DNA of 64,000 nt, taken from assembly GCF_007859945.1 (NCBI RefSeq), contig NZ_SJPQ01000004.1, forward strand, positions 310,001 to 374,000. Direction: 5' to 3'. The notes under the pieces were generated by a model. It had not been told where the DNA came from. It ran no database searches and worked only from the letters and a program-made list of their open reading frames with translations. Within the stretch, counting starts at the first letter, position 1, and each line of letters starts with the position of its first letter. The DNA comes from Pseudobythopirellula maris (GTDB lineage Bacteria; Planctomycetota; Planctomycetia; Pirellulales; Lacipirellulaceae). A program made the position numbers and the translations under genes. Shown in pieces: positions 1 through 64,000 of the stretch.

Positions 1-1
1 G

Positions 2-352
2 CTCAAGGTCACCGGCTTGCCGCGTGATGTCTATCTCTGCTGCAAAGGATGTCTGAAGTTCTTGGAAAAGGAGCCGCAGAAGTACCTTGCCAAGCTGCCC
101 ACTGCGAGCGGTACGGCGAAGCCAGAGATCACCAAGGCGACCGCGGCGGACGCCCCATTTGTAGCCGCCCAAAAGCTCTGTCCCGTGATGGATGAGCCGC
201 TCGACGCGATGGGCGGGCCCTACCGGACCGTTGTTGAAGGACGGGTGGTTTACCTGTGCTGCCCAGGCTGCGCGAAGAAGCTGCACGCCAACCCCCAGGG
301 CTACCTCCAGAAGCTAGCCCAACAAGGCGTCGAACCGCCGCGGGTTCGATAA
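2..352 (+). CDS. Cys-rich metal-binding (YHS/TRASH-like) protein, 5' partial
   Basis: The reading frame is open from the first bases of the window, so the N-terminus lies upstream; the first in-window start is the TTG at 17. The visible part has two similar modules, each with an LCC-x-GC motif followed by a PxxYLxKL tail (around residues 13 and 83). Such short Cys-pair modules resemble the YHS/TRASH family, often found near or fused to heavy-metal efflux proteins. A role in binding a soft metal, probably copper, is inferred from the motifs and from the metal island that follows on the other strand. The exact function is unknown. Confidence 0.6.
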   Translation, partial: LKVTGLPRDVYLCCKGCLKFLEKEPQKYLAKLPTASGTAKPEITKATAADAPFVAAQKLCPVMDEPLDAMGGPYRTVVEGRVVYLCCPGCAKKLHANPQGYLQKLAQQGVEPPRVR

Positions 353-444
353 GACGCGATTCTCGCGGGGGCGGCGACGTGCCGAGGGGAGGTCCTCCTA
401 CCCGGAGCGCCCCGTCGCCCCCGCCCTTTTTGGAGAATGACACG

Positions 445-1062
445 ATGTCTTTCTGGCTAAAACGGTTTGCCTACCGCTGCTTGCAACGCGTCATGGTGCT
501 CGAACGGGTCACCGTGATGATCGCCGAGACTTCTAAGCTCGCGGCAGAGTCAATCAACGGGCAGGCGGAGCGGATTTCAGTAGCAAAGCTGAAGCGATTC
601 ATCGAAAGCGGCGAGGCTCGCTATTGCGAGGAGCTTGTCGAAAGACTCGACGACCCAAGACTCAGTTGCTTCGCTGTTACTGCCGCCGAAAGGCTAAGCT
701 CGTTTGCGTGGTTCTTTCAAGGCTCGGCAGAAGCCGGCATGAACTACGGTCGATTGAAAGCTACGGCTACCGCGATCGAACTCGACGAGCGTAGCGTTTT
801 CGTTTTTCACGCCTACACGGCCGCCGATTCGCGTGGCGTCGGATTGATGAGAGAAGTCCTTTGCTGCGCCGCCAACGAGCTAGCCGAGTCCAGCGGCGTT
901 AATTGGTTCGTCGCGACGACGGAGAGCCTCAATACCTCGGCACTCCGTGCCTTCGGCAGAACGGGCTTCCAGGAGATCGGTCACTACACGCGTTATGGCA
1001 TCGGCCGCCGAGTGTTCGGAAGCTACCCGAAACCCGTCCCGCCGATCCAATCTTTTGGATAG
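445..1062 (+). CDS. GNAT-like acetyltransferase, substrate unknown
   Basis: This encodes about 205 residues. The ATG at 445 is chosen because GGAG lies about 10 bases upstream; the open frame extends further 5' but that part has shadow-like Arg/Pro/Ser-rich composition. The C-terminal half shows a GNAT-like pattern: a beta strand, a segment like an acyl-CoA pyrophosphate loop (RGVGLMREVL, about residues 130-139), and a late 'LNTSALRAFGRTGFQEIG' stretch typical of the last strands of N-acetyltransferases. The substrate cannot be read from sequence. It is the only plus-strand gene between the Cys-rich protein and 25 kb, and it converges on csoR. Confidence 0.6.
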   Translation: MSFWLKRFAYRCLQRVMVLERVTVMIAETSKLAAESINGQAERISVAKLKRFIESGEARYCEELVERLDDPRLSCFAVTAAERLSSFAWFFQGSAEAGMNYGRLKATATAIELDERSVFVFHAYTAADSRGVGLMREVLCCAANELAESSGVNWFVATTESLNTSALRAFGRTGFQEIGHYTRYGIGRRVFGSYPKPVPPIQSFG

Positions 1063-1080
1063 CCAGACAGGTCAGCTGGA

Positions 1081-1368
1081 TCAGTCGGTTACGCGGCCAT
1101 ATTTCTGGAAGAGGGAGGCTAGCTCTTCGAGCATTGCATCGCGCTTCGCCTCGTCGTCTCCTTCGAGGGCGCTCTGGATGCAGGTTTGGACATGCGTCTC
1201 TAGGATCATCCGGCCCACTTTGCTGAGGGCGCCGTTGGCGGCGGCGATCTGGGTGAGTGTCTCGACGCAGTAGGCGTCTTCGTCAATCATCCGCTGAACG
1301 GCCGAGACTTGCCCCGCGATCCGCCGCAGGCGATTGCCGATCTTCGTCTTGTCGTCGTCGGAGAGCAC
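1081..1368 (-). CDS. csoR: CsoR-type metal-sensing transcriptional repressor
   Basis: A 95-residue all-helical repressor of the CsoR/RcnR (DUF156) family. The Cu(I) triad of CsoR is present: Cys34 in 'AYCVET' and His59/Cys63 in 'ETHVQTC'. The N-terminal RLRRIAGQV stretch is the conserved DNA-contact helix. Family members bind G/C-tract palindromes and release DNA on binding Cu(I). Two such palindromes occur in this window (3255-3271 and 6372-6388), in front of the copper storage gene and the TolC/multicopper oxidase genes, so these are likely targets. It lies 62 bases downstream of the permease gene and may be co-transcribed with it. The Cu(I) specificity is inferred from the C-H-C triad; Ni and sulfide-sensing relatives have other ligands. 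Confidence 0.9.
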   Translation of the reverse strand: MLSDDDKTKIGNRLRRIAGQVSAVQRMIDEDAYCVETLTQIAAANGALSKVGRMILETHVQTCIQSALEGDDEAKRDAMLEELASLFQKYGRVTD

Positions 1369-1430
1369 GGGGGCAGCAACTCACGGTGTCGGGTGGAATT
1401 ACCCAGCTTACCTGTCCGAGAGGAGCAGGC

Positions 1431-2768
1431 CTAGCTGGTTGTCTCTGCCGAGCGTGACTCGCCATGCTTCCAGCCGAGAAACCACCGCTCGCCGCCGAAG
1501 ATCAACAAGAATCCAGCCGCCCCAATTGCAAGCAGCCACGGATCGGCGGCCCCCTTCACGGCGATCAAGGCACCGAGCACGACCAAGTCGAGCCCAATCG
1601 CGGTCAGGAGAACCGGCCCACTGGCCCCGATCTGTTCGCGTAGGCTCCGATAGATACCCCAGTGGATCGCGATATCCATCACGAGATAGAAGAACGCTCC
1701 GAGGGCGGCGATCCGGCTGAGGTCGAAGAAGATCGTCAAGACGATCGCCAGCACGACCGTGTAGACGAGCGTGTGCTTCTGCACGTCGCCGGGCATCCCG
1801 AAGTGGCGGTGCGGGACCAATTCCATCTGGGTGAGCATCGCCAGCATCCGCGAGACCGCAAACACGCTCGCAATCACTCCCGAGATCGTCGCCACAATCG
1901 CCAATCCGACCGTGAAGTAGACCGCTGCTTCGCCAAGAGCCGGCCGTGCTGCTTCGGCCAGGACGTAGTCTTTGGCGGCGACGATCTCGTCGAGGCTCAG
2001 CGATCCCGCCACCGCCAAAGCGACCAAGGCGTAAGTGGCGACGCAAATCCCAATCGAAATCATAATCGCACGGCTGACATTCTTCTTCGGCTCGACCAAC
2101 TCGTCGCCGTCGTTGGTGATAGTCGTAAAGCCCTTGTAGGCCAGAACGCCGAGAGCGGTCGCCGCCAAGAAGCCTGTCACGGAGGCTTCTTTTGCTGACG
2201 TGACCGGCGCGAACGATCCGCCCGAGAGCCAGAGCCCGATCCCCGCGAACAGAGCGATGCCGCCGATCTTGATCACCGCGGTCACCATCGACATCCCGCC
2301 GATCCATTGATTGCCCATCAGATTAACGGAGAAGGCGGCTAGCAGCAGACCGACTCCAAGGGCCGGCACGAGCCACGAGTCCTTTGGGGCATCAAACAGC
2401 TGGAGCGTGTAAGCGCCGAACGTCCTCGCGACGAGGCTCTCGTTGATGACCATTGAGAAATACATCAGCAACGAGCAACCGGCCGTGATCGTACCTTCGC
2501 CGTAGCACTTCTTGAGGTACATCGCGATGCCGCCCGCGGATGGGTGGGCGTTGGACATCTTCACGTAGCTATAGGCACTGAATGCCGTGACAACCGCCGC
2601 CGAGAGGAAAGCTATCGGAAAGAGACCGCCCGCTTGCTCGGCCATCTGCCCGGTCAAAGCGAAGATGCCAGCACCGATCATGACGCCGGTGCCCATCGCC
2701 ACCGCACCCGGCAGCGAGAGACTGCCAGATTCGTACGAGTTGTCTGTGTCGTCAGAACTTGAGGGCAT
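1431..2768 (-). CDS. APC-superfamily amino acid/polyamine permease
   Basis: A 445-residue integral membrane protein with about 12 hydrophobic segments. The first helix carries the APC signature 'GTGVMIGAGIFALTGQ', which lines the substrate site in this superfamily. The C-terminus is short and polar. Family members exchange or import amino acids or amines with protons; no substrate can be assigned here. It sits between csoR and the copper storage gene on the same strand. A permease at this position could supply or remove a metal-chelating amino acid, but that is speculation. Length and helix count are normal for the family. Confidence 0.85.
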   Translation of the reverse strand: MPSSSDDTDNSYESGSLSLPGAVAMGTGVMIGAGIFALTGQMAEQAGGLFPIAFLSAAVVTAFSAYSYVKMSNAHPSAGGIAMYLKKCYGEGTITAGCSLLMYFSMVINESLVARTFGAYTLQLFDAPKDSWLVPALGVGLLLAAFSVNLMGNQWIGGMSMVTAVIKIGGIALFAGIGLWLSGGSFAPVTSAKEASVTGFLAATALGVLAYKGFTTITNDGDELVEPKKNVSRAIMISIGICVATYALVALAVAGSLSLDEIVAAKDYVLAEAARPALGEAAVYFTVGLAIVATISGVIASVFAVSRMLAMLTQMELVPHRHFGMPGDVQKHTLVYTVVLAIVLTIFFDLSRIAALGAFFYLVMDIAIHWGIYRSLREQIGASGPVLLTAIGLDLVVLGALIAVKGAADPWLLAIGAAGFLLIFGGERWFLGWKHGESRSAETTS

Positions 2769-2854
2769 CCTGTGGCCTGTCGATACTTAGAAGGAGGAGG
2801 CAGCCCAGTCGCCCGGGCCGCCTCCAATCGGGTGCATTGAAAGACCGACCCGGC

Positions 2855-3181
2855 TCAAGCTGCAACAGCTTGGCAGCTCTCCGCGCACCGGCGACAACTC
2901 TCGGCGCACTTCTGGCAATGGTCGTGGTCGTGGGCGCCGCACTGATCGGCACAGTACTGGCAAACCTCAGCACATAATTTGCAGAACGCTCCGGCGTGCT
3001 TACCACCGATCGCCATCGCCTCGACGCATGCCCGGCAGATCGCCGCACACTCTAGACAGCACTTCGGGCAGTCGTTCATCGACTCCTTGCCCAGCATGCC
3101 CTCAACGCAGGCAAGACAGTCGGCGAGGCAGACGTTGCAGGCCTCGATACAGTCCTGGTAATTCGCAGTCACAGTAGCCAT
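2855..3181 (-). CDS. Csp-like copper storage protein (four-helix, DUF326)
   Basis: This encodes 108 residues with 21 cysteines, mostly spaced CxxC or CxxxC along amphipathic helices, plus an HDHDH loop. This matches copper storage proteins (Csp), where Cys residues line the core of a four-helix bundle and hold many Cu(I) ions. The ATG at 3181 is preferred over an upstream in-frame start at 3256 because a GGGAGACC ribosome site precedes it and the extra N-terminus would run through the operator. No signal peptide is visible, which points to a cytosolic Csp3-like protein rather than exported Csp1. A CsoR-type palindrome (3255-3271) lies about 74 bases upstream of the start. Confidence 0.85.
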   Translation of the reverse strand: MATVTANYQDCIEACNVCLADCLACVEGMLGKESMNDCPKCCLECAAICRACVEAMAIGGKHAGAFCKLCAEVCQYCADQCGAHDHDHCQKCAESCRRCAESCQAVAA

Positions 3182-3254
3182 CGAAAAGGTCTCCCTAGAT
3201 CTGGTTTTGGCGATCAAATCGCCGAAATGGACAACCAGACCCAGAGCAAACCGC

Positions 3255-3271
3255 ATACCACCCGGGGGTAT
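3255..3271. promoter_or_regulatory. Predicted CsoR-type operator upstream of the copper storage gene
   Basis: The sequence ATACCACCCGGGGGTAT is an inverted repeat with 8-base arms around one central base and a single mismatch. It has the TACC(C)...GGGTA layout of CsoR/RcnR operators. It lies in the intergenic stretch between the multicopper oxidase stop and the copper storage start. Regulation by the local CsoR is inferred from motif type and position. Confidence 0.65.
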
Positions 3272-3291
3272 CCGGCGTAATGCGAAGTGGC

Positions 3292-4833
3292 CTACCCGTG
3301 CGACATCTTCATGGCCGGGTGGTAGACGCTCGGGTCGCCGAACCGGCGGACGATCTCGGTGAAGACCGAGCCTGGCTCGACCGGCTCATCGGTCTCCATG
3401 ACGAGGTGGTAGAGGTCCTCGGGCAACACTCGCACCGCCAGCATCAGGCCCATAATCGCCATCGGCCAGTCGGCCCTCATGCCAAGGGTCTCGCGGCGGC
3501 CGACGATCCGGTCGCTCATCATCATGTCCATGCTCATTCCCTTCATCTTTTGGGGATATCCAGGCACCGCGAAGCCGGGGTCGGAGTTCTGGCTGGACAC
3601 GCCGGGCGAGCGGTCGAGGTTCGCGAGGTAGGCATCGACGGATTGGTGAGGCCGGACCCGCGGGCCGACCTGCTCGGTCATGTGGTTCATCATGTGATGC
3701 ACCATGTGGCAGTGCATCATCCAGTCGCCCGGATTGTTGGCGATGAACTCGAAATCGGAAGCCTGAGCTACGGCGATCAGCTCGGTATTCCGCGGGATCC
3801 AAGCACTCTTAGGAATCCTCGCCCCTTCGTGCCCGGTGACCCAGAACGTGTGGCCGTGCAAGTGGATCGGGTGGTGCTGCATCGGCGAGAAGTTGAGGAT
3901 ACGGATCCGCACGCGCTCACCGTGCTTGACGACTAGCGGCGAATTAAACGGACCGCTGCGGCCGTTGATCGTGTGCCAGCTCCAATCCATCGCCCAGCTG
4001 TCAGAGACCGTCTGGCCCGGTTCGATAGCGAAGTTCTGAAAGATCAACCCGAAGTCGCGATCGACCGGCGGGTCCCAGTCCTTCTTCGGGTGGACGATAA
4101 ACCAGCCGACCATGCCGAATGCTTCCTGCATGGGAATGTGAGAGTGATAGAAGAAGGTTCCCTCTTCGTGGATGTCGAACTCGTAAACGAATGTCTCTCC
4201 TGGCTCGATGAGATTCTGGGTTAGCTCCGAAGCGCCATCCCACTGCACTGGCAACTCGAATCCGTGCCAATGCATCGACGTTGGCTCGGGGAGTTCGTTC
4301 TTGGCGACGATCCGGACCCGATCGCCCTGCGTGACCTCGATCGTCGGCCCCGGCATGCTGCCGTTGTATCCGTAGACGTTCATCTTGTAGCCGGGCAAGA
4401 ATTCGGCTTCGACGGGCGTCGCGCGGAGGTGAAACTCCTTGACGCCCCCCTTCATCTCGTACGGCAAGGACGTGATATCCGGCGCGACGAACGGCGCCCG
4501 ACCCGCCGACGGATCTCGCAGCCCCGGCACAAGCTTGCCAAGGTAATAATCGCTGTCGGGGCTGTTTCCCCGGCTCGGAGCGAAGCGCCGGAAGCCGTCG
4601 TACTCGTCCTGTACGCCCGTTGGGCGACCCAACGACGGATCGCCGATCGGCTTTGGCAGCTCGGGCGACATGCCATTGTGGCCTTTCATGCCACGACCGC
4701 CACCGTCCATTGCATGACCGCTGTGCTGCGCCGCGGCAATCGACGAACCGGTCAACGCCCCGCCCGCGGCAAGCGCCGTCGTGCGGAGGAACTCACGGCG
4801 TGGCGGACGGCTGGGCTCTTGGGGTATGCTCAT
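3292..4833 (-). CDS. TAT-exported multicopper oxidase (CopA/CueO-like)
   Basis: A 513-residue multicopper oxidase. The N-terminus has a twin-arginine-type signal (PPRREFLRTTALAAGG). All four copper-binding clusters are visible: HWHG at 188-191, YHSH at 229-232, HPIHLHGH at 321-328, and HCHMVHHMMNHM from 374, which gives the type 1 copper ligands HCHxxxHxxxxM with Met385 axial. Met/His-rich stretches near the N-terminus (40-55) and around 415-430 resemble the Met-rich segments of copper-resistance oxidases. The likely job is periplasmic Cu(I) oxidation. It lies downstream of the TolC-like gene (41-base gap) and is probably co-transcribed from the operator at 6372-6388. Confidence 0.92.
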   Translation of the reverse strand: MSIPQEPSRPPRREFLRTTALAAGGALTGSSIAAAQHSGHAMDGGGRGMKGHNGMSPELPKPIGDPSLGRPTGVQDEYDGFRRFAPSRGNSPDSDYYLGKLVPGLRDPSAGRAPFVAPDITSLPYEMKGGVKEFHLRATPVEAEFLPGYKMNVYGYNGSMPGPTIEVTQGDRVRIVAKNELPEPTSMHWHGFELPVQWDGASELTQNLIEPGETFVYEFDIHEEGTFFYHSHIPMQEAFGMVGWFIVHPKKDWDPPVDRDFGLIFQNFAIEPGQTVSDSWAMDWSWHTINGRSGPFNSPLVVKHGERVRIRILNFSPMQHHPIHLHGHTFWVTGHEGARIPKSAWIPRNTELIAVAQASDFEFIANNPGDWMMHCHMVHHMMNHMTEQVGPRVRPHQSVDAYLANLDRSPGVSSQNSDPGFAVPGYPQKMKGMSMDMMMSDRIVGRRETLGMRADWPMAIMGLMLAVRVLPEDLYHLVMETDEPVEPGSVFTEIVRRFGDPSVYHPAMKMSHG

Positions 4834-4874
4834 CGTGGGCAGAGGGGGGTTCGGGCTTGAGTGTTCCGTGATGA

Positions 4875-6314
4875 TTATCGCGGCCGCGGCGTCGCGTCGA
4901 TGTGGCCGGCCGGAGTACTCCCCTCAGCGGCCATCAGGCCGTCGTGGAGCAAGTAGCCCGCTATCAAGACTTCGTGCGTGCGGGCTTCCAGCAGGTTGTC
5001 GACCTGCACAAGCTTGGCGTCGAAGTAGTCGTGCTGCGCCATCAGCACCTCGGGCCAATCGACCCGATCGCGTTTGTAGCTTTCGAGCAGCTCGGCGTAC
5101 GCCGCCTTCGACTCGGGCAGGATCACCCGCTCGTACTCGTAGGCGTGCTGCAGCGATGAGAGATACTGCTCGTAGGTCATCGCCAGCCGGTTCCGCAGCC
5201 TGAGTTCGATCCGTCGGAGTTCTTGCTGCTGTCGGGCGTAGTCGGCTCTAGCTTGACGTATCGTACCCTGGTTGCGGTCGTAGATGGGAAGCTCTAGTGA
5301 CAGCCCGGCGACGGCGACCGTCTCGCCCGCCTCGAAGTTGTATCCCGCGCCGCCACGCGCCACGAGATCGGGGACCCATTCGACACGCTCTCGCTCAACC
5401 GTCGCCCGATCGACGGCGAGCTTCGCCCTGGCTGCCGCGACCTCGGGGCTTTCAGCAAGCAGACGCCCCAGTTCGCTTTCAAAAGAGGTTGCCTCGCGTT
5501 CGGGCGTCAGACTCCCTTCGACAGCGCCTTCTTTGAGCGCCACGCCGACTAAGGCCGTGAGTCGACGGAAGCTTTCCCGCTGAGCGTTCTCCGCTCGCAT
5601 CACACTCAGCCGAGCACGCTGTAGCGTGACGTTCGCCCTCCGTACCTCGGGTCGGCGCACCTGTCCCATGTTGTACGCTTCTTGAGCGGTGACCGCGGCG
5701 TCCTCGCTGCTCTTGAGCAATTCGCGTCGGATCGCCAGCGTCTCGCCGGCTGCCAGGGCCCGGTAGAAGTGGAGCCGCACGTCGTTGCAGACGCGGAACT
5801 GCTGAACCGTTGCTAGGTGTTCGGACACATGGGCCCGACGTAGGTACTTCTCGCGACTCAGCCGGAGCTTGCCCGCGGTCACGAAACGCTGCTCTAAGAC
5901 ACCGCCTTGAAACTCGCCAGGCGAGTCCTTGTTCCCTTCCACATCAACGCCGATCTGCTCGGCTTCGTAAGAGAAGACGGGGTTCGGATAGAGGCCGGCT
6001 TGCTGTGCTTTGCCCAGCTCGGCCGAAATATGGAGCTGCGCCTGCCGGAGCGTTGGGTTGTTCTGTCCGGTAAGCCTCAGCAGCTCGTTGAGCGTGTAAC
6101 TTGACGGGGCGAACTCTCCATCGCGGGGCGTATCGATCCGCAACTCGGGGCCGGGCACGGTCGGGATCGCTGGCGGATTGGTGAACGCCTTCGCCGCTTC
6201 TGGCGGGATTGGCGCCCGCGGGGGAGCAACCAGCTCTTGCGCCGTCATCGTGCCGCAGCACACGGCGATTGCCCCTAGGGCTGCGACTATCTTCGATGAC
6301 CGGGGCATAAGCAC
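4875..6314 (-). CDS. TolC-family outer-membrane efflux channel (CusC/CzcC-like)
   Basis: A 479-residue protein with an N-terminal signal peptide ending near 'MTAQE' and two long Ala/Glu/Arg-rich coiled-coil halves, as expected of TolC-type outer-membrane factors. Such proteins form the trimeric exit duct of tripartite pumps. It is followed by the multicopper oxidase on the same strand. A perfect CsoR-type palindrome lies 58 bases upstream of the start. A second TolC-like gene at 17037-18473 suggests that each serves a different pump. Which inner-membrane pump this one serves is not decided by sequence; the RND system at 11.6-16.2 kb is a candidate. Confidence 0.85.
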   Translation of the reverse strand: MLMPRSSKIVAALGAIAVCCGTMTAQELVAPPRAPIPPEAAKAFTNPPAIPTVPGPELRIDTPRDGEFAPSSYTLNELLRLTGQNNPTLRQAQLHISAELGKAQQAGLYPNPVFSYEAEQIGVDVEGNKDSPGEFQGGVLEQRFVTAGKLRLSREKYLRRAHVSEHLATVQQFRVCNDVRLHFYRALAAGETLAIRRELLKSSEDAAVTAQEAYNMGQVRRPEVRRANVTLQRARLSVMRAENAQRESFRRLTALVGVALKEGAVEGSLTPEREATSFESELGRLLAESPEVAAARAKLAVDRATVERERVEWVPDLVARGGAGYNFEAGETVAVAGLSLELPIYDRNQGTIRQARADYARQQQELRRIELRLRNRLAMTYEQYLSSLQHAYEYERVILPESKAAYAELLESYKRDRVDWPEVLMAQHDYFDAKLVQVDNLLEARTHEVLIAGYLLHDGLMAAEGSTPAGHIDATPRPR

Positions 6315-6371
6315 CGTGAGCTGACTTTCGGGCTGGCTTTCGGAAGGCTCTACCTAACCGGTATCGGCGGA

Positions 6372-6388
6372 GTACCCCCTGGGGGTAC
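6372..6388. promoter_or_regulatory. Perfect CsoR-type operator upstream of the TolC/multicopper oxidase genes
   Basis: GTACCCCCTGGGGGTAC is a perfect inverted repeat with 8-base arms and one central base. It is a textbook CsoR/RcnR-type operator and lies 58 bases before the TolC-like start, on the promoter side. It shares its core with the palindrome at 3255-3271, supporting a common regulator. Confidence 0.75.
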
Positions 6389-6492
6389 ATCTGCGTGGCC
6401 AGTTTCTAATCAGTCCGGGCGCCGCCGCTGTGAAGGTTTGAGGCCTGCAATATTCGACGGACGGCTGGTCGTCTGGGTTACCAGCTGGTAGA

Positions 6493-7239
6493 TCAGGCTC
6501 CAACCGCCCTTGCCAGCATCGTGATCGCCATCGCTAGCATGACGCTGTTCTCGACGATCGTGACGGTCGACATCGGCAGGTTGAAGACGGTGCCTAGGCA
6601 GGCGCATTGGATGGCTTGCTTGCGGAAGACGGCCTGCACGACACCGACCAGCCCAACGGCCATGATCACCGCGGTCACCCCGTTGGCGACCAGCGGCAGC
6701 ACGCCACTCACGAACAGGACTCCGAGCCCAAGCTCAATCCACGGGTACGCCAACGCGTAGCCGCGTGAGCGTTTAGCGATGATGTCGTAGCTAGAGAACG
6801 AGTCCGCAAAGGCGGGGATGTCGAGCAGCTTGAAGAATGCGAATCCGAGAAAGAAGAAGCCCATGAAGTAGCTCATCGCCCGCGGCCAAACGAAACCGCC
6901 GTGGATCGATTCCGCGGCGGCTGTAGCGCCCAGTACGTAGGCGATTACCAGCAAGAGCGGTTTGTAGTTGGATAGCTTGAACGCCGAGTCAGCCTCACTT
7001 GGCGGTTCGATAGGCTCCGTCGATGCTCGATCGACCGGTGTCGCCTGATAGCCCGCGCCTGCCATCAGATCAACAACGCGACTCTCGGCAGACGCTTCTG
7101 ACAAATCGACGGTAAGGGGCTTCCCCGGATCGTCAAGGTCCACGGACCAGTTAAGCACTCCCGACTCATCGTCTAACAACGGGCCGACTGTCGCCAAGCA
7201 CTTCTGGCAACGCAAGTTGGTCTCAAATGTTTGTCGCAT
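6493..7239 (-). CDS. Fusion of an HMA-like metal-binding domain and a MauE-like membrane domain
   Basis: About 248 residues. The start at 7239 (MRQTFETN) is chosen because a GAGGGGT ribosome site precedes it and the HMA-like fold begins there; an in-frame start at 7302 exists. Residues 1-70 resemble a heavy-metal-associated domain with a CQKC pair near residue 12. The rest has four to five membrane helices and a late 'CACLG' motif, as in MauE/DoxX-like proteins that handle disulfides or electrons. The fusion suggests a membrane protein that takes metal or electrons through the cytosolic HMA domain. It lies between the P-type ATPase group and the TolC gene. The substrate is unknown. Confidence 0.7.
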   Translation of the reverse strand: MRQTFETNLRCQKCLATVGPLLDDESGVLNWSVDLDDPGKPLTVDLSEASAESRVVDLMAGAGYQATPVDRASTEPIEPPSEADSAFKLSNYKPLLLVIAYVLGATAAAESIHGGFVWPRAMSYFMGFFFLGFAFFKLLDIPAFADSFSSYDIIAKRSRGYALAYPWIELGLGVLFVSGVLPLVANGVTAVIMAVGLVGVVQAVFRKQAIQCACLGTVFNLPMSTVTIVENSVMLAMAITMLARAVGA

Positions 7240-7335
7240 CGAACTACCCCTCGTGCCGTTCGTTGGTTCTTTTGAATGCGTCCGTAATTGGTGGCCAATC
7301 AAGCGTACGTACCGATCTAGGTGCTGGTTTGGTCT

Positions 7336-7530
7336 CTAGAGCTGGTGCCACGCCGGTGTGTGCCTCACCCACGGGCACAGCATGAACCCAAGGTAGAAGA
7401 GCGCGAGCAAGACTCCCGCTGCGATCCAAAGGTTCCTCTTGGGCTTTCTCAGCGTGTCCAGCAGGTAGTAGATGAAGAAGTACCAGGCTCCGGCTTCGAG
7501 CAGGCCGAGGACGAGGTGTTTGACTTCCAT
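7336..7530 (-). CDS. Small two-helix membrane protein
   Basis: A 64-residue protein with two hydrophobic helices (about 5-25 and 33-52) separated by a basic turn (RKPKRN), and a His/Trp-rich C-terminus (CPWVRHTPAWHQL). It starts three bases after the P-type ATPase stop, so it is almost certainly co-translated with that pump. I do not recognise a family. A role as a small pump subunit or a metal-binding accessory is inferred from position only. Confidence 0.6.
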   Translation of the reverse strand: MEVKHLVLGLLEAGAWYFFIYYLLDTLRKPKRNLWIAAGVLLALFYLGFMLCPWVRHTPAWHQL

Positions 7531-7533
7531 TCG

Positions 7534-10014
7534 TTAGCTCCCGTCGGTAGATGGTGATGCGTAGGCGAGCAGGCGGAGTGCGTTGAACACAACAACAAGC
7601 GTCGAGCCTTCGTGGAGCGCTACCGCCGGGCCGATGTTGAGACCGAAGATCGTTGCCGGCACAAGAAAGGCGACCATTCCGAGGCTCATCCAGAGATTCT
7701 GGCGGATGATGCGGCGAGTGGCACGGCTCAGTCCGATTGCCAATGGCAGATGGTCGAGATTGTCCGCCATCAATGCGACATCGGCCGTTTCAAGGGCGAC
7801 GTCGCTACCGGCTGCTCCCATTGCGATACCGACCGATGCGGACGCCATCGCCGGTGCGTCGTTGACGCCATCGCCGACCATGGCCACCCCGGCGTCGCTA
7901 TTGAGTTTCTTAATCTCATCGACCTTGTCCTCGGGCATCAGGTCGCCTCGCGCTTCATCAATGCCAACCGCTTTGGCGACCGCATCGGCCACCTGCTGGT
8001 TGTCTCCGGAAATCATGATCATTCGCTTGATGCCAAGTTTTCGGAGCCGCGAGATCGTTCGCTTGGCCGCTTTCCGTGGAGTATCCATGAGCCCAATTAC
8101 GCCGAGGTAGCGGTCGGCATACCGCACGATCATTGTTGTGCGTCCCTCGCTCTCCAATGACTCGACGGTCGAGCGGATCGGATAGGGAAGCGACGGGCCG
8201 TCAACCTCCGAGAACAACTCGTCTTTGCCAATGAAGACAGGTCGTCCATCTACTTCTGCCTGAACCCCACGGCCGGTGATACTCTTGAGATTCGCCGCCT
8301 TTGATAGGCCATCTCTCTCGGTTCCCAACTTTGCTTTTCCGTCACGAACGACGGCTTTGGCGAGCGGATGCTTGCTGAGGTCTTCTACGGCGATGGCGAT
8401 ACGCAGAAGCTCCTCTTTACTTACACCGTCCGCGGGTCGCACATCCGTCATGCGAGGCTTGCCTTCGGTCAGGGTGCCTGTCTTGTCGAAGGCGATCGCG
8501 TCCAAGCGGCCGAGACTTTCCAAAGGGCCGCCCCCCTTTACGAGCACACCACCACGCGCCGCGCGGGCCACACCGCTCAGTACCGCACTCGGTGTCGCGA
8601 TCGCCAAGGCGCAAGGGCTAGCTGCGACCAAGACCGCCATCGCACGATAAAAGGAGTCGCTGAAGGCTTCATCGAGAACGAGTGGTGCGAAGAGGAGCAG
8701 CACGACGGTGGTGATCACCGCGGGCACAAAGTAACGCTCAAACCGCTTCGTGAACTTCTGCGTTGGCGAAGTGCGTGTCTCCGCTTCGTTGACCATCGTG
8801 ACGACACGAGCGAGCGTGTTCTCGGCGGACGTCTTGGTTACTTGGACCTCGATCGCCCCCGCCTGATTTATGGTGCCCGCGAAGACCCGGTGGTCGGATG
8901 CGACGCCTTCCGGGTCGGCGGCAGCAGACTCCCGATCGGCGACCGGTAGCTTGTCAACGGGCGCGCTTTCACCGGTGATCGGGGCTTGGTCGATGCTGGT
9001 TTCGCCACGGACAACAAACCCATCGGCCGGCAGCCGCTCGTCGGGCTTGACGATGGCGATGTCGCCGACACGCAGTTCCTCGACAGCAACTTCCAATTTC
9101 TGTCCGTCACGACGCACGCGAGCTGTACGGGGGGCGAGTTCCGAGAGCGCTTTGATCGCGCGTTTGGCACGGCCCATCGCGAAGCCTTCCAGGGCGTGAC
9201 CGATGCTGAACAAGAATAGAAGCAAAGCGCCCTCAGCCCATGCTCCAAGCGTAGCCGCACCGGCAGCAGCCACGATCATCAGGAAATCGATCTCGAACTT
9301 CCCCGCCCGGATCTTCTCAATCGCTTCTGCGACGGTGTAGTAACCACCGAACAGATAAGCGGCGCCATAACAGACCAGCGGCAGCCAATCGGTGGCTCCC
9401 GTGACCATCTCCAGCAGCCAGCCAGCCAGCAGAAAGACGCCGCAAAGCACCGCGAAAATGAGTTCGCTGCGAGGCCCGAAAATCCCACCGTGGGCATGTC
9501 CGTGCCCGGCATGATCGTGATCCTTCTCGTGGCCCTCATCTTCGTGACTATGGCCGGTATGGTCATCGGACTTTTCCCCGGGCTGCTTCGACCACTCCCC
9601 GACAGCATCCTCAATCTTGTCTACGCTAATGAGTTGGCGATCGTACTCAACACGTAACGTGCCGCCCGGCGACACAACCACTTCGAGCACTCCATCAAGG
9701 CGACCAAGTCGAGATTCGATGGCAGACGCTTTGCTAGCGTGCATAGCCCCTATCCGACGCACCGCGTGTCCGTATCGAGCTTCCAGCCTCGCACCTGCTC
9801 GACGCGTAATATCGCGAACATCGGTCAGCGACAGGATTGATGGATCAAAATGGATACAAAGCTTGTTGGGCCGGTTCTCGTCGCCCTCAATGCTGTGGGC
9901 GTCGTCGATGCCGATCTTTGTTCCAAGTTGCTCCGTAATCCGCTGGACGCACTTGTCCTGTAAATCGGGGACACCGGGGAGAACTACACCGAGTACGATC
10001 TGTTTCTTGTGCAT
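7534..10014 (-). CDS. P1B-4-like heavy-metal P-type ATPase with His-rich linker
   Basis: An 826-residue P-type ATPase. Residues 1-140 look like two degenerate HMA folds without CxxC pairs, followed by a His/Asp/Glu-rich segment (about 151-176). The transmembrane metal motif is SPC (466-468), the phosphorylation site is DKTGTLT (510-516), and the last helix has HEGST...NALRLL. SPC together with HEG(G/S)T is the mark of P1B-4 pumps (CoaT/CtpD-like), which export Co, Zn, Fe(II) or related divalent ions, rather than of Cu pumps (CPC). The unusual part is the N-terminus, as most P1B-4 members lack one. It is followed directly by the small membrane protein at 7336-7530. Confidence 0.88.
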   Translation of the reverse strand: MHKKQIVLGVVLPGVPDLQDKCVQRITEQLGTKIGIDDAHSIEGDENRPNKLCIHFDPSILSLTDVRDITRRAGARLEARYGHAVRRIGAMHASKASAIESRLGRLDGVLEVVVSPGGTLRVEYDRQLISVDKIEDAVGEWSKQPGEKSDDHTGHSHEDEGHEKDHDHAGHGHAHGGIFGPRSELIFAVLCGVFLLAGWLLEMVTGATDWLPLVCYGAAYLFGGYYTVAEAIEKIRAGKFEIDFLMIVAAAGAATLGAWAEGALLLFLFSIGHALEGFAMGRAKRAIKALSELAPRTARVRRDGQKLEVAVEELRVGDIAIVKPDERLPADGFVVRGETSIDQAPITGESAPVDKLPVADRESAAADPEGVASDHRVFAGTINQAGAIEVQVTKTSAENTLARVVTMVNEAETRTSPTQKFTKRFERYFVPAVITTVVLLLFAPLVLDEAFSDSFYRAMAVLVAASPCALAIATPSAVLSGVARAARGGVLVKGGGPLESLGRLDAIAFDKTGTLTEGKPRMTDVRPADGVSKEELLRIAIAVEDLSKHPLAKAVVRDGKAKLGTERDGLSKAANLKSITGRGVQAEVDGRPVFIGKDELFSEVDGPSLPYPIRSTVESLESEGRTTMIVRYADRYLGVIGLMDTPRKAAKRTISRLRKLGIKRMIMISGDNQQVADAVAKAVGIDEARGDLMPEDKVDEIKKLNSDAGVAMVGDGVNDAPAMASASVGIAMGAAGSDVALETADVALMADNLDHLPLAIGLSRATRRIIRQNLWMSLGMVAFLVPATIFGLNIGPAVALHEGSTLVVVFNALRLLAYASPSTDGS

Positions 10015-10117
10015 ATATTGCTTTACTGTGGGGGACCCATCCCAGATTCTTCAACAGTGTTTCCAGCACCGAGCTATCCGTCTTGTCGGCAGGGAGTGAG
10101 ATGTGCGGGGAATACAT

Positions 10118-10771
10118 TTACATCGGATTCTCTGTCTGCACGGTCCACGCATCTCGACCAGCATGGAACGCATTCCAGGCGATATAGGGAACTATCAACA
10201 GAGCCGCCGCAGGATCAGCCCACCACCACCCTTGCCACTGCACCAGTCCAATTCCGGCCAGCACCACAATCGTCTGATACTCACAGATCATGGTGTCGAT
10301 GGCGTCGTACTTGAGTGATGGAGAGGCGGTCTCTCTGCCGTAGTAGTACTTTCCCCAAGCCAACAATGGATTCACGACGACCGACGTCAGCAGAATGCCC
10401 ATCCCCCACCAAGACCAACTGGCTGTGTTTCCACTAATCAGCTTGCTGATCGCTTCGTAGAGAATGAATATGGCTGCGATAGCGAAGGCTCCGGACAAGA
10501 CCCCTAGTGCAACCTTTTTGCGTCTCAGGACGTTTTGCTGACTGATTCCTTTTTCCTCTCCGCGAAGGCGCCAGATCATAAAAGCCGCTGAGTTCGCCTC
10601 AACGATGCTATCGACTCCCCAACTTACCAGTGCTGAGCTTCCTGTTAGAAAGCCAGCCGTGAGCGAGATGCCAACTTCTATGAGGTTGTACGCCAAGCTC
10701 ACCAATTCAACCCAGCGTCCGCGACGCAACTGCTGCCGTAGGTAAGCTTTATCGGAAGCGTTATCCGGCAT
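10118..10771 (-). CDS. Short cation diffusion facilitator-type transporter
   Basis: A 217-residue membrane protein with six predicted helices. The pattern 'SSALVSWGVDSIVE' in helix 2 and 'WWWADPAAALLIVPYI' in helix 6 follow CDF (SLC30-like) transporters. It ends after the last helix and lacks the usual C-terminal cytosolic metal-sensing domain. The helix-5 HxxxD metal pair is not evident; the segment reads DTMICEYQT, so substrate binding may differ from Zn/Cd transporters. It lies 103 bases upstream of the P-type ATPase on the same strand, which suggests joint divalent metal export. Confidence 0.75.
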   Translation of the reverse strand: MPDNASDKAYLRQQLRRGRWVELVSLAYNLIEVGISLTAGFLTGSSALVSWGVDSIVEANSAAFMIWRLRGEEKGISQQNVLRRKKVALGVLSGAFAIAAIFILYEAISKLISGNTASWSWWGMGILLTSVVVNPLLAWGKYYYGRETASPSLKYDAIDTMICEYQTIVVLAGIGLVQWQGWWWADPAAALLIVPYIAWNAFHAGRDAWTVQTENPM

Positions 10772-10988
10772 ATCTCTATAGCTCCCGTAGCGAGGTTATA
10801 TCTGGCATCGTATGAAGAAGTGCAACTACCGTGCCAGCTAATAAGCTGCTGCGAGTAGCGGATGGTACTCGAATCGAGAACATTAGCAACAAGCCGGCAG
10901 TCAGGAAAACCGCGGAAGTAGGCGGTTAGCACGAAGCGAGTATGTTCTTGAATGGCCCGTCATTCGTTAATCGGGACAGGCTTTAAGG

Positions 10989-11025
10989 GCACGGTTCCAC
11001 CATGCCTCCACTGGTGGAACCGTGC
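10989..11025 (-). terminator. Strong hairpin, possible terminator after the His-rich lipoprotein
   Basis: Perfect 14-base arms (10989-11002 and 11012-11025) around a 9-base loop, starting 17 bases past the stop of the gene at 11042-11560. There is no clear U-run on the minus strand after it, so it may work as an intrinsic hairpin without a U-tract or protect the RNA 3' end. Confidence 0.55.
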
Positions 11026-11041
11026 GAACGCCGGACACTAG

Positions 11042-11560
11042 TTACTCACCGTGTCCCTCGTGGTCGTCGTCATGGACGATTGCGCCGTGAAACTGTTTGC
11101 CATCAATGTTCACTACTAGCTGCGCAGAGCCTTCATGATCTAGTTCTGCAGCAAGCTCGGCATCAGTGGACGCGAAACGAGAAGACTTGCCCGCTGGGTC
11201 GGTAGCATCGGGGCTTGCGGTCAGCTGGAACTGCTCGGCCTGACCGTCGTGACTCAGGTTGATCTGGATCTCTTTGGCATCGATCGGGACCGCGACCTTC
11301 GCCTCCGAGTCGAGCAGGTAGACCGTGACCGTCGCCGCGGCGTCGTCATGGACCAGTTCAGCGTGGTACTCCTCGGCGCCGAGTTCGATCAGACTCCCAT
11401 GGTGCGGGCCTTCGGTAGGATGATCGGCATGACTCTCGTCCGCAGACGGAGCCGCCGACTTACCGCCATTCTGCGAGCTGTCGCAGCCAACGAGGCCGCT
11501 TACGGCCACACAGAAACCCGAGGCAACCGCCAGTTGGGCGAAGCGACATAGTGCTTTCAT
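11042..11560 (-). CDS. His-rich lipoprotein linked to the RND pump
   Basis: 172 residues with a lipoprotein signal (VSGLVGC, lipidated Cys about residue 26), then a His/Asp-rich stretch and a beta-rich body that ends with another His/Asp-rich tail (HDDDHEGHGE). It directly follows the RND pump gene (62-base gap), so it is probably the last gene of the adaptor-pump-lipoprotein operon. The His clusters at both ends suggest periplasmic buffering of a divalent metal and delivery to the RND pump; this is inferred from composition and position. I do not recognise a named family. Confidence 0.65.
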   Translation of the reverse strand: MKALCRFAQLAVASGFCVAVSGLVGCDSSQNGGKSAAPSADESHADHPTEGPHHGSLIELGAEEYHAELVHDDAAATVTVYLLDSEAKVAVPIDAKEIQINLSHDGQAEQFQLTASPDATDPAGKSSRFASTDAELAAELDHEGSAQLVVNIDGKQFHGAIVHDDDHEGHGE

Positions 11561-11622
11561 AGAACTTCCTTTTTTGGTGTGGGGGGCGTCGTGCGACGCC
11601 GGATTGGGTTAGCCTTGCTCGC

Positions 11623-14600
11623 CTACGCAGCGAGTTCTTCCTCTTCAATCAGCTCGACTTGCTCGTGGGAGGACTCCAAGACGGCGCGGGCTGCTTTCAT
11701 GCCCGTCGTCCAGAACAGGGCCGGTCGCACCAAGAACTCCAAGAGCGTGCTTGTGATGAGTCCTCCGATGATGACGGTGGCGACCGGGTAGAGGATCTCT
11801 TTGCCCGGCTCTCCCGCCGAAAGCGCAAGCGGGACCAATCCGATGCCGGAAGTAAGGGCGGTCATCAGGACGGGGGCCAAGCGATCCTTGCCGGCACGGA
11901 CGACCATGTCGCGGGTCCAGCCCTCGCCCTCGTATTTCACGAGGTGCAGGTAGTGGTTGATCAGCAAGATGCCATTGCGAGAGGCAATGCCACACAAAGA
12001 AATGAAGCCGACCATGCTAGCGATCGTTAGCGTCTGGCCGGTCAGGTAGAGCGACGCGACGCTTCCGATGAACGCCATCGGCAGGGCGACCATGACTTGC
12101 AAGGCGAGGTTGGCCGAACTAAACATCTTGTAGAGCACCAGGAACATGCCCAGCAGAGAAACCACGAAGAGAATCGAGATCATCCTGGACGCCGACTGCT
12201 GGCTCTCGAACTGGCCGCTGAACTCGACGAAGTAGCCGGCTGGGAGTTCCGCCCGGATCGGCTCGAGCCGTTCTTTGATGTCGCCGACCACATCGACCAG
12301 CCCGCGGCCCGACACGTTGCATTGGACAACGATCCTGCGACGCACTTGCTCACGGTTGACCGTGTTGGGTCCCCCCGCTTTGTAGATGCGAGCCACGTCT
12401 TCGAGCTTCACGCTCCCCCCATCGGGCAGGTCGATCTGGAGCCGCTTGAGCGCATCCAGGTCTTCTCGGAACTCTTCTCCAAGACGCACCATCAGATCAA
12501 ACGTGCGTTGCCCGTCGAGCACTTGGGAGATGACTTCCCCTTGCATCGCGGTTTCGACGAACTGATTGACGTCGCTACGCCGTAGTCCGAATGCCTTGAG
12601 TTTCTTGCCGTCCGCTTCGATACGCAGCTGGGGGATGATGACTTGTTGTTCGACCTGCAGGTCGCGGACGCCCTCGACGTCCTTGATAGCGGCCTCCATG
12701 CCCTGGGCTTGCCGGCGTAGCTCATCCAGATCGTCTCCGAAGAGCTTGATGGCGATCTGGGCTTTCACGCCAGAGAGCATGTGGGAGATCAGGTGGGCGA
12801 GGGGCTGTTCGACCGCGGTGACGATACCGGGAATATCAGCCAGTGCTTCGCTGATCTCTTCGATCACTTCTTCGCGCGAGCGCGCCGTGTTTGGGTCAAC
12901 GGTTGCCACGAACTCCGAGACGTTGACCCCCTCGGCATGTTCATCCAGTTCGGCCCGACCCGTTTTCCGCACGAAGGCGACGAGGTCGTCGATCTGCGCA
13001 AGCCGCTGTTCAACGCGACCGGCAACTTCGTTGGACATCGCTAGTGATGTGCCTGGCGGCAGGATGACGTTGATCTGGACCGCGCCCTCATTGAACGGCG
13101 GGAGGAAATCACTCTCCAATCGCAGCACGGACCAACCCGAGACGACGACGGCGGTCGCTGCGGCGGCTAGGATCGGCCAAGAGAGCCGCAAGCTGAACCG
13201 TATCACGGCCTCGGCAATCGCTTTGAGGCCACGCAACAGCAGGACGTCCCGCTCTTCGCCTTCGGTCACTTTCCCGCGTAGCAGCCAGAAGCTGAGCACG
13301 GGCGTCACGGTGAGAGACACCAACAGCGAGGAGGCGATGGAGACGATGTACGACACTCCCAGCGGGGAGAAGAGGCGGCCCTCCATACCGGAGAGTGCGA
13401 AGAGCGGCACGAAGACGATCATCACGATCAGCGTGCCGTAGACGATCGAATTGCGGATTTCGACGCTCGCCTGAAAAACGACCAGCAAGGGGTGCTTCGG
13501 GTGCTCCTTGTTCCGATTCTCACGCAGGCGACGGAAGATGTTCTCAACATCGACGATCGCGTCGTCAACGAGTTCACCAATGGCGACGGCGAGCCCGCCG
13601 AGGGTCATCGTGTTCACCGACAGCCCAAATACGGCGAAGACCATGGCCGTGATCACGATTGACAGCGGGATAGCCGTCAGCGTGATCAAGGTGGTGCGGA
13701 TATTCATCAGGAACAAAAAGAGGATGATGACGACGAGAATCGCGCCGTCACGGAGCGCCTCGACAACATTCTCGATCGCGAGGTCGATGAACTCCTTCTG
13801 CTGGTAGAGTTCGGGCAGCAGCCGTACGTCGCTGGGCAGCGAGTCGCTCATCTCCTCCAAGGCCTCGGTCACCAGGTTGGTGACCGCCCGAGTATCGGCC
13901 TGGGGTTGCTTGAGGATGGTCAGCACGACCGAGCGGCCGCCCACCATTTCTCCTTCCGCGTTGCGAGCGAACGCCGAGCTGTCCCCCCGTTTGACCTGGG
14001 CCCCCTCGGTGATGCGGGCGATCTGCGAGAGCGTGATCGATTGACGTCCCCGTTGTCGGACCACGATGTCACCGATTTCGTCGGCCGACGAGACACGCCC
14101 AAGCGAACGGACGAGGAACTCGTTCGGGCCTTGCTCATCGAGGTAGCCCCCAGCGGTGTTCTGGTTGCTGTCGGCGATCGCCTGCTTGACTTCGTGCAGC
14201 GTCACCCCGTAGCGGAGCAACAAATCAGGATCCACGAGCACCTGGAATTGTTTGCGATCGCCGCCCATGACAATCACCTGGGAAACACCCGGTATCGTCA
14301 GTAGCCGCTGCCTGACGACCCAGTCGGCGAGGGTGCGCAGCTCCATCGGCGAGGTCTCTTCGCCGGCGGTCATGCCGGCGATCATGATCTGGCCCATGAT
14401 CGAGGAGATGGGCATCAATTGGGGGGAGACGTCGAGCGGGAGGACGTCGCCCGCCAGGGCCATCCGTTCGGCGACGATCTGCCGATCGTTGTAGATGTTC
14501 GTGCCCCAATCGAACTCGACGTAGACCACCGACAGGCCGATGCCTGATGAGGTCCGTACCGCTTGCACCCCCGTGGCGCCGTTCAACACGGTCTCGATCG

Positions 14601-14802
14601 GGAAGGTGACCAAGGTCTCGACTTCTTCAGGCGCCAGACCGTGCGCTTCGGTCATGACGACTACGCGGGGACGATTGAGGTTGGGAAATACGTCAATAGG
14701 CAGCTGCGTCGCCTGCCATCCTCCGTACCCCAGCAACAGCAAGGCAGCGGCGACTACCAGCAGCCGGTTGTGCAACGAGAAGCGAATGATTGCATTGAGC
14801 AC
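11623..14802 (-). CDS. HME-RND heavy-metal efflux pump (CzcA/CusA family)
   Basis: A 1059-residue RND transporter with the expected architecture: helix 1 at the N-terminus, two large periplasmic loops and two clusters of membrane helices. The helix-4 proton-relay region reads 'GELVDDAIVDVEN', corresponding to the VD-x-AIVxVEN motif of heavy-metal RND pumps. The family drives periplasmic metal out of the cell with a MFP adaptor and a TolC channel. The adaptor gene lies 21 bases upstream. Cu/Ag (CusA) versus Zn/Co/Cd (CzcA) cannot be settled by eye; the His-rich adaptor and lipoprotein argue for divalent ions, the CsoR/oxidase context for copper. Confidence 0.92.
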   Translation of the reverse strand: MLNAIIRFSLHNRLLVVAAALLLLGYGGWQATQLPIDVFPNLNRPRVVVMTEAHGLAPEEVETLVTFPIETVLNGATGVQAVRTSSGIGLSVVYVEFDWGTNIYNDRQIVAERMALAGDVLPLDVSPQLMPISSIMGQIMIAGMTAGEETSPMELRTLADWVVRQRLLTIPGVSQVIVMGGDRKQFQVLVDPDLLLRYGVTLHEVKQAIADSNQNTAGGYLDEQGPNEFLVRSLGRVSSADEIGDIVVRQRGRQSITLSQIARITEGAQVKRGDSSAFARNAEGEMVGGRSVVLTILKQPQADTRAVTNLVTEALEEMSDSLPSDVRLLPELYQQKEFIDLAIENVVEALRDGAILVVIILFLFLMNIRTTLITLTAIPLSIVITAMVFAVFGLSVNTMTLGGLAVAIGELVDDAIVDVENIFRRLRENRNKEHPKHPLLVVFQASVEIRNSIVYGTLIVMIVFVPLFALSGMEGRLFSPLGVSYIVSIASSLLVSLTVTPVLSFWLLRGKVTEGEERDVLLLRGLKAIAEAVIRFSLRLSWPILAAAATAVVVSGWSVLRLESDFLPPFNEGAVQINVILPPGTSLAMSNEVAGRVEQRLAQIDDLVAFVRKTGRAELDEHAEGVNVSEFVATVDPNTARSREEVIEEISEALADIPGIVTAVEQPLAHLISHMLSGVKAQIAIKLFGDDLDELRRQAQGMEAAIKDVEGVRDLQVEQQVIIPQLRIEADGKKLKAFGLRRSDVNQFVETAMQGEVISQVLDGQRTFDLMVRLGEEFREDLDALKRLQIDLPDGGSVKLEDVARIYKAGGPNTVNREQVRRRIVVQCNVSGRGLVDVVGDIKERLEPIRAELPAGYFVEFSGQFESQQSASRMISILFVVSLLGMFLVLYKMFSSANLALQVMVALPMAFIGSVASLYLTGQTLTIASMVGFISLCGIASRNGILLINHYLHLVKYEGEGWTRDMVVRAGKDRLAPVLMTALTSGIGLVPLALSAGEPGKEILYPVATVIIGGLITSTLLEFLVRPALFWTTGMKAARAVLESSHEQVELIEEEELAA

Positions 14803-14823
14803 TGCGCTATTCCTTCGCTATTG

Positions 14824-16218
14824 CTAGTGGTTGTGACCAGCGTGAGGATCGACACCACCGCCAGCTTTGTTCTTCAGAGCAAGATGCATCTGAAAGGCGC
14901 CTTGCCCGGCAATCACGTCACCTGTGAAAAGCGCGCCATCGTTGGCGATCACGATCACGTTCTGGTCACGATGAACCACATGCACAGGGACCTGATCGAA
15001 GTGACCGCCATTCTGCCTGTAGACGTAGGATTCGCCTCCCTCGTCAACGACGGCGGTCGTTGAGACGACCAATTGGTCTTCCCACGTCTCAACGGGGATG
15101 TTGATTTGCAAGCGTTGTCCCGGCTTGTACCGCCATTCGAGGAACCGCTTCCCACCAGGGAGCGATTTCTCGTAAGCCACTTGATTGGGTAGACGGAAAA
15201 ACACCTTCAAAGCCCGAGACTCTGGATCGATCTGATCTGCTACGTAGAGGATTTCGAGGCCTGGGACGACGCCTTCCTCCGAATCGGCTCGCAGCAGTCG
15301 TGCGGTGACGCCACGCCCCGCCTCGGCGGCGGAGCGAATCGCCCTCGCGTCGTCCTCAAATGCGGTCGCTTCGACGTGCAATGCACAATGATCGGCAAGC
15401 ACGGCTAGTTCTCGGCCAACCTCAATCTGCTCGCCTTCTGCAATCCCGAGTCGCTGGACCGTGTACAGATGAGGCCCCTCGCAGGCCTCATCTTCGTGGC
15501 GATGTTCGGGCGAATAGACCGTTACCTTGCGAAACAACTCCTTCGTTTGCCGGATGCTGTCGATTTGTGATTGCGTCAAGCCGTGGAGCAGCAGCGCCTG
15601 TTCCTCGGCCATCAGGCCCGATTCGAGCTTCTGTTGCTCATACTGCTGCTCTATGATTCGCTTGCCCGCTATGACCCCCTCACCAAGCCCTTGAAGGCGG
15701 GTCAATTCCCGATAGACCACCTCCAGGTTGGCTAGGGTTTGCAGGTAGTCGGTCTGAGCCGTGACCAGTTCTTCGTGCGTCAGCCGCATCTCAAACAAGG
15801 CTTCATTCGGACCGACGGCCTCGCCCGTGACCGCGAGGATGTCGGTAACCAGCCCTGTGAGCGGGGCGGTGATGTGTTTCTGCGACCGTCCCGGACGCTC
15901 GACCACGATCGCGGGGAGCGATAGCGAGCGAGCGTACTCGGTCGGCCGGATCACCAACGGAACAAAGCCACTGTTTTTTAGCCCCTGGTCGCTTAGCTCG
16001 ATCGACGCCGACTCCGTATGCCCGTCGTGGCCATGATCGTGCCCTGCGTGTGGATCGTTGGCCGGGGCATCCGTGACTTGGTCTGGCTTCGGGACAAACA
16101 ATCCAATGTAGGGCAACCAATGGTCCTTTGTGACGTATGCCATTGCGCCAATCGCAAGCAAGGCGCCGGCAACCAGAGGGGCACGGGCAAGCCGCACGTG
16201 ACTAAGGCTATTGGACAT
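14824..16218 (-). CDS. RND periplasmic adaptor with His-rich ends (CzcB/CusB-like)
   Basis: About 464 residues. The start at 16218 is preferred because GGAG precedes it and the N-terminal membrane helix follows directly; an in-frame upstream start at 16347 exists. After the helix comes a His-rich stretch (DPHAGHDHGHDGH), then the lipoyl/alpha-hairpin/beta-barrel layout of membrane fusion proteins, and a His-rich tail (DPHAGHNH). The His ends probably bind divalent metal for delivery to the pump. It is the first gene of the RND operon. Confidence 0.85.
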   Translation of the reverse strand: MSNSLSHVRLARAPLVAGALLAIGAMAYVTKDHWLPYIGLFVPKPDQVTDAPANDPHAGHDHGHDGHTESASIELSDQGLKNSGFVPLVIRPTEYARSLSLPAIVVERPGRSQKHITAPLTGLVTDILAVTGEAVGPNEALFEMRLTHEELVTAQTDYLQTLANLEVVYRELTRLQGLGEGVIAGKRIIEQQYEQQKLESGLMAEEQALLLHGLTQSQIDSIRQTKELFRKVTVYSPEHRHEDEACEGPHLYTVQRLGIAEGEQIEVGRELAVLADHCALHVEATAFEDDARAIRSAAEAGRGVTARLLRADSEEGVVPGLEILYVADQIDPESRALKVFFRLPNQVAYEKSLPGGKRFLEWRYKPGQRLQINIPVETWEDQLVVSTTAVVDEGGESYVYRQNGGHFDQVPVHVVHRDQNVIVIANDGALFTGDVIAGQGAFQMHLALKNKAGGGVDPHAGHNH

Positions 16219-16379
16219 ATACGTAGCTCCGTGTGCCGAGGTGGCGCACGTGGGTGCGCACGACGTAGCACAAAAAAGGAAGTGCCCCCCGACAAAGCAA
16301 TCGGAGGGAAACAACTGGGAGATCCCGGAACCGGCTTTCTCGCTCACCCGAGGCGGCTAGGAAGGGTTCCAAGCATTGC

Positions 16380-16859
16380 TCAGATCAGAAGAACAAGCAG
16401 GGCAAGGTGCGATCGCACCGGTGGCGCAGAAGCCAACGCATCCCGCCTAAAACGGCTTCGAGAGGCGTATCGACTGCAGCTCTCAAGCGGATGAATCAGC
16501 GAGCCGTAATAGTCGAGCGGCGAGCGAAAGGAAAAGCCTCCCAACGAGAGATCGACGGTACGGACATCGCCGACAATCCAATGGCAATTCTCATGCCGGC
16601 ATTCGTGAGGGGCCGCTGGCTCTTGCCCGTGCTCGCACGCTAACTCTTCTGCTACTGCAACGAAGGTTGTTGGCTCGGCAAACGAGTGCTCGCCGTGTGA
16701 CTCGTGATGCGGCACGTCGCAATGGCCGCCCGGTGCGTTGGGGGCGGCCGAATGGTCACATCCCGGTGCGGAGCCTGCGTGGGACGCGTGCGCGCAGCAG
16801 CCACACAGGGCGTGGCCCAGAATGGCGAGCGCTAGCAGGCTGTGGAGCAATCGGTTCAC
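16380..16859 (-). CDS. Exported His/Cys-rich protein, function unknown
   Basis: 159 residues with a signal peptide (MNRLLHSLLALAILGHALCG) and a Cys/His-rich mature part: CCAHASHAG, a long Ser/His run, and CEHGQ...HECRHENCH. The C-terminal third is Arg/Ser-rich and less conserved in look. It lies 161 bases upstream of the adaptor gene on the same strand. A second protein of this style is at 24802-25317. Periplasmic metal binding is inferred from composition; no family was recognised. Confidence 0.55.
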   Translation of the reverse strand: MNRLLHSLLALAILGHALCGCCAHASHAGSAPGCDHSAAPNAPGGHCDVPHHESHGEHSFAEPTTFVAVAEELACEHGQEPAAPHECRHENCHWIVGDVRTVDLSLGGFSFRSPLDYYGSLIHPLESCSRYASRSRFRRDALASAPPVRSHLALLVLLI

Positions 16860-17036
16860 GATTTGGCGAAATCCGAACGTAATGGATCATCGGCGTGTAT
16901 CGTATTCTGCTTGCCTAGGCGAGGCTAGGCCGGCCAGCCGACTAGCTCGCCGCGCGACAGGCTCGCGCCCACATGACCAAGCCAGCGGACATCTCCCCAA
17001 CCAGTCTCTCGTATCACGGGCTAGTCGCCGACAAGC

Positions 17037-18473
17037 CTAATCGGTTCCCTTGCTGAGACTGCCTTCCAGCAAGAGGCCTTCGATCCGCACGTAGCTCTGC
17101 CAGAGATCCCCTACGGCATCCAGGTAAGCGAGGTTCGCCTGCGAGAAGGTCTGCTGAGCCGTAAGCAGATCGAGATAGCCGACCTCCCCTTGCTGATACC
17201 CTTTCTGCACAAGGTCTAGCGTCCGTTGGGAGCGGGGGAGTATGTCACTGCTGTAGGTCTCGGCGGTCACCTGCGCGTCGGCGTACTGCTGGAAGACGTC
17301 GGCCAACCGTTGATTGAGATCGAGCTCGACACGCGCTGCGTTGCGCAAGGCTTCCGTCACTTCGGCTTGCGCTTGACGGATGCCGCCCTGGTTCCTGTTC
17401 CACAGCGGTATCGGCATGCCGACTTGTACGCCGGCAATCGTATCGCCCGTGCCGTCGTCGTACTGCACGCTGAATTGCGTGCTAACGTTTGGGACCGCCT
17501 CAACGCTCGCACGGTCGAGTGCCCGGCGGGCTCGATCAACGTTCGCGAAAGCCGCAGCTATCTCGGGGCTCTGTTGCTTGAGGCGGGAGAGCTGTTCGGT
17601 CCATTCGAGCGAGACTGGGAGTTGACCTACGTCGCCGACGAGGGGTTGGATCGGCAGGTCTGCTCCGCCGATCACCGCCGTAAGATTGCGCCACGCCCGA
17701 TACCGCCCGTTCTCCGAGGTGCGAAGCAGCACCCTCGTGTTTTGTTGCTGCACCTCGGTTTGCAGCAGTCCTGCTAAGGGGATCTCTTCGGCATCGACCA
17801 GCGATTGGGAGGAACTGACCGCTTCATCCGCAATGCGTCCTAACTCTTCCGCCAGCTCGACTCTCTTTTGAGCAAGCAGGGCTTCATAGTAAGCCCGCTG
17901 CGCGTCGGTTTGAACGCGTCGCCGGGACGAAACCAAATCCTGCTCCGCCTTGTCGATCTCCGCAGCAACCACGGCGCGATCACGCTGCAACTTGTGAGCC
18001 GTAATGAAGTTCTGACCAACATACAGGCCGTTCTGTCCCGCCCCCCCGTCGTTGCCGATCTCACCGCCGGTGTACCCTGCGGTGGGGTTGGGTGGCAGTC
18101 CGGCTTGAACCCACTTGCCGCGGAGCGCCCGGATCCGTGCTTCCGATTGAGCGATGGCAGGATTATTTGCAAAAGCCATCTGCTCGATAGCAGCAAGCGT
18201 CAAGCCCACGGTATCGGGCAGCCGTAGTGGTGGGAGCAGTTCTTCACCGAGGGGCGGCGCGTCAATGTTGCGTTCTTTGCGTACAGCACCCCGCGGTTGG
18301 ACTAATTCTGTTGAAGCCGGCTCCCGATAGTCGACCTGAGTGACGGAATTCTCGTCCTCAGAGAATACTTTGCCAGAAGAGCTCGCTGTGCTGGCCACTT
18401 TGTGCGCACTCGTCGCGCAACCAATGGCTAGCAAGAGCGGCGCTGCCCAAACCGTCTTATTGAGTATATCCAT
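17037..18473 (-). CDS. Second TolC-family outer-membrane efflux channel
   Basis: A 478-residue TolC/CzcC-like channel with a lipoprotein-type N-terminus (LLLAIGCATS) and two repeated coiled-coil halves. It follows the ABC permease by 80 bases on the same strand, so it is most likely the exit duct of the MacAB-like system upstream. Family knowledge: such lipidated outer-membrane factors trimerise into a beta-barrel with a periplasmic tunnel. It shares little visible sequence with the channel at 4875-6314 beyond the family pattern, so the two probably serve different pumps. Confidence 0.85.
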   Translation of the reverse strand: MDILNKTVWAAPLLLAIGCATSAHKVASTASSSGKVFSEDENSVTQVDYREPASTELVQPRGAVRKERNIDAPPLGEELLPPLRLPDTVGLTLAAIEQMAFANNPAIAQSEARIRALRGKWVQAGLPPNPTAGYTGGEIGNDGGAGQNGLYVGQNFITAHKLQRDRAVVAAEIDKAEQDLVSSRRRVQTDAQRAYYEALLAQKRVELAEELGRIADEAVSSSQSLVDAEEIPLAGLLQTEVQQQNTRVLLRTSENGRYRAWRNLTAVIGGADLPIQPLVGDVGQLPVSLEWTEQLSRLKQQSPEIAAAFANVDRARRALDRASVEAVPNVSTQFSVQYDDGTGDTIAGVQVGMPIPLWNRNQGGIRQAQAEVTEALRNAARVELDLNQRLADVFQQYADAQVTAETYSSDILPRSQRTLDLVQKGYQQGEVGYLDLLTAQQTFSQANLAYLDAVGDLWQSYVRIEGLLLEGSLSKGTD

Positions 18474-18553
18474 TGGCTTCCTTGCCCCATTTGCCGAAAC
18501 AGATGCTTACTTAGTTTCTTCGGCTCATCACTATCCCACTGTGAATGAACTGA

Positions 18554-19696
18554 TTAGGCGTGCCGCAGTGCCGAGACGATCTCTGTCCGAGAAGCCTGCC
18601 ATCCGGGCGCAATCCCGGCAATGACGCCAACAACAACGGCCACCAGGACGCCTTGAAGGGCAAGCGTGAGGGAGGGCTCAAACGCAATCGTGACCCCCTC
18701 AGCCGCGACAGACATGCCCGTCAAAGAGAGCAGCAATACGCTGCCCCCAACGCCCAAGACGCCACCCAACGTGCTCAGCAGCAGACTCTCGGTCAGCACC
18801 AAGCCGAAAACGCGCAAGGGGCGTAGCCCCAGTGTCTGAAGCACAGCGTGCTCCTTGATCCGATCCTGCACGGCCATGACCGTGGTGGTGGCGACGAGCG
18901 ACAGCACGAGTCCCACACAGGCGTATCCGAGCCAGTGGACAAAGCCGATCAGTTCTGCGAGATCGGCCAGCGTGTCGGCCTGGAACATCCCTTTGGTGCG
19001 GGTCGTTGTCCCCACCGGGCCGGCATGGAACGCTTGGTCGATCTGCTTCGCCAACGCCTCGGGGTCGACCGTGTCGTTGAGGTGGACTTCTAGCTGCGTA
19101 ACCGTGCCCACATCGCTTGCCCCTCGTGCCCGTTGCAGGAATTCGAGCTGGGTGAGGATGAGGTTGTTCTCCGCCGCGGTCGGCGACTGGAAGACGCCGC
19201 GCACCACGACGGTCACGTCGCCGATCGTGAACTTATCTCCGACGTTCAGCCCGCGCCGATTGGCGACATCGACGCCCACGAGAGCCGCGTCGTCTTGCTT
19301 GCTGAACGACGCCCAGTCTCCCGACTGAAGATCGAAGTCTCGCCACGCCTTCAGCTTCTCGGGCTCCATCCCTTGAAAGACGATGGCGTCGAGGCTCGCA
19401 CGGCAATTGTTCGTGAAGACCTTGATCGGAACGACATCGGTCACGCCGGCCAGCTTCTTAATATCGCTTGCGTAGTCCTGCGGCAACCGGCTGCTCTGGG
19501 GGCAGAAACGGTTTTCCTGAAAGACGATGAGGGTCCGCCCTGCGTCGTCCCCGGACGTGAGCGCGAGCAAACCCTGCTGCACGGCGCCGATAAAGCAGAA
19601 CACGAGCAACGCCACCGCCGTGCCGCTCACGGTCAGCAGCGTGCGGGCACGGTGCCGCCACAGGCTTTTGATAACGTAGGGGATGAACTTGTGCAT
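18554..19696 (-). CDS. FtsX/MacB-type ABC permease
   Basis: A 380-residue permease: helix 1 at about 18-38, a large periplasmic MacB-PCD-like domain (about 45-260), then three C-terminal helices with the typical '[26 protein letters not shown]' region of FtsX-like permeases. It starts two bases before the end of the ATPase gene cluster boundary (ATPase stop at 19699) and so is translationally linked. Like MacB and LolCE, such proteins transmit force to the periplasm rather than pass substrate through the membrane. Substrate is inferred to be metal-related from the operon only. Confidence 0.85.
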
Positions 19697-19698
19697 GT

Positions 19699-20424
19699 TC
19701 AGGCGCTCCGTAATTTGGCGGTTTGCCCAGGATCGGTGGGAATGGCGGTGCCGTTCTCGACGAGGCGGCTGCGTTCGAGGCGGATCCGTCGCTTCGCCCT
19801 CGAGCCCGCCTCGGCGTCGTGGGTAACCATCAGGAGCGTCATGCCGAGTTCGTTGTTCACGCGCTCTAGCAGTTGCAATATCTGCTCGGTGGTTTCGTCG
19901 TCGAGGCTGCCCGTCGGTTCATCGGCAACCACCACGGTGGGGTTGGCCACGATCGCTCGCGCGATACCTACCCGCTGCTCCTGGCCGCCTGACATCTGCC
20001 GGGGGTAGTGCGTGGCACGCGATGTGAGGTCGACGGCCTCCAGGGCGATCTCGACCCGCTTGCGTCGCTCGGCGGGAGACATCGGTAGCAGCAGGAGCGG
20101 CAGCTCGACGTTCTCGTAGGCAGTCAGCACGGGAATCAGGTTGTGCGTCTGGAAGATGTAACCGATGTGCGCCGCACGCCAGTCGGCCAGTTTGCCGCGT
20201 GAGAGCTTCGTGATGTCGGTGTCGGCGACGACGATATTGCCCGAGGTTGCCCGGTCGATCCCCGCGATCAGGTTCAGCAGTGTGCTCTTGCCTGAGCCGC
20301 TGGCGCCCATCAAGGATACGTAATCGCCCTTTTCGACCGTGAGGCTGACCCCATCCAAGGGACGGATGGTCTCATCACCGTTGGCGTACTCTTTGGTCAC
20401 GTTGGATACTTCGACGAGGGACAT
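19699..20424 (-). CDS. ABC transporter ATPase, MacB/LolD type
   Basis: A 241-residue ATPase with Walker [10 protein letters not shown] (about 39-47), the signature [14 protein letters not shown], Walker [10 protein letters not shown] with catalytic Glu, and the D-loop SLDD, as in LolD/MacB-type ATPases. It energises the FtsX-like permeases encoded on both sides (18554-19696 and 22162-23331). The spacing to the downstream permease is two bases. Confidence 0.92.
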
Positions 20425-20481
20425 TCTTGGACCTGCCTTTAGAGGTTCTGCAGTGCGGGGGAGGGGGGGAGCAACCGTTGG

Positions 20482-22098
20482 CTACATGGCTTGGGCGGTT
20501 CGAGCAGCGGGCTGACTGCGTTGTGAGCTATGGCCGCCCCCCGCCAGCGTGCGGTCTTCGCCCGAGACGCGGATACGCGTTCCCTCGGTGACCGACTCGC
20601 GACCGGCGACGATCAGCTTGTCGGTTGGTTGGAGGCCATTGGTGATCTCGACCAGCCCACCCTCGGTGGCGCCATGCCCCACTTCGACCGCTCGTCGCTC
20701 CGCGACTTTGTCGCTCAAGTTCACGACCCACAAGCTTACCCCGCTCTCGCTCATAGTCACGAGCTGCTGCGGGACAAAGAGCTTCAGTGGTGACTCGCTC
20801 GGTCCGCTCTCGGCCACGGGCGAGGGGAGCGCCAGGAAAGTGACTTTGCCCAGCATCTCCGGCTTGATGACCGCGGGTGGGTCTTTGACCGCAACTTTCA
20901 CTTGCAGCGTGTTTTTCTGGATGTCAGCAATCGTCGTGATCGAGATCACTTCGCCATCGATTGGTGAGCCAAGGGCGGCGGTTTCGATCAGCGCCGATTG
21001 CCCTATCAGCACCCGCGGCACGTCTTCCAGTCGCACGTCCACCCTGACTTGTAAGCGATTGGGATCGTAGAGCCCGACCACGGCGCTCGTGCCTTGGGAC
21101 GAGCCGACCCCCGAGAGCCATTGGCCCGGACGGGCGTCCAGACTCAGGACGCAGCCATCGATCGGCGAGCGCACGACCATCCGCTCCAACGTCAGTTCGG
21201 CCGCTTCGACACGCAGCCGGGTTTGGTCGAGCCGTGCTTTTGCGGCGGCGTGGTTGGCCTCGGCTTCGGCGACGGCTCGTGTTTCATTGGTGAGCAGGCG
21301 CAGTTGTTCCTCGAGGGCGTCCCGCTTCTTTCGTTGCGACTCGGCCTGGGCCGCCAGCTTGGGCTCGCGGGCGATCAACTCGGCGACTGTGTTCTCTGCT
21401 GCCGCCAATTCCGCGATTGCTTCTCGTAGCACGCGACCCGAGATGGCTTGCCCGGCCAATTCCTTACGTCTCGCATTCTCTTTCGCAAGGAGTAATCGCG
21501 ACTTGGCTGTCTCAATGGTGAAGGGGAGATTGCTGATCGCCACTTCGGTTTCGTTGAGCTTCGCCGCTGCCTCGGCTAACGCCGCTTGCAACTCGTTCGG
21601 TTGGGAATAATTTGCTTGGGCAGCGGCAAGGGTGGCTTCAGCGCGACTCACCTCCGCCTCTTGCAATGCCTGCGCGGCTCGTGCTTCGGCGAGAGCTAGT
21701 CGGGCGTCGGCGTCGATCAGCCGGGCAACGGGCTCGCCTTGTTTAACGTGCTGGCCTTCGATGACGAACATCTCTTCGATAACGCCAGAGGCCAGCGCCG
21801 ACGCCATCACGGGCGTCGGTCGGGGTTCGACCCACCCGGCAGCCTGAAAAAGCGGCGTCCCTTCTTGCTTGACCTCGGCGCGGCTCACGACCACCGGCGT
21901 GATGGTGATCGACTGAGCGGGCAAGAAGCTGTCTCTTGCGGCCCAGCCGAAGAGTCCCGCGAAGCCCGCCAGGATGCCGAAGGGCAATACGTACTTCGCG
22001 AACCAACCCCGCTTGCCCTTGACGGCTGTTCGGCCCGCGGGCGCGCCGCGGTCTACCGCCAGTTGGCTGAGATCGATTTGTGACGGTTTATCTGACAT
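20482..22098 (-). CDS. Periplasmic adaptor (HlyD/MacA-like)
   Basis: About 538 residues. The start at 22098 is chosen because the upstream extension to 22149 has no signal features. A single N-terminal membrane helix (about 35-55) is followed by a lipoyl half, a long coiled-coil hairpin rich in Ala/Glu (about 110-300), and a beta-barrel region with 'VRSPIDGCVLSLDARPGQW', typical of membrane fusion proteins. It links the ABC permease to the TolC channel. It lies between the second FtsX-like permease and the ATPase gene in the same operon. Confidence 0.88.
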   Translation of the reverse strand: MSDKPSQIDLSQLAVDRGAPAGRTAVKGKRGWFAKYVLPFGILAGFAGLFGWAARDSFLPAQSITITPVVVSRAEVKQEGTPLFQAAGWVEPRPTPVMASALASGVIEEMFVIEGQHVKQGEPVARLIDADARLALAEARAAQALQEAEVSRAEATLAAAQANYSQPNELQAALAEAAAKLNETEVAISNLPFTIETAKSRLLLAKENARRKELAGQAISGRVLREAIAELAAAENTVAELIAREPKLAAQAESQRKKRDALEEQLRLLTNETRAVAEAEANHAAAKARLDQTRLRVEAAELTLERMVVRSPIDGCVLSLDARPGQWLSGVGSSQGTSAVVGLYDPNRLQVRVDVRLEDVPRVLIGQSALIETAALGSPIDGEVISITTIADIQKNTLQVKVAVKDPPAVIKPEMLGKVTFLALPSPVAESGPSESPLKLFVPQQLVTMSESGVSLWVVNLSDKVAERRAVEVGHGATEGGLVEITNGLQPTDKLIVAGRESVTEGTRIRVSGEDRTLAGGGHSSQRSQPAARTAQAM

Positions 22099-22161
22099 GG
22101 TTTTCGGATGCCTTTCGCATCGCTGTTTCTGCGGGCGGTCGCGCCGCAAGACCCCGCGCGG

Positions 22162-23331
22162 CTATATCGACTTGATGGCCTCGACCACCGGGAGCCGCAT
22201 CGCCTTGACGGCGGGCGGGAGAGCGCCGACCACCCCCAGCAGCGCCGCGACCCCGCAGGCCACCGCGATGCCGACGCTGTCGACCGAGAGCATGAACGCG
22301 CCCATCGTGAATCGGACCGCCGTCCCATCGACCAGCCAGATCCCGGCGACACAAGCCAAGATGGCCGCCGCACAAGCCAACAGGGTTGCTTCCTGAACGA
22401 GCGTGAGCAGGATGGCGCGGCGACGGAAGCCGAGCGCTTGGAGCGTCGCCAACTCGCGTATCCGGCCAACCACCGCGCCGTACATCGTGTTGAGCCCCGC
22501 AAAGATTCCCGAGCCGGCCACCAAAGCGACCACCACCCAGCCCAGCATGCGGACCGGCTTGTAATGCTTTTGCATGGAAGCGTAGTAGGAGCTCTCGGCG
22601 ACGGCCTTCAGTTCTAAGTCGATCCGTTCGCGGCAGAACAGATCGACATCCGCGACGCCGTCCACCGATTCCATACTGACAGCGACCATGCTCAGGTCTT
22701 GCCTTTTCAGCACCGTCTGCAGCTCTTCCAGCGGCGCCCAGATCTCCGACTCAAACGCCGACCCGGCCGCTTTGAACACGCCGCTGATCGTCCAGCTTTG
22801 GCCGTCGAATGTGACCTTGCCGCCGACCGCCAGGTCCTCTTTGGCCGCGCTGAGCTTGGAGTGCGCCAGGCGGCCCACCATCACCTCACCACGCTGCGGC
22901 CAGGCCCCTTCAGCGAGCTGCACTTGGCCGCGGACCAGCGGCGCGGCGGTCGTCACCCCCCGGACCAAACCCATGCCGGGTTCCGACATGCCGGCCGTCG
23001 CGACCCGTGTCCCCAGGTACAGCTCGGGGGAAACGTACTCCACGCCGTGCCGACGACGAACGCCATCGACGCTCGCCGACAGCAGTGCGGGGGTTCGCCC
23101 GGGGATCGACGAGTTCTCGATATCGGCGCCCGATGAGAGCGCGTAGACCAGCACCACGTTGGGGTTGCCGGTCGCGGCAAGCGACTGTTCGAGGCCGCGG
23201 ATGAAGCCGACCACGACCAGCACGAGCAGCACGACGATGGTCAGCCCGCCGAGAGTGAGCGCGCTCCGCGACGGACGGCGGAACAGGTTCCGCACGCCGT
23301 AGTCCCAGGGCAGTAGTCTTTGACCGAGCAT
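22162..23331 (-). CDS. Second FtsX-like ABC permease
   Basis: A 389-residue permease of the same fold as 18554-19696: N-terminal helix (about 25-48), periplasmic domain, three C-terminal helices with 'VVGRIRELATLQALGFRRRAI'. Two different FtsX-like permeases in one operon imply a heterodimer, as in LolC/LolE, rather than the MacB homodimer. It follows the small Cys-rich lipoprotein gene by 36 bases and precedes the adaptor gene. Confidence 0.85.
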   Translation of the reverse strand: MLGQRLLPWDYGVRNLFRRPSRSALTLGGLTIVVLLVLVVVGFIRGLEQSLAATGNPNVVLVYALSSGADIENSSIPGRTPALLSASVDGVRRRHGVEYVSPELYLGTRVATAGMSEPGMGLVRGVTTAAPLVRGQVQLAEGAWPQRGEVMVGRLAHSKLSAAKEDLAVGGKVTFDGQSWTISGVFKAAGSAFESEIWAPLEELQTVLKRQDLSMVAVSMESVDGVADVDLFCRERIDLELKAVAESSYYASMQKHYKPVRMLGWVVVALVAGSGIFAGLNTMYGAVVGRIRELATLQALGFRRRAILLTLVQEATLLACAAAILACVAGIWLVDGTAVRFTMGAFMLSVDSVGIAVACGVAALLGVVGALPPAVKAMRLPVVEAIKSI

Positions 23332-23367
23332 AATTAATCCCTTGTAACGAGCGGTCGCTCGCAGCCG

Positions 23368-23919
23368 TTAGTTGCGGATGTACACGCCGCTGGCGAGCAT
23401 CACGAAGTTGCCCGACCTGTCCTTCTGTGCGGTCCCCTTCACCACAACCATGTCGGACACTTTCAGCCCAAACAGCTCGCGTGAATCGACGGGGACGATC
23501 TTGCCCGTGGCGTCGACGACCTTGACTAGGGTCGTGCATTTCTGCCGATCTACGGCGCAGCAGTCGTCCAGGCACAGTTCCGAACTGCCCGAGTCCTCGC
23601 CGTTGGCGACGACGGACATGGAAGGATCGAGCAAGGTGAAGGCCGCCCTGCCGTCGACCCAAGGGTTCGCCGCGCCGCCAACACGCCCCACCAGCACCAA
23701 GGAGGCGCCGTCCTCGACCGAATCGCGGGCGTCGATGACGCCCATCGCTCCCTCGGGCTCTTCGGCAAGCGTATACCGGCTCGCGTCAACCTTGGTAGCA
23801 GCGGTTGGCGCCGAAGCGCTGGAGCCCGTGGCCGAGCCGCAGCCGACAGATAGCGTCGCCGCGCCGCTCGCGATCGCTGCGAGCGTGAAGCAGAGCGTTC
23901 TGGTTGCTGTCATACTCAT
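23368..23919 (-). CDS. Cys-rich lipoprotein of the ABC efflux operon
   Basis: 183 residues; the start at 23919 has a strong GGAGG nine bases upstream and overlaps the preceding stop by four bases. The N-terminus is a lipoprotein-like signal with a candidate lipidation Cys in LSVGC (atypical lipobox). The mature part is beta-rich, OB-fold-like in look, with a Cys cluster CLDDCC...DRQKC at about residues 110-122. From memory, similar proteins accompany MacB-like ABC systems in other planctomycetes; I cannot check this here. A periplasmic metal receptor or donor role is inferred. Confidence 0.65.
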   Translation of the reverse strand: MSMTATRTLCFTLAAIASGAATLSVGCGSATGSSASAPTAATKVDASRYTLAEEPEGAMGVIDARDSVEDGASLVLVGRVGGAANPWVDGRAAFTLLDPSMSVVANGEDSGSSELCLDDCCAVDRQKCTTLVKVVDATGKIVPVDSRELFGLKVSDMVVVKGTAQKDRSGNFVMLASGVYIRN

Positions 23920-24614
23920 CGTTGGTATCCTCCGGTACGGAGTTGTTGGGCTTGTTGATGGTCCTTGGAGGGCGCCTCGGTCGCCCACTCGATCGTCAGT
24001 TTTCCGTGACCGCCAAAGACGGCTAATGGTCGCTCGTTGGCTTTCGCGGTGGCGTCGATCAATGCCCAGGGCGAAAGGCGGGTGCCGCGACTGGTTTCCA
24101 AGAAAAGCATGCCCCGTTGCATATCGACGCTGACCTTCGTGACGCCCTTGAGCGCGTAGAGCTGCCTGGCGATCTTGTTGGCGCAGTCTTGGCAATGCAG
24201 GTTGTTGATCGCGATCGCGAGCGGTTCAGCGGCGGGCGCCTGCTGTTTCGCCGGGTCGAGTTCGGGGCGGACCAGCGTGTAGGTCGCCTCGGAGGTGATC
24301 AGCTTCGTCGGTGTCCCGTTGCCTCTTTCAACGGCGTGCCAGAGCCGCCCAAGCATCGCCGGAGTCGGTTCGGGGAGTGACACGGTCAGCGTGCGTGACT
24401 CCATGTCGACACCCACTTCCCGTACGCCGCGGGTGGCGTAGAGCTGGCCCGACACCTTGCGTGCGCACCCGGCGCAGCACATGGCCTCATCGACGATCTG
24501 CACCTGGCGAACAGCCGTCCCCGACGGGGCGGCGAGTGCGGCTGCGTTGGTCGCAAGAGCGCTGACGGCGATGCTCGCGATTAAGCAGTTCAATCGGTGG
24601 CGATTCATGTGCAT
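23916..24614 (-). CDS. Exported tandem-HMA metal-binding protein
   Basis: About 232 residues; the start at 24614 has AAGGAG six bases upstream. It has a Sec-type signal peptide (to about residue 29, ...LAAP), then two heavy-metal-associated domains: CCAGC at 46-50 and CQDC at 141-144. HMA domains are usually cytosolic, so an exported pair is unusual and suggests periplasmic metal chaperoning. Its stop overlaps the lipoprotein start (ATGA), so both are translationally coupled. It heads the operon that continues with the two permeases, adaptor, ATPase and TolC channel. The metal is probably Cu(I) or a similar soft ion. Confidence 0.72.
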   Translation of the reverse strand: MHMNRHRLNCLIASIAVSALATNAAALAAPSGTAVRQVQIVDEAMCCAGCARKVSGQLYATRGVREVGVDMESRTLTVSLPEPTPAMLGRLWHAVERGNGTPTKLITSEATYTLVRPELDPAKQQAPAAEPLAIAINNLHCQDCANKIARQLYALKGVTKVSVDMQRGMLFLETSRGTRLSPWALIDATAKANERPLAVFGGHGKLTIEWATEAPSKDHQQAQQLRTGGYQR

Positions 24615-24801
24615 GGGCGTCTCCTTGGAGAGTGTGGGATGGCTGGCGACCGTCGTTCCATTTCGCGCACGAGCGCGCAGCAAGAACTGCCAGCAAAGCG
24701 GGAGGAAGCGAATCCGCAACCGGTTCTATGGCGCAGCCGAAGCGGGGCGGCCAAGTGCGGCGGAAACACGCGCGGCAAGCTGAATGCTTGCGGCTGAGAA
24801 C

Positions 24802-25317
24802 TCAGATCAAAAAGCGGCAGAGCGAAGCGCAGCGCTGCGGGGAAGTCTTCGTGAGCGCGCCGGGGTTGTCAACGCCGTAAGACGGCTTCGCTCCGATTGA
24901 GATCGCGATAGCGGCTGCGCAGTGGCACGCCTGGAGTGCCGCTAGCTCGACTTTGTCAGACTCCGCCGGTCCCTTGGGCAATTCCAGTGGTTGCGGCGCC
25001 TGCTGGCACCAGCAATCGGGAGGGCACGGGCATGAGCCGTCCTCGTGAGAGACTCCGCCTTCGTGCCTGCCGGACGACGGGGCGGCTGAGCGTTCGCTGG
25101 CTCCGCACAAATGCGAGCAGGTTGGCGCCACCGAGCGTTCGTCCGCACTGTGCTGAAGACACGGTTGTGCCGCTGAGGCTTCCGCACAACCGCTCTCGGG
25201 GCACCCACCAAGTTGGCAGAGCAGATGGGTTTGCTCGACGCCCGACGACAACGCGAGCATCACCCCTAGCAGGGCAAATCCTCGCTTCATGCTGTCGTAG
25301 CGACTAAACACGATCAT
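24802..25317 (-). CDS. Cys-rich secreted protein, function unknown
   Basis: 171 residues if started at 25317; an alternative start at 25289 (MKRGFALLG) gives a cleaner signal peptide. About 16 cysteines are spread through the protein, including CPCPPDCWCQQ near the middle and a His-containing CHC near the C-terminus. It is similar in style, though not clearly in sequence, to the protein at 16380-16859. It is 187 bases upstream of the tandem-HMA gene on the same strand, so it may be the first gene of that operon. Metal binding is inferred from composition only. Confidence 0.5.
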   Translation of the reverse strand: MIVFSRYDSMKRGFALLGVMLALSSGVEQTHLLCQLGGCPESGCAEASAAQPCLQHSADERSVAPTCSHLCGASERSAAPSSGRHEGGVSHEDGSCPCPPDCWCQQAPQPLELPKGPAESDKVELAALQACHCAAAIAISIGAKPSYGVDNPGALTKTSPQRCASLCRFLI

Positions 25318-25594
25318 CCAGCTCGTTATGAAGTTAGCGGTCCTACGAATGCATCGGTTCCCAGGAATCTAAAAGGTTAGGCGATTCGGGCGTTAGTGAC
25401 AAACGCAGCAGCTTTTCGTCCGACTGGTCTACCGTCGAAAACCTGCGATAGCACTTAGGAAGGTCTCACCCGCTGCTGGAGCCGATCCGGAGAACCGAGA
25501 GAAGCCGGCCCCGCCCACCACACCAATGTTCTTCCCGGCCGGCTTCCCCGCTGGCTTTATTGGCGAGGGGGTGAGGCTCTCTCCGAAAAAAAAC
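25318..25594. other. Intergenic stretch between the metal island and the toxin-antitoxin pair
   Basis: No supportable gene. It carries a 10-base inverted repeat (25501-25510 GAAGCCGGCC and 25537-25546) with a 26-base loop. It separates minus-strand metal genes from plus-strand accessory genes, so divergent promoters are expected here. Confidence 0.5.
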
Positions 25595-25624
25595 TTGACT
25601 CTGTACGGCAATATGCCGTATATT
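25595..25624 (+). promoter_or_regulatory. Promoter and palindromic operator of the toxin-antitoxin operon
   Basis: A -35 TTGACT (25595-25600) and -10 TATATT (25619-25624) are separated by 18 bases. The spacer contains the perfect palindrome TACGGCA-ATA-TGCCGTA (25604-25620), which overlaps the -10 start. This is where a ribbon-helix-helix antitoxin would bind to shut off its own operon. The antitoxin ATG follows at 25649 with AGGAG/AAGGAG upstream. Confidence 0.75.
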
Positions 25625-25648
25625 GGTTTGAGGAGAAAGGAGCAAGCC

Positions 25649-25930
25649 ATGCTCGACGAAAAGAAGACCGCCCGGCTCGAAGCACGACTTCCCGCCGAGG
25701 TGCACACCCTGCTCAAGGAAGCGGCCGACCTGCAGGGCCGCAGCCTGAGCGACTTCGTGGTCGCCTCGGCCCGCGAGGCCGCCGAGGAGGCGATCGCCCG
25801 GAGCAACGAGATCCGGCTCACCCAGGCGGAGCAGAAACGCTTCGCCGAGGCGATCCTCAACCCGCCTCCGGTGGCGCCGGCGCTCCGCAAGGCGATGAAG
25901 AACCGCGAGCGTCTGCTGGACCTCGCATGA
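25649..25930 (+). CDS. DUF1778 (TacA-like) antitoxin
   Basis: 93 residues. The N-terminus reads 'ARLEARLPAEVHTLLKEAA', a ribbon-helix-helix DNA-binding domain typical of DUF1778 antitoxins, and the C-terminus (about 55-93) is the toxin-wrapping tail. The start at 25649 has a strong ribosome site (AGGAGAAAGGAG). The toxin start overlaps the stop by four bases (ATGA). It should repress its own promoter through the palindrome at 25604-25620 and neutralise the GNAT toxin. Confidence 0.88.
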   Translation: MLDEKKTARLEARLPAEVHTLLKEAADLQGRSLSDFVVASAREAAEEAIARSNEIRLTQAEQKRFAEAILNPPPVAPALRKAMKNRERLLDLA

Positions 25931-26436
25931 GCCCAGAACCGTTCCGGCTTGAACTGTTGGCTAGGCACGATCGCACTGCTTTCGATTGCGGCGTGCCGGA
26001 GCTGAACGCCTACTTTCACACGCGGGTCGGCCAGGACGTCAAACGCCACTACGCCACCTGCTTTGTCGCCGTGGACAAGCAAGACGAGCGTGTCGCCGGC
26101 TACTACACGCTCTCGATGGGGAGTGTCGGCCTCGGTGATCTGCCGGAGAGCCTTGTGAAGAAGCTCCCGCGCTACCCTCAGGCGCCGGTCGCACGGCTGG
26201 GACGCTTGGCCGTCGACTTGAATTTCCAAGGTCAGAAACTGGGGGGCGTCTTGCTGGCGGACGCCGTCTGCCGGGTCGCCCAATCCGAGGTCGCCGCGTA
26301 CGCGGTCGTCGTCGACGCCAAAGACATTAGCGCCACGCGGTTCTACGAGCACTTCGGCTTCCTCAAGCTAGGGCGGGATCCCAGGACACTGTTCTTGCCG
26401 CTGAGCACGGCGGTCAAGAAGCTCGGCGGAAATTAG
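25927..26436 (+). CDS. GNAT toxin (TacT-like)
   Basis: 169 residues of the GNAT fold used by TacT-type toxins, which acetylate the amino group of charged tRNAs and stop translation. Visible features: 'FDCGVPELNAYF' at the N-terminus, the CoA loop region 'LAVDLNFQGQKLGGVLLADA', and the conserved late motif 'ATRFYEHFGF' with the Tyr that acts in catalysis in TacT. The overlap with the antitoxin gene is four bases. Which tRNA is the target cannot be read from sequence. Confidence 0.88.
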   Translation: MSPEPFRLELLARHDRTAFDCGVPELNAYFHTRVGQDVKRHYATCFVAVDKQDERVAGYYTLSMGSVGLGDLPESLVKKLPRYPQAPVARLGRLAVDLNFQGQKLGGVLLADAVCRVAQSEVAAYAVVVDAKDISATRFYEHFGFLKLGRDPRTLFLPLSTAVKKLGGN

Positions 26437-26693
26437 TTCCAAAAACACTTGCGGCCGCTCTGACCGAACACCCCTCCTCCAAGCGTTTCAAGCGATCGAT
26501 TTCCGGAATCAAAGTTATCACTCTATTGCAAAGTCAAGAGTTCATGGCCTTGCCGGATGAGCATTGACGGCTCGCGCGCCCGCGAGGCCCTGGATGGCGT
26601 TGACCCTGTCAGCAGCCTCGCTAGGTCGCTTTCTGGGGAGATCGGTTCGATACTGCTTGACCCGGCGTCGGGAATCGTGCCACGAGTGGTGGC

Positions 26694-27668
26694 ATGGCGC
26701 GGAAGCAATCGACCAACAAAAAGCCACGGCGGGACCTCTACCAAGAGATCACCGACCGGATCCTCGGTCTCCTCGATCGGGGCGTCGTGCCGTGGCGAAA
26801 CCCGATCCGCCGGCAAGGTGGCGGCGGCTGGCCTAAGAACCTCACCACCGACAAGCGTTACCGTGGGGTCAATGTCTTCTTGCTCGCCGTCACGGCTTTC
26901 GAGCGCGGCTTCGGTTCCGACTACTGGCTGACTTTTCGCCAAGCAAAGCAAAACGGCGGATCAATCCGCAAGGGAGAGAAGGCCTCGCTCGTCACGTTCT
27001 GGAAACTCTACGACAAAACGGACGCTGAGAGCGGTGAGGAGTTCAAGCTGCCGGTGCTCCGCCATTACAACGTGTTCAATGCCGAGCAGTGCGAGGGGAT
27101 CGAGGCGCCAGACGTGTTGCCGGCTGATCCCGGCGCTTCTTCGTTCGATCCGCTCCCGGCGTGTGATGAGATCGTAGCGGGCTACGCCAACGGACCCACC
27201 ATCGAGCATCGTGTCGGTCCGGCGCGGTACCTCCCATCGCAAGATCGCGTCTTGATACCAGACCCGTCGGCGTTCGAGACACAAGAAGCCTATTTTGGGG
27301 TGCTCTACCATGAATTCACTCACTCGGTCGGCCACTCCACCCGACTCGACCGGGGTTTGGATAATCCCGAGGCGACCCCCGCGCCGTTCGGATCGGCGGA
27401 GTACGGCAAGGAAGAGCTGATCGCCGAGATGGGTGCGGCCTTCTTGGCGGCAGTGGGCGGGATCAGCCCACCGACCATCGAGCAGTCCGCGTCGTACATC
27501 GACAACTGGAAAAAGCAGATCGCGGGCGATACGCGGATGGTGGTGACCGCCGCGGCAGCCGCCCAGAAATCAGCCGACTGGATCCTTGGCGAAACGTTTG
27601 GGGACGTAGCCTCCGATAAGCCGACCCCGCCGACCCCGAGAGACTTTCCTGCTCCTGATCCGTCGTAG
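26694..27668 (+). CDS. ArdC-like antirestriction/ssDNA-binding protein
   Basis: 324 residues. Residues about 10-130 match the ArdC N-terminal ssDNA-binding domain ('DLYQEITDRILGLLDRGVVPW'). The C-terminal part is a zincin-like metallopeptidase domain with HEFTH at 206-210 followed by 'SVGH' and the downstream 'YGKEELIAEMGAAFL' helix, which supplies a third ligand (Glu) in this family. ArdC proteins come with conjugative plasmids and protect entering DNA from host restriction. It marks the left part of the mobile element in this window. Confidence 0.88.
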   Translation: MARKQSTNKKPRRDLYQEITDRILGLLDRGVVPWRNPIRRQGGGGWPKNLTTDKRYRGVNVFLLAVTAFERGFGSDYWLTFRQAKQNGGSIRKGEKASLVTFWKLYDKTDAESGEEFKLPVLRHYNVFNAEQCEGIEAPDVLPADPGASSFDPLPACDEIVAGYANGPTIEHRVGPARYLPSQDRVLIPDPSAFETQEAYFGVLYHEFTHSVGHSTRLDRGLDNPEATPAPFGSAEYGKEELIAEMGAAFLAAVGGISPPTIEQSASYIDNWKKQIAGDTRMVVTAAAAAQKSADWILGETFGDVASDKPTPPTPRDFPAPDPS

Positions 27669-28010
27669 CCAAACCACGCAGCTAAACGACCACGCCCAGC
27701 CCGCAGGCCGTTCCCCGCCTATTCTTCCTATTGCCCCCGCGCCGTCGTCCGGGCGTCCGTCTCCAACAGCGGTTTCGAGGGTTGGTCCGATGAGTGAGCG
27801 AGTAGGTCGTTTCTGCCTTGCTGGTGAGATAATCGTCGCTGCATCCTGACGCCCGCGTCGGTTCGTTCAAGGGTCGCCAACAATTTCTCTCCCGCTCAAG
27901 AGAGCGGGCCAAATTCTGGGCGATCCGCGGGCGCGGAAGACCCTTGAGCAAACCGCCTCGAACGGGCGTCTTCTTGGATGCACATTAACTCAAACCAAGG
28001 AGAAAAGACC
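27669..28010. other. Intergenic region with two inverted repeats
   Basis: No supportable gene. A 7-base-arm hairpin (CCCGCTC 27891-27897, GAGCGGG 27902-27908) is nested inside a second inverted repeat (TCAAGGGTC 27867-27875, GACCCTTGA 27939-27947). The region probably carries the promoter or leader of the gene at 28011; a strong AAGGAG lies just before that ATG. Confidence 0.45.
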
Positions 28011-28283
28011 ATGACGACACTATCCAACAACGGACCGATCGACACGCTACGCGACGGGAGCCTGAAGGCCTCGATCTGGGGCAACAGGAACGAGAGCGGG
28101 GCGTGGTACAGCGTCGATCTGACGCGGGGTTACACCGACGAGGCAGGGGTTTGGCACGACAGCCGCTCGCTCTCGAACGGGGAACTCTTGCGAGGGGCTC
28201 GCCTGCTCGAACGGGCCTACGACCGGGTGCTGGAACTGCGTGCCGCCGACAAGTCGACCGCCAGCGAAGAAGCTCAGTCATGA
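28011..28283 (+). CDS. Small mobile-element protein, paralogue of 28709-28987
   Basis: 90 residues; start with AAGGAG about 9 bases upstream. The core reads RDGSLKASIW...LTRGYTDEAGVWHDS, then a helical 'GELLRGARLLERAYD' segment. It is clearly homologous to the protein at 28709-28987, sharing MTT..NN.P, RDGxLK, LTRxYxD, WHD and RAADKS. The family was not recognised. The beta-rich first half with conserved Trp, Tyr and Arg could be an ssDNA-binding fold, but this is a guess. It overlaps the next gene by four bases. Confidence 0.7.
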   Translation: MTTLSNNGPIDTLRDGSLKASIWGNRNESGAWYSVDLTRGYTDEAGVWHDSRSLSNGELLRGARLLERAYDRVLELRAADKSTASEEAQS

Positions 28284-28573
28284 GCCCACTCTTCGTCACC
28301 GCGGAAAGCCGGGAGCGTCCTGCTCCCGGTGATCCGGCCGCCAACCGGGTCGTGGCCGACCGGTTGCTCCGGCTCGCCGGGCGGGTGGAAGACTTCCTCG
28401 ACGGGGCGACCGAGACGCTCTGCTTCGAGGAGTACGACGCCCTGCGTGAGACCGAGACCAAGCTGCGGGCGTTCGCCAACCTGCTCGTGACCCGCGACAC
28501 CGACCACTTTCTCAGGGACGAACTGAGCGTCGCCTCCGAAGTGCTAGAGCACCTTCGGGATCGCCTCGGGTGA
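28280..28573 (+). CDS. Small helical protein of the mobile element, function unknown
   Basis: 97 residues starting at the ATG that overlaps the previous stop by four bases (ATGA), so it is translationally coupled to 28011-28283. The sequence is mostly helical and acidic/Arg-rich (about 20-95) with no recognised motif. The coupling suggests it acts with its upstream neighbour. Confidence 0.6.
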   Translation: MSPLFVTAESRERPAPGDPAANRVVADRLLRLAGRVEDFLDGATETLCFEEYDALRETETKLRAFANLLVTRDTDHFLRDELSVASEVLEHLRDRLG

Positions 28574-28708
28574 GCCAATCCTCAGCCCCAGCCGCCCCGC
28601 GTGCAGACTACTTCCTGGGGGCGGTTGGTTTCGCTTGACTCGCTCGCCGAATCTGGGCTACGCAGGTGTGTACCACCCTAAACAAGAAACAGAATAGGAG
28701 ACCACACA

Positions 28709-28987
28709 ATGACGACCAACACGAACAACCAACCCGTGAGCGAGGTCCGCGACGGAGCGCTGAAGATCGCGATCTTCCGCAACGAACCGAAGCAAGAGGG
28801 CGACCGGCCCCGCTACTCCGGCAAGCTGACCCGCAGCTACCGCGACGCCAACGGCGAATGGCACGACACCGACTACCTGTCCGGGACCGAGTTCTTGCGC
28901 GCCGCGCGGCTGATGGAGAAGGCCTACGACGAAGAGATCGTGCAGCGGGCCGCGGACAAGAGCGCCAGCCCCGAGCCTTCGGCCTGA
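28709..28987 (+). CDS. Second copy of the small mobile-element protein
   Basis: 92 residues. It aligns along its full length with 28011-28283 (RDGALKIAIF, LTRSYRDANGEWHD, FLRAARLMEKAYD, RAADKSAS). A weak ribosome site (AGGAG, 28696-28700) precedes the ATG. No partner gene follows, unlike the first copy. The duplication suggests two versions for different contexts or incoming DNA; function unknown. Confidence 0.7.
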   Translation: MTTNTNNQPVSEVRDGALKIAIFRNEPKQEGDRPRYSGKLTRSYRDANGEWHDTDYLSGTEFLRAARLMEKAYDEEIVQRAADKSASPEPSA

Positions 28988-29198
28988 GTGACCGCCCCCG
29001 CCGGCTCGTCGGGGTCTGAGAAGGTCCCCTTGGGGCGGCGGGACACTCTCGGCAGACGATACTGCTAAAGGCGTCGGTGATGGCAAATTCCCGATTTCTT
29101 TGCGATCGAGGCTGAGGGTTGGAAAATCGCCCGCCATTCTCCATCGACTTGAGCCACGAGCCGCTCCGTGAGTCAACGACTACCTACCGACGAGCCGT

Positions 29199-29597
29199 TT
29201 AGCGGAGGTACGTGGCGGGCAATAGCCCGTGGTCGCGGTAGCGCTGCAGCTCACCGGCCGGGATCTTCCAGCTCTTCGCCTCCCCGCGTCCCGAGTCGCA
29301 CTTCTCGGCGTGGACGCGGGCCATCCGGCACCACTCGCGGACCGTGTACTCGCCCCGCCCGACCAGCCCGGCGAACTCGGGCACCGAGTAATACTCGCGG
29401 GTCTCCGGCGGGCGCCGCGGCTCGTCGTTCTCGGCCGCCTTCTGCTCGAGCGACGCGAGCGACTCTTCGAGCGCCAAGAGACGCTCTCGCAGGCCCGCGA
29501 AGCGGTCGTCGAACCAGCGGTAATCGATCGCCGAGTAGGCCCCGTTCGGCGCCGTCGTCGAGCCGCCGGTGGGCGGTTGGCTCATCGCGTTCTCCAT
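29199..29597 (-). CDS. Helix-turn-helix protein with a coiled-coil N-terminus
   Basis: 132 residues. The start at 29597 is preferred over 29618 because AAGGGGG lies seven bases upstream. Residues about 25-60 form a predicted coiled coil (LRERLLALEESLASLEQKAA). The C-terminal part, 'YYSVPEFAGLVGRGEYTVREWCRMARVHAEK...WKIPAGELQRYRDHG', has the layout of excisionase/MerR-like winged helix-turn-helix proteins. It is the last gene of the relaxase operon (minus strand). A role in element excision or transfer-gene control is inferred from this domain and its position. Confidence 0.7.
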   Translation of the reverse strand: MENAMSQPPTGGSTTAPNGAYSAIDYRWFDDRFAGLRERLLALEESLASLEQKAAENDEPRRPPETREYYSVPEFAGLVGRGEYTVREWCRMARVHAEKCDSGRGEAKSWKIPAGELQRYRDHGLLPATYLR

Positions 29598-29691
29598 CCT
29601 ATCGCCCCCTTCAACCAAAGCCTGAGGTCGGCTCGAAAGTCGTGTGATATCAGTCGCTTGCCAGAAACTCTTGAGAGATCGCTTGCGCGGC

Positions 29692-30087
29692 TCAGAACGA
29701 TGGGCCCGTGAGGGTCTCGACCGTGATCTTGTCGATCGACGGCGCCGCCTCGGGGCGGTCGAACGTGCGGGGCCCGAGTTCTTCGAGCGACCTGATCTTG
29801 CCCGCGCCGATCAGGGCGTCGAGTTCGCTCAGGTTGCGGCCCTCGATCGTCAGGCAGTACTTCTCCATCCCCAGCAGGCAGAGCTGCAGGTGGCCGGCGT
29901 CGCGGAGCCGCGTCTCGCGGAGGTCGGCGTAGGCGTAGCTGACGACCCGGCCGTCCCGGAAGCGGACCTGGAACATCATCGGCGGCGGCTCGGTCGGCGC
30001 GGCGCGCTTCCACGGCGCGTCGAGGGGCCGCTGCTCAGCGAGGCCGGCGATGGCGTTTTGGTTGGAGGGGAATGGCATGTGCTTCAT
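29692..30087 (-). CDS. Small protein coupled to the relaxase, function unknown
   Basis: 131 residues; AGGAG lies nine bases before the start. It begins six bases past the relaxase stop, so it is in the same operon. The central part is beta-rich (MMFQVRFRDGRVVSYAYADL, VEKYCLTIEGRNL) and the end is Pro/Thr-rich. No family recognised; an accessory role with the relaxase is inferred from position. Confidence 0.6.
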   Translation of the reverse strand: MKHMPFPSNQNAIAGLAEQRPLDAPWKRAAPTEPPPMMFQVRFRDGRVVSYAYADLRETRLRDAGHLQLCLLGMEKYCLTIEGRNLSELDALIGAGKIRSLEELGPRTFDRPEAAPSIDKITVETLTGPSF

Positions 30088-30093
30088 CGGTCG

Positions 30094-32961
30094 TTAGCTC
30101 CTGCTGAGGCTCGGGCCGGGCCCGAAGGGGTTTGGACGGCCGGCCGGTGTGGGCGCCGCCGCGGCGGTCGGGCTCTTGGGGAAATTGGTCCGCCACCAGT
30201 CGCGTACGCGGTCGAGGAAGGCCCGCTTCGTCCGCTCGATCAGGATCCGACCGGCGGCGGCGCGGTAGGCGGCGGTCAGCCGAGTCGCCGAGAGCTGCTC
30301 GCCCGCGTTCTGGATCGCCCGCCGGACCGCCGCTTTGTCGTCGACGAACAGGATCAGGTCCTGCCGGCCGCGGGAGGCGGTGACGTAGAACTGCTTGGCG
30401 TTCACGGCCGGCAGCGACTCGCGGCCGATCGCGGCGATCGCCACGTCGCGGTCCTTGCCCTGGGACGCGTGCGACGTGATGACGTAGCCCAGGTCGAGGT
30501 GGCCGTAGTCCCGGGCGACGGTCATGCCGCCCTTCAGCAGCAGGTTGCCCGCCCTGTCGAACCCCTTCACCTCGTCGAGCCGTCCGTTGCTGATCCGCCG
30601 CTTGCCGTCGGTCGCCTTGCCGCCGAGGGTGAAGCGGACCCGGTCGCCGACCGCCAGGCCTAGCTTGGCTTGGCTGTAGACCTCGAAACGATCCGTCGCG
30701 TTATAAGGGATCGGCTTGGCGGGGCCGCCCGTGAGGGGCGATAGGAAGGGGAGGTTTTGGGCGTCGTGTTGGACTCGGAAGCGCTCGCCCCGCTGGTAGC
30801 CGCCGGCGACGTTCTGGTGGAACTGGACGACGAGACCGGCGTCCTCGTCGATAAAGGTGTAGCTGCTGGGCAAGGTCTTCTCGGCCTCGGTCAGGTTCAA
30901 AGACCGCAGCTGCGTCAGCTCGGTCTCTTCCTTCCCTATCGTCCCCGCCCCGCGGAGCCGCCCGCGGATCTCCGCGGTCGCCGCCTGCCCCTCGGCGTGC
31001 GTCGGGGCGACCACCAGGGTCGAACGGCCGGCGTGGGACGCCTTGAGGTAAGCGCCGGCCAGTGCTTCGTGGCGGTGGTCGCCCGGCAGCTCGTGGATCT
31101 TGCCAAGCCCGTCGAGCCGGTCGAAGCCGGCGAGCATGCCGGTCATGCCGGTCTTCACATCAACGACCTCGTGGCCGCGGCTGATCAGCTCGATCGCTTC
31201 TCGGTAGCGGCCCCGCTGGCGCTGGATCTTCTCGACGCGGGCGAGGTGCAAACCGGCTTCGCTCTCCAAGAGCCGCATCGCTTCGCCACGCCGCGGCGTG
31301 GCGTGCTGGCGGGTGTCGCCCGAGAGGACCACGCGGGCGTTGTGGGCTTTAGCGATCTCGAAGACGCCGTTCATCGCCCGCACGTCCAAGAGCCCCGCCT
31401 CGTCGATCCAGATCACTTGGTCGGCCAGCTCGGCGTGCCGCTTGGCGTTCTTCAGAAGGTGCTCGACCGTCTGGGCGTTCTCAAAACCTTTTTGCTGCAG
31501 GACCTCTCGGGCGCCGGTGCTGGGTGCAAAGACAAAGACCTCTTTCCCATTGCCCCGGATCGCCTCGGCCGCCTCTTCCATCAGCGACGACTTGCCCGTG
31601 CCGGCGCCGCCGGTGACCGCGGTCACGCTGTCCTTCGAAGCGAGCACGTGGCGGACGGCGTTCTGCTGCTGGTCGTTGAGCCACTCCCGCTTGAAGGCGT
31701 GCTCGGAGCGGCCGATCGGGAGGCGTGTGCCGCGGCTGTCGCGGGCGAAGGCGATCATCCGTCGCTCGGCTTCGAGGACCGCTTGCGTGGTGACGAAGTG
31801 GCGATCGGCGCCACGGACGCCCTGCGAGGCGTGGATCACCCCCTCCTCCTTCGCCAAAGCGGCTTCGATCGCTTCGGGCGGCAGCGTCAGACCCTGCTCC
31901 AAAGCGGTCCCCACGACCTGGTGCCGCTCGACGGTCGAGCTGCGGTACAAGTGGTGCTCCAGCGCGTAGCGAACCGCTTCGCTGGCCGCCAACGCCTCCC
32001 CCTCCTCCGCACTTCCCTTTCCGACCGCCCGCTTGGCGATTGCCGCGAAAGCCGCTTGCTCGGCTGGCGTCAGCCGCTCGCCCCATTGGTGACGCAGCCG
32101 GTCGACCACGACCCCTTGCTCCTTCTTCTGGCGGGTCTTGGCGCCCAACTCGCCCTTCGCGGCGGCCGACTCGATCCCGTGCTCTGCGGCGTAGGCCTCG
32201 ATCTGGGCCGTGCGCGCGCTGAACTTCTCGATCGTCGAGCGCTCGACGCCGGCCAGCTCCCAGCCCCGCTTCAGGCGGCGGCTTTGGCGGAATTGGGTCG
32301 CGACGACGCGGTAGCCGAGACGGTGCTCCAGCCGCCGCGCCAAGCGGGCGTCGAACTTCGCTTGGAGGGCGGGCATCTGCCGCATGACCTCCTCGAGCTC
32401 GGCCGCGTAGCAGCGGCCGCCGTCGAAGGTGAGGTTCTGGACGAAGGCGTGGACGTGGAGGTGGGGATCGACGACGCCATCCACGGGGCGCGAGGTCTTG
32501 TGGAGGAAGTCGGCGTAGACCAGGTTGCCGGTTGTCTTGCGGTCCGTCGAAGCCGCTTGGGCGCCGGCGCGAACCCGTCGGCACACCAAGGGCTCGACGT
32601 CGAGGGCCATCGTCTCGTGGACCGCTTCTCGCAGCACGCCGAGGATCCGCTCGTCGCCGTTGATCGCCCACACGAGCGACACGCTCTTGGGTACCGAGAA
32701 GGTCAGGTCGACGCCCGGGCGGCGGTCTTGGCGTAGCCGTTGCGCAAGCTTCTTGCCGGTGACCGGGTGGCGGCCTTCGAGGAGCGCTTTGAACTGCTCG
32801 GGGGTGACCGGGCGGCCCGCTGCCAAGCCGAGTGTGGCGGCCGCTTCGCCACGCCACGAGCCGTTGACCTCGGCGCCGAGGTAGTAGTCGCCTTGCGTCA
32901 GCGTCGTACGGAAGTACTGCTGGGCGCCGGCGACGCTGGTGGCTTGGGTGGCGTTGAGCAT
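30094..32961 (-). CDS. MobF-family relaxase-helicase
   Basis: 955 residues. The N-terminal relaxase domain has candidate catalytic tyrosines at 16 and 26/27 and the histidine triad HLHVH at 167-171 in 'PHLHVHAFVQNL', which binds the metal. The helicase part has Walker A GGAGTGKSS at 451-459 and the Walker B-like 'VIWIDEAGLLD', as in TraI/TrwC. It nicks DNA at oriT, attaches to the 5' end and unwinds the transferred strand. The intergenic region just upstream (32962-33272) is the natural place to look for oriT. The length is typical of TrwC-like members, shorter than F TraI. Confidence 0.93.
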   Translation of the reverse strand: MLNATQATSVAGAQQYFRTTLTQGDYYLGAEVNGSWRGEAAATLGLAAGRPVTPEQFKALLEGRHPVTGKKLAQRLRQDRRPGVDLTFSVPKSVSLVWAINGDERILGVLREAVHETMALDVEPLVCRRVRAGAQAASTDRKTTGNLVYADFLHKTSRPVDGVVDPHLHVHAFVQNLTFDGGRCYAAELEEVMRQMPALQAKFDARLARRLEHRLGYRVVATQFRQSRRLKRGWELAGVERSTIEKFSARTAQIEAYAAEHGIESAAAKGELGAKTRQKKEQGVVVDRLRHQWGERLTPAEQAAFAAIAKRAVGKGSAEEGEALAASEAVRYALEHHLYRSSTVERHQVVGTALEQGLTLPPEAIEAALAKEEGVIHASQGVRGADRHFVTTQAVLEAERRMIAFARDSRGTRLPIGRSEHAFKREWLNDQQQNAVRHVLASKDSVTAVTGGAGTGKSSLMEEAAEAIRGNGKEVFVFAPSTGAREVLQQKGFENAQTVEHLLKNAKRHAELADQVIWIDEAGLLDVRAMNGVFEIAKAHNARVVLSGDTRQHATPRRGEAMRLLESEAGLHLARVEKIQRQRGRYREAIELISRGHEVVDVKTGMTGMLAGFDRLDGLGKIHELPGDHRHEALAGAYLKASHAGRSTLVVAPTHAEGQAATAEIRGRLRGAGTIGKEETELTQLRSLNLTEAEKTLPSSYTFIDEDAGLVVQFHQNVAGGYQRGERFRVQHDAQNLPFLSPLTGGPAKPIPYNATDRFEVYSQAKLGLAVGDRVRFTLGGKATDGKRRISNGRLDEVKGFDRAGNLLLKGGMTVARDYGHLDLGYVITSHASQGKDRDVAIAAIGRESLPAVNAKQFYVTASRGRQDLILFVDDKAAVRRAIQNAGEQLSATRLTAAYRAAAGRILIERTKRAFLDRVRDWWRTNFPKSPTAAAAPTPAGRPNPFGPGPSLSRS

Positions 32962-33272
32962 GGCGGAAGGCTTACAACTCAGGAAACAGTGCGGGTTAAG
33001 GAAAGCTACTCGGGGTGATCAAAGCCGATACGGTGAAGAAGGTCGGAACCGAAGGGTCGGATTATGGATTCAATTTCTTACAGGCCCCTCTCCTAAGCAG
33101 AGCTTTGGCAGTTTCAAGACTGCCTGATTCGCGCCCCCCGATTCAACGCCCAGTCGCCGCCCGCGGGTATTTGTCCACAGTTGTTTGCGGGCGGTAGGAG
33201 TGAATAGGGGCGGTAGGAGCAGAGGGTTTGGCTGTTGGTTCTCGGGGTCGGTTTTACTGGCCGTGGTCCCAG
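32962..33272. promoter_or_regulatory. Relaxase upstream region; candidate oriT or replication origin
   Basis: No gene supported. It holds two exact 12-base direct repeats GGGCGGTAGGAG (33189-33200 and 33208-33219, 19-base period), a DnaA-box-like TTGTCCACA (33171-33179, one difference from the consensus), and a 6-base-arm hairpin GGCAGT/ACTGCC (33107-33124). The relaxase promoter must also lie here. MobF oriTs often sit beside the relaxase operon. The oriT call is inference; no nic site was identified. Confidence 0.45.
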
Positions 33273-33539
33273 CTACGGGTTCTGGCGTCGGATCTCGTGG
33301 CTCAAATGTCCCAGGTTGCTGCGGAAGGCGTCGGTGAAATCGAGCCCCTCTTCGGCCACCCGGCGCTGCGCCCAGGCCACCAACTCGGACTCGGTGTAAA
33401 CGTCGTCGACGCGGACCGCGTCGTAGGTGATCCAGTAGGTGCGGAACATCGTCACGGTTTCGGTTCGACCGGCGGCGCCGGTCACCTCGCGGGTCTCGTC
33501 TCGTAAGTAGTCTTCGATTTGTTTTTCGGTCCAACGCAT
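33273..33539 (-). CDS. Small protein of the transfer operon, function unknown
   Basis: 88 residues, mixed alpha/beta, beginning 'MRWTEKQIEDYLRDE' and with Tyr/Trp/Phe-rich strands in the middle. It follows the coiled-coil gene on the same strand (68-base gap). No family recognised. Confidence 0.5.
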   Translation of the reverse strand: MRWTEKQIEDYLRDETREVTGAAGRTETVTMFRTYWITYDAVRVDDVYTESELVAWAQRRVAEEGLDFTDAFRSNLGHLSHEIRRQNP

Positions 33540-33607
33540 GACCCCTTCACCTTGCCAGCGCTAGCGGCCGAGCGCAAGCTTCTTCAGCGCTGCAGTGCAG
33601 CAAGCGA

Positions 33608-34201
33608 CTAGCGCTTGGGGCCTTTGGACAGGCTCCAGTCGTCCTTGAGTTTCTTCGAGGCGCCGTCCATCTTCTGTTCTTTCTCTTTGATCTTGGCCAT
33701 CATCTTGAGGTCCTTGTCGATCTCGCTGGCCTGGCTGCCGCCCATCCCGGGCGGCTCGTGAGCAAGCGCTGGCCGCGGTTGGGAGAGTTCCGCCTTGAGG
33801 TTGTCGATCTGCTCGCGGGTCGTGGGGCCGGTCGTGTGGGCTGCCCCGTCGGCTTGGCCGGCGCCGCGGTCCGCGCCGCCGGCCTTCGGGCCGGCGTTGT
33901 CGGTCGCCTTCTTGCCGCGCTTCGCGTCGAGCTGATGCCGCAGCGCCTCGCGGTTCTCTAGGGCGTCGCTCCGCCCTTTGGTGAGTTCGCCCTGGCGCCG
34001 ATCGAGGTCGTCCCGCTTCCGCTCGTAGTCACTGACTTGCCGCTCGTAGATTGCCAGGGCCCCCTGGACTTGGTCGGCGAAGACGCCCCGCTGCTCGTCG
34101 AGCACGGCTTGTGTCTTCTCGTAATCCGAGAGCAAGTCGTTGAGGTCGTCGATCCGCTCGCGGAGCTCTTGCTCCGAGTCGTAGATGGTGTAGTCGGACA
34201 T
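33608..34201 (-). CDS. Coiled-coil protein of the transfer operon
   Basis: 197 residues. Residues 5-100 form a nearly continuous coiled coil (LRERIDDLNDLLSDYEKTQ...), followed by a Gly/Ala-rich linker with a basic patch and a Lys-rich tail. There is no signal peptide, so it is cytosolic. It lies 25 bases downstream of the small membrane protein gene in the coupling-protein operon. It could be an accessory DNA-processing or scaffolding protein; function unknown. Confidence 0.6.
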   Translation of the reverse strand: MSDYTIYDSEQELRERIDDLNDLLSDYEKTQAVLDEQRGVFADQVQGALAIYERQVSDYERKRDDLDRRQGELTKGRSDALENREALRHQLDAKRGKKATDNAGPKAGGADRGAGQADGAAHTTGPTTREQIDNLKAELSQPRPALAHEPPGMGGSQASEIDKDLKMMAKIKEKEQKMDGASKKLKDDWSLSKGPKR

Positions 34202-34226
34202 GGTTGGGCTCCGATCGAGAAAGGGT

Positions 34227-34562
34227 TTAGGGCGTCCGAGGCCAAAATGGGTCGGTCACGCGGCGCCACAGAGGCGGGTCAGGACGGACGAACAGCACGA
34301 GCGGGCAGTCCCCGGCGCCGTCCAGCCCGTCGGACTCGACGCGGCCCCGGAGGCCGACGTAGGTCGCGTTGAGGATCTGGGGGTGGGCGCGGCTCCCGCG
34401 GTAGCGGTATTCCCAGCGGAGAAGCGGCTCGCCGACCCGATCGATCAGCAGGCCCAACACGGCGCCGACGATCAGAACGTTGCGAACGCGCCGAACAACC
34501 TGGCGCCAGCTGATCAGGCATTGCGACGGGCTCTCGAAGGGAGAGCGGCTATTCGTGATCAC
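34227..34562 (-). CDS. Small membrane-anchored protein next to the coupling protein
   Basis: 111 residues with one hydrophobic helix (about 26-43, NVLIVGAVLGLLI) and a polar C-terminal domain. It starts two bases after the coupling protein stop, so translation is likely linked. No family recognised; a partner of the coupling protein is plausible from position. Confidence 0.55.
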   Translation of the reverse strand: MITNSRSPFESPSQCLISWRQVVRRVRNVLIVGAVLGLLIDRVGEPLLRWEYRYRGSRAHPQILNATYVGLRGRVESDGLDGAGDCPLVLFVRPDPPLWRRVTDPFWPRTP

Positions 34563-34564
34563 GG

Positions 34565-36232
34565 CTAAGCCCCCTTCTTGCGGTAGTACGGGTTCTCGTC
34601 GGCCAGCTTGGCGATCGCCGGCTCGTGCAGGTAGTTCACCAGGTCGACCAGGAACGCCGGCGCGTTGCCAAACAGCACGACCGCCTTGCGACGGTCGAGC
34701 CGCCTGATCGCGTCGGTGGTCAGGACGGGCCGCTGCTTGAAGTCGCCCGTGTACGAGACCTCGGGGACGCCCTCGTCCGACTCGCGCAGCGTGTGCGACC
34801 CGTCCGTGAAGGTCTCTTGGCCGGCCAGCTCGCTCAGCCGTTTGAGGTCCTCCAGCTCGGTCGTCGACATCGCCATGAGGACGTCGCAGTTCCCCTGGAT
34901 CTCGCGGGCAGCCTCCTTGCCGTAGATCCGCGCCAGCTGGGCTTCGAGCTGCTGGAGCACCAGCACGGGTTGGATCCCGTTCTTCCGATTACCCGCGATG
35001 ATCTCCATGAGATTGGGGATGTAGGTGTTGCCGATTTCATCGAGCAGGTAAACAACGCGCTGCTTCGACCGGTGGCGGACCAGGGCTTCGATCGAGGTCG
35101 AGATCGTCAGGTTGACGAACTGCTGCTGGCTCTTGAGCCGCTCGGGCGGCACGATCAAGAAGACGACGGTCGGCTCTTCCTTCAGCTTGCCCCAGTCGAG
35201 CTGGTGCCGGCTCACCTGCCGGCCAACCGGCCCCCCGGCGGCGAAGAGTTTTACCGACCGCGTCGCGGTGGTGATCGCGCCGGAGAACTCCTCGGGGCTG
35301 TTCGCCATCAGGCCCAGCACGCTCGAAGCCGACTCGGCCAGGGCGCTGCCGAAGGCGTCGCTCTCGCTGGCCGCTTCTAGGAGGCAGTGCATCTCGTCGC
35401 TGCTGCTCATCACGCACCGCCGCAGGCCCGGCAGCGTGACTTCGCCGTAGCGGTGCAAGAGCCAGAGGCTGAACGTCATCAGCACGAGCCGGGCCAGGTC
35501 ATCGAAGTGCTGGGTCGTGCCGTTCTGCTTGCCCGGCTCGACCCCCGCGTGCAGAAGGTTGACGAACGCGTCGACGTCCTCCAGCACGTTCTCGGCGGCC
35601 GCGTCGAGGTAGCCGGCCGGGTTCTGTTGGACCGACTCCATCGGGACCCCGAGCTCGCGGCCGAGCCGCTCCGCCTCGCTGGCGATCACCAAGACGTTGT
35701 AGCCGTGTGCGCGAAGGACGCGGTGGCTGACCGCGTACAGCTCCCCGGAGAAATCGGTGACGATGTACGACTGGAAAATATCCCTCGTCGGCTTGGGCGC
35801 CTTCAAGAGGTTCAGCAGGACGAAAGCGACCCCCTTCCAGCTGCCGGGGCGGCCGGCGACCAGCACCCCCGCCTCGCCGGAGTAGCGGGCCAGTTTCTTG
35901 CCGATCCGGCCGAGGATGATGCCTTCGTCGCCGAGCAAGCCGGCCACTTTGGCGTCGTGGGCGTCGCCGACCTTCGCCATGCCGTGCGACTTGCGGAAGC
36001 CTTCGAGTTGGCGGTGCCGCCGCAGGCGGTCGATCATCTGGTCGAGGGCCCAGAGCGATCTCATGCCAGCCACGACGGCGACAAGCGTGGCGGTGATCGC
36101 GGCAAACGCCGCGACGCCGTACCCGGCCTTGGCGTAAGGGTAGAGGCAGTACGCGGCCCCGCTCGCGAAGGCGGTGAGTGTCAACTGCCCCAGGAGCGTG
36201 GGCGGCGCCGGCTTGTTCGATGCTCTGCTCAC
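34565..36232 (-). CDS. VirD4/TraG-like conjugative coupling ATPase
   Basis: 555 residues. Two membrane helices at the N-terminus (about 12-32 and 37-57) are followed by a RecA-like ATPase domain. The Walker A-like loop is GRPGSWKG (127-134), with Trp where most members have Gly, which is odd for this family. The Walker B-like motif is VYLLDEIGN. The lower half matches TraG/TraD C-terminal ATPases (e.g. 'EIIAGNRKNGIQPVLVLQQLEAQLARIYG'). Coupling proteins move the relaxosome to the mating pore. No VirB pore genes are visible in this window. Confidence 0.85.
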   Translation of the reverse strand: MSRASNKPAPPTLLGQLTLTAFASGAAYCLYPYAKAGYGVAAFAAITATLVAVVAGMRSLWALDQMIDRLRRHRQLEGFRKSHGMAKVGDAHDAKVAGLLGDEGIILGRIGKKLARYSGEAGVLVAGRPGSWKGVAFVLLNLLKAPKPTRDIFQSYIVTDFSGELYAVSHRVLRAHGYNVLVIASEAERLGRELGVPMESVQQNPAGYLDAAAENVLEDVDAFVNLLHAGVEPGKQNGTTQHFDDLARLVLMTFSLWLLHRYGEVTLPGLRRCVMSSSDEMHCLLEAASESDAFGSALAESASSVLGLMANSPEEFSGAITTATRSVKLFAAGGPVGRQVSRHQLDWGKLKEEPTVVFLIVPPERLKSQQQFVNLTISTSIEALVRHRSKQRVVYLLDEIGNTYIPNLMEIIAGNRKNGIQPVLVLQQLEAQLARIYGKEAAREIQGNCDVLMAMSTTELEDLKRLSELAGQETFTDGSHTLRESDEGVPEVSYTGDFKQRPVLTTDAIRRLDRRKAVVLFGNAPAFLVDLVNYLHEPAIAKLADENPYYRKKGA

Positions 36233-36290
36233 GGTGCTTCCTGTTGGTTAAAAAAGTGGGGGAATTAATGTAGAGAGGTTGCGTTCGTTG

Positions 36291-36707
36291 TTAGGCGGAG
36301 GCGGGATTCTGGGGGGCACGCACCGGGGACGAGCGATGAACACGCCCGCTTTCTGCAGTGAAATCGTCGGCCGCCAGGACCTCCCGCATCCGCAGCGCGA
36401 GGCCCATCGCCGAGCACCCTTGCTCGCTGGCGAGCTTGTCGGCCACCAGCGCTTCCAGGTCGTCGGCGTCGATGGCTCCGCCGTTCTGGTCCAGCAGCTC
36501 GCGGACCGCGTCACGAACCTGCGCCTTCTTGGGGGCTGGCTTGGCCGTGTCGGAGCCTTGCCCGCCCAGTGCCCGGATCGCGGCGGCGACCTGACGGCGG
36601 GTCGATTTCAACTCGCTCACCTGCGTCTCGGCCGCTTGCAGGTCGCGATCGAGATCGGCTAGTTGCGAGGTAAGGCCGTTGCGGATGGTCTCAAGGGAAG
36701 TCTTCAT
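36291..36707 (-). CDS. Cytosolic coiled-coil protein of the transfer operon
   Basis: About 138 residues starting at 36707; an in-frame start at 36743 exists. Residues 5-40 are a coiled coil (ETIRNGLTSQLADLDRDL...), followed by a Lys/Ala-rich linker and a helical domain (QVRDAVRELLDQNGG...). No family recognised. It lies between the small membrane protein (36747-37172) and the coupling protein. Confidence 0.55.
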   Translation of the reverse strand: MKTSLETIRNGLTSQLADLDRDLQAAETQVSELKSTRRQVAAAIRALGGQGSDTAKPAPKKAQVRDAVRELLDQNGGAIDADDLEALVADKLASEQGCSAMGLALRMREVLAADDFTAESGRVHRSSPVRAPQNPASA

Positions 36708-36746
36708 CACAGTCGTCCTAGCCACAGGGGTCAGAGTTACCAAGAA

Positions 36747-37172
36747 CTACCGAGCAGTCGCTTCGCCGGAGGCTTGAATCGCTAGCGGAGTGACATCGGT
36801 CGATCCGGGGTCACCGCCGCCGGGGTCGCCGAGCCCGCGGGCATTCCCGTTGGCGAAGTCTTCGAAACGCACGGTTGACCACTCGATCAAGTCGCTGACT
36901 TGCGATGGCCCGCTGAGGTCAGCCCCAGCCAACCGAGCCAGGATGGCCGTGGTCGGGAGCCAGCACCAGATCGCTGCGACGGCAACCGCCGCGACGCCGG
37001 CTTTGAGCAACCAAGGCGAGAAACAAAAGAACAAGACTCTCAGCGCCAGGTTAAAATGCCCCCCGCCAGCGGGAGCCGGCAGAGCGCCTCGGCTATCGCG
37101 ACTCCGCCGCAGGCGTGACAGGTCAATCGGCGGCAGGATCGTCTCTCGGTCGTCAGCGTGATTGTGCAACAC
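36747..37172 (-). CDS. Single-pass membrane protein of the transfer operon
   Basis: 141 residues. A basic N-terminal cytosolic part (LSRLRRSRDSRG) is followed by a hydrophobic stretch (about 43-72) and a Gly-rich periplasmic tail. It starts 11 bases after the stop of the VWA protein gene. No family recognised. The position links it to the motor-like pair. Confidence 0.55.
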   Translation of the reverse strand: MLHNHADDRETILPPIDLSRLRRSRDSRGALPAPAGGGHFNLALRVLFFCFSPWLLKAGVAAVAVAAIWCWLPTTAILARLAGADLSGPSQVSDLIEWSTVRFEDFANGNARGLGDPGGGDPGSTDVTPLAIQASGEATAR

Positions 37173-37183
37173 GGCGGAGCTCC

Positions 37184-38179
37184 TTATCGACGGACGGCGT
37201 TGAAAATCGTTCGTTGCAACTCTCCCGTGTCAGTGGTGAACGACGACCCCTCCGACACGCTCCCCAACGCCTTGAACCATGCCCGGCTCTCGGCCGAGGC
37301 CGGGTCGCTCTTCGTCCAGTCGCTTTCGGCGTAGAGTGAGGCGACGGCCCGATCGCCGCGCTGCGCCCAGCGGCGGACCAAGCCCAGCAATTCCTGCTTG
37401 ACGAGCTTCTCCTGGCGGCTGTAGCCGGCGGCCCCGTCGAGTTCGGCTGGGCCAACATCGCCAACGAAGACCAGGCGGAACTTCCGCTGCGGGTCGCGGC
37501 GGGCGTCGGCTTCAAGCACGCGGATTGCTTCCCGCAGCACGGGGCCGTGGTCGGTATTGGATCGCTCTACTTTCAGCGTCGCTAGGAATTGCATCGCCTT
37601 CAGCTCCGAGGCGCCCTCGTCTTCACTAGTCGGAAGGATCTCCATAATGGGCAGCTGCTTGGAGACGCCCTGGCGGAACGAGATGGCCCCGAACCGGAAG
37701 CTTTCGCTGCGGCTGCTCATGAACGCGCAAAGCGTCTTGGTGCCCGAGACGATCTCACGGTGCGGAGCGGCCATCGACCAGGTCTCGTCGACGACGATCA
37801 GCAGTGTCACCGGGGCGTCGTTGGGGATCTTCGACCGGAGGTCCGTGACGAGTGACTTGTAGCCCCCGAGCGCCTTGCCCTGGCTCGCGATGACGAGGCC
37901 TTGCTTGTCGATCTTGCCTCGGTAGGCCCCGATGCGTTCTCCCATTTGCTGGATGACAACGCCCTGCTTCTCGACCTTTGTGCGGTACCCACCGACCTGG
38001 TCGCCGAGTCTCTCAACCTGCGTCCTCAGCCCTGGGACAAGACCCGCTTGCCGCTCGAGACTGGCCACCCGAACCTGTTCGGATTGGGTCGTAATCAAGA
38101 ACAGGGCGAGCACCTGCAGGACCAGGTCGATGAACACCCGTGACGCGACGTTGCGACGGCGTGACTTGCGAGGGTTCAT
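37184..38179 (-). CDS. ExbD/MotB-like stator protein with a periplasmic VWA domain
   Basis: 331 residues. A basic start is followed by one membrane helix with an Asp near its beginning (Asp18 in 'RVFIDLVLQVLALFLITTQ'), the arrangement of the proton-carrying Asp in ExbD/TolR/MotB. Residues 40-112 are a periplasmic coiled coil made of about 21-residue repeats ending in GGYR/GAYR/GGYK. From 122 on there is a von Willebrand A domain with a MIDAS-like motif DETWS (Asp131, Thr133, Ser135). MotB and ZorB instead end in an OmpA-like peptidoglycan-binding domain, so this combination is unusual. It overlaps the ExbB/MotA-like gene by four bases. Confidence 0.7.
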   Translation of the reverse strand: MNPRKSRRRNVASRVFIDLVLQVLALFLITTQSEQVRVASLERQAGLVPGLRTQVERLGDQVGGYRTKVEKQGVVIQQMGERIGAYRGKIDKQGLVIASQGKALGGYKSLVTDLRSKIPNDAPVTLLIVVDETWSMAAPHREIVSGTKTLCAFMSSRSESFRFGAISFRQGVSKQLPIMEILPTSEDEGASELKAMQFLATLKVERSNTDHGPVLREAIRVLEADARRDPQRKFRLVFVGDVGPAELDGAAGYSRQEKLVKQELLGLVRRWAQRGDRAVASLYAESDWTKSDPASAESRAWFKALGSVSEGSSFTTDTGELQRTIFNAVRR

Positions 38180-38883
38180 GCTTTCCTCCGGAACAGACTG
38201 TCGCGGTTGGGGTCGTGCTTCGCCGGCATAAACCGGACGCCGGCCAGGCGGACCCGCAAGCTGTTGACGTGCTTCTCAACCGCCACCTCGGCCCGCGACT
38301 CCAGACCGAGCAGCGACATCGCGGCGAAGAGACCGGCCACCGAGGTCGCGGACATCGTCACCACGCCACTGGACATCGCCGCGACACTCGCCTGACCGCC
38401 AAGCGATGAACCGACCGCGGCCAGACCGACCATCGACCCGGCCACCGCGAGCAACGCGGCTTGCTCCCCCGCGTCGCCGATCCGCTTCACGTCCGCGTCC
38501 AGAGGCTCACGGACCACGCTCAGCAGGGCCTCGTCGATGTCGGTGGCCCCCTCGACGCTGTGCGTCCGTTTGAGGATCGCCAGCTCGTGAAGCGTGCTGT
38601 CTGATTGGCCGGTGAGCACGTCGTCGGCGTCGTTGATGGAAAGGCCCGCGAGCAAATCATCGTCTCGTTGGTTTTCTAGGCTCGCGGACTGCAGGCCGTG
38701 AGCCAGGCGTCGGTAGGGCGACACGCCGTTGACGGAGGCGAGGACCACAATGGCGCCAACGGAGAAGGCGGCGAGTTGGTCGATCCCCAAGCCGACCAGC
38801 ACCACGCCGGCCAGGAATAAACATTGGGTCAGCCAAGCCCGTCCCTCTCGGCCCAGACGGCTGTCGTGGTTTGTCGTGCTCAT
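38176..38883 (-). CDS. ExbB/MotA-like proton-channel subunit
   Basis: 235 residues. Two hydrophobic segments near the N-terminus (about 17-36 and 38-53) are followed by a cytosolic loop (about 55-138) and two further helices (about 142-162 and 168-193). The latter are Gly/Ala/Ser-rich (VAGSMVGLAAVGSSLGG; VVTMSATSVAGLFAAMSLLGLE), as in the pore helices of the MotA/TolQ/ExbB family, whose TM3 carries a Thr/Ser facing the ExbD Asp. It overlaps both neighbours by four bases, so the three genes are translationally coupled. The family call is by motif pattern and pairing, not by alignment. Confidence 0.68.
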   Translation of the reverse strand: MSTTNHDSRLGREGRAWLTQCLFLAGVVLVGLGIDQLAAFSVGAIVVLASVNGVSPYRRLAHGLQSASLENQRDDDLLAGLSINDADDVLTGQSDSTLHELAILKRTHSVEGATDIDEALLSVVREPLDADVKRIGDAGEQAALLAVAGSMVGLAAVGSSLGGQASVAAMSSGVVTMSATSVAGLFAAMSLLGLESRAEVAVEKHVNSLRVRLAGVRFMPAKHDPNRDSLFRRKA

Positions 38884-39422
38884 AGCAGCTCCTCCGATCG
38901 CGAGGGCCCGTCGGGGTCGTTCAGGCAGCCGAACACGGCGAGGCGAGCCAGCGCGATGAGTCGTGCGCTGGTGTGCCGAATCGAGTTCTTCGAGGACTTC
39001 TTCACCTCCTCGTCGCGGATTTGATCGAGCTCGGCGATCCCGTTGTCGGCGTAGCAGGCGATCGTTTTGATCGTGTCCACCAATCCGATGTACTCGTCCA
39101 GGCTCTCGCGCTGCATGAGGGCTCGCGCCCGCAGCTCGGTCTGGAAATCGGTGAACACCTCTTGCACGTCCACCCGGTGGATGGCCGTGTCACGCGCCGC
39201 CTTGTCGCTGCGGGCATAAGCGTCGGTCCTCGCCTTCTCGTGGCTGGCGTGCCGGATCGTTTCCTCGTGACCCTCGCGCCGCCGTTGCCTGACGCTCTGG
39301 TCGGCGTTAAGAGGGTCTTGGCTCCGAGACGGGCCAACGAAGCCGTTGTCGACCCCGCCTCCGCGGCCGCCGCTACGCGACGCGATCTGTCGGAGCCGGT
39401 TGACCTGATTGCCGTAGCTCAT
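38880..39422 (-). CDS. Polar coiled-coil protein, first gene of the motor-like operon
   Basis: 180 residues. The N-terminal third is low-complexity and rich in Gly, Arg and Gln (basic); the rest is helical (about 80-175). There is no membrane helix or signal peptide. Its stop overlaps the ExbB/MotA-like start by four bases. No family recognised; it may sit on the cytosolic face of the motor. Confidence 0.6.
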   Translation of the reverse strand: MSYGNQVNRLRQIASRSGGRGGGVDNGFVGPSRSQDPLNADQSVRQRRREGHEETIRHASHEKARTDAYARSDKAARDTAIHRVDVQEVFTDFQTELRARALMQRESLDEYIGLVDTIKTIACYADNGIAELDQIRDEEVKKSSKNSIRHTSARLIALARLAVFGCLNDPDGPSRSEELL

Positions 39423-39725
39423 GAAGTTTCTCCTCGTTTAGAACAGGGGCGGCTGGTGATAGAACCAGAACAAGATGCACTCCGTTGATCCTTGCAGAGG
39501 CGACTCTACCCACTCGGCACGCCTTCACCGATGTGGCGCTCTACGGCGTGCGTTTGGAGGACCGATGTATTGCAATCTCATCCGGACATCCTTAAACATG
39601 GGATTCGGGCTCACGCACGTTGCGCCGTGCGTTGTTCCCACGCCGGATAAATCGATGAGCCCACCCCCGAAGTGACACCGGGTCCAAGAAATATTTCCCT
39701 GCGCGTCAATCAGACGAGATCGCCC
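39423..39725. other. Divergent promoter region between the transfer operon and the sigma factor
   Basis: No gene supported. Minus-strand transfer genes begin on the left and the plus-strand sigma factor/kinase genes on the right, so both promoters should lie here. I do not see a clear -35/-10 pair. Confidence 0.5.
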
Positions 39726-40316
39726 ATGGATCGTGACCCTCCCGGCTCGGTGACCGCGTGGATCGATGGGCTGCGTGAAGGAGAAAGCCTCGCGGAGCGA
39801 GCGCTCTGGGACCGCTACTTTGCTAGTTTGGTGGCGATGGCGGGAAGCAGGCTCGATCGGCTGACGGCCGAAGCGGACGGAGAGGACATCGCTTTGAGCG
39901 CCCTGAACAGCGTGATGGGCGCGCTCCGGAACGGTCGGCTCCCGGAGCTCGCCGACCGGACGGGGCTCTGGCCGCTGCTTGTCACTCTGACGCAGCGGAA
40001 ATCGATTGATCAGAGGAAGCGCTTGCTAGCCAATAAACGCTCCGCTTGGATGACCGAGCCGCTGGGTGAGTTCCGGGCGATCGTCAGCAAGGAACCCTCC
40101 CCCGAATTCGCCGCCGTCTTGTCGGACGAACTGGAGCGGCTCCTCACGCTGACCGACGACCCCAAGCTAAAGGCGATTGCGCTGAAGAAGCTTGAGGGTT
40201 ACACGAACGAAGAGATCGCCCAGCAGTTGTCGATGTCGGTCCGAACGGTGATCCGGAAGCTCAACCGTGTCCGGCAGGAGTGGGATCAGCCCTTCGATGA
40301 GGAGGACCAACCGTGA
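39726..40316 (+). CDS. ECF-type RNA polymerase sigma factor
   Basis: About 196 residues. The start at 39726 (MDRDPPGSV) is preferred; an in-frame start at 39672 exists. Sigma-2 region: 'WIDGLREGESLAERALWDRYF...LVTLTQRKSIDQRKR'. Sigma-4 helix-turn-helix: 'LEGYTNEEIAQQLSMSVRTVIRKL'. It matches the planctomycete-type ECF sigma factors that come with Ser/Thr kinases. It overlaps the kinase start by four bases (GTGA), so kinase and sigma are probably a signalling pair, with phosphorylation controlling the sigma factor as known for related systems. Confidence 0.88.
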   Translation: MDRDPPGSVTAWIDGLREGESLAERALWDRYFASLVAMAGSRLDRLTAEADGEDIALSALNSVMGALRNGRLPELADRTGLWPLLVTLTQRKSIDQRKRLLANKRSAWMTEPLGEFRAIVSKEPSPEFAAVLSDELERLLTLTDDPKLKAIALKKLEGYTNEEIAQQLSMSVRTVIRKLNRVRQEWDQPFDEEDQP

Positions 40317-42682
40317 GCCAGGACGAATCTCTGCCGTTGCGAGTGACGCGTCAGATCGACGCGCTGTGCGACGAATTCGAGTCCCGTCTCGAGCGGGGCG
40401 AGCTGCCCCCGTTGGGCCCGCTGGTCGATCGAGTCGATCCCGAAGGGCGGAAGCTGCTCCTCGTCGAATTGGTCGGGCTTTCGCTCGATCACCTGCGGCG
40501 CCAAGGTTTCAACGACGCATCGAGGCGTCTTCTCGAGTCCAATCCTGGCCTGGCGGGCGAGCTGACCCCGTTGCTCGACAGCGAGCTGGTGACAGCGACC
40601 CACGTTCCGGCAGTCGCTGAGGCCGCGACAGGTCGTGGCTTGCACCTGCGGTGCCCGCACTGCCAGAACGCGATCGAGCTAGCGGCGGACGCGGAGCTGA
40701 CGAGCGTCGCGTGTCCGTCGTGCGGCAGCGGCTTCAGCCTGGTCGGCGGCCCCAAGGGGGGGACGGTGGAGATCGCTACGGTCGCCCACTTCAGGCTGAC
40801 AGAGCGGGTCGGGATGGGCGCGTTTGGCTCGGTGTGGAAGGCGCACGACACGAAGCTTGACCGTACGGTGGCGGTGAAGATCCCCCGCCGTGGGCAATTC
40901 GACGAGAAGCAGGAGAAGGCGTTCGTCCGCGAAGCGCAGAACACCGCGCGGCTCAGCCACGCCGGCATCGTGCCGGTGTTTGAGGTGGGCAGAGACGGCG
41001 ACCTGCTCTACATCGTCAGTGAGTTTGTCCGCGGCGTCACCCTCGCTGATCGGCTCAAGAACCAGCAGCCGACGCCCCGTGAGGCGGCCGAACTGGGCGT
41101 CAAGATCGCCCACGCCCTGCAGCACGCCCACGAACAGGGTGTCATTCACCGCGACCTGAAGCCGGGCAACGTCATGCTCGGCGACCACGGCGAACCCCGG
41201 CTCATGGACTTCGGCCTCGCGAAACGCGACGCGGCCGAGATTACGGTTTCGATCGACGGCCACATCATCGGGACGCCGGCGTACATGGCGCCCGAGCAGG
41301 CGCGGGGCGAAGCGCAAGCCACCGACGCGCGGAGCGACGTCTACTCCCTCGGCGTGGTGCTCTACGAGTTGCTGACGGGGGAGCGGCCGTTCCGCGGCAG
41401 CGTCCGCATGCTGCTGCAGCAGGTGCTGGAAGACGATCCCCCCAGCCCCCGCAAGCTCAGGGCCACCGTCCCGCGTGACCTGGAGACGATCTCCCTGAAG
41501 TGTCTGGAGAAGTCTCCGCAGCGGCGTTACCAATCGGCGACCGAGGTGGCCGACGAGCTGTCGCGGTGGCTGGACGGTAAGAGCGTCCTCGCACGCCCCA
41601 CCCCACCGGTCCAGAGGGCCTGGCGTTGGTGCCGACGCAACCCGGCGCCGGCAGCCGCACTCCTCGCCTCCTCCGCCGCCTGCTTGCTCCTCATCGCCCT
41701 GATTGTCTACCGCGGTCGCTTGAGTCGTTTTGCGTCCATCGATGAGACTGCTGGTTCGCTTGCGCTGGGCGCCGAGGAAGGGTTGCTTCTGGTCGGCGAT
41801 CAAAAAGTGTTAATCGAACCAGCCTTCCTGGAGAAGCCTGGGGCAACGGATCAGTCCCCCACGGCCGGGCTCGATCACTATTGGTTGCCTATTGCAGAGC
41901 TCGTCCCCGATGAGCGAGACAGCCATGTATCCACCGAGCACTGTTACCTTGAGCATCGGGCGTCCGGGCGGATTTATCCCACCACGGCAGATAAGCAGCA
42001 ACACTTTGGGATGCTTGCGGTTGCCTCCCCCGACGGGCGCATCGCCTACACGCCCCTGACGGCGTACGACATTCCTACAGGGGCGGAAGAGTGGACCCTA
42101 CGCCCTCCCAAACCGGACTTCGGCTACGGCGGACCGGCCCACGATGTAGTCGCCAAACAACTCGCGTACCTTAAGCAGAGGATGGACCCCGATTTCGGCA
42201 ATGAGAATAAGGTTCGCTCGCGGACAAGAAGCATGACGCTCGACGCTAGCCGGCATCGATTGATCTTCGCGGGTAGCGATGGTGGGGTGTGGCCCGTGAT
42301 GGACCGCGTCGCCTTGTGGTGGCGCGACACCTCAGATGGATCGTTGCAAAAAGTAGTTGCTCTCCCCAGCGTCACCAACCTCGATGCGATCGGGTGGTGT
42401 AAAGAGACCGACTCACTGGTGGCGGCGGGCGTGCGGGTCGGGAGTCTCCACATCTACGAGTTGGATCCGGAGAGTGGAGTGATTATGCGTTCAAGGCACT
42501 TCGAAGCGCCAGGGACGCGATACCACGCCAGATACATATTAATCAACGAGAGGGAGAGGATGACCCTGCTAGAGGCAGCGGGCAGTGGCTCTTCCCCTCC
42601 CGTTAGGGGAAGCGAGGAACACCCCTGGAAGCGACTGGCGTTTGTTGATCCCGCAACGCTCGACGTGATCCGTTATGAATAA
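40313..42682 (+). CDS. Ser/Thr protein kinase with extracytoplasmic sensor (copy 1)
   Basis: 789 residues, GTG start overlapping the sigma stop. Residues 1-100 form an N-terminal helical part, followed by a zinc ribbon (C114, C117, C134, C137). The Hanks-type kinase domain has the Gly loop (VGMGAFG, 166-172), Lys189, HRDLKPGN (catalytic Asp281), DFG (299-301) and APE. One membrane helix (about 446-466) leads to a C-terminal beta-rich sensor of about 320 residues. The sequence from the zinc ribbon to the membrane helix is repeated exactly in the next gene. It likely controls the sigma factor encoded upstream. Confidence 0.9.
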   Translation: MSQDESLPLRVTRQIDALCDEFESRLERGELPPLGPLVDRVDPEGRKLLLVELVGLSLDHLRRQGFNDASRRLLESNPGLAGELTPLLDSELVTATHVPAVAEAATGRGLHLRCPHCQNAIELAADAELTSVACPSCGSGFSLVGGPKGGTVEIATVAHFRLTERVGMGAFGSVWKAHDTKLDRTVAVKIPRRGQFDEKQEKAFVREAQNTARLSHAGIVPVFEVGRDGDLLYIVSEFVRGVTLADRLKNQQPTPREAAELGVKIAHALQHAHEQGVIHRDLKPGNVMLGDHGEPRLMDFGLAKRDAAEITVSIDGHIIGTPAYMAPEQARGEAQATDARSDVYSLGVVLYELLTGERPFRGSVRMLLQQVLEDDPPSPRKLRATVPRDLETISLKCLEKSPQRRYQSATEVADELSRWLDGKSVLARPTPPVQRAWRWCRRNPAPAAALLASSAACLLLIALIVYRGRLSRFASIDETAGSLALGAEEGLLLVGDQKVLIEPAFLEKPGATDQSPTAGLDHYWLPIAELVPDERDSHVSTEHCYLEHRASGRIYPTTADKQQHFGMLAVASPDGRIAYTPLTAYDIPTGAEEWTLRPPKPDFGYGGPAHDVVAKQLAYLKQRMDPDFGNENKVRSRTRSMTLDASRHRLIFAGSDGGVWPVMDRVALWWRDTSDGSLQKVVALPSVTNLDAIGWCKETDSLVAAGVRVGSLHIYELDPESGVIMRSRHFEAPGTRYHARYILINERERMTLLEAAGSGSSPPVRGSEEHPWKRLAFVDPATLDVIRYE
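40615..41701 (+). repeat. 1.09-kb direct repeat, copy 1 (zinc ribbon, kinase and membrane helix)
   Basis: This 1087-base segment recurs at 42828-43914, an offset of 2213 bases. The translated proteins are identical over it and the DNA appears identical on both strands. The boundaries are sharp: sequence differs directly before and after. The frame is the same in both genes. Confidence 0.85.
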
Positions 42683-42786
42683 GTCGTGGCCCCTAGAAGC
42701 TTAGACACGTCACCGCTGAACGATTCGACGCGTGGATGGCGATACGGAATCAGCAGCTCACTTGAGCTTTCGAAGGAGTTTTCCTG

Positions 42787-44901
42787 ATGCAAGATGAACC
42801 GTATGCAAGTCACCAGAACACTTCCGGCGCTGAGGCCGCGACAGGTCGTGGCTTGCACCTGCGGTGCCCGCACTGCCAGAACGCGATCGAGCTAGCGGCG
42901 GACGCGGAGCTGACGAGCGTCGCGTGTCCGTCGTGCGGCAGCGGCTTCAGCCTGGTCGGCGGCCCCAAGGGGGGGACGGTGGAGATCGCTACGGTCGCCC
43001 ACTTCAGGCTGACAGAGCGGGTCGGGATGGGCGCGTTTGGCTCGGTGTGGAAGGCGCACGACACGAAGCTTGACCGTACGGTGGCGGTGAAGATCCCCCG
43101 CCGTGGGCAATTCGACGAGAAGCAGGAGAAGGCGTTCGTCCGCGAAGCGCAGAACACCGCGCGGCTCAGCCACGCCGGCATCGTGCCGGTGTTTGAGGTG
43201 GGCAGAGACGGCGACCTGCTCTACATCGTCAGTGAGTTTGTCCGCGGCGTCACCCTCGCTGATCGGCTCAAGAACCAGCAGCCGACGCCCCGTGAGGCGG
43301 CCGAACTGGGCGTCAAGATCGCCCACGCCCTGCAGCACGCCCACGAACAGGGTGTCATTCACCGCGACCTGAAGCCGGGCAACGTCATGCTCGGCGACCA
43401 CGGCGAACCCCGGCTCATGGACTTCGGCCTCGCGAAACGCGACGCGGCCGAGATTACGGTTTCGATCGACGGCCACATCATCGGGACGCCGGCGTACATG
43501 GCGCCCGAGCAGGCGCGGGGCGAAGCGCAAGCCACCGACGCGCGGAGCGACGTCTACTCCCTCGGCGTGGTGCTCTACGAGTTGCTGACGGGGGAGCGGC
43601 CGTTCCGCGGCAGCGTCCGCATGCTGCTGCAGCAGGTGCTGGAAGACGATCCCCCCAGCCCCCGCAAGCTCAGGGCCACCGTCCCGCGTGACCTGGAGAC
43701 GATCTCCCTGAAGTGTCTGGAGAAGTCTCCGCAGCGGCGTTACCAATCGGCGACCGAGGTGGCCGACGAGCTGTCGCGGTGGCTGGACGGTAAGAGCGTC
43801 CTCGCACGCCCCACCCCACCGGTCCAGAGGGCCTGGCGTTGGTGCCGACGCAACCCGGCGCCGGCAGCCGCACTCCTCGCCTCCTCCGCCGCCTGCTTGC
43901 TCCTCATCGCCCTGCTGTTTGCCTACTCTAGACTTAATAACTTCAAAAAGATCGAGGACACCGCCGGGCTGCTCAAAGCGGATCCTGCCGAGGGCGTCCT
44001 AACGGTGGGGCGTCAGAAGGTCGCGATCGCTCCGAAGGTATTGGAGACGCCCAGCGTCATTGCTAGCTCCCCCTTAGACGGGCTCGATGAGGTCTGGTTC
44101 CCGAATTCAGGTCCTTCAGGAAGCCCGCCCTTCCGACAACTTTTCCGAAAAGATCCGCCGTCTACTTTTACGCTCAATCGCGACACAGCACTCGGCCGCG
44201 AAGCCTTTCATTGGGCGACGCCGCCTCGAGGCGATGGGGCAATTTACTTGGCTTCAGACAAGAGCTTGATCCGATGCTACGATCGTAGTAGCGGAGAATT
44301 GAAATGGGCGGTTGGGCGCGGATGGAGAGCCAGCGGCGAAGGCGAGCTACCCCGCCCGTGGATCCATGGGATAACGCTGGATCAACGCCGAGGCACTCTG
44401 GTATGCGCCGGCTGTGGCCTAACCATCAAACCGCTTCAGTTTGAAGTCGCCATCTGGTGGATTAGAGCTAGCGATGGCCAGGTGCAGGGGGTGCTGAAGC
44501 TGCCAGAGATCACGAATATCGAGGCTATTGGTTGGAGTGAATCCGCTGACCGTTTGATTGCAATCGGCTTAAGGGAGGGTAGTATCCACGCCTACGCTAT
44601 CGGTGGGGAGACGCATGAGGTGACCATGGCGAGGCATTTTGAAGATGCCGTGGACCTGCACGAGAATATTGGCGGCTACCCCATGCTGGTCCAAGAAGGA
44701 AACATGATGTTGCTTGTGGGTTACAGACCGGGCAAAACTACCCCAGTTATTTCGAAAGAAGGGCTGCGGTGGGACTCGAATAAACCCTATTGGCGACGGC
44801 TCGCCGTAATCGATCCGTTAACCCTCAATGTCACTCTTGTCGACTCAGGATCCTATCAGCGAGAGCCCTCTGAGAAGGCGTACGGTGTTAGGTTAGAGTA
44901 G
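42787..44901 (+). CDS. Ser/Thr protein kinase with a different sensor domain (copy 2)
   Basis: 704 residues. It begins with a short unique N-terminus (about 15 residues), then zinc ribbon (from Cys27), kinase domain (Lys102, catalytic Asp194) and membrane helix (about 359-378) identical to copy 1. The sensor domain after the helix is related to that of copy 1 but clearly diverged (shared pattern WWxRxSDGxxQxVxxLPxITNxxAIGW). There is no sigma factor gene of its own. It looks like a duplication in which the kinase part was kept identical while the sensors drifted or were replaced. Confidence 0.88.
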   Translation: MQDEPYASHQNTSGAEAATGRGLHLRCPHCQNAIELAADAELTSVACPSCGSGFSLVGGPKGGTVEIATVAHFRLTERVGMGAFGSVWKAHDTKLDRTVAVKIPRRGQFDEKQEKAFVREAQNTARLSHAGIVPVFEVGRDGDLLYIVSEFVRGVTLADRLKNQQPTPREAAELGVKIAHALQHAHEQGVIHRDLKPGNVMLGDHGEPRLMDFGLAKRDAAEITVSIDGHIIGTPAYMAPEQARGEAQATDARSDVYSLGVVLYELLTGERPFRGSVRMLLQQVLEDDPPSPRKLRATVPRDLETISLKCLEKSPQRRYQSATEVADELSRWLDGKSVLARPTPPVQRAWRWCRRNPAPAAALLASSAACLLLIALLFAYSRLNNFKKIEDTAGLLKADPAEGVLTVGRQKVAIAPKVLETPSVIASSPLDGLDEVWFPNSGPSGSPPFRQLFRKDPPSTFTLNRDTALGREAFHWATPPRGDGAIYLASDKSLIRCYDRSSGELKWAVGRGWRASGEGELPRPWIHGITLDQRRGTLVCAGCGLTIKPLQFEVAIWWIRASDGQVQGVLKLPEITNIEAIGWSESADRLIAIGLREGSIHAYAIGGETHEVTMARHFEDAVDLHENIGGYPMLVQEGNMMLLVGYRPGKTTPVISKEGLRWDSNKPYWRRLAVIDPLTLNVTLVDSGSYQREPSEKAYGVRLE
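42828..43914 (+). repeat. 1.09-kb direct repeat, copy 2
   Basis: Second copy of the segment at 40615-41701. Recombination between the copies would delete 2213 bases and leave one kinase carrying the N-terminus of copy 1 with the sensor of copy 2, in frame. Confidence 0.85.
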
Positions 44902-44998
44902 CTGACATCGATAGTTCGACCCCCAGGCTTTCTTGGGGCCCCGATCGAAGGCAGCGCCCTTGGCACAATTGCCCCTCAAGAGATCCATTCGGGGGCGG

Positions 44999-46012
44999 TC
45001 ATGGTCGCATTCCAGGAGCTTTGCCCCTCATAGCCTGGTTGAAGGATGTCGATTCGACAGCCACACGGTTCCAGTCGTACCCCCGTATTTGCGGGCGGTC
45101 ATCGACGAACAAGAGGTCCACACGTCCTACCGCGTTCACAATCTCTTCGAGTTTGGCAGTGAGAGCATCCCCTGCGATGTCGTTGTCGAAAGCCGACACG
45201 ATCTGGGCCCCCTCTTTCATTTCCCCGATCGCAGTACGGATCAGCTTTGGCTGCGCGGCGTTCATCTGGCCGCTGAGCGAGGCCACCCGCACCCCCTCCT
45301 CGCCCCGCACGGCTAGGTACGAGAGGGCGTCGAGACCGCTCTCGGCAAACGCCAACACCTTGTCCTCGGGCGTGCCCGCCGAGGTCCAAAGCCCTTTCTT
45401 GCCCCCCTTGGAGAAGAGGTTCACGCCACGCCCTTTGATCTCGTAACCAGTGACGGCGTGCTCAGGGCTGTCGAAGGCGTCGGCCGTCCCCCAGTGGGGC
45501 AGGACGATCGACCCGCGACGCGGGCAGCAACGGACGCGCCCCCGTAAACGCTCGCCTCTCAGCAGCGACATCGGGATCGCCCGCTCCTCGCACAGGTACG
45601 CAGGAGACGCCTCGATCGGTGCGAACCGTGCGTACCTCGCCTCCACCGCCATCGGGTCGGGCTCGCTGGCATTGTTCTCGGCCTGGGGAATCCCCGCTAG
45701 TCGCCGATCGAAGGCCGCCGCTGGCCCAGCCCCGAGAAACGGCCGCAGGATCTGACGGACACGGCCGAGGGAGCAGCCCGGCTCGATCACACGCTGGGCA
45801 AAATCGATGACGGTCCCGGCCGACGCCGGGTCGTTCACGCTAAAGTAGACAAACCGCCCGCCCCTCTGGCTGATCACGATCTTGTCCGCGCCGCTCCGCA
45901 TGAGCACCGAGGCGCGGGTCGATTTCTTGTTGTCCACCTCGTAGCCGTGGGCGCTGGCGATCACGCTCAGGTTGAGCGCCTTGAAGGCGTCGAGTTCCGA
46001 ATCACGGTCCAT
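44999..46012 (-). CDS. DUF3991/Toprim-domain plasmid-type protein
   Basis: 337 residues. The N-terminal half resembles DUF3991-type domains of plasmid and mobile-element proteins. The C-terminal half is Toprim-like: 'VLAFAESGLDALSYLAV' gives the conserved Glu and 'IVSAFDNDIAGDAL' the DxD. Toprim domains act in primases and topoisomerases, so it may help prime or process transferred DNA. Its start overlaps the end of the next minus-strand gene by eleven bases. Confidence 0.78.
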   Translation of the reverse strand: MDRDSELDAFKALNLSVIASAHGYEVDNKKSTRASVLMRSGADKIVISQRGGRFVYFSVNDPASAGTVIDFAQRVIEPGCSLGRVRQILRPFLGAGPAAAFDRRLAGIPQAENNASEPDPMAVEARYARFAPIEASPAYLCEERAIPMSLLRGERLRGRVRCCPRRGSIVLPHWGTADAFDSPEHAVTGYEIKGRGVNLFSKGGKKGLWTSAGTPEDKVLAFAESGLDALSYLAVRGEEGVRVASLSGQMNAAQPKLIRTAIGEMKEGAQIVSAFDNDIAGDALTAKLEEIVNAVGRVDLLFVDDRPQIRGYDWNRVAVESTSFNQAMRGKAPGMRP

Positions 46013-46583
46013 CCCTACTCCCTTTCTTCTTTCCCTTTCGCCCTAACATCCGCTGCCAGAACGTCTTGCTGCGTTCCTGGTGCAACGCCCGCCTGAGCTG
46101 CTTGATCTCTCGGTCGTGCCCCTCACGCAACTCCTTGATCTGCAATTCGGTCCGATTTGCGATCGACTTGCCCATCGCGTCGAGCGACTGCCGCCAATCA
46201 TCCCGCTCCGACGACTTTTGTTCAAGCAAAAGGGTCACCCGGTTCTGGCCGTCCTGGGCCTTGTCGAGTGCTTGCTGGAGGTGGTCGATCTGGGACTTGT
46301 ACTGGCTAATGAGCTGTTCGCGGACCGCGTCGATCGCGGCGTCGTTGGGGGGGGCTTTCGATTCGACACGGCCCGTTCCGGATTGCCGCCCCCTCTTCTG
46401 CTCTCGCTGGAAGTCGCACTCGTCGCCGTAGACCCGCATCAGCTCGCTGGCGTCGATCAACTTGTTGCCGTCGTTGTCCAGACCGTACGAGAGCTTGCTC
46501 GCCTTGAGGTGGCGGGCGATGGTGGCGCGGCTCTTGCCGGTGATCCGGCTGGCCGCGGAGATCGAGTATCGGGTGCTGGTCAA
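46002..46583 (-). CDS. HTH/coiled-coil protein resembling plasmid Exc1 entry-exclusion proteins
   Basis: About 193 residues if started at the TTG at 46583, just before the conserved 'YSISAASRITGKSRATIARHLK' helix-turn-helix. A longer open frame to 46907 has unlike composition and is probably not translated. After the HTH, 'LIDASELMRVYG' is followed by a long coiled coil (about 85-180) and the basic end 'KTFWQRMLGRKGKKKG'. HTH plus coiled coil ending in KTFWQ matches proteins annotated as entry exclusion protein 1 on mobilizable plasmids; whether it acts in exclusion or in KfrA-like DNA binding is open. The start is uncertain. Confidence 0.65.
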   Translation of the reverse strand: MTSTRYSISAASRITGKSRATIARHLKASKLSYGLDNDGNKLIDASELMRVYGDECDFQREQKRGRQSGTGRVESKAPPNDAAIDAVREQLISQYKSQIDHLQQALDKAQDGQNRVTLLLEQKSSERDDWRQSLDAMGKSIANRTELQIKELREGHDREIKQLRRALHQERSKTFWQRMLGRKGKKKGSRDGP

Positions 46584-47487
46584 CTGCCTCTGGGTCCCTG
46601 TGTGTGGTTGCGCCAATGGACACCCTACTACGACTCCGGCGGCGTGCGCAACCCTTTTCGTATCGGGCGATCCGGGGCGGCCGCTCGGCGGGCTGCGCAG
46701 GGCGCCCAGGCGGACTGAGGCGTCCAGGGTGCTGCACCGCGCAGAGTGGGCATGGGCGGTGAACAGGCGCGCCAACGCCCACCGGCCCGCCCCGAAAGCA
46801 TCGGTTTGCCGGCGGTTTCGCCGGTGGCCGGCCGGGCACGAGCAGGGCGCGGGCGGGTGCCCATGTTGCACCACGGCCGCCCCACTGGTCGCCCTCCGCG
46901 TGGGCATGGGCGCGACTGCCGCACGCTGGGTGGCGGCGGCCAGGGCGGGCAGGGGCGTCGTTCATGCGCGTGTCGCACGGTGGCCACCCGGCCGCTGCCC
47001 CTCGGAGCGCCGCGGACACGATTGGCTGGCCACGGATGAGACCGTCGAGCGGGCGGGGGTGTTCGGGTGCTCGTGTTGCAGCCCGTGCAGCTATTGCTTG
47101 ACATGCGCACTACGAATCGGCACTCTGCTAATCACCCCGTCCATTTTTCTCTGGGCGTTCTCGCCCCGCGGGGTCACTGCGTAGCCGCCTGACAATCGAC
47201 GGGCGGCGTCTCTACCGCTTTTCTTCAAAGCGTTCCGTTGCCCGATGAGCGGGCAAGGGAGTCTTACCACCGAACCCAAAGGAGGAGCGCCGCCCGAACA
47301 AGGCCATGCCAGAAAAGAAAAGCCGCCCGGGAAGGCGGCTTCGTAAGAACTTCTTGAGCGTGCGCTCGGTGACTGTGCAATTTCACCGTAGCGCTACCGA
47401 AGCAAGATTGCAACCACTTTCTGTGGCTCGCAACGGGTTCTTGCACAATTTTTTTCGGAGCCAGCGGAGGGCCGCTCATGAACCACA
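46584..47487. other. Noncoding stretch upstream of repC with repeats
   Basis: About 900 bases, with only shadow-like open frames. Contains two exact copies of GTGGGCATGGGCG (46746-46758 and 46900-46912, 154 bases apart), which could be binding sites for an initiator or partition protein. Toward repC there is a hairpin (47320-47341) with a U-tract on the minus strand. The AT-rich 47370-47460 part likely holds the repC promoter. Confidence 0.45.
47310..47341 (-). terminator. Minus-strand terminator-like hairpin upstream of repC
   Basis: AAGCCGCC (47320-47327) and GGCGGCTT (47334-47341) form a stem with a 6-base loop. Read on the minus strand, the stem is followed by a T-rich run (TTTCTTTTC, 47320 down to about 47311). 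No minus-strand gene lies to its right, so it would end an RNA antisense to the repC leader. Confidence 0.45.
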
Positions 47488-48804
47488 ATGCAGCACACAG
47501 AAACCCACGCCGACCAACCACCCTCCCATCCCTCTCCTTACCGCCCCGGCGGCGGCGGAGGCCGCGTCGCGTCGGACCGCTACCGACAGTCGCTTGAAGT
47601 CTGTGAGGCGTTCGCGGGGCTCGAGCCGGGCTTCGGGCGGTTCGACCTGTTGCTGCTGGTGAAGCGTGCCGGCCGCGACGCCGGCTTCACGCCCAAGATG
47701 ATCCAGCTCGTCGAGTACTACCTCACCGTGTTCACGCGGGACATCGATTGGGAGGAGGGGAGGCCGATCGTCTATCAATCGCTGTCCAAGACCGCGCTCG
47801 ACCTGGGCGTCTCCGAACGGCAAGTCCAGAAGCTTGAGAAGCAGCTCTTCGATTTGGGGGCGATCGGGTACGTGGACTCGGGGAACTGCAAGCGTTTCGG
47901 GCAGCGCGACCCGACGACGGGGGCCCTGCTTTGGGCGTTCGGTGTGGATTTGAGCCCGCTGGCCCATCTCCGTGCCGAACTCGAAGCGAAGCTTCACGAG
48001 AAGGAACTCTACAACCGTGCTTGGCACGAGACCAAGCGGCAGGTCTCTTGGAGCCGCCGGCAGATCCGTGCGCTGATGCTTGAGTGGCGAGAGGAAGAGG
48101 GGGTTCTGGCCGAGCAAGAGCCGTTCGAGCGGGCCTACCAAGGGATCGCGTTCCAGCTCCGCACCCACATCAGGCTCGAAGAGCTGCGAGCCCTGCTGAG
48201 GCGGCACAAGGCCCTGCTGAGCGAGTTGATGCTCGCCAGGGGAGTAGGGGACGCAGAACGCGAAGGGGCCTCCACACCCGATCCTGTTGCCACAACAACG
48301 CCCAAGGGTTCGTCCACGAGCGCCCGTTCGTGCGCCCACTACAACTACACCAATCAATCCTTCAATATCTGTAGGCGAGCCGCCGAAGGCTTTCAGGGAA
48401 GCGTAGCGGCGGGGCCGGCGCCCGAAGGACCGGTTTCCAGCTCGGGGGCCGAGCATGTGACGCTTCGTCAGGTCGCGTCGATCGCCAGTGATCGGTTCCG
48501 CGGCCACCTGCCCATCCACCTGGGGTCGATGGGCTGGGCCGAAGTCGCTGAGGCTGCCGATCGCCTGCGGCGTGAATTGGGGGTCTCGCAGGCGAGTTGG
48601 GGCGAGGCTTGCGGCGTCCTCGGACGTTCAGGGGCGGCGATCTGCATGCTGGTCACGGACCGAGCGGCGCTGCGTGAGGAGGGGCCCGTGCGACAGCCGG
48701 CGGCCTATTTCCGCGGGATGGTCAACCGGGCGAGGGGGGGCGAGCTGCGGCTGCACGATTCGGTCTTCGGCTTGATCGCTCGCCAGGGGCCGGGCGCGGC
48801 ATGA
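47488..48804 (+). CDS. repC: RepC-type replication initiator
   Basis: 438 residues. The N-terminal part shows the RepC initiator pattern: 'CEAFAGLEPGFGRFDLLLLVKRAG', 'GFTPKMIQLVEYY', 'RPIVYQSLSKTALDLGVSERQVQKLEKQLF', and 'KRQVSWSRRQIRALM'. The C-terminal part matches the RepC C-domain ('AADRLRRELGVSQASWGEACGVLGRSGAAICMLVTDRAAL...VRQPAAYFRGMV'). RepC is the only initiator of repABC plasmids and binds oriV inside its own gene. An AT-rich island lies in the linker (48338-48373), a candidate oriV. No repA or repB is present in the window. Confidence 0.9.
   Translation: MQHTETHADQPPSHPSPYRPGGGGGRVASDRYRQSLEVCEAFAGLEPGFGRFDLLLLVKRAGRDAGFTPKMIQLVEYYLTVFTRDIDWEEGRPIVYQSLSKTALDLGVSERQVQKLEKQLFDLGAIGYVDSGNCKRFGQRDPTTGALLWAFGVDLSPLAHLRAELEAKLHEKELYNRAWHETKRQVSWSRRQIRALMLEWREEEGVLAEQEPFERAYQGIAFQLRTHIRLEELRALLRRHKALLSELMLARGVGDAEREGASTPDPVATTTPKGSSTSARSCAHYNYTNQSFNICRRAAEGFQGSVAAGPAPEGPVSSSGAEHVTLRQVASIASDRFRGHLPIHLGSMGWAEVAEAADRLRRELGVSQASWGEACGVLGRSGAAICMLVTDRAALREEGPVRQPAAYFRGMVNRARGGELRLHDSVFGLIARQGPGAA
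48338..48373. promoter_or_regulatory. AT-rich island inside repC, candidate oriV
   Basis: A short AT-rich stretch within an otherwise GC-rich gene, located in the linker between the N- and C-terminal RepC domains. In repABC plasmids oriV lies in an AT-rich central part of repC. This is an inference from composition and position. Confidence 0.4.
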
Positions 48805-49143
48805 GGCGAATCGCACCGCATGCCCGATCTGCCGCCGCTTGCCCGCTTTCATTCGCTTCCCAAATGCGATACCGCAGCAGGTTCGCCAAAGGTCTGTGGC
48901 CCGGAGGTCCGACCGGGTTGGGCCGTGCTCCGACGCTGAGGTCGGGACCACCGCCTGCAGTTTGGCAGGGATCGCAACCTCAGCGGTTGGTCCAACCGAC
49001 GCAGGTAACGCCCCCGCTCCTTTACGCATTATTCACGCCATTTTTCTCGGCGGCGCTACCCACGGGGGGGGGGGGCGCTTGGTTATACTCTCGGGGACCA
49101 TCAATCGGCTTAATCCACCACCCCGAACAGGAGCGTCTTCCCA
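48805..49143. other. Intergenic region with a 12-base G tract before the PEP-CTERM gene
   Basis: No gene supported. A run of twelve G (49064-49075) lies eight bases upstream of a -10-like TATACT (49084-49089). The ATG of the next gene is at 49144. The run could vary in length between cells or be a sequencing artefact. Confidence 0.5.
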
Positions 49144-50154
49144 ATGATCCGCACCTTGATCCTCGCCCTCCTGCTGGCCGCCGTGGCGGTGCTGCCGGCC
49201 TCAGGCAGCACGGTCTCTTTCGACTTCGCCCACGTCGGCAACGCCGGCAACGCCGGTGAACTCTCTGGCGCCGGCGCCGGCGGTGTCGGGCCCGACGCGA
49301 TCGTCGGCGCGGTCTCGTACAACTACGCGATCAGCACGACCGAAGTCACCAACGCCCAGTACGTGGAATTTCTCAATGCGGTCGCCGCGACCGACAGCTT
49401 CGGCGGCGACGACCCCACGCTCTACAACACCTTAATGGGCAGCATCGCCCGTGGCGGGATCACCCGCAGCGGCGCGCCGGGGAGCTACACCTACGCCACC
49501 AAGTCCAATATGGACAACAAGCCGGTGAACTACGTCTCGTTCTTCGACGCGATGCGGTTCACCAACTGGCTGCACAACGGACAAGGGAGCGGCGGCACGG
49601 AGACGGGCGCCTACACGATCGGCAGCGGCCTGGACGAGGTCCGCTCCGCAGACGCCAAGTTTTGGATCCCCAGCGAAGACGAGTGGTACAAGGCGGCCTA
49701 CCACGACGCCACCGCCGGCACGGCAGGCGTCTACTTTGACTACGCGACTGGCAGCGACAGCGTGCCAACCATCGCCATGGCCAACAGCGTGGGCGACATC
49801 ATCAACCCGGGCGCGGGAGTGGTGAACTACAGCCAGGGCGCTGACTGGAACGGACAGGACGGCAACGTGACGACAGTCGGCTCGGCGGGCCTTACTAGCG
49901 CGAGCCCCTACGGCACGTTCGATCAGAACGGCAACGTGTTTGAGTGGAACGAAGCGGTCATCAGTTCTTATTACCGCGTCTTGCGGGGTGGTTCGATGGT
50001 CGGCAACTCGATCTCCCTGCGGGCCGACACCCGGAGCATCCCCGTCCCCACGCTCGAGGACTACAGCTTTGGTTTTCGCGTGGCAACCGTCCCTGAGCCA
50101 AGTTCGTTGCTGATGGGGGCTTTGGCAGCCGTTGGGCTGATGAAGCGGAGGTGA
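49144..50154 (+). CDS. SUMF1-fold protein with signal peptide and PEP-CTERM anchor
   Basis: 336 residues: a signal peptide (to about 22), a Gly-rich stretch, a SUMF1/FGE-like domain ('TTEVTNAQYVEFLNAV', 'KPVNYVSFFDAMRFTNWL', 'FWIPSEDEWYKAAY', 'YGTFDQNGNVFEWNEAV', 'RVLRGGSM'), and a PEP-CTERM tail (VPEPSSLLMGALAAVGLMKRR). The protein has no cysteine at all, so it cannot act as a formylglycine-generating enzyme with the usual active-site Cys pair. It is probably an exported surface protein using the fold for binding. It lies inside the mobile element between repC and the integrase. Confidence 0.8.
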   Translation: MIRTLILALLLAAVAVLPASGSTVSFDFAHVGNAGNAGELSGAGAGGVGPDAIVGAVSYNYAISTTEVTNAQYVEFLNAVAATDSFGGDDPTLYNTLMGSIARGGITRSGAPGSYTYATKSNMDNKPVNYVSFFDAMRFTNWLHNGQGSGGTETGAYTIGSGLDEVRSADAKFWIPSEDEWYKAAYHDATAGTAGVYFDYATGSDSVPTIAMANSVGDIINPGAGVVNYSQGADWNGQDGNVTTVGSAGLTSASPYGTFDQNGNVFEWNEAVISSYYRVLRGGSMVGNSISLRADTRSIPVPTLEDYSFGFRVATVPEPSSLLMGALAAVGLMKRR

Positions 50155-50291
50155 GGTTAGGCTGCGTTTCTTAGCGAAGGGCCCTTGGTGCTCTAGCCCT
50201 CTTGCGCTTCACATTTTCGCCACGTAGCGTCACGTTGCGAAACCGCTGAGGTGTCTCTGCGAAAAGACTTGTCGTGCAATTAGGCAGGTTC

Positions 50292-50373
50292 CTAATCCGC
50301 CGAGGTTGCCTCACCCGAGGCGACTTATGGCTAGCCCCAACTCGCGTCGGTGCCCGTCACCTCAGCGGATTAG
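50292..50373. repeat. 15-base inverted repeat near the integrase
   Basis: CTAATCCGCCGAGGT (50292-50306) and ACCTCAGCGGATTAG (50359-50373) are inverted copies with one mismatch, 52 bases apart. A third related CCGCTGAGGT occurs at 50243-50252. They could be integrase arm sites or form a long stem in RNA or ssDNA. Confidence 0.5.
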
Positions 50374-50558
50374 TCGCTGCGCAAAACCGTCTATCAGCTG
50401 TGGTATTTGCGAGGCTGTTCTGGTCTTCGCTAAGTGCCATTCAATTGACCCCCCCTGGGAGAATTGGCCAAATCCGCCAGGACGACGCCTCCTTATGCAG
50501 CTACGTTCCCGTCGTAGGTCCACTTCCGGACCGCGTTCGCTCATCTTTCGATTAGAAT

Positions 50559-50599
50559 ACTAAAAAGACTACCGGCTAGAAGCCGGTAGTCTTTTTAGT
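50559..50599. terminator. Bidirectional terminator-like perfect hairpin
   Basis: Two perfect 19-base arms (50559-50577 and 50581-50599) with a 3-base loop AGA; the ends of the arms are A5/T5 runs, so it can stop transcription from either side. It would insulate the integrase (minus strand) from the genes to its left. Confidence 0.75.
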
Positions 50600-50832
50600 T
50601 CCCTGAGCGGCCTGCGTGCGAGCCGACTCGGGTATCCGTTGGTCCCCTCGGGATTGGTGGTTTTCAGGCCGAGCCGGCCATCGGTTGTCTCGACAAGCTG
50701 TTTATTGCGGACGCCTTGATAGAGGATCTTGGGCGCCGACAGGCTCTTCCCGCCGGATCGCAATCGGTCCTCGATCAGGCCGATCAGGTTCAAAGGGACT
50801 GGAACAAGTTTTCGACAGCAGGGCGGGGCCAT
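50569..50832 (-). CDS. Possible small protein after the integrase, doubtful
   Basis: An 87-codon open frame that begins 13 bases past the integrase stop and ends inside the strong hairpin. The middle reads plausibly as protein ('DRLRSGGKSLSAPKILYQGVRNKQLV'), but no ribosome site is visible. Could be a real small gene, a remnant, or chance. Low confidence. Confidence 0.25.
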   Translation of the reverse strand: MAPPCCRKLVPVPLNLIGLIEDRLRSGGKSLSAPKILYQGVRNKQLVETTDGRLGLKTTNPEGTNGYPSRLARRPLRELKRLPASSR

Positions 50833-50845
50833 AGGGAACTAAGGT

Positions 50846-52111
50846 CTAGCTAGCTCGCAACTCCGGATCGTTATCGGCGCCCGCCCCAAACACCGACTCG
50901 ATCGCCGCCCTTCGTTGAGCCGGAAAGAGGTGCCGGTAGCGACGCCGCATCTCCTCGGTCTGATGCCCCATGAACTCGTCGATGACCCGCTGGTCGACCC
51001 CGGCGCCCGCGAGGTTAGAGGCGAACGAATGGCGGAAGACGTGGAACCCCGTTACGAAGTCCCACTTGCTCTTCGCCATCGTCTGCTTGAGATGGTGCTG
51101 TGCCTGCCAAACCGTGAGAGGCGTGACTTGGCGGTATCCCCTCAGCTGACAGAAAGTGTGCTGGCCGCCGGGGTGGCTCTCGATCCACTCCTGCATCACT
51201 TGGTAGAGCAGGGGGCTCATGTCGACGCGTCGGTAAGTCGTCGCTTTCGTGCGGCTCTTCTTTTTTTCGCGCAGCAGGACCGTCCTCGATCGGAAGTCAA
51301 CGTCCTCGATGAGCGATCGCACCATCTCGCTACGGCGGGCGGAGGTGTGAGCGACAAAGAGCAGCATCGGGTAGATGAAGGGATACCTGGCGTTCCCGCG
51401 GGCGTGCTCTAAAGCCCCACGGACTTCGGCGGTATCCAGGTAGACCGAATCCCAGAGCCGACGCTCCTCTGGCTCGCTGAGCCCGCCGCGGGCGACGATC
51501 GCCCGAACCTCCCGCGTTGTCATGAAAGGCGGCTTCTCGTCGGTCAGCGGCAGCGCGACGTGCTTGGTGGGAGAAACGCCGACCAACAGCCCTTCTTGGA
51601 CCCCCCAGTTCCAGAGCATGCGGAAGGTGACCAGCTCCTTCCGCACGGTGTCGGGCTGAATAGGCTCGCCGTGGTGCGTCTCGCTGAGGCGTTTGGAGGC
51701 AAAGTTTTGCAGGTCCGCTTTGGTGATCGATTGCACCGTGCGATGAGGGCCCATGTGCCGCTTGAGGTGCTTCAGGTGGAGCGCCTCCCCGCGGAGAGTA
51801 GAGGGTTCCTTTCGGCCCTCAGGGAGTCTGGCTTGGTACGTGGCGTAGAGCTCTGTTAGCCCGATTGCCACTGACGCTTTTGCTTTCGTTGTGGCCTTCC
51901 CATCGGAGAGGATAAAGTCGATGGCCCGGACCCCAGCGGGGATCTCAATGCGCCCGTTTTCTAGCAGACGCAGCGTCTCCTCGATGCGTGAGCAGTGGCC
52001 CGTGGCTTTGTGTTTGTCGGGGGTCCCCAGCGAGCGGTTGAACTGGCGGCCCTCGAAGCGGAACCGAACGCTAAAGTTGGGGGATTTGCTGTCCCGGTGC
52101 AGGCTTGCCAT
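50846..52111 (-). CDS. Tyrosine recombinase (integrase) of the mobile element
   Basis: About 421 residues; the start at 52111 has GGGAG eight bases upstream and is preferred to an in-frame start at 52336 that would run into the tRNA gene. The catalytic set is visible: Arg259 in 'HTSARRSE', the lysine-rich turn near 283-289, HVFR (His357, Arg360), His383 in 'FMGHQ' and the nucleophile Tyr392 in 'RRRYRHL'. It sits 182 bases from the 3' end of tRNA-Leu, the usual target of such integrases. Confidence 0.92.
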   Translation of the reverse strand: MASLHRDSKSPNFSVRFRFEGRQFNRSLGTPDKHKATGHCSRIEETLRLLENGRIEIPAGVRAIDFILSDGKATTKAKASVAIGLTELYATYQARLPEGRKEPSTLRGEALHLKHLKRHMGPHRTVQSITKADLQNFASKRLSETHHGEPIQPDTVRKELVTFRMLWNWGVQEGLLVGVSPTKHVALPLTDEKPPFMTTREVRAIVARGGLSEPEERRLWDSVYLDTAEVRGALEHARGNARYPFIYPMLLFVAHTSARRSEMVRSLIEDVDFRSRTVLLREKKKSRTKATTYRRVDMSPLLYQVMQEWIESHPGGQHTFCQLRGYRQVTPLTVWQAQHHLKQTMAKSKWDFVTGFHVFRHSFASNLAGAGVDQRVIDEFMGHQTEEMRRRYRHLFPAQRRAAIESVFGAGADNDPELRAS

Positions 52112-52293
52112 CCCGATTTCTCCCGCCGTACGCACCATTGCGTTGTGGCGGGTGAATCGTAGGGCGGCGACTGATTGGAGGCCATCAACGCCAGTGCCAT
52201 GTGGGCGCCCGGATGTTCCGAATTTGTTCCGAGTCGGTTTTTGGAGCAGAGAATGACCCACGCCGCAATCGACGTAAGTCCTTTGATACCAAG

Positions 52294-52379
52294 TAGCCGA
52301 GGCGGGACTCGAACCCGCACGAGGGTTACCCCCCACCGGATTTTAAGTCCGGAGCGTCTGCCAATTCCGCCACTCGGCC
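52294..52379 (-). tRNA. tRNA-Leu (anticodon UAA)
   Basis: 86 bases on the minus strand, class II tRNA with a long variable arm. The acceptor pairs GGCCGAG with CTCGGCT (first pair G-U), the D-arm region reads TGGCGGAATTGGCAGACGC, the anticodon stem CCGGA/TCCGG holds the loop CTTAAAA (anticodon TAA), and the T-arm is GCGGG-TTCGAGT-CCCGC. CCA is not encoded. Its 3' half next to the integrase is the probable attachment site. Confidence 0.93.
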
Positions 52380-52464
52380 GTGGGCTCTCCAGCATAGCGT
52401 TTTGGGGCCGCCTGTTGAGGGCCCGCCTTTTTGTGGGCAATTGTTTGCTTGGCGGCTCGGTTGT

Positions 52465-54066
52465 TCAATCGTCGCGACCGGTGTTGGCCGCCTCGACGCG
52501 GGTTTTGACCGTGCGGCGGTCGAGGCCCAGCAGCCGGGCCGCTTGTTCGTAGCCCCCTTGCTGGGCGTGGACCTTGCGACAGTAGTGGTTGAGCAACTCG
52601 TCGGCTGTCAGTTCGCAGCGTGCGGCGCTGTCGAGCCACGGCTCACGGTGGCGGGGCGCGGCCGACTCGGGGGGGCGGTATTCGCTCCGGACCAGCACGC
52701 TGCGCACGCACTGCTCTAGCTCTCGGGTGTTGCCGGGCCAGGCGTAGTCGGCCGGCAGATGGGCCCGGATCCAAGTCTCTGTCTCGTGGGCCAGGCTCTC
52801 GGCCTCGCAATCGTCGCTATCGCCCGCGGCGCCGACCACGCGGCGGGTGAGGAAGCGGATGAGACCGCCGAGCGCCTCGGGGCGGTCGTCGAGTTGCTCA
52901 CGGAGCGACGGGACGACGATCCTGTCGGAGCAGAGCCGGTAGTAAAGGTCTTCGCGGAACGCTCCCTGGCGCATCTCGGCGGCGAGGTCGCGGTTGGTGG
53001 CGGCGATCAGCTTGCCCTCGAAGCGTCGCGGGCGGCTGTCGCCTAGGCGGCAGAAATCGCGGCTCTGGGTCACCCGCAACAGCTTGACCTGAATCGCCGG
53101 GTCGAGCTCACCAATCTCGTCAAGAAACACCGCGCCGCTGGGCGGGCAGAGGTCGAGCCAGCCCGCTCGATCGGCCACGGCGCCGGTGAACGCGCCGCGT
53201 AGGTGGCCGAACAGTTCCGATTCGATCAGCGTGGGCGACATGGCCGAGAGGTTGAGCGCCACAAACGGCTCGCACGCGTTCTTGTCAGACGCGTCGCTCA
53301 CGAGCCGCTCGCCCTCGGGGTCAAACGGGCGGTACTGCGACAGGCCCACCGCGCGGGCGACCAGTTCTTTGCCGGCGCCCGAAGGGCCCGTGACCAGGGT
53401 CGAGAGGTCGCCCATGCGGCGGAAGAGCGTGCGGCGGTAGCGATGCATGTCGTGCGTGAAGATCGATTGCCACACCTGGGCCCGCAGCCGCGCGGCGGGC
53501 CCCGACTCGCCGATCAAGCAGTCGAATATCTGGGTGAAGGCGCGACGCACCTGGTGCAGGCAGGCGAACACATGGGGCGTGTCGGTCAGCGTCGCACGCA
53601 CCTTGGGGTGGATGGGCGCGAGCAATCGCTCGCGGTCGTCGCGGAGGGCGCGCCAGACTTTGGCCAGCGACTTGCGGCTGGCGGCGTCGGTTGATGGGGC
53701 GACCAGCACCGCGTTCCTTGCCCCCGCCAGGTGGCGGTAGTACAGGGCGTAGGTCACTAGGTCGTCGTACCGTGCGGCGTCGTCGGCGCCGAGCGCAGCA
53801 AGCCGCTCGGGCTGCGAGCCGAGGCGGTCCAGGCATTGCTGGGCGAGGGCGTTGATCCGCAAGACGTTGGGTCGCTCGTCGTGGAGAGTCGTCTCGTTCA
53901 GGCTCCATGCGGCGCCGCCGTCGGGGACGAAATCGGCGCCCAGCACAGCGCGTTCGAGCTCGATCCGACGCGGCTCGAAGGGATTGCAGTGTGTGAGCTC
54001 CGACAGGTCGCTAAGCCACTGGCGTTCCTGGGATGTGAGCGCTTGGGACGCTGGGGACTGGGGCAT
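52465..54066 (-). CDS. Sigma-54-dependent transcriptional activator
   Basis: 533 residues. A non-receiver N-terminal domain (about 1-215) is followed by the AAA+ domain with Walker A GPSGAGKE (227-234), the sigma-54 contact motif GAFTGA (291-296), Walker B VFLDE (about 313-317), and a C-terminal Fis-like HTH ('GGYEQAARLLGLDRRTVKTRV'). It activates RpoN promoters. The N-terminal sensor was not recognised. It is divergent from the membrane protein gene at 54295, separated by 228 bases. No -24/-12 promoter was recognised there by eye. Confidence 0.9.
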   Translation of the reverse strand: MPQSPASQALTSQERQWLSDLSELTHCNPFEPRRIELERAVLGADFVPDGGAAWSLNETTLHDERPNVLRINALAQQCLDRLGSQPERLAALGADDAARYDDLVTYALYYRHLAGARNAVLVAPSTDAASRKSLAKVWRALRDDRERLLAPIHPKVRATLTDTPHVFACLHQVRRAFTQIFDCLIGESGPAARLRAQVWQSIFTHDMHRYRRTLFRRMGDLSTLVTGPSGAGKELVARAVGLSQYRPFDPEGERLVSDASDKNACEPFVALNLSAMSPTLIESELFGHLRGAFTGAVADRAGWLDLCPPSGAVFLDEIGELDPAIQVKLLRVTQSRDFCRLGDSRPRRFEGKLIAATNRDLAAEMRQGAFREDLYYRLCSDRIVVPSLREQLDDRPEALGGLIRFLTRRVVGAAGDSDDCEAESLAHETETWIRAHLPADYAWPGNTRELEQCVRSVLVRSEYRPPESAAPRHREPWLDSAARCELTADELLNHYCRKVHAQQGGYEQAARLLGLDRRTVKTRVEAANTGRDD

Positions 54067-54294
54067 TCAGTCGCCTTTGGTGTGCATTAGATGGATTTGT
54101 TTGCGCTCATTAAATGTACTTCAATTCTGGTTCAAGCAGTGTTCCTTCGCGAGTGACTAATCGCAAGTCGTTTCTCATTGGTTACTTACGAGAATCCGGT
54201 GTGTTTGGCGCCAGCCTTGCTTTTGGGGGAAATGACTTGGTCCCGACGGCCTGCAGTCGATTCCACTCTCCCTCTCTCACGCACAGGAAAAGCC

Positions 54295-56847
54295 ATGACC
54301 ACCTCGCCCGGCCAGCCGCCTGAGGCCAGCCTGCCTCCCGCCCAGGGCGCCGCCGTCCCTCCTGGGGATACAGCCCCGAGCAAAGCTGGTCTGATTCAGC
54401 TGCTGCTCGACCCCCGTTCGCTACAAACGTTGATGATCGCCGGCGGTTCGCTGCTCACGCTCGGCTTGGTGATCTGGTTGGTCGTGATCGGCGTGTTCAA
54501 CGAACCGCTCCACGCCGCCCTGGGGCTGGGCGCCGCGAACCTCGGCTTGCTGGTGGCCGGGGTGGCGGTGGCTGATCGCACGCGATACCGCATAGCGGGC
54601 CGCGGGGTGGCGATGCTCGCCTCGTTGCTGCTGCCGCTGAACCTGTGGTTCTACGACGCCCAGGGTCTTATCTCGCTCGAAGGGGGCGGCCATCTTTGGT
54701 TGCCCGCGTTGGCGTGCTGTGTGGCTTACGCCGTGGTCGCACGCGTCTTGAAGGATTCGCTGTTCGTCTACGCGTTCGTCGGCGGTGTGGCGATGACCGG
54801 CATGCTGTTCTTGGCCGACGCCCACGTCGGACACTTCTGGGAGGTGATGGCGCCATCCACTCTGCTCGTGGTTCTCGGCGCGGCGTGCGTGCACGCCGAG
54901 CGGTTGTTCCCTGAACTCACGCCGCGCGAAGAGGATGTGGCGTTCACCCGCGGCGACTTTGGGCTCGCATTCTTCCGGGCCGGACACGCCGCGATGGGGG
55001 CGGGCCTAGGGCTGCTGCTCGGCGGTCGTTTGGCGGGACGTTTCTACGAGACGCTCTTCGACGGCCGCGGCTGGTTCGAGGTTCCCGATGTCGCCACGGT
55101 TGGCGCGGCGCAGCTGACGGCATTCGGGCTGGCGCTCGTGGGCGCCTACACCTACGCCTACTCGCGATTCGCCTTGGGCGGACGGCGGTTCCTGCTGTTC
55201 TCCATGCTGAGCCTGTTCTGGAGCTTGGTGATCGGGGTCGACCTGCTGGGAATCGAGTTCACCGAATCGCTCTTTGTCGGAATGCTGGCGGTGGTGAGCG
55301 TCGGCTGTTACGCCGCGACCCGTCTGTACGCATCGCCGCGGGGAGAGACTACCGAAGAGTCAGCTAACTATGTTGCAGCGGATGAAGCCGAAACCTTGGC
55401 GCCGGCGCTCAGGGCGACCGGCGCGGCCTGTGCGAACGTCGCCCTCGTGCTTGTGTTGCTGCAGCTAATGCGTGGCCTTTTCGTGCCAGAGGGTGGGCTG
55501 CTGGCCTTCCACTTGGGGCTGGGGTACTGCCTGGCTGGCGCCGCGACGCTGGCCGCTCAACTCCTCAAGGCGGTCGACTCGAAGACCGAGGGACCGGCCG
55601 GCGGACGCGCGAGTGTCGATCGACTGGTGGGGCCCGCTTTCGCGGCGGCGATGCTTGTGAGTGGCTTGGCCGCGGTCCTTCCGTTTGCTGCCGTGTCGGG
55701 CGCTGGTCTGGTCGCGTTGCAGGCCGCCGTGCCGCTGGCGTTGCTCGCCTGGGGATACACTTCCGTCAAGCAACGCGACGAAGCCGTGTTCGCCGCCGAA
55801 GGGGGCGCAATCCTGATGACAACGCTGACGGCGCCGCTCCTGCTCGCCGGTCCCTCGGTGGGAGTCGCGGTGCTTGCCGCCGCCACGGCCGCGGTGTTCG
55901 CCATCGCCTCGACGATGAGCCCGCGACGCGCGCCGGCGTTGCTCGCTCCGGTGATGACGGCCTTGGCCGCCTGGCAACTGATCGCGGTGTACGAGCTCGG
56001 CGTGCACGGCCCGCTCTTGGTAGCCAGCTTGCTGGGCGTCGCGGCGATCGCGGTCGACGCTTTTCGTCCGACCGGAAGGCTGGGGGTGGCGGGCCTTGGG
56101 CTGACTGTCCTCGCCGCAGTGGGAGGCGCGCTGCTTGCCGCCAACCGCCTGGTGGCCGATGAAGCGAGCGCCGGGCTGCTCGGGCTTCTCGTCAGCCAAG
56201 CGGCCATCGGTTTTGTCGGCTCCTGGCTGACGAAGGACCGACGCGGACGCCATCTCCTGCTCTTGAGCGGCGGCTTGGGAGTGATCATGGCGGCCCTCAC
56301 ACTCAACGCCGTGTCGGTGCTCTCGGGTGTTCAGCGATTCGAGTTGTTGGTCGCCTCGGTCGGCGCCGCCATCCTCGCAGCGGGCCACGTCGGCTGGTGG
56401 CGCGAAAACCTAGGCGACCCCACGCAGAAGAGGCCCACCGGGGTCGACTTGAACCTGTGGATCGGCAGCCTGCTGACCAGCGTCCCGCTCTGCCTCGGAT
56501 TGCTCGCCAGCCGATTGATGGGTGATGGGTTGGGCGAGGTCTGGAGCGCCCTGCACAACGGCGGCGTGGTGCTGGTTGCGTTGGCGATGCTCGCCTCGGG
56601 TGTGCTCTGCCGGCTGCGAGCCACCTCGCTGACCGGCGGGGCGATGATGGCGCTCTACCTGGTGAGCCTGGTGTTCCTTCTCCACGTGCCAGACGAACTG
56701 CAGAACGTGGCGGTTTACCTCATGGCGGGCGGGGCCGGGCTCTTCGGCGGCGCCGTGCTGCTGAGCGTTTACCGCGACCGGCTGATGGAGCTGCCGGGCC
56801 GCATCCGTGAGGGGGAGGGAGTGTTCGCCGTGCTGAAGTGGCGCTGA
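54295..56847 (+). CDS. Large multi-spanning membrane protein (DUF2157/DUF2339-like)
   Basis: About 850 residues; the start at 54295 has AGGAAA upstream and is preferred over an in-frame start at 54178. After a Pro-rich start there are some 20 or more hydrophobic helices with few charged loops. The layout resembles DUF2157/DUF2339 proteins, whose function is unknown. No transport motif is visible. A strong terminator (56894-56931) follows. Confidence 0.7.
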   Translation: MTTSPGQPPEASLPPAQGAAVPPGDTAPSKAGLIQLLLDPRSLQTLMIAGGSLLTLGLVIWLVVIGVFNEPLHAALGLGAANLGLLVAGVAVADRTRYRIAGRGVAMLASLLLPLNLWFYDAQGLISLEGGGHLWLPALACCVAYAVVARVLKDSLFVYAFVGGVAMTGMLFLADAHVGHFWEVMAPSTLLVVLGAACVHAERLFPELTPREEDVAFTRGDFGLAFFRAGHAAMGAGLGLLLGGRLAGRFYETLFDGRGWFEVPDVATVGAAQLTAFGLALVGAYTYAYSRFALGGRRFLLFSMLSLFWSLVIGVDLLGIEFTESLFVGMLAVVSVGCYAATRLYASPRGETTEESANYVAADEAETLAPALRATGAACANVALVLVLLQLMRGLFVPEGGLLAFHLGLGYCLAGAATLAAQLLKAVDSKTEGPAGGRASVDRLVGPAFAAAMLVSGLAAVLPFAAVSGAGLVALQAAVPLALLAWGYTSVKQRDEAVFAAEGGAILMTTLTAPLLLAGPSVGVAVLAAATAAVFAIASTMSPRRAPALLAPVMTALAAWQLIAVYELGVHGPLLVASLLGVAAIAVDAFRPTGRLGVAGLGLTVLAAVGGALLAANRLVADEASAGLLGLLVSQAAIGFVGSWLTKDRRGRHLLLLSGGLGVIMAALTLNAVSVLSGVQRFELLVASVGAAILAAGHVGWWRENLGDPTQKRPTGVDLNLWIGSLLTSVPLCLGLLASRLMGDGLGEVWSALHNGGVVLVALAMLASGVLCRLRATSLTGGAMMALYLVSLVFLLHVPDELQNVAVYLMAGGAGLFGGAVLLSVYRDRLMELPGRIREGEGVFAVLKWR

Positions 56848-56893
56848 GAGAGAAAGGGCGCCGCGGGTTGTCGGGACCCCGGCGCGGCGACCG

Positions 56894-56931
56894 CGCCCAC
56901 GCGACGCTTGGCGTCGCGTGGGCGTTTTTTT
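56894..56931 (+). terminator. Intrinsic terminator after the membrane protein gene
   Basis: 14-base perfect arms (56894-56907 and 56911-56924), a 3-base loop TTG, then seven T (56925-56931). It starts 47 bases past the stop at 56847. Confidence 0.92.
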
Positions 56932-57155
56932 ATGCCAAGATGCTTGATTCCCCGGTCGATCGATCAGCGGCCCTCCCCGATTGCGGTGTGACGGCTCACC
57001 GCGGGCCGTCTCGGGCTCGTTGAGCCGCGCGACCCGACTTGCTAATCTGGCTAGGTTGGCGCCACGCCTAGGTTTGGCCCGACCGTGCGTCTCACGCCGA
57101 CCGCAGACGCCGTTTCGTCGACCCCTCAGCCGAAGCATCCCCGCCGGAGCGTCCC

Positions 57156-58664
57156 ATGCCGATCGATTCAGTCACGCGTCGCCGTTTTCTAGCCGCCACC
57201 GGCGCGGGCGCCGCGGCGTTGGCCGCCCCCTCGGCGATGGGGGCCACGAGCGTTGACGCCCCGCAGACGAACTCGGCGCTGCGTATCGGCTTTATCGGCG
57301 TGGGCGACGACGGCCGCGTGCGGAGCGGAGGTAGCCGCGGCCGCTGCCAGGCGCACATCGACACGGTGACCCACCTGCAGAAAGAGCGGGGCACGGTCGA
57401 GGCGGCCTACGTTTGCGACGTGTTCAATCTCTACACGGACAGCTCGCAGTCGAAGATCAAGGAGGCCACCGGCAAGGAGCCGAAGAAGACCGGCGACTAC
57501 CGCGACATCTTGGCGGACCCGTCGATCGACGCGGTGGTGATCGCCACTCCCGACCACTGGCACGCCCGGCAGACGATCGACGCCCTCGAGGCGGGCAAGC
57601 ACGTCTACTGCGAGAAGCCGATGACGCACAGCGTGCAAGAGGCGATCGACGTCTACCACGCCTGGAAACGCAGCGGCAAGGTGATGCAGGTCGGCGTGCA
57701 GTCGACCTCGCTGCCGGTGTGGGGCAAGGCGAACGAATACATCACCACCGGCCGGCTCGGCAAGGTGCTCGGCTACCAGACCGAGTACTTCCGCAACTCG
57801 GACCTCGGCCAGTGGCGTTACTACCCGCTGATCAAGGAGATGACGCCGAAGAACATCGACTGGAACATGTTCCTCGGACGCGAGTTCGACCTGGCGCCCG
57901 AGCAGCCGTTCGATCGCGCCCGGTTCGGTCAGTGGCGTTGCTACTGGGACTTCGGCGCCGGCATGTTCACCGACCTGTTCGTGCACCGCACGACTTCGAT
58001 GCTCAAGGCGACCGGCCTGCGGTTCCCGGGGCGGGTGACCGGCGGCGGGGGGATCTACTTGGAGTACGACGGCCGCGACGTTCCCGACGTGGCGACGGTG
58101 GTCGCCGATTTCGAGGAGGGCTGCCAGGGCTTGGTCACCGCCACGATGTGCTCCAACAAGCAGCCCATCAAGCAATTCATCCGCGGGCACTTCGGCAACC
58201 TGCTGTTCGGCAACGGCGAGCAGTTCGACGGCTTCGACTTCGTCGCGGAGCGGTCGCCCGTGACGCACGACTCGTCGATCCAAGACCACCGCGTGGAGAG
58301 CGGATTGATCCGCAACACCACGTTTGCTCACTTCCAGAACTTCGTTGACGCGGTGGGCGCCGACGATCCCGCCATGGTGAACTGCTCGCCCGAGTTGGGC
58401 GCGGCGGCGATGGCGGTCGTTAAACTCGGCTCGATGAGCTACCGCACCGGCAAGGTGTACCACTTCGACAGCGAGTCGATGACCTACGGCGAGGCGGACT
58501 CGTCGTGGGCCGAGCGGTGGGAGCAACGCTCCAAGAACCGCGGCGACGCGAGCCACGTGGCCGGCTGGACCGGCGGCGACAAGGGGAGCAAGCTGCTGCC
58601 GCCCGAGTACCAGTCGCTCGAAGGGGCGTGGGTCGACGGCAAGGACCCGGCTGCCGGGGCTTGA
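57156..58664 (+). CDS. TAT-exported Gfo/Idh/MocA-family oxidoreductase
   Basis: 502 residues. The twin-arginine signal is 'TRRRFLAATGAGAAALAAP'. The NAD(P)-binding fold starts at 'LRIGFIGVGDDGR' and the conserved 'ATPDHWHARQTIDALEAGKHVYCEKPMTH' region follows. Such exported members are very abundant in planctomycetes and act on sugars or sugar acids. The substrate is unknown. Its 3' end faces the next gene on the opposite strand, 12 bases apart. Confidence 0.88.
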   Translation: MPIDSVTRRRFLAATGAGAAALAAPSAMGATSVDAPQTNSALRIGFIGVGDDGRVRSGGSRGRCQAHIDTVTHLQKERGTVEAAYVCDVFNLYTDSSQSKIKEATGKEPKKTGDYRDILADPSIDAVVIATPDHWHARQTIDALEAGKHVYCEKPMTHSVQEAIDVYHAWKRSGKVMQVGVQSTSLPVWGKANEYITTGRLGKVLGYQTEYFRNSDLGQWRYYPLIKEMTPKNIDWNMFLGREFDLAPEQPFDRARFGQWRCYWDFGAGMFTDLFVHRTTSMLKATGLRFPGRVTGGGGIYLEYDGRDVPDVATVVADFEEGCQGLVTATMCSNKQPIKQFIRGHFGNLLFGNGEQFDGFDFVAERSPVTHDSSIQDHRVESGLIRNTTFAHFQNFVDAVGADDPAMVNCSPELGAAAMAVVKLGSMSYRTGKVYHFDSESMTYGEADSSWAERWEQRSKNRGDASHVAGWTGGDKGSKLLPPEYQSLEGAWVDGKDPAAGA

Positions 58665-58676
58665 GCTGCACCGCGG

Positions 58677-60548
58677 TCAATCTTCGGGATCGCCGGCGCC
58701 TCCGCGCGGCGTCGACTGGGCTGGCAGTTCAAAGCACGCCATCTCGGAGCCGTTGCGCAGGTAGAGTCGGCCGCGGTGGACGACCGGGTGGTTCCAGGTC
58801 TTTCCGTCGAGAGCCTTAAAGCGTCCCGCGATCTTGAGCGTCTCGGGCGTCGCTTCGATCAGCACGGCCTCGCCGCTGTTCTCGGTCACAGCGATGAGCA
58901 TGGCGGAATCTTCCACCAGCAGCACCTGGCCGTGGTTGAACTTGGCGTCGCGTTTCACCTTCTTGGGCCATGTCGGCTCGCCGGTGGCCGCGTCGAGGCA
59001 GGTGAAAAATGGGCCGTTGAAGCCGTAGATGTGTCCGTCGAACTCGACGTAATCGTTGAAATACGGCTTGAGCTCGCGTGATTCCCACACCGTGGCGGTC
59101 GTCCAGTCATCAGCGCTTTGGTCGTCGGCGCCGCGCGTGACGCTCAGCCGGTGAGCACCGTAGCCGTAGCCGGCCGCGAGCACGACGGCGTTGCCATCGA
59201 CCACCAGCGGCTGGGTGGTGCGCGGGAAATCGCCCATGGCCCATTCGTAGAACCAAAGCCGCCGGCCGGTCGCCACGTCGAGCGATTCGAGGCCTAGATT
59301 CGTGGCCATGAGCAACTGTTCAACGCCCCCCAGCGTGGCGAGGTGCACCGAGCAGTAGCCGTGGTAGCCGGCGCCCGCGGTCCAGGCGACTTCGCCGCTG
59401 GCGGCGTGATAAGCGACAACCGCCTCATCGGCCACACCCGCGTCATCGGCAGGGGGAGGGTTGCCGGCGTAAACCACCACCAGCCGCGAGCCGTCCGCCG
59501 CGTCGACCACCAAGGGTGAGGCCGCAAAGCCCCATTCCGGCGGGCTCTCGACCGCGAGGTCGTCGGTCACGTTGCGGCGCCACTGTTCGCTGCCCGTGGC
59601 GGCGTCGAGCTTGCGAACCACACCGGTTCCGCCCGACACATACAGAAAGCCATCGCGAAACTCGGGCGTCGACCGCGGGCCGGGGCCGCCGAGCGGGTCG
59701 CTGAACCGGGCCGCGACTCCGGCCGACCAACGCTCGGCGCCGGTAGCCGCATCGTAAGCGACCACGCACTCTAGCTCGCCGCGCTGCTCGTGCGTGTAAA
59801 GCCAATCACCGACCAGCGCGACCGAGGACCACGAAGGCCCCACGGGCGTGCGCCAAACCTCGCGGGGCGGCGTGGCCCACTCTGGGGCGATCGTCACGCC
59901 AGTGAGGCGGCTGTCGCGGTTCGAGCCACGGAAGCCGGGCCAGTCATCGGCAGCCGCTTCGACGACCGAATCCATGGAGACGTCAGCCGCGCCGTCGCGA
60001 ACGAGCAACACCTGCTCGCTGGTGGGTGTCCAACGCCAGGCGTACGAGGGCTGCATAAAACCATCGATCCCTTCGTGACGAACGCCGGACCAGAGTCCGA
60101 ACCCGACGACGATCACGCCAAGGCAGGCGAACCGCAGCAAAGGCCAACCCACGCCAAATGCTTTGCCCAGCGCCATGACAGCCACCAGCGCGGCGGTGAG
60201 CATCGGCAAGAAATTGATGTAAACCGCTTGGAAATGCCCCGCCGTGGGGTCGAACAAAAGGAGTTGCCCTAAGGCGAGCGCCCCAACGAGCAGCGCCACA
60301 CCAATCGTTCGGTCGCGACGCGGCACGCGGCTAAAAAAGAGCCACCAGATCAACAGCAGCAAGAGCCCGCCGATCGCACCCAGCAACATCGGTAGAAAGC
60401 CGTTGAGTTCGCCCGGCGTTTGGCGAATCGGCACGGTCAGGGTGAACCACGACACAATCGCGATCAGCACCGCCGGCCAAACCCGCAGCTTCGTCGGCGA
60501 GGGGGCGGTCTGCGCATCAGGCTCTTGGTCGGTGGTGGGCTCGGTCAT
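58677..60548 (-). CDS. Membrane-anchored PQQ-like beta-propeller protein
   Basis: 623 residues. About five membrane helices at the N-terminus (25-165) are followed by a large extracytoplasmic domain of beta-propeller repeats of the 'AYDAATGAERWSAG', 'DAATGSEQWRRNV', 'ATGRRLWFYEWAMGD' type. Such PQQ-like proteins are common in planctomycetes and are not proven enzymes. It is convergent with the oxidoreductase and divergent from the MoxR-like ATPase gene. Confidence 0.85.
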   Translation of the reverse strand: MTEPTTDQEPDAQTAPSPTKLRVWPAVLIAIVSWFTLTVPIRQTPGELNGFLPMLLGAIGGLLLLLIWWLFFSRVPRRDRTIGVALLVGALALGQLLLFDPTAGHFQAVYINFLPMLTAALVAVMALGKAFGVGWPLLRFACLGVIVVGFGLWSGVRHEGIDGFMQPSYAWRWTPTSEQVLLVRDGAADVSMDSVVEAAADDWPGFRGSNRDSRLTGVTIAPEWATPPREVWRTPVGPSWSSVALVGDWLYTHEQRGELECVVAYDAATGAERWSAGVAARFSDPLGGPGPRSTPEFRDGFLYVSGGTGVVRKLDAATGSEQWRRNVTDDLAVESPPEWGFAASPLVVDAADGSRLVVVYAGNPPPADDAGVADEAVVAYHAASGEVAWTAGAGYHGYCSVHLATLGGVEQLLMATNLGLESLDVATGRRLWFYEWAMGDFPRTTQPLVVDGNAVVLAAGYGYGAHRLSVTRGADDQSADDWTTATVWESRELKPYFNDYVEFDGHIYGFNGPFFTCLDAATGEPTWPKKVKRDAKFNHGQVLLVEDSAMLIAVTENSGEAVLIEATPETLKIAGRFKALDGKTWNHPVVHRGRLYLRNGSEMACFELPAQSTPRGGAGDPED

Positions 60549-60734
60549 GCTTCGTGCGTCAGCTGGCTGGGAGGATTCGGCGGGAGAAGGCCGTTGATTG
60601 TAAGTGGCGAGGGCGACGGCGGCCTAGCTCGGAATGGCCGCTGCGGAGCGGCCGCGTAGGCCCTGGGCTTGATTCCCGCGGCGCGACGAGCGGCGCCGCG
60701 TCCTGGTTTCTGAGGCATGTACGCCGCACGCGGT

Positions 60735-60762
60735 TCTCGCACGCTTGCTTAGCGCTATAATC
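60735..60762 (+). promoter_or_regulatory. Possible promoter of the MoxR-like gene
   Basis: A consensus -10 TATAAT (60757-60762) lies 43 bases before the ATG at 60805; the -35 candidate TTCTCG (60735-60740, 16-base spacer) is weak. Confidence 0.4.
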
Positions 60763-60804
60763 GCGAGTACCCAGCCCCCACCGCAACACGGACGCCCCAC
60801 CACG

Positions 60805-62277
60805 ATGACCCTCACCGACGACGCCCGCCCCCGCAACCTCGCCGAACTCCGCAACAGCGGCTGGCGAAGCAAAACGGTCAAACAAGAGATCCACGACAAC
60901 TTTCTCCGCAAGCTGCAGGCGGGCGAAGAGCTTTACCCCGGCATCGTTGGCTACGACGACACGGTGCTTCCCGAGCTGAACATCGCTCTGCTCGCCCAGC
61001 ACGACCTGCTTTTCCTTGGCGAGAAGGGCCAGGCGAAGAGCCGGCTGATGCGGCGGCTCATCGATTTCCTCGACGACGCGATCCCGTACCTCGACGACCG
61101 CCGCATCCCGCTGCACGACGACCCGGAGCACCCGATCACCAAGCGGGGCAGGGCGATGACCGAGGGCGTTCCGGCCGACGACGTGCCGATCGCCTGGTGG
61201 CCGCGTGAGCAACGCTACGTCGAACGCCTCGCCCCCGGAACCAAATTCGCCGACATCATTGGCGAGATCGACCCGGCGAAGCTCGCCGGCGGAGCGAGCA
61301 TGGGCGCCGAGGAGGCGCTGCACTTCGGCCTCATCCCCCGCATGCACCGCGGATTGTTCGCCATGAACGAGCTTCCCGAGCTCGACGAGCTGGTGCAGGT
61401 CGGCCTGTTCAACATCCTCGAAGAACGCGACGTCCAGATCCGCGGCATCCCCGTGAAGTTCGACATCGACGTGATGATCCTCTTCTCGGCCAACCCGGCC
61501 ACTTACAACCGCAGCGGCAAGGTGATCCCGCAGCTCAAAGACCGCATCGGTTCGGTGATCCACACGCATTACCCCACCGACCGCGAGCTGGGCGTTCAGA
61601 TCTTGGAGCAGGAAGTTGAGGAGAGGTCGGAGATCGGAGGTCAGAGGCCAGGGCCTGCTGATTCTGACCTCTCGTCTCCGGCATCCGACCTCGCCGTTGT
61701 CGTCCCTTATTTCATGAAGGAGCTGATTGAAGAGATTAGCCGGGCGGCGCGCGACAGCAAGTACGTCGACCACGATTCGGGTGTGTCAGCGCGGCTGTCG
61801 ATCGCCAACTACCGCACGATGATCGCCAGCGCCCGGCACCGGGCCGCCGTGCTGGGCGAGTCGCCCGCCGTGCCGCGCATCTCCGACCTGGGGCACCTCT
61901 ACGCCAGCTCGCTCGGCAAGCTGGAACTCGACCTGATGGGCTCGCACCAGATGGGCGAGCGGCAGGTGCTCGACGCGGTGATCGCCCAGGCGATCGCCAC
62001 GGTGTTTGGCGAGTACGTCGAGGAGCACGGCCTGGCCGAGATCGCCGAGGTCTTCAAGCAGGGCGTTAAAATCGAAGTGGGCGACCTGCTGCCCTCCAGC
62101 CACTACGCCGAGCTGCTGAAGCGTGTGCCGCCGGCGTGGGACAAGGCGTTCGAGGTGAACGCCTCCGAAGACGCCGCCGTGCGGGCGAGCTGTGTCGAGT
62201 TCGTCCTGGCCGGCCTCTATGCCACCGACCGCATCAGCCGCAGCCAGCAACACGGGCGGATCGTTTACGAGACCTGA
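60805..62277 (+). CDS. MoxR-like AAA+ ATPase with an in-frame palindromic insertion
   Basis: About 490 residues; the start at 60805 is preferred to an in-frame start at 60745. Walker A is GEKGQAKS (72-79), and the region '[28 protein letters not shown]' is the conserved Walker B/sensor part of MoxR/Mg-chelatase-like ATPases. At residues about 274-297 the protein has a Gly/Ser/Pro-rich stretch that corresponds to a palindromic DNA element (61626-61695). MoxR proteins usually act with a VWA protein, but none is next to it. Function unknown, probably chaperone-like. Confidence 0.85.
61626..61695. repeat. REP-like palindromic element inserted in a coding region
   Basis: About 70 bases whose left part (GAGGTCGGAGATCGGAGGTC) and right part (ending CCGACCTC) are imperfect inverted copies, with an inner GGTCAGA/TCTGACC pair. 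It is in frame and adds about 23 residues of low complexity to the MoxR-like protein. Confidence 0.65.
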
Positions 62278-62349
62278 GCGCCTCCAACGCCACGTCCGTG
62301 GCGTCTCCCCGGTTCAATCCCTCCCACATCAAGCCAAGGCTCTCGCAAG

Positions 62350-62961
62350 ATGGACACGCTCACCGCGATCCAAGAACGCCGCTCGATCAAGAAGTACGAC
62401 CCCGCGTTCGAGATGCCCGAGGCCGACTTCGAGCGGCTGTTCGATCTCGTGCTGCTCTCGCCCACGTCGTTCAACATCCAGAATTGGCGGTTCGTCGTCG
62501 TGCGCGACCCCGAGCAGAAAAAGAAGCTGTGCGAGGCGGCGTGGAACCAGCAGCAGGTGGTCGACTCTTGCTTTGCCGTCCTGCTTTGCGGCGACCTGAA
62601 GGCTTGGGAGAAGGATCCGCAGCGTTACTGGCGCAACGTGCCCGACGCCGCGCAGGAGCAACTCGTGCCGATGATCAAGAACTTCTACGAGGGCAGGGGG
62701 GAGCAGACCCAGCGCGACGAGGTGATGCGTTCGTGCGGCATCGCGGCCCAAACGCTCATGCTCGCCGCCAAGGCCATGGGCTACGACACCTGCCCGATGA
62801 TCGGCTTCGACGCTCAGCGGGTCGCCGAGCTGATCGCACTGCCCGAGGACCACGTGGTCGGCATGATGGTCGTGGTGGGCAAGTCGATAGCAGATCCGTA
62901 TCCGCGTGGTGGGCAGCTTGCTAAGAGTGAGGTGGTGCTGACCGATCGGTTCCCCGCTTAA
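62350..62961 (+). CDS. Nitroreductase-family flavoprotein
   Basis: 203 residues. The N-terminus 'IQERRSIKKYDPAFEMPEADFERLFDLVLLSPTSFNIQNWRFVVV' is the FMN-binding start of nitroreductase-family proteins. The later 'AAQTLMLAAKAMGYDTCPMIGFD' is the second conserved block. The family reduces nitro compounds or quinones with FMN and NAD(P)H; the natural substrate is unknown. It lies 72 bases downstream of the MoxR-like gene. Confidence 0.88.
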   Translation: MDTLTAIQERRSIKKYDPAFEMPEADFERLFDLVLLSPTSFNIQNWRFVVVRDPEQKKKLCEAAWNQQQVVDSCFAVLLCGDLKAWEKDPQRYWRNVPDAAQEQLVPMIKNFYEGRGEQTQRDEVMRSCGIAAQTLMLAAKAMGYDTCPMIGFDAQRVAELIALPEDHVVGMMVVVGKSIADPYPRGGQLAKSEVVLTDRFPA

Positions 62962-62969
62962 GGATTCGC

Positions 62970-63320
62970 ATGTCGATCCGCTGGCATCTGCGATTCATGG
63001 TCGCCGCCGAGATGCTCGGTTTCCTCGCAGCCGAGGGGCTGGTGGTCTACGGTTTCGTGGCCGGGGCGTTTGGCCAATCGTTGGCTTACGCCGCCGTGGC
63101 GATGGTTGTGGCGGGGGTCGTTGGCGTGATGGCGCCCCGGCTGCTGTTCCGCAAGCTGATTCCCGCTCGCTGCGACCAAGCCGGTTGCAGCGGCAGGGCG
63201 TTGGTCGTCAGCGAGAACCCGATTGTCTACTCCTGCAAGGCATGCGGCAAATCGGTGGAGACCGCGGTGTTCGAGGGCGGCGGTCCTGACCATCACTCCG
63301 ATCGCGACCGCTTCGGATAG
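62970..63320 (+). CDS. Small membrane protein with a zinc-ribbon-like C-terminus
   Basis: 116 residues with two membrane helices (about 8-28 and 34-55) and a C-terminal Cys-pair motif (CDQAGC...YSCKACGKS), a zinc-ribbon-like arrangement. It begins eight bases after the nitroreductase stop. No family recognised. Confidence 0.6.
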   Translation: MSIRWHLRFMVAAEMLGFLAAEGLVVYGFVAGAFGQSLAYAAVAMVVAGVVGVMAPRLLFRKLIPARCDQAGCSGRALVVSENPIVYSCKACGKSVETAVFEGGGPDHHSDRDRFG

Positions 63321-63486
63321 AGCGGTATTCGAATTGTTGTGGACGAGCGGGGAAGCGATTGGCGGCGTGGCGAGGAAGCCGAAGCAGGCAATGCGGTGCA
63401 TTGTCGATGCAGGCTGACGAAGCCATGACGCCGATCGCGAACCGAGCGTCTACACCAATGAGCAAACCGCTCTAGCCCCTGGCTGC

Positions 63487-64000
63487 TCAGACCCCTTCCA
63501 GCGCGTCGTAAAGCATCCCCGTGTAGAAGCTGAAGAGGCGGAAGATGATCGCGATCATGATCGCCGCCATCGCGAGCCAAACCAGCCCGCCGGCGACGCG
63601 GGTGAGAGTCAGGATGGCCGACTGCGCTTCCTCTTCGTAGCGGGCCGAGAGACGGCCCATCGACTCGCAGATCGTGCCGCTCTCCTCGGCAACGGCGATG
63701 GCGTCGATCATCTCGATCGGTAAGGTGTCAGTCGCGGCCAACGCCTCGCTGATCGTGGCCCCCTCACGCAGCGAGGCGACTACGGCGTCGGAGTGACGCG
63801 TGTAGTAGGCGTTGCCGGTGGCCTGCAGCCACAGCGGCGCCGCCTTGAGCACGTCCATCGCCACGTTGAGCGTCAGGTGCATGGCCCACGCCAAGCGAGC
63901 CTGAGCGATCTTCTTCAACGCCGGTCCCACGACCGGAAGCCGGGTGATGAGTTGCTGCGCGGAGCGTGTCCACAGCGCCCCGCGGGCGATGGCCGCCCCC
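63487..64000 (-). CDS. Type II secretion/type IV pilus F protein, N-terminus outside the window
   Basis: The frame is open to the window's right end, so only the C-terminal part of at least 171 residues is seen. 'RLPVVGPALKKIAQARLAWAM' is the start of the second GspF/PilC repeat, followed by 'ATISEALAATDTLPIEMIDAIAVAEESGTICESM' and the two C-terminal membrane helices ('GLVWLAMAAIMIAIIFRLF'). It forms the inner-membrane platform of the secretion or pilus machine. Confidence 0.88.
   Translation of the reverse strand, partial: GAAIARGALWTRSAQQLITRLPVVGPALKKIAQARLAWAMHLTLNVAMDVLKAAPLWLQATGNAYYTRHSDAVVASLREGATISEALAATDTLPIEMIDAIAVAEESGTICESMGRLSARYEEEAQSAILTLTRVAGGLVWLAMAAIMIAIIFRLFSFYTGMLYDALEGV

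Follow-up and report, generated by a model that had tools for sequence, protein, structure and literature searches.

The window, a 64,000-nucleotide stretch of the Pseudobythopirellula maris genome, contains two adjoining genes, here called M and V, whose products are most likely an ion-driven, envelope-spanning part of a DNA-transfer apparatus, judging from their sequences. It is about an even call that they make up a motor of the MotA/ExbB–MotB/ExbD type in the inner membrane, driven by ions, with a B subunit ending in a VWA domain, and dedicated to the transfer apparatus of the element that carries them. This reading is based on the pairing of the two genes, their conserved Asp and Thr, the recurrence of the pair upstream of related VirD4-type coupling proteins across diverged Planctomycetota, purifying selection, and the lack of matches to VirB4, TraG P-loop or VirB10 models in the carrier genomes. 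Planctomycetes have relaxases and type IV coupling proteins (T4CPs), but the VirB4 family is scarce among them, and a conserved motor-plus-VWA cassette beside a T4CP is a concrete, testable candidate for the way in which DNA crosses their envelope. A role in transfer would also offer a function to a class of motors that was published without one.

Operon and mobile element

The open reading frames of the first operon gene, M and V lie on the minus strand at the coordinates given in the first-pass annotation and overlap by four bases at each junction, as it had described; its VirD4-like protein and MobF relaxase near the pair were recovered by Pfam and NCBIfam models. The features are as follows.

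29692..30087, minus strand: 131-aa protein after MobF, with identities of 82% and 63% to its counterparts in two relatives
30094..32961, minus strand: MobF (TrwC/TraI-type) relaxase-helicase, 955 aa (Pfam TrwC, E 2e-69; NCBIfam MobF above cut-off)
33608..34201, minus strand: 197-aa coiled-coil-like protein
34227..34562, minus strand: bitopic small protein, 111 aa, with counterparts 3′ of the T4CP elsewhere
34565..36232, minus strand: VirD4-like T4CP, 555 aa (Pfam T4SS-DNA_transf, E 3e-36)
36291..36743, minus strand: 150-aa coiled-coil-like protein (open reading frame)
36747..37172, minus strand: 141-aa protein, a single hydrophobic stretch, no Pfam family; encoded between the V and T4CP genes
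37184..38179, minus strand: V, 331 aa, N-terminal transmembrane helix, coiled coil and C-terminal VWA domain (open reading frame, relatives, fold search)
38176..38883, minus strand: M, 235 aa, four-helix membrane protein, MotA/TolQ/ExbB-like (open reading frame, hydrophobicity, relatives, profile)
38880..39422, minus strand: first operon gene, 180-aa product with no family match and no visible hydrophobic helix
39672..40316, plus strand: ECF sigma factor, divergently transcribed (Pfam Sigma70_ECF, E 7.9e-33)
40313..42682, plus strand: serine/threonine protein kinase, after the sigma factor (Pfam Pkinase, E 5.4e-50)
50846..52336, minus strand: tyrosine integrase of the element (Pfam Phage_integrase, E 1.7e-23)
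52294..52351, no strand: copy of a 58-bp direct repeat inside tRNA-Leu (52293-52379, minus strand)

The element has the integrase, attachment repeats, relaxase and coupling protein by which ICEs and IMEs are recognized. A second, perfect direct copy of the 58-bp repeat lies 65.6 kb away (G000:C4:296652-296709), and the two copies are likely the attachment sites; the listed start of the integrase overlaps the tRNA, and its true start is probably further in. The ECF sigma factor is a possible regulator of the operon. Folding of the 109 bases upstream of MobF gave no oriT hairpin (z 0.49), and PHROGs returned nothing useful.

Botrimarina hoheduenensis has counterparts of M and V with 84% and 87% identity and dN/dS of 0.14 and 0.10, which marks both as real genes under purifying selection; in the same comparison the values for the T4CP (0.19) and MobF (0.23) are both above those of M and V. 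The 180-aa product of the first gene is 80% identical in Botrimarina (dN/dS 0.11), and visual inspection of the corresponding position in G548 and G340 revealed no counterpart. Proteins similar to the 150-aa product occur near the T4CP in three other loci (L021, L023 and L043, judged by eye).

The M and V proteins

The hydrophobicity profile of M has four peaks (residues 18-34, 38-54, 142-158 and 178-194), and four are also found in all four complete M sequences. In an alignment of five relatives, one of them partial, the columns G149, G153, T180, L191 and L213 are invariant, so that GxxxG (G149, G153) in the next-to-last helix and T180 in the last helix are kept in 5/5; by its alignment position, T180 is presumably the known pore Thr of MotA/TolQ/ExbB. 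The window M gave no match to Pfam MotA_ExbB (PF01618) at E up to 1, and its relatives scored 33.7 bits (G099, passing the cut-off of 22.9), 19.7 (G548) and 13.6 (G340). All 14 PDB matches of a five-sequence M profile were MotA, PomA or TolQ, at weak E-values (0.0065 to 1.1), and the G099 M also matched ZorA weakly (E 0.28-0.67). An hhalign comparison of the window–Botrimarina M profile with the other three M sequences was modest (probability 32.5, E 4.7e-4), and the M structure model, with two close sequences only as input, had a mean pLDDT of 37.6. Seven of the 246 genomes of the order were matched by M, namely its own, Botrimarina and five with short weak matches; the G186 match (L013) sits inside a 1404-aa protein and was rejected as unrelated. 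M is supported as a MotA/ExbB-like A subunit by topology and conserved positions, and the MotA/ExbB-type helices ascribed to it at first pass hold up on these, on the weak PDB profile matches and on the Pfam score of the G099 relative.

The domain layout first proposed for V, an Asp18 helix followed by a coiled coil with 21-residue repeats and a VWA domain, was likewise confirmed. Asp18 lies within the hydrophobic N-terminal helix, and an Asp near the start of this single helix (D18 or D19) is present in 5/5 V relatives. The identity autocorrelation of the linker is highest at lag 21 (0.242), a maximum reached at any lag from 3 to 34 by 3 of 2000 shuffled sequences; the repeat is present in Botrimarina and absent in G548. 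The linker of 83 residues would span about 12 nm if fully helical. The MIDAS-like motif of V reads DETWS (residues 131-135), and the motifs across V proteins are DETWS, DTSAS and DTSQS, with DSTGS in G099. The match of the window V to Pfam VWA_2 is weak (E 0.0042, 18.1 bits, below the cut-off of 27); Pfam VWA cut-offs are passed by the G548 and G340 proteins and missed by those of the window and G099. Foldseek with a low-confidence V model (pLDDT 42.6, two close sequences as input) retrieved mainly VWA-type chains, and the C-terminal part has a VWA domain in place of an OmpA-like or ExbD/TolR fold. These features support V as the partner subunit, one that joins an ExbD-like helix to a VWA domain.

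Among the 246 genomes of the order, V matched three, its own, Botrimarina and G099 (28% identity), and in 392 genomes of the phylum the V profile had three strong matches (window, G548 and G340), all beside T4CPs and all members of the query itself, the remaining eight, all at E 3.6e-11 or weaker, being partial VWA matches. No plasmid matched the V proteins of the window, G548 or G340, and no viral contig matched V.

Recurrence beside coupling proteins

Related loci were gathered by T4CP searches, after which their flanks were read. The position of M and V beside VirD4 is not accidental. The DNA upstream of the T4CP gene could be read in 10 related VirD4 loci: 5 have the pair there, 4 have a second cassette (type B), consisting of a different multi-helix protein and a secreted VWA protein, and a VWA protein of either kind is present in 9/10; the T4CP profile was built from cassette-bearing loci, so that these ten close loci form a biased sample. 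A protein similar to the 111-aa one directly follows the T4CP on its 3′ side in 10/10 related loci in which this stretch was readable, seven counterparts being aligned and those of Botrimarina, G548 and G058 recognized by eye. The first-pass annotation had tied the pair to DNA transfer and taken its absence beside other T4CPs as evidence against this; recurrence beside related coupling proteins bears out the tie, and for the absence the outcome is divided, with the pair present at close T4CPs and the more distant ones mixed (pair seen in 0/7).

Both cassette types adjoin similar VirD4s, and each is found with either of two relaxase families: MobF in the window, Botrimarina and G099 C77 (by family or alignment) and in G396 and G548 (by eye), and PF03432 relaxases in G340 and pPla86_1. 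Within one T4CP clade, whose members are 55-60% identical, the cassettes have been exchanged, G099 C79 carrying the M–V pair (type A) and G099 C126, G099 C77 and G396 carrying type B. The type-B membrane proteins have 16-24% identity to the first row of their alignment, and the two that were tested belong to no Pfam family. As whole families (A5 and A9), the two VWA types gave no convincing alignment (probability 1.8); taken by itself, the type-B VWA of G399 matched A5 (probability 95.7, E 1.1e-8), no stronger than generic VWA matches, and direct BLASTP against the G548 V gave nothing.

In the related MobF elements L028 and L030, the DNA upstream of MobF, read over roughly 10 kb, contains neither a T4CP nor the pair (L027, whose readable DNA starts at MobF, was left out of this count), and in plasmids of Isosphaeraceae the T4CP has different neighbours. 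Together with the seven distant T4CP loci, this indicates that the pair is not a general requirement for DNA transfer in the phylum. The window T4CP matched 1067 plasmid records and MobF 159, and four planctomycete plasmids were examined among the matches listed (the best 15 of 1067 and 15 of 159). In viral contigs, MobF had no match and the T4CP two weak partial ones.

Proposed role and alternative explanations

A pentamer of M would enclose a V dimer, with ions passing Asp18. The ion flow could move V, whose coiled coil would take the VWA domain across the periplasm, where this probably metal-binding domain could reach a ligand on the wall, the outer membrane or the partner cell. Movement of V may open, load or stabilize a path through the envelope, into which the ATP-driven coupling protein would feed the relaxase-bound strand. 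In sister elements, the same slot is filled by the different membrane protein and the secreted VWA protein.

The VirB4 model (PF03135) matched none of the 8 carrier genomes, nor did the TraG P-loop (PF19044) and VirB10 (PF03743) models match any of the same 8; the VirB4 result rests on Pfam models, which diverged ATPases could escape. Elements that encode a T4CP and borrow the mating apparatus of another element, such as CloDF13, are known, and the absence of VirB4 is therefore not proof of replacement. These negatives would suit a mobilizable element with its own T4CP that uses the apparatus of a helper, the pair being an accessory that docks the T4CP or primes the envelope, and PLSDB typing of pK2D_1 and pPla86_1 as mobilizable points the same way, with pSINAC03 typed as conjugative with MPF_T. 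We consider this arrangement unlikely, as helpers look scarce: apart from the empty carrier genomes, PF03135 was found in only 5 of 392 genomes of the phylum, in two families. The M–V pair perhaps replaces classical mating-pair formation. On a wider scale, our results raise the tentative and rather doubtful possibility that these Planctomycetota elements represent a new, VirB4-independent class of conjugation machines, composed of an ATP-driven VirD4, an ion-driven rotary VWA motor or the alternative VWA cassette, and the small bitopic protein.

The pair could also sense mating contact or exclude redundant transfer without being part of the DNA path, since PMC12204202 describes adhesion and protein–protein contacts as the functions for which VWA domains are mainly known. 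Two interchangeable cassettes beside similar T4CPs could then be specificity types. Specificity factors usually diversify, whereas the dN/dS values above show M and V to be under stronger constraint than the T4CP and MobF; the cost of an ion-pore pair also seems high for sensing alone, and such a function is improbable. It is very unlikely that a general envelope motor, serving adhesion, gliding, uptake or division, was carried on the element by chance: TolQ-like/vWA motors with no stated link to conjugation are described from Proteobacteria and Verrucomicrobia in the relevant section of PMC12204202, but the strong V matches adjoin T4CPs, and diverged elements retain the slot even where their relaxases differ. 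Also very unlikely, and the least probable explanation, is the Zorya-like anti-phage defence, carried as cargo, that had been raised at first pass. ZorAB is likewise a MotAB-like pair and the G099 M has its weak ZorA matches, but PADLOC, given 10 proteins, had no match for M or V and matched neighbours only to coiled-coil or helicase-domain models, none of them Zorya; moreover, a VWA domain replaces the OmpA-like part, and the pair holds the same place in the transfer operons of several diverged loci.

Comparison with known systems

Several described systems come close to the pair. With the 5:2 ion motors MotAB, ExbBD and TolQR it shares the topology and conserved positions of M and the Asp helix of V; ExbD/TolR B subunits end in the TolR/ExbD fold, whereas V ends in a VWA domain and not in this fold or an OmpA-like one. 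Like ZorAB of Zorya, it is a MotAB-like pair on mobile DNA, but V has no OmpA-like part, the operon has no match to Zorya models, and a T4CP adjoins. The VirD4-type coupling protein and the MobF or MobA/VirD2-type relaxase are shared with VirB/D4 type IV secretion, from which the carrier genomes differ in their unmatched VirB4 and VirB10 models.

The closest likeness is to the pairs of a TolQ-like protein and a transpore-helix vWA protein (TPH-vWA) published in 2025 (PMC12204202), and the earlier remark that no system of this layout had been described therefore does not stand. These pairs, from Proteobacteria and Verrucomicrobia, are given no role in the section that treats them, which names no DNA-transfer genes. 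V resembles TPH-vWA (the second vWA family, Fig. 4c-d of PMC12204202) in combining an Asp transpore helix with a vWA domain beside a TolQ-like neighbour, and a TolR/ExbD gene is absent beside the pair in both, as judged here by eye from the operon open reading frames. By comparison of descriptions, TPH-vWA pairs predominantly, though not universally, have two different vWA genes (PMC12204202), whereas ours has one per cluster (open reading frame lists of the window, G091, G548 and G340), belongs to Planctomycetota and lies upstream of a T4CP. Among the matches listed, no paper was found that connects TolQ/ExbB or vWA motors with conjugation, nor a motor–conjugation link in the literature on planctomycete conjugation and plasmids, and the searched terms were absent from the main texts of PMC5352709 and PMC12857230. 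The location of an M–V-type pair in a DNA-transfer module appears to be new.

Gene order and the mobile element

The source genome is a draft of 5.07 Mb in 6 contigs. On the (-) strand, a 180-aa protein is followed by M (38176-38883, 235 aa, MotA/TolQ/ExbB-like), V (37184-38179, 331 aa, with an Asp18 helix, a coiled coil and a VWA domain), a 141-aa protein containing a single hydrophobic stretch, a coiled-coil-like protein and the VirD4-like coupling protein (T4CP, 34565-36232), and then by a small bitopic protein, a second coiled-coil-like protein, a gap, the MobF relaxase (30094-32961) and a 131-aa protein. The 180-aa, M and V genes are joined by 4-base overlaps, and ECF sigma factor and kinase genes are divergently transcribed from this operon. 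By eye, sigma-factor-like and kinase-like genes also diverge from the cassette in another T4CP locus (L024, 4309-6271, (+)), possibly reflecting conserved regulation. The kinase genes at 40313-42682 (+) and 42787-44901 (+) have in common a long stretch that looks identical (zinc-ribbon and part of the kinase) and differ in their C-terminal parts, probably as a result of recent tandem duplication.

The element region also encodes RepC-like, Toprim and ArdC proteins, an RND efflux protein and a tyrosine integrase at tRNA-Leu. Features of this part of contig G000:C4 include:

Window 11623-14802: RND-type efflux gene, ACR_tran match
Window 29692-30087: 131-aa protein after MobF, 82% and 63% identity in two relatives
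Window 52294-52351 and G000:C4:296652-296709: 58-bp perfect direct repeat, tRNA-Leu segment, same orientation
L069 647-1921: second integrase, just inside the far 58-bp copy
C4:282004-282041: partial third copy of the repeat (89%), outside the far copy

The 58-bp copies lie 65.6 kb apart and delimit about 65.7 kb; each has an integrase gene on its inner side. Perfect copies in one orientation are what attachment sites would show, and these are likely to be such sites. Because of the second integrase at the far copy and the partial third repeat copy, the region may be composite. The RND gene probably serves heavy-metal efflux and is likely cargo of the element. The 131-aa protein is a marker of the element family; a similar protein was also seen by eye 3′ of MobF in loci L027, L028, L030 and L044.

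Two cassette types upstream of the coupling protein

Searching the 246 genomes of the order with the window T4CP gave 7 places in 5 genomes, and a five-T4CP profile gave 12 places in 9 of the 392 phylum genomes, together 18 distinct places. Ten loci had a close T4CP and a readable upstream region (window, Botrimarina hoheduenensis, G058, G099 C79, C77 and C126, G396, G548, G340 and G399), a sample that is not unbiased, since five of them had entered the profile. Botrimarina belongs to the same family as the window genome (Lacipirellulaceae, Planctomycetota). The M–V pair (type A) was found in five of the ten: window, Botrimarina, G099 C79, G548 and G340. A different multi-helix protein with a VWA protein of signal-like start (type B) occupied four (G058, G099 C126, G396, G399), and G099 C77 carried a type-B membrane protein with a secreted-type protein lacking a recognised VWA domain, so that 9/10 loci encode a VWA protein. 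Two type-B membrane proteins tested matched no Pfam family. In the type-B cassettes L021, L024, L043 and L046, the multi-helix protein upstream of VirD4 has an extended N-terminal part and is accompanied by a secreted or lipoprotein-like VWA protein. The small bitopic protein lies 3′ of the T4CP in all 10 readable loci (the ten close ones minus G099 C126, plus G194, whose contig starts inside the T4CP).

The first-pass annotation had placed the pair in a DNA-transfer operon; with the pair present in 5/10 close loci, the link to DNA transfer is stronger than the window by itself could reveal. Co-occurrence with T4CP genes is thus seen in half of the close loci but not in the seven more distant places (G468 at E 2.5e-43, six others between 2.4e-17 and 3e-29), where ORF lists read by eye, hydropathy and the MIDAS pattern revealed no pair. 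Neither T4CP nor pair lay within about 10 kb upstream of MobF in the elements L028 and L030; the sequence of a third, L027, starts at MobF.

In the T4CP tree the two types are interleaved. G099 C79 (type A) forms a clade with G099 C126, C77 and G396 (type B) at 100/100, their T4CPs being 55-60% identical, and the type-A loci of window and Botrimarina join type-B G058 with support of 92/94, just below the mark used. This is most simply explained by replacement of the cassette upstream of a T4CP that was itself retained. MobF occurs in window, Botrimarina and G099 C77, and by eye in G396 and G548, while PF03432 relaxases occur in G340 and in plasmid pPla86_1, which has the same T4CP position as G399:C2. 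The relaxase family thus varies among loci, and the cassette therefore accompanies the coupling protein, not any single relaxase. The M–V pair is conserved in sequence and context, with window–Botrimarina dN/dS of 0.14 for M and 0.10 for V (T4CP 0.19, MobF 0.23).

Identity of M and V

Window M has no match to Pfam MotA_ExbB. Among its diverged relatives, G099 M, truncated by the start of its contig, scores 33.7 bits, above the cut-off of 22.9; G548 and G340 score 19.7 and 13.6. Against PDB (E up to 10), a profile of the five M proteins matched 14 sequences, all PomA, MotA or TolQ (E 0.0065 to 1.1). G099 M alone gave 10 matches at E up to 1, eight of them PomA/ZorA/TolQ, the top one an unrelated dehydrogenase and one other a DARPin. 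The window–Botrimarina M profile matched the other three M proteins at probability 32.5 (E 4.7e-4), which lends support but is not decisive. Each of the four complete sequences has four hydrophobic segments, the second and third of them lying far apart, and five columns are invariant among the five relatives, including G149, G153 and T180.

In 5/5 proteins V carries an N-terminal Asp, at residue 18 or 19. The Pfam VWA cut-off is exceeded by V of G548 and G340, but not by that of the window or G099. The structure model of V is of low confidence (42.6), but the succession of strands and helices in it is compatible with a VWA domain. With this model Foldseek gave 34 matches (E up to 0.001), most of them chains either named as VWA or MIDAS or having this fold; TM-scores were low (0.26-0.37 by query length, among the 50 matches listed). 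The V profile found three strong matches in the 392-genome phylum sample, all members of the query adjoining T4CPs, and 8 weaker ones that cover VWA only in part. The V gene of G099:C79 (L012 492-1479) is split across two frames, by real decay or assembly error. The M profile matches, the Asp and the VWA domain in relatives bear out the first-pass observation of a MotA/ExbB-like protein and an Asp-helix-VWA partner beside a T4CP.

Classical mating apparatus

The eight genomes carrying such T4CP loci, three of them single contigs of 99-100% completeness, had no match to VirB4 (PF03135; positive in 1/14 controls), P-loop_TraG (PF19044; positive in 8/14) or VirB10/TrbI (PF03743; positive in 2/14). 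PF03135 occurs in 5/392 phylum genomes, from two families, and in 1/217 of good quality. Gene tables, themselves incomplete, for the whole of three planctomycete plasmids and for 44 kb of the 70-kb pK2D_1 list a relaxase in each and a coupling protein in three, that of pK2D_1 matching just below the cut-off; they name no VirB4 gene. In PLSDB, pSINAC03 is classed as conjugative (MPF_T). Diverged VirB4-type ATPases could escape the family models.

Proposed mechanism and comparison with known systems

Our best reading is that M and V form an M5:V2 motor whose motion would serve the DNA path of the coupling protein. The assembly would be driven by ion flow; we infer flow, stoichiometry and rotation, as well as the role in transfer. 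The coiled coil of V would carry the VWA domain, which probably binds metal, across the periplasm, with a reach of about 12 nm given 83 linker residues, if fully helical.

Among the matches listed, no paper links TolQ-like/vWA pairs to conjugation or treats this planctomycete T4CP-cassette module. The main text of PMC5352709 (Isosphaeraceae plasmids) does not contain relaxase, conjugat, type IV, TraG, VirD4 or mobil, nor that of PMC12857230 (T4SS review) MotA, ExbB, von Willebrand or VWA. Use of an M–V pair in a transfer module, in bacteria poor in VirB4, is, as far as searched, new. The pair type itself, for which the first-pass annotation knew of no described layout, is already known: PMC12204202 (2025) describes, from Proteobacteria and Verrucomicrobia, vWA proteins of unknown function whose transpore helix bears an Asp and whose genes adjoin TolQ-like genes, with no TolR; in most cases two different vWA genes are present. 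M–V shares the layout of these pairs, as there described, but has one vWA gene.
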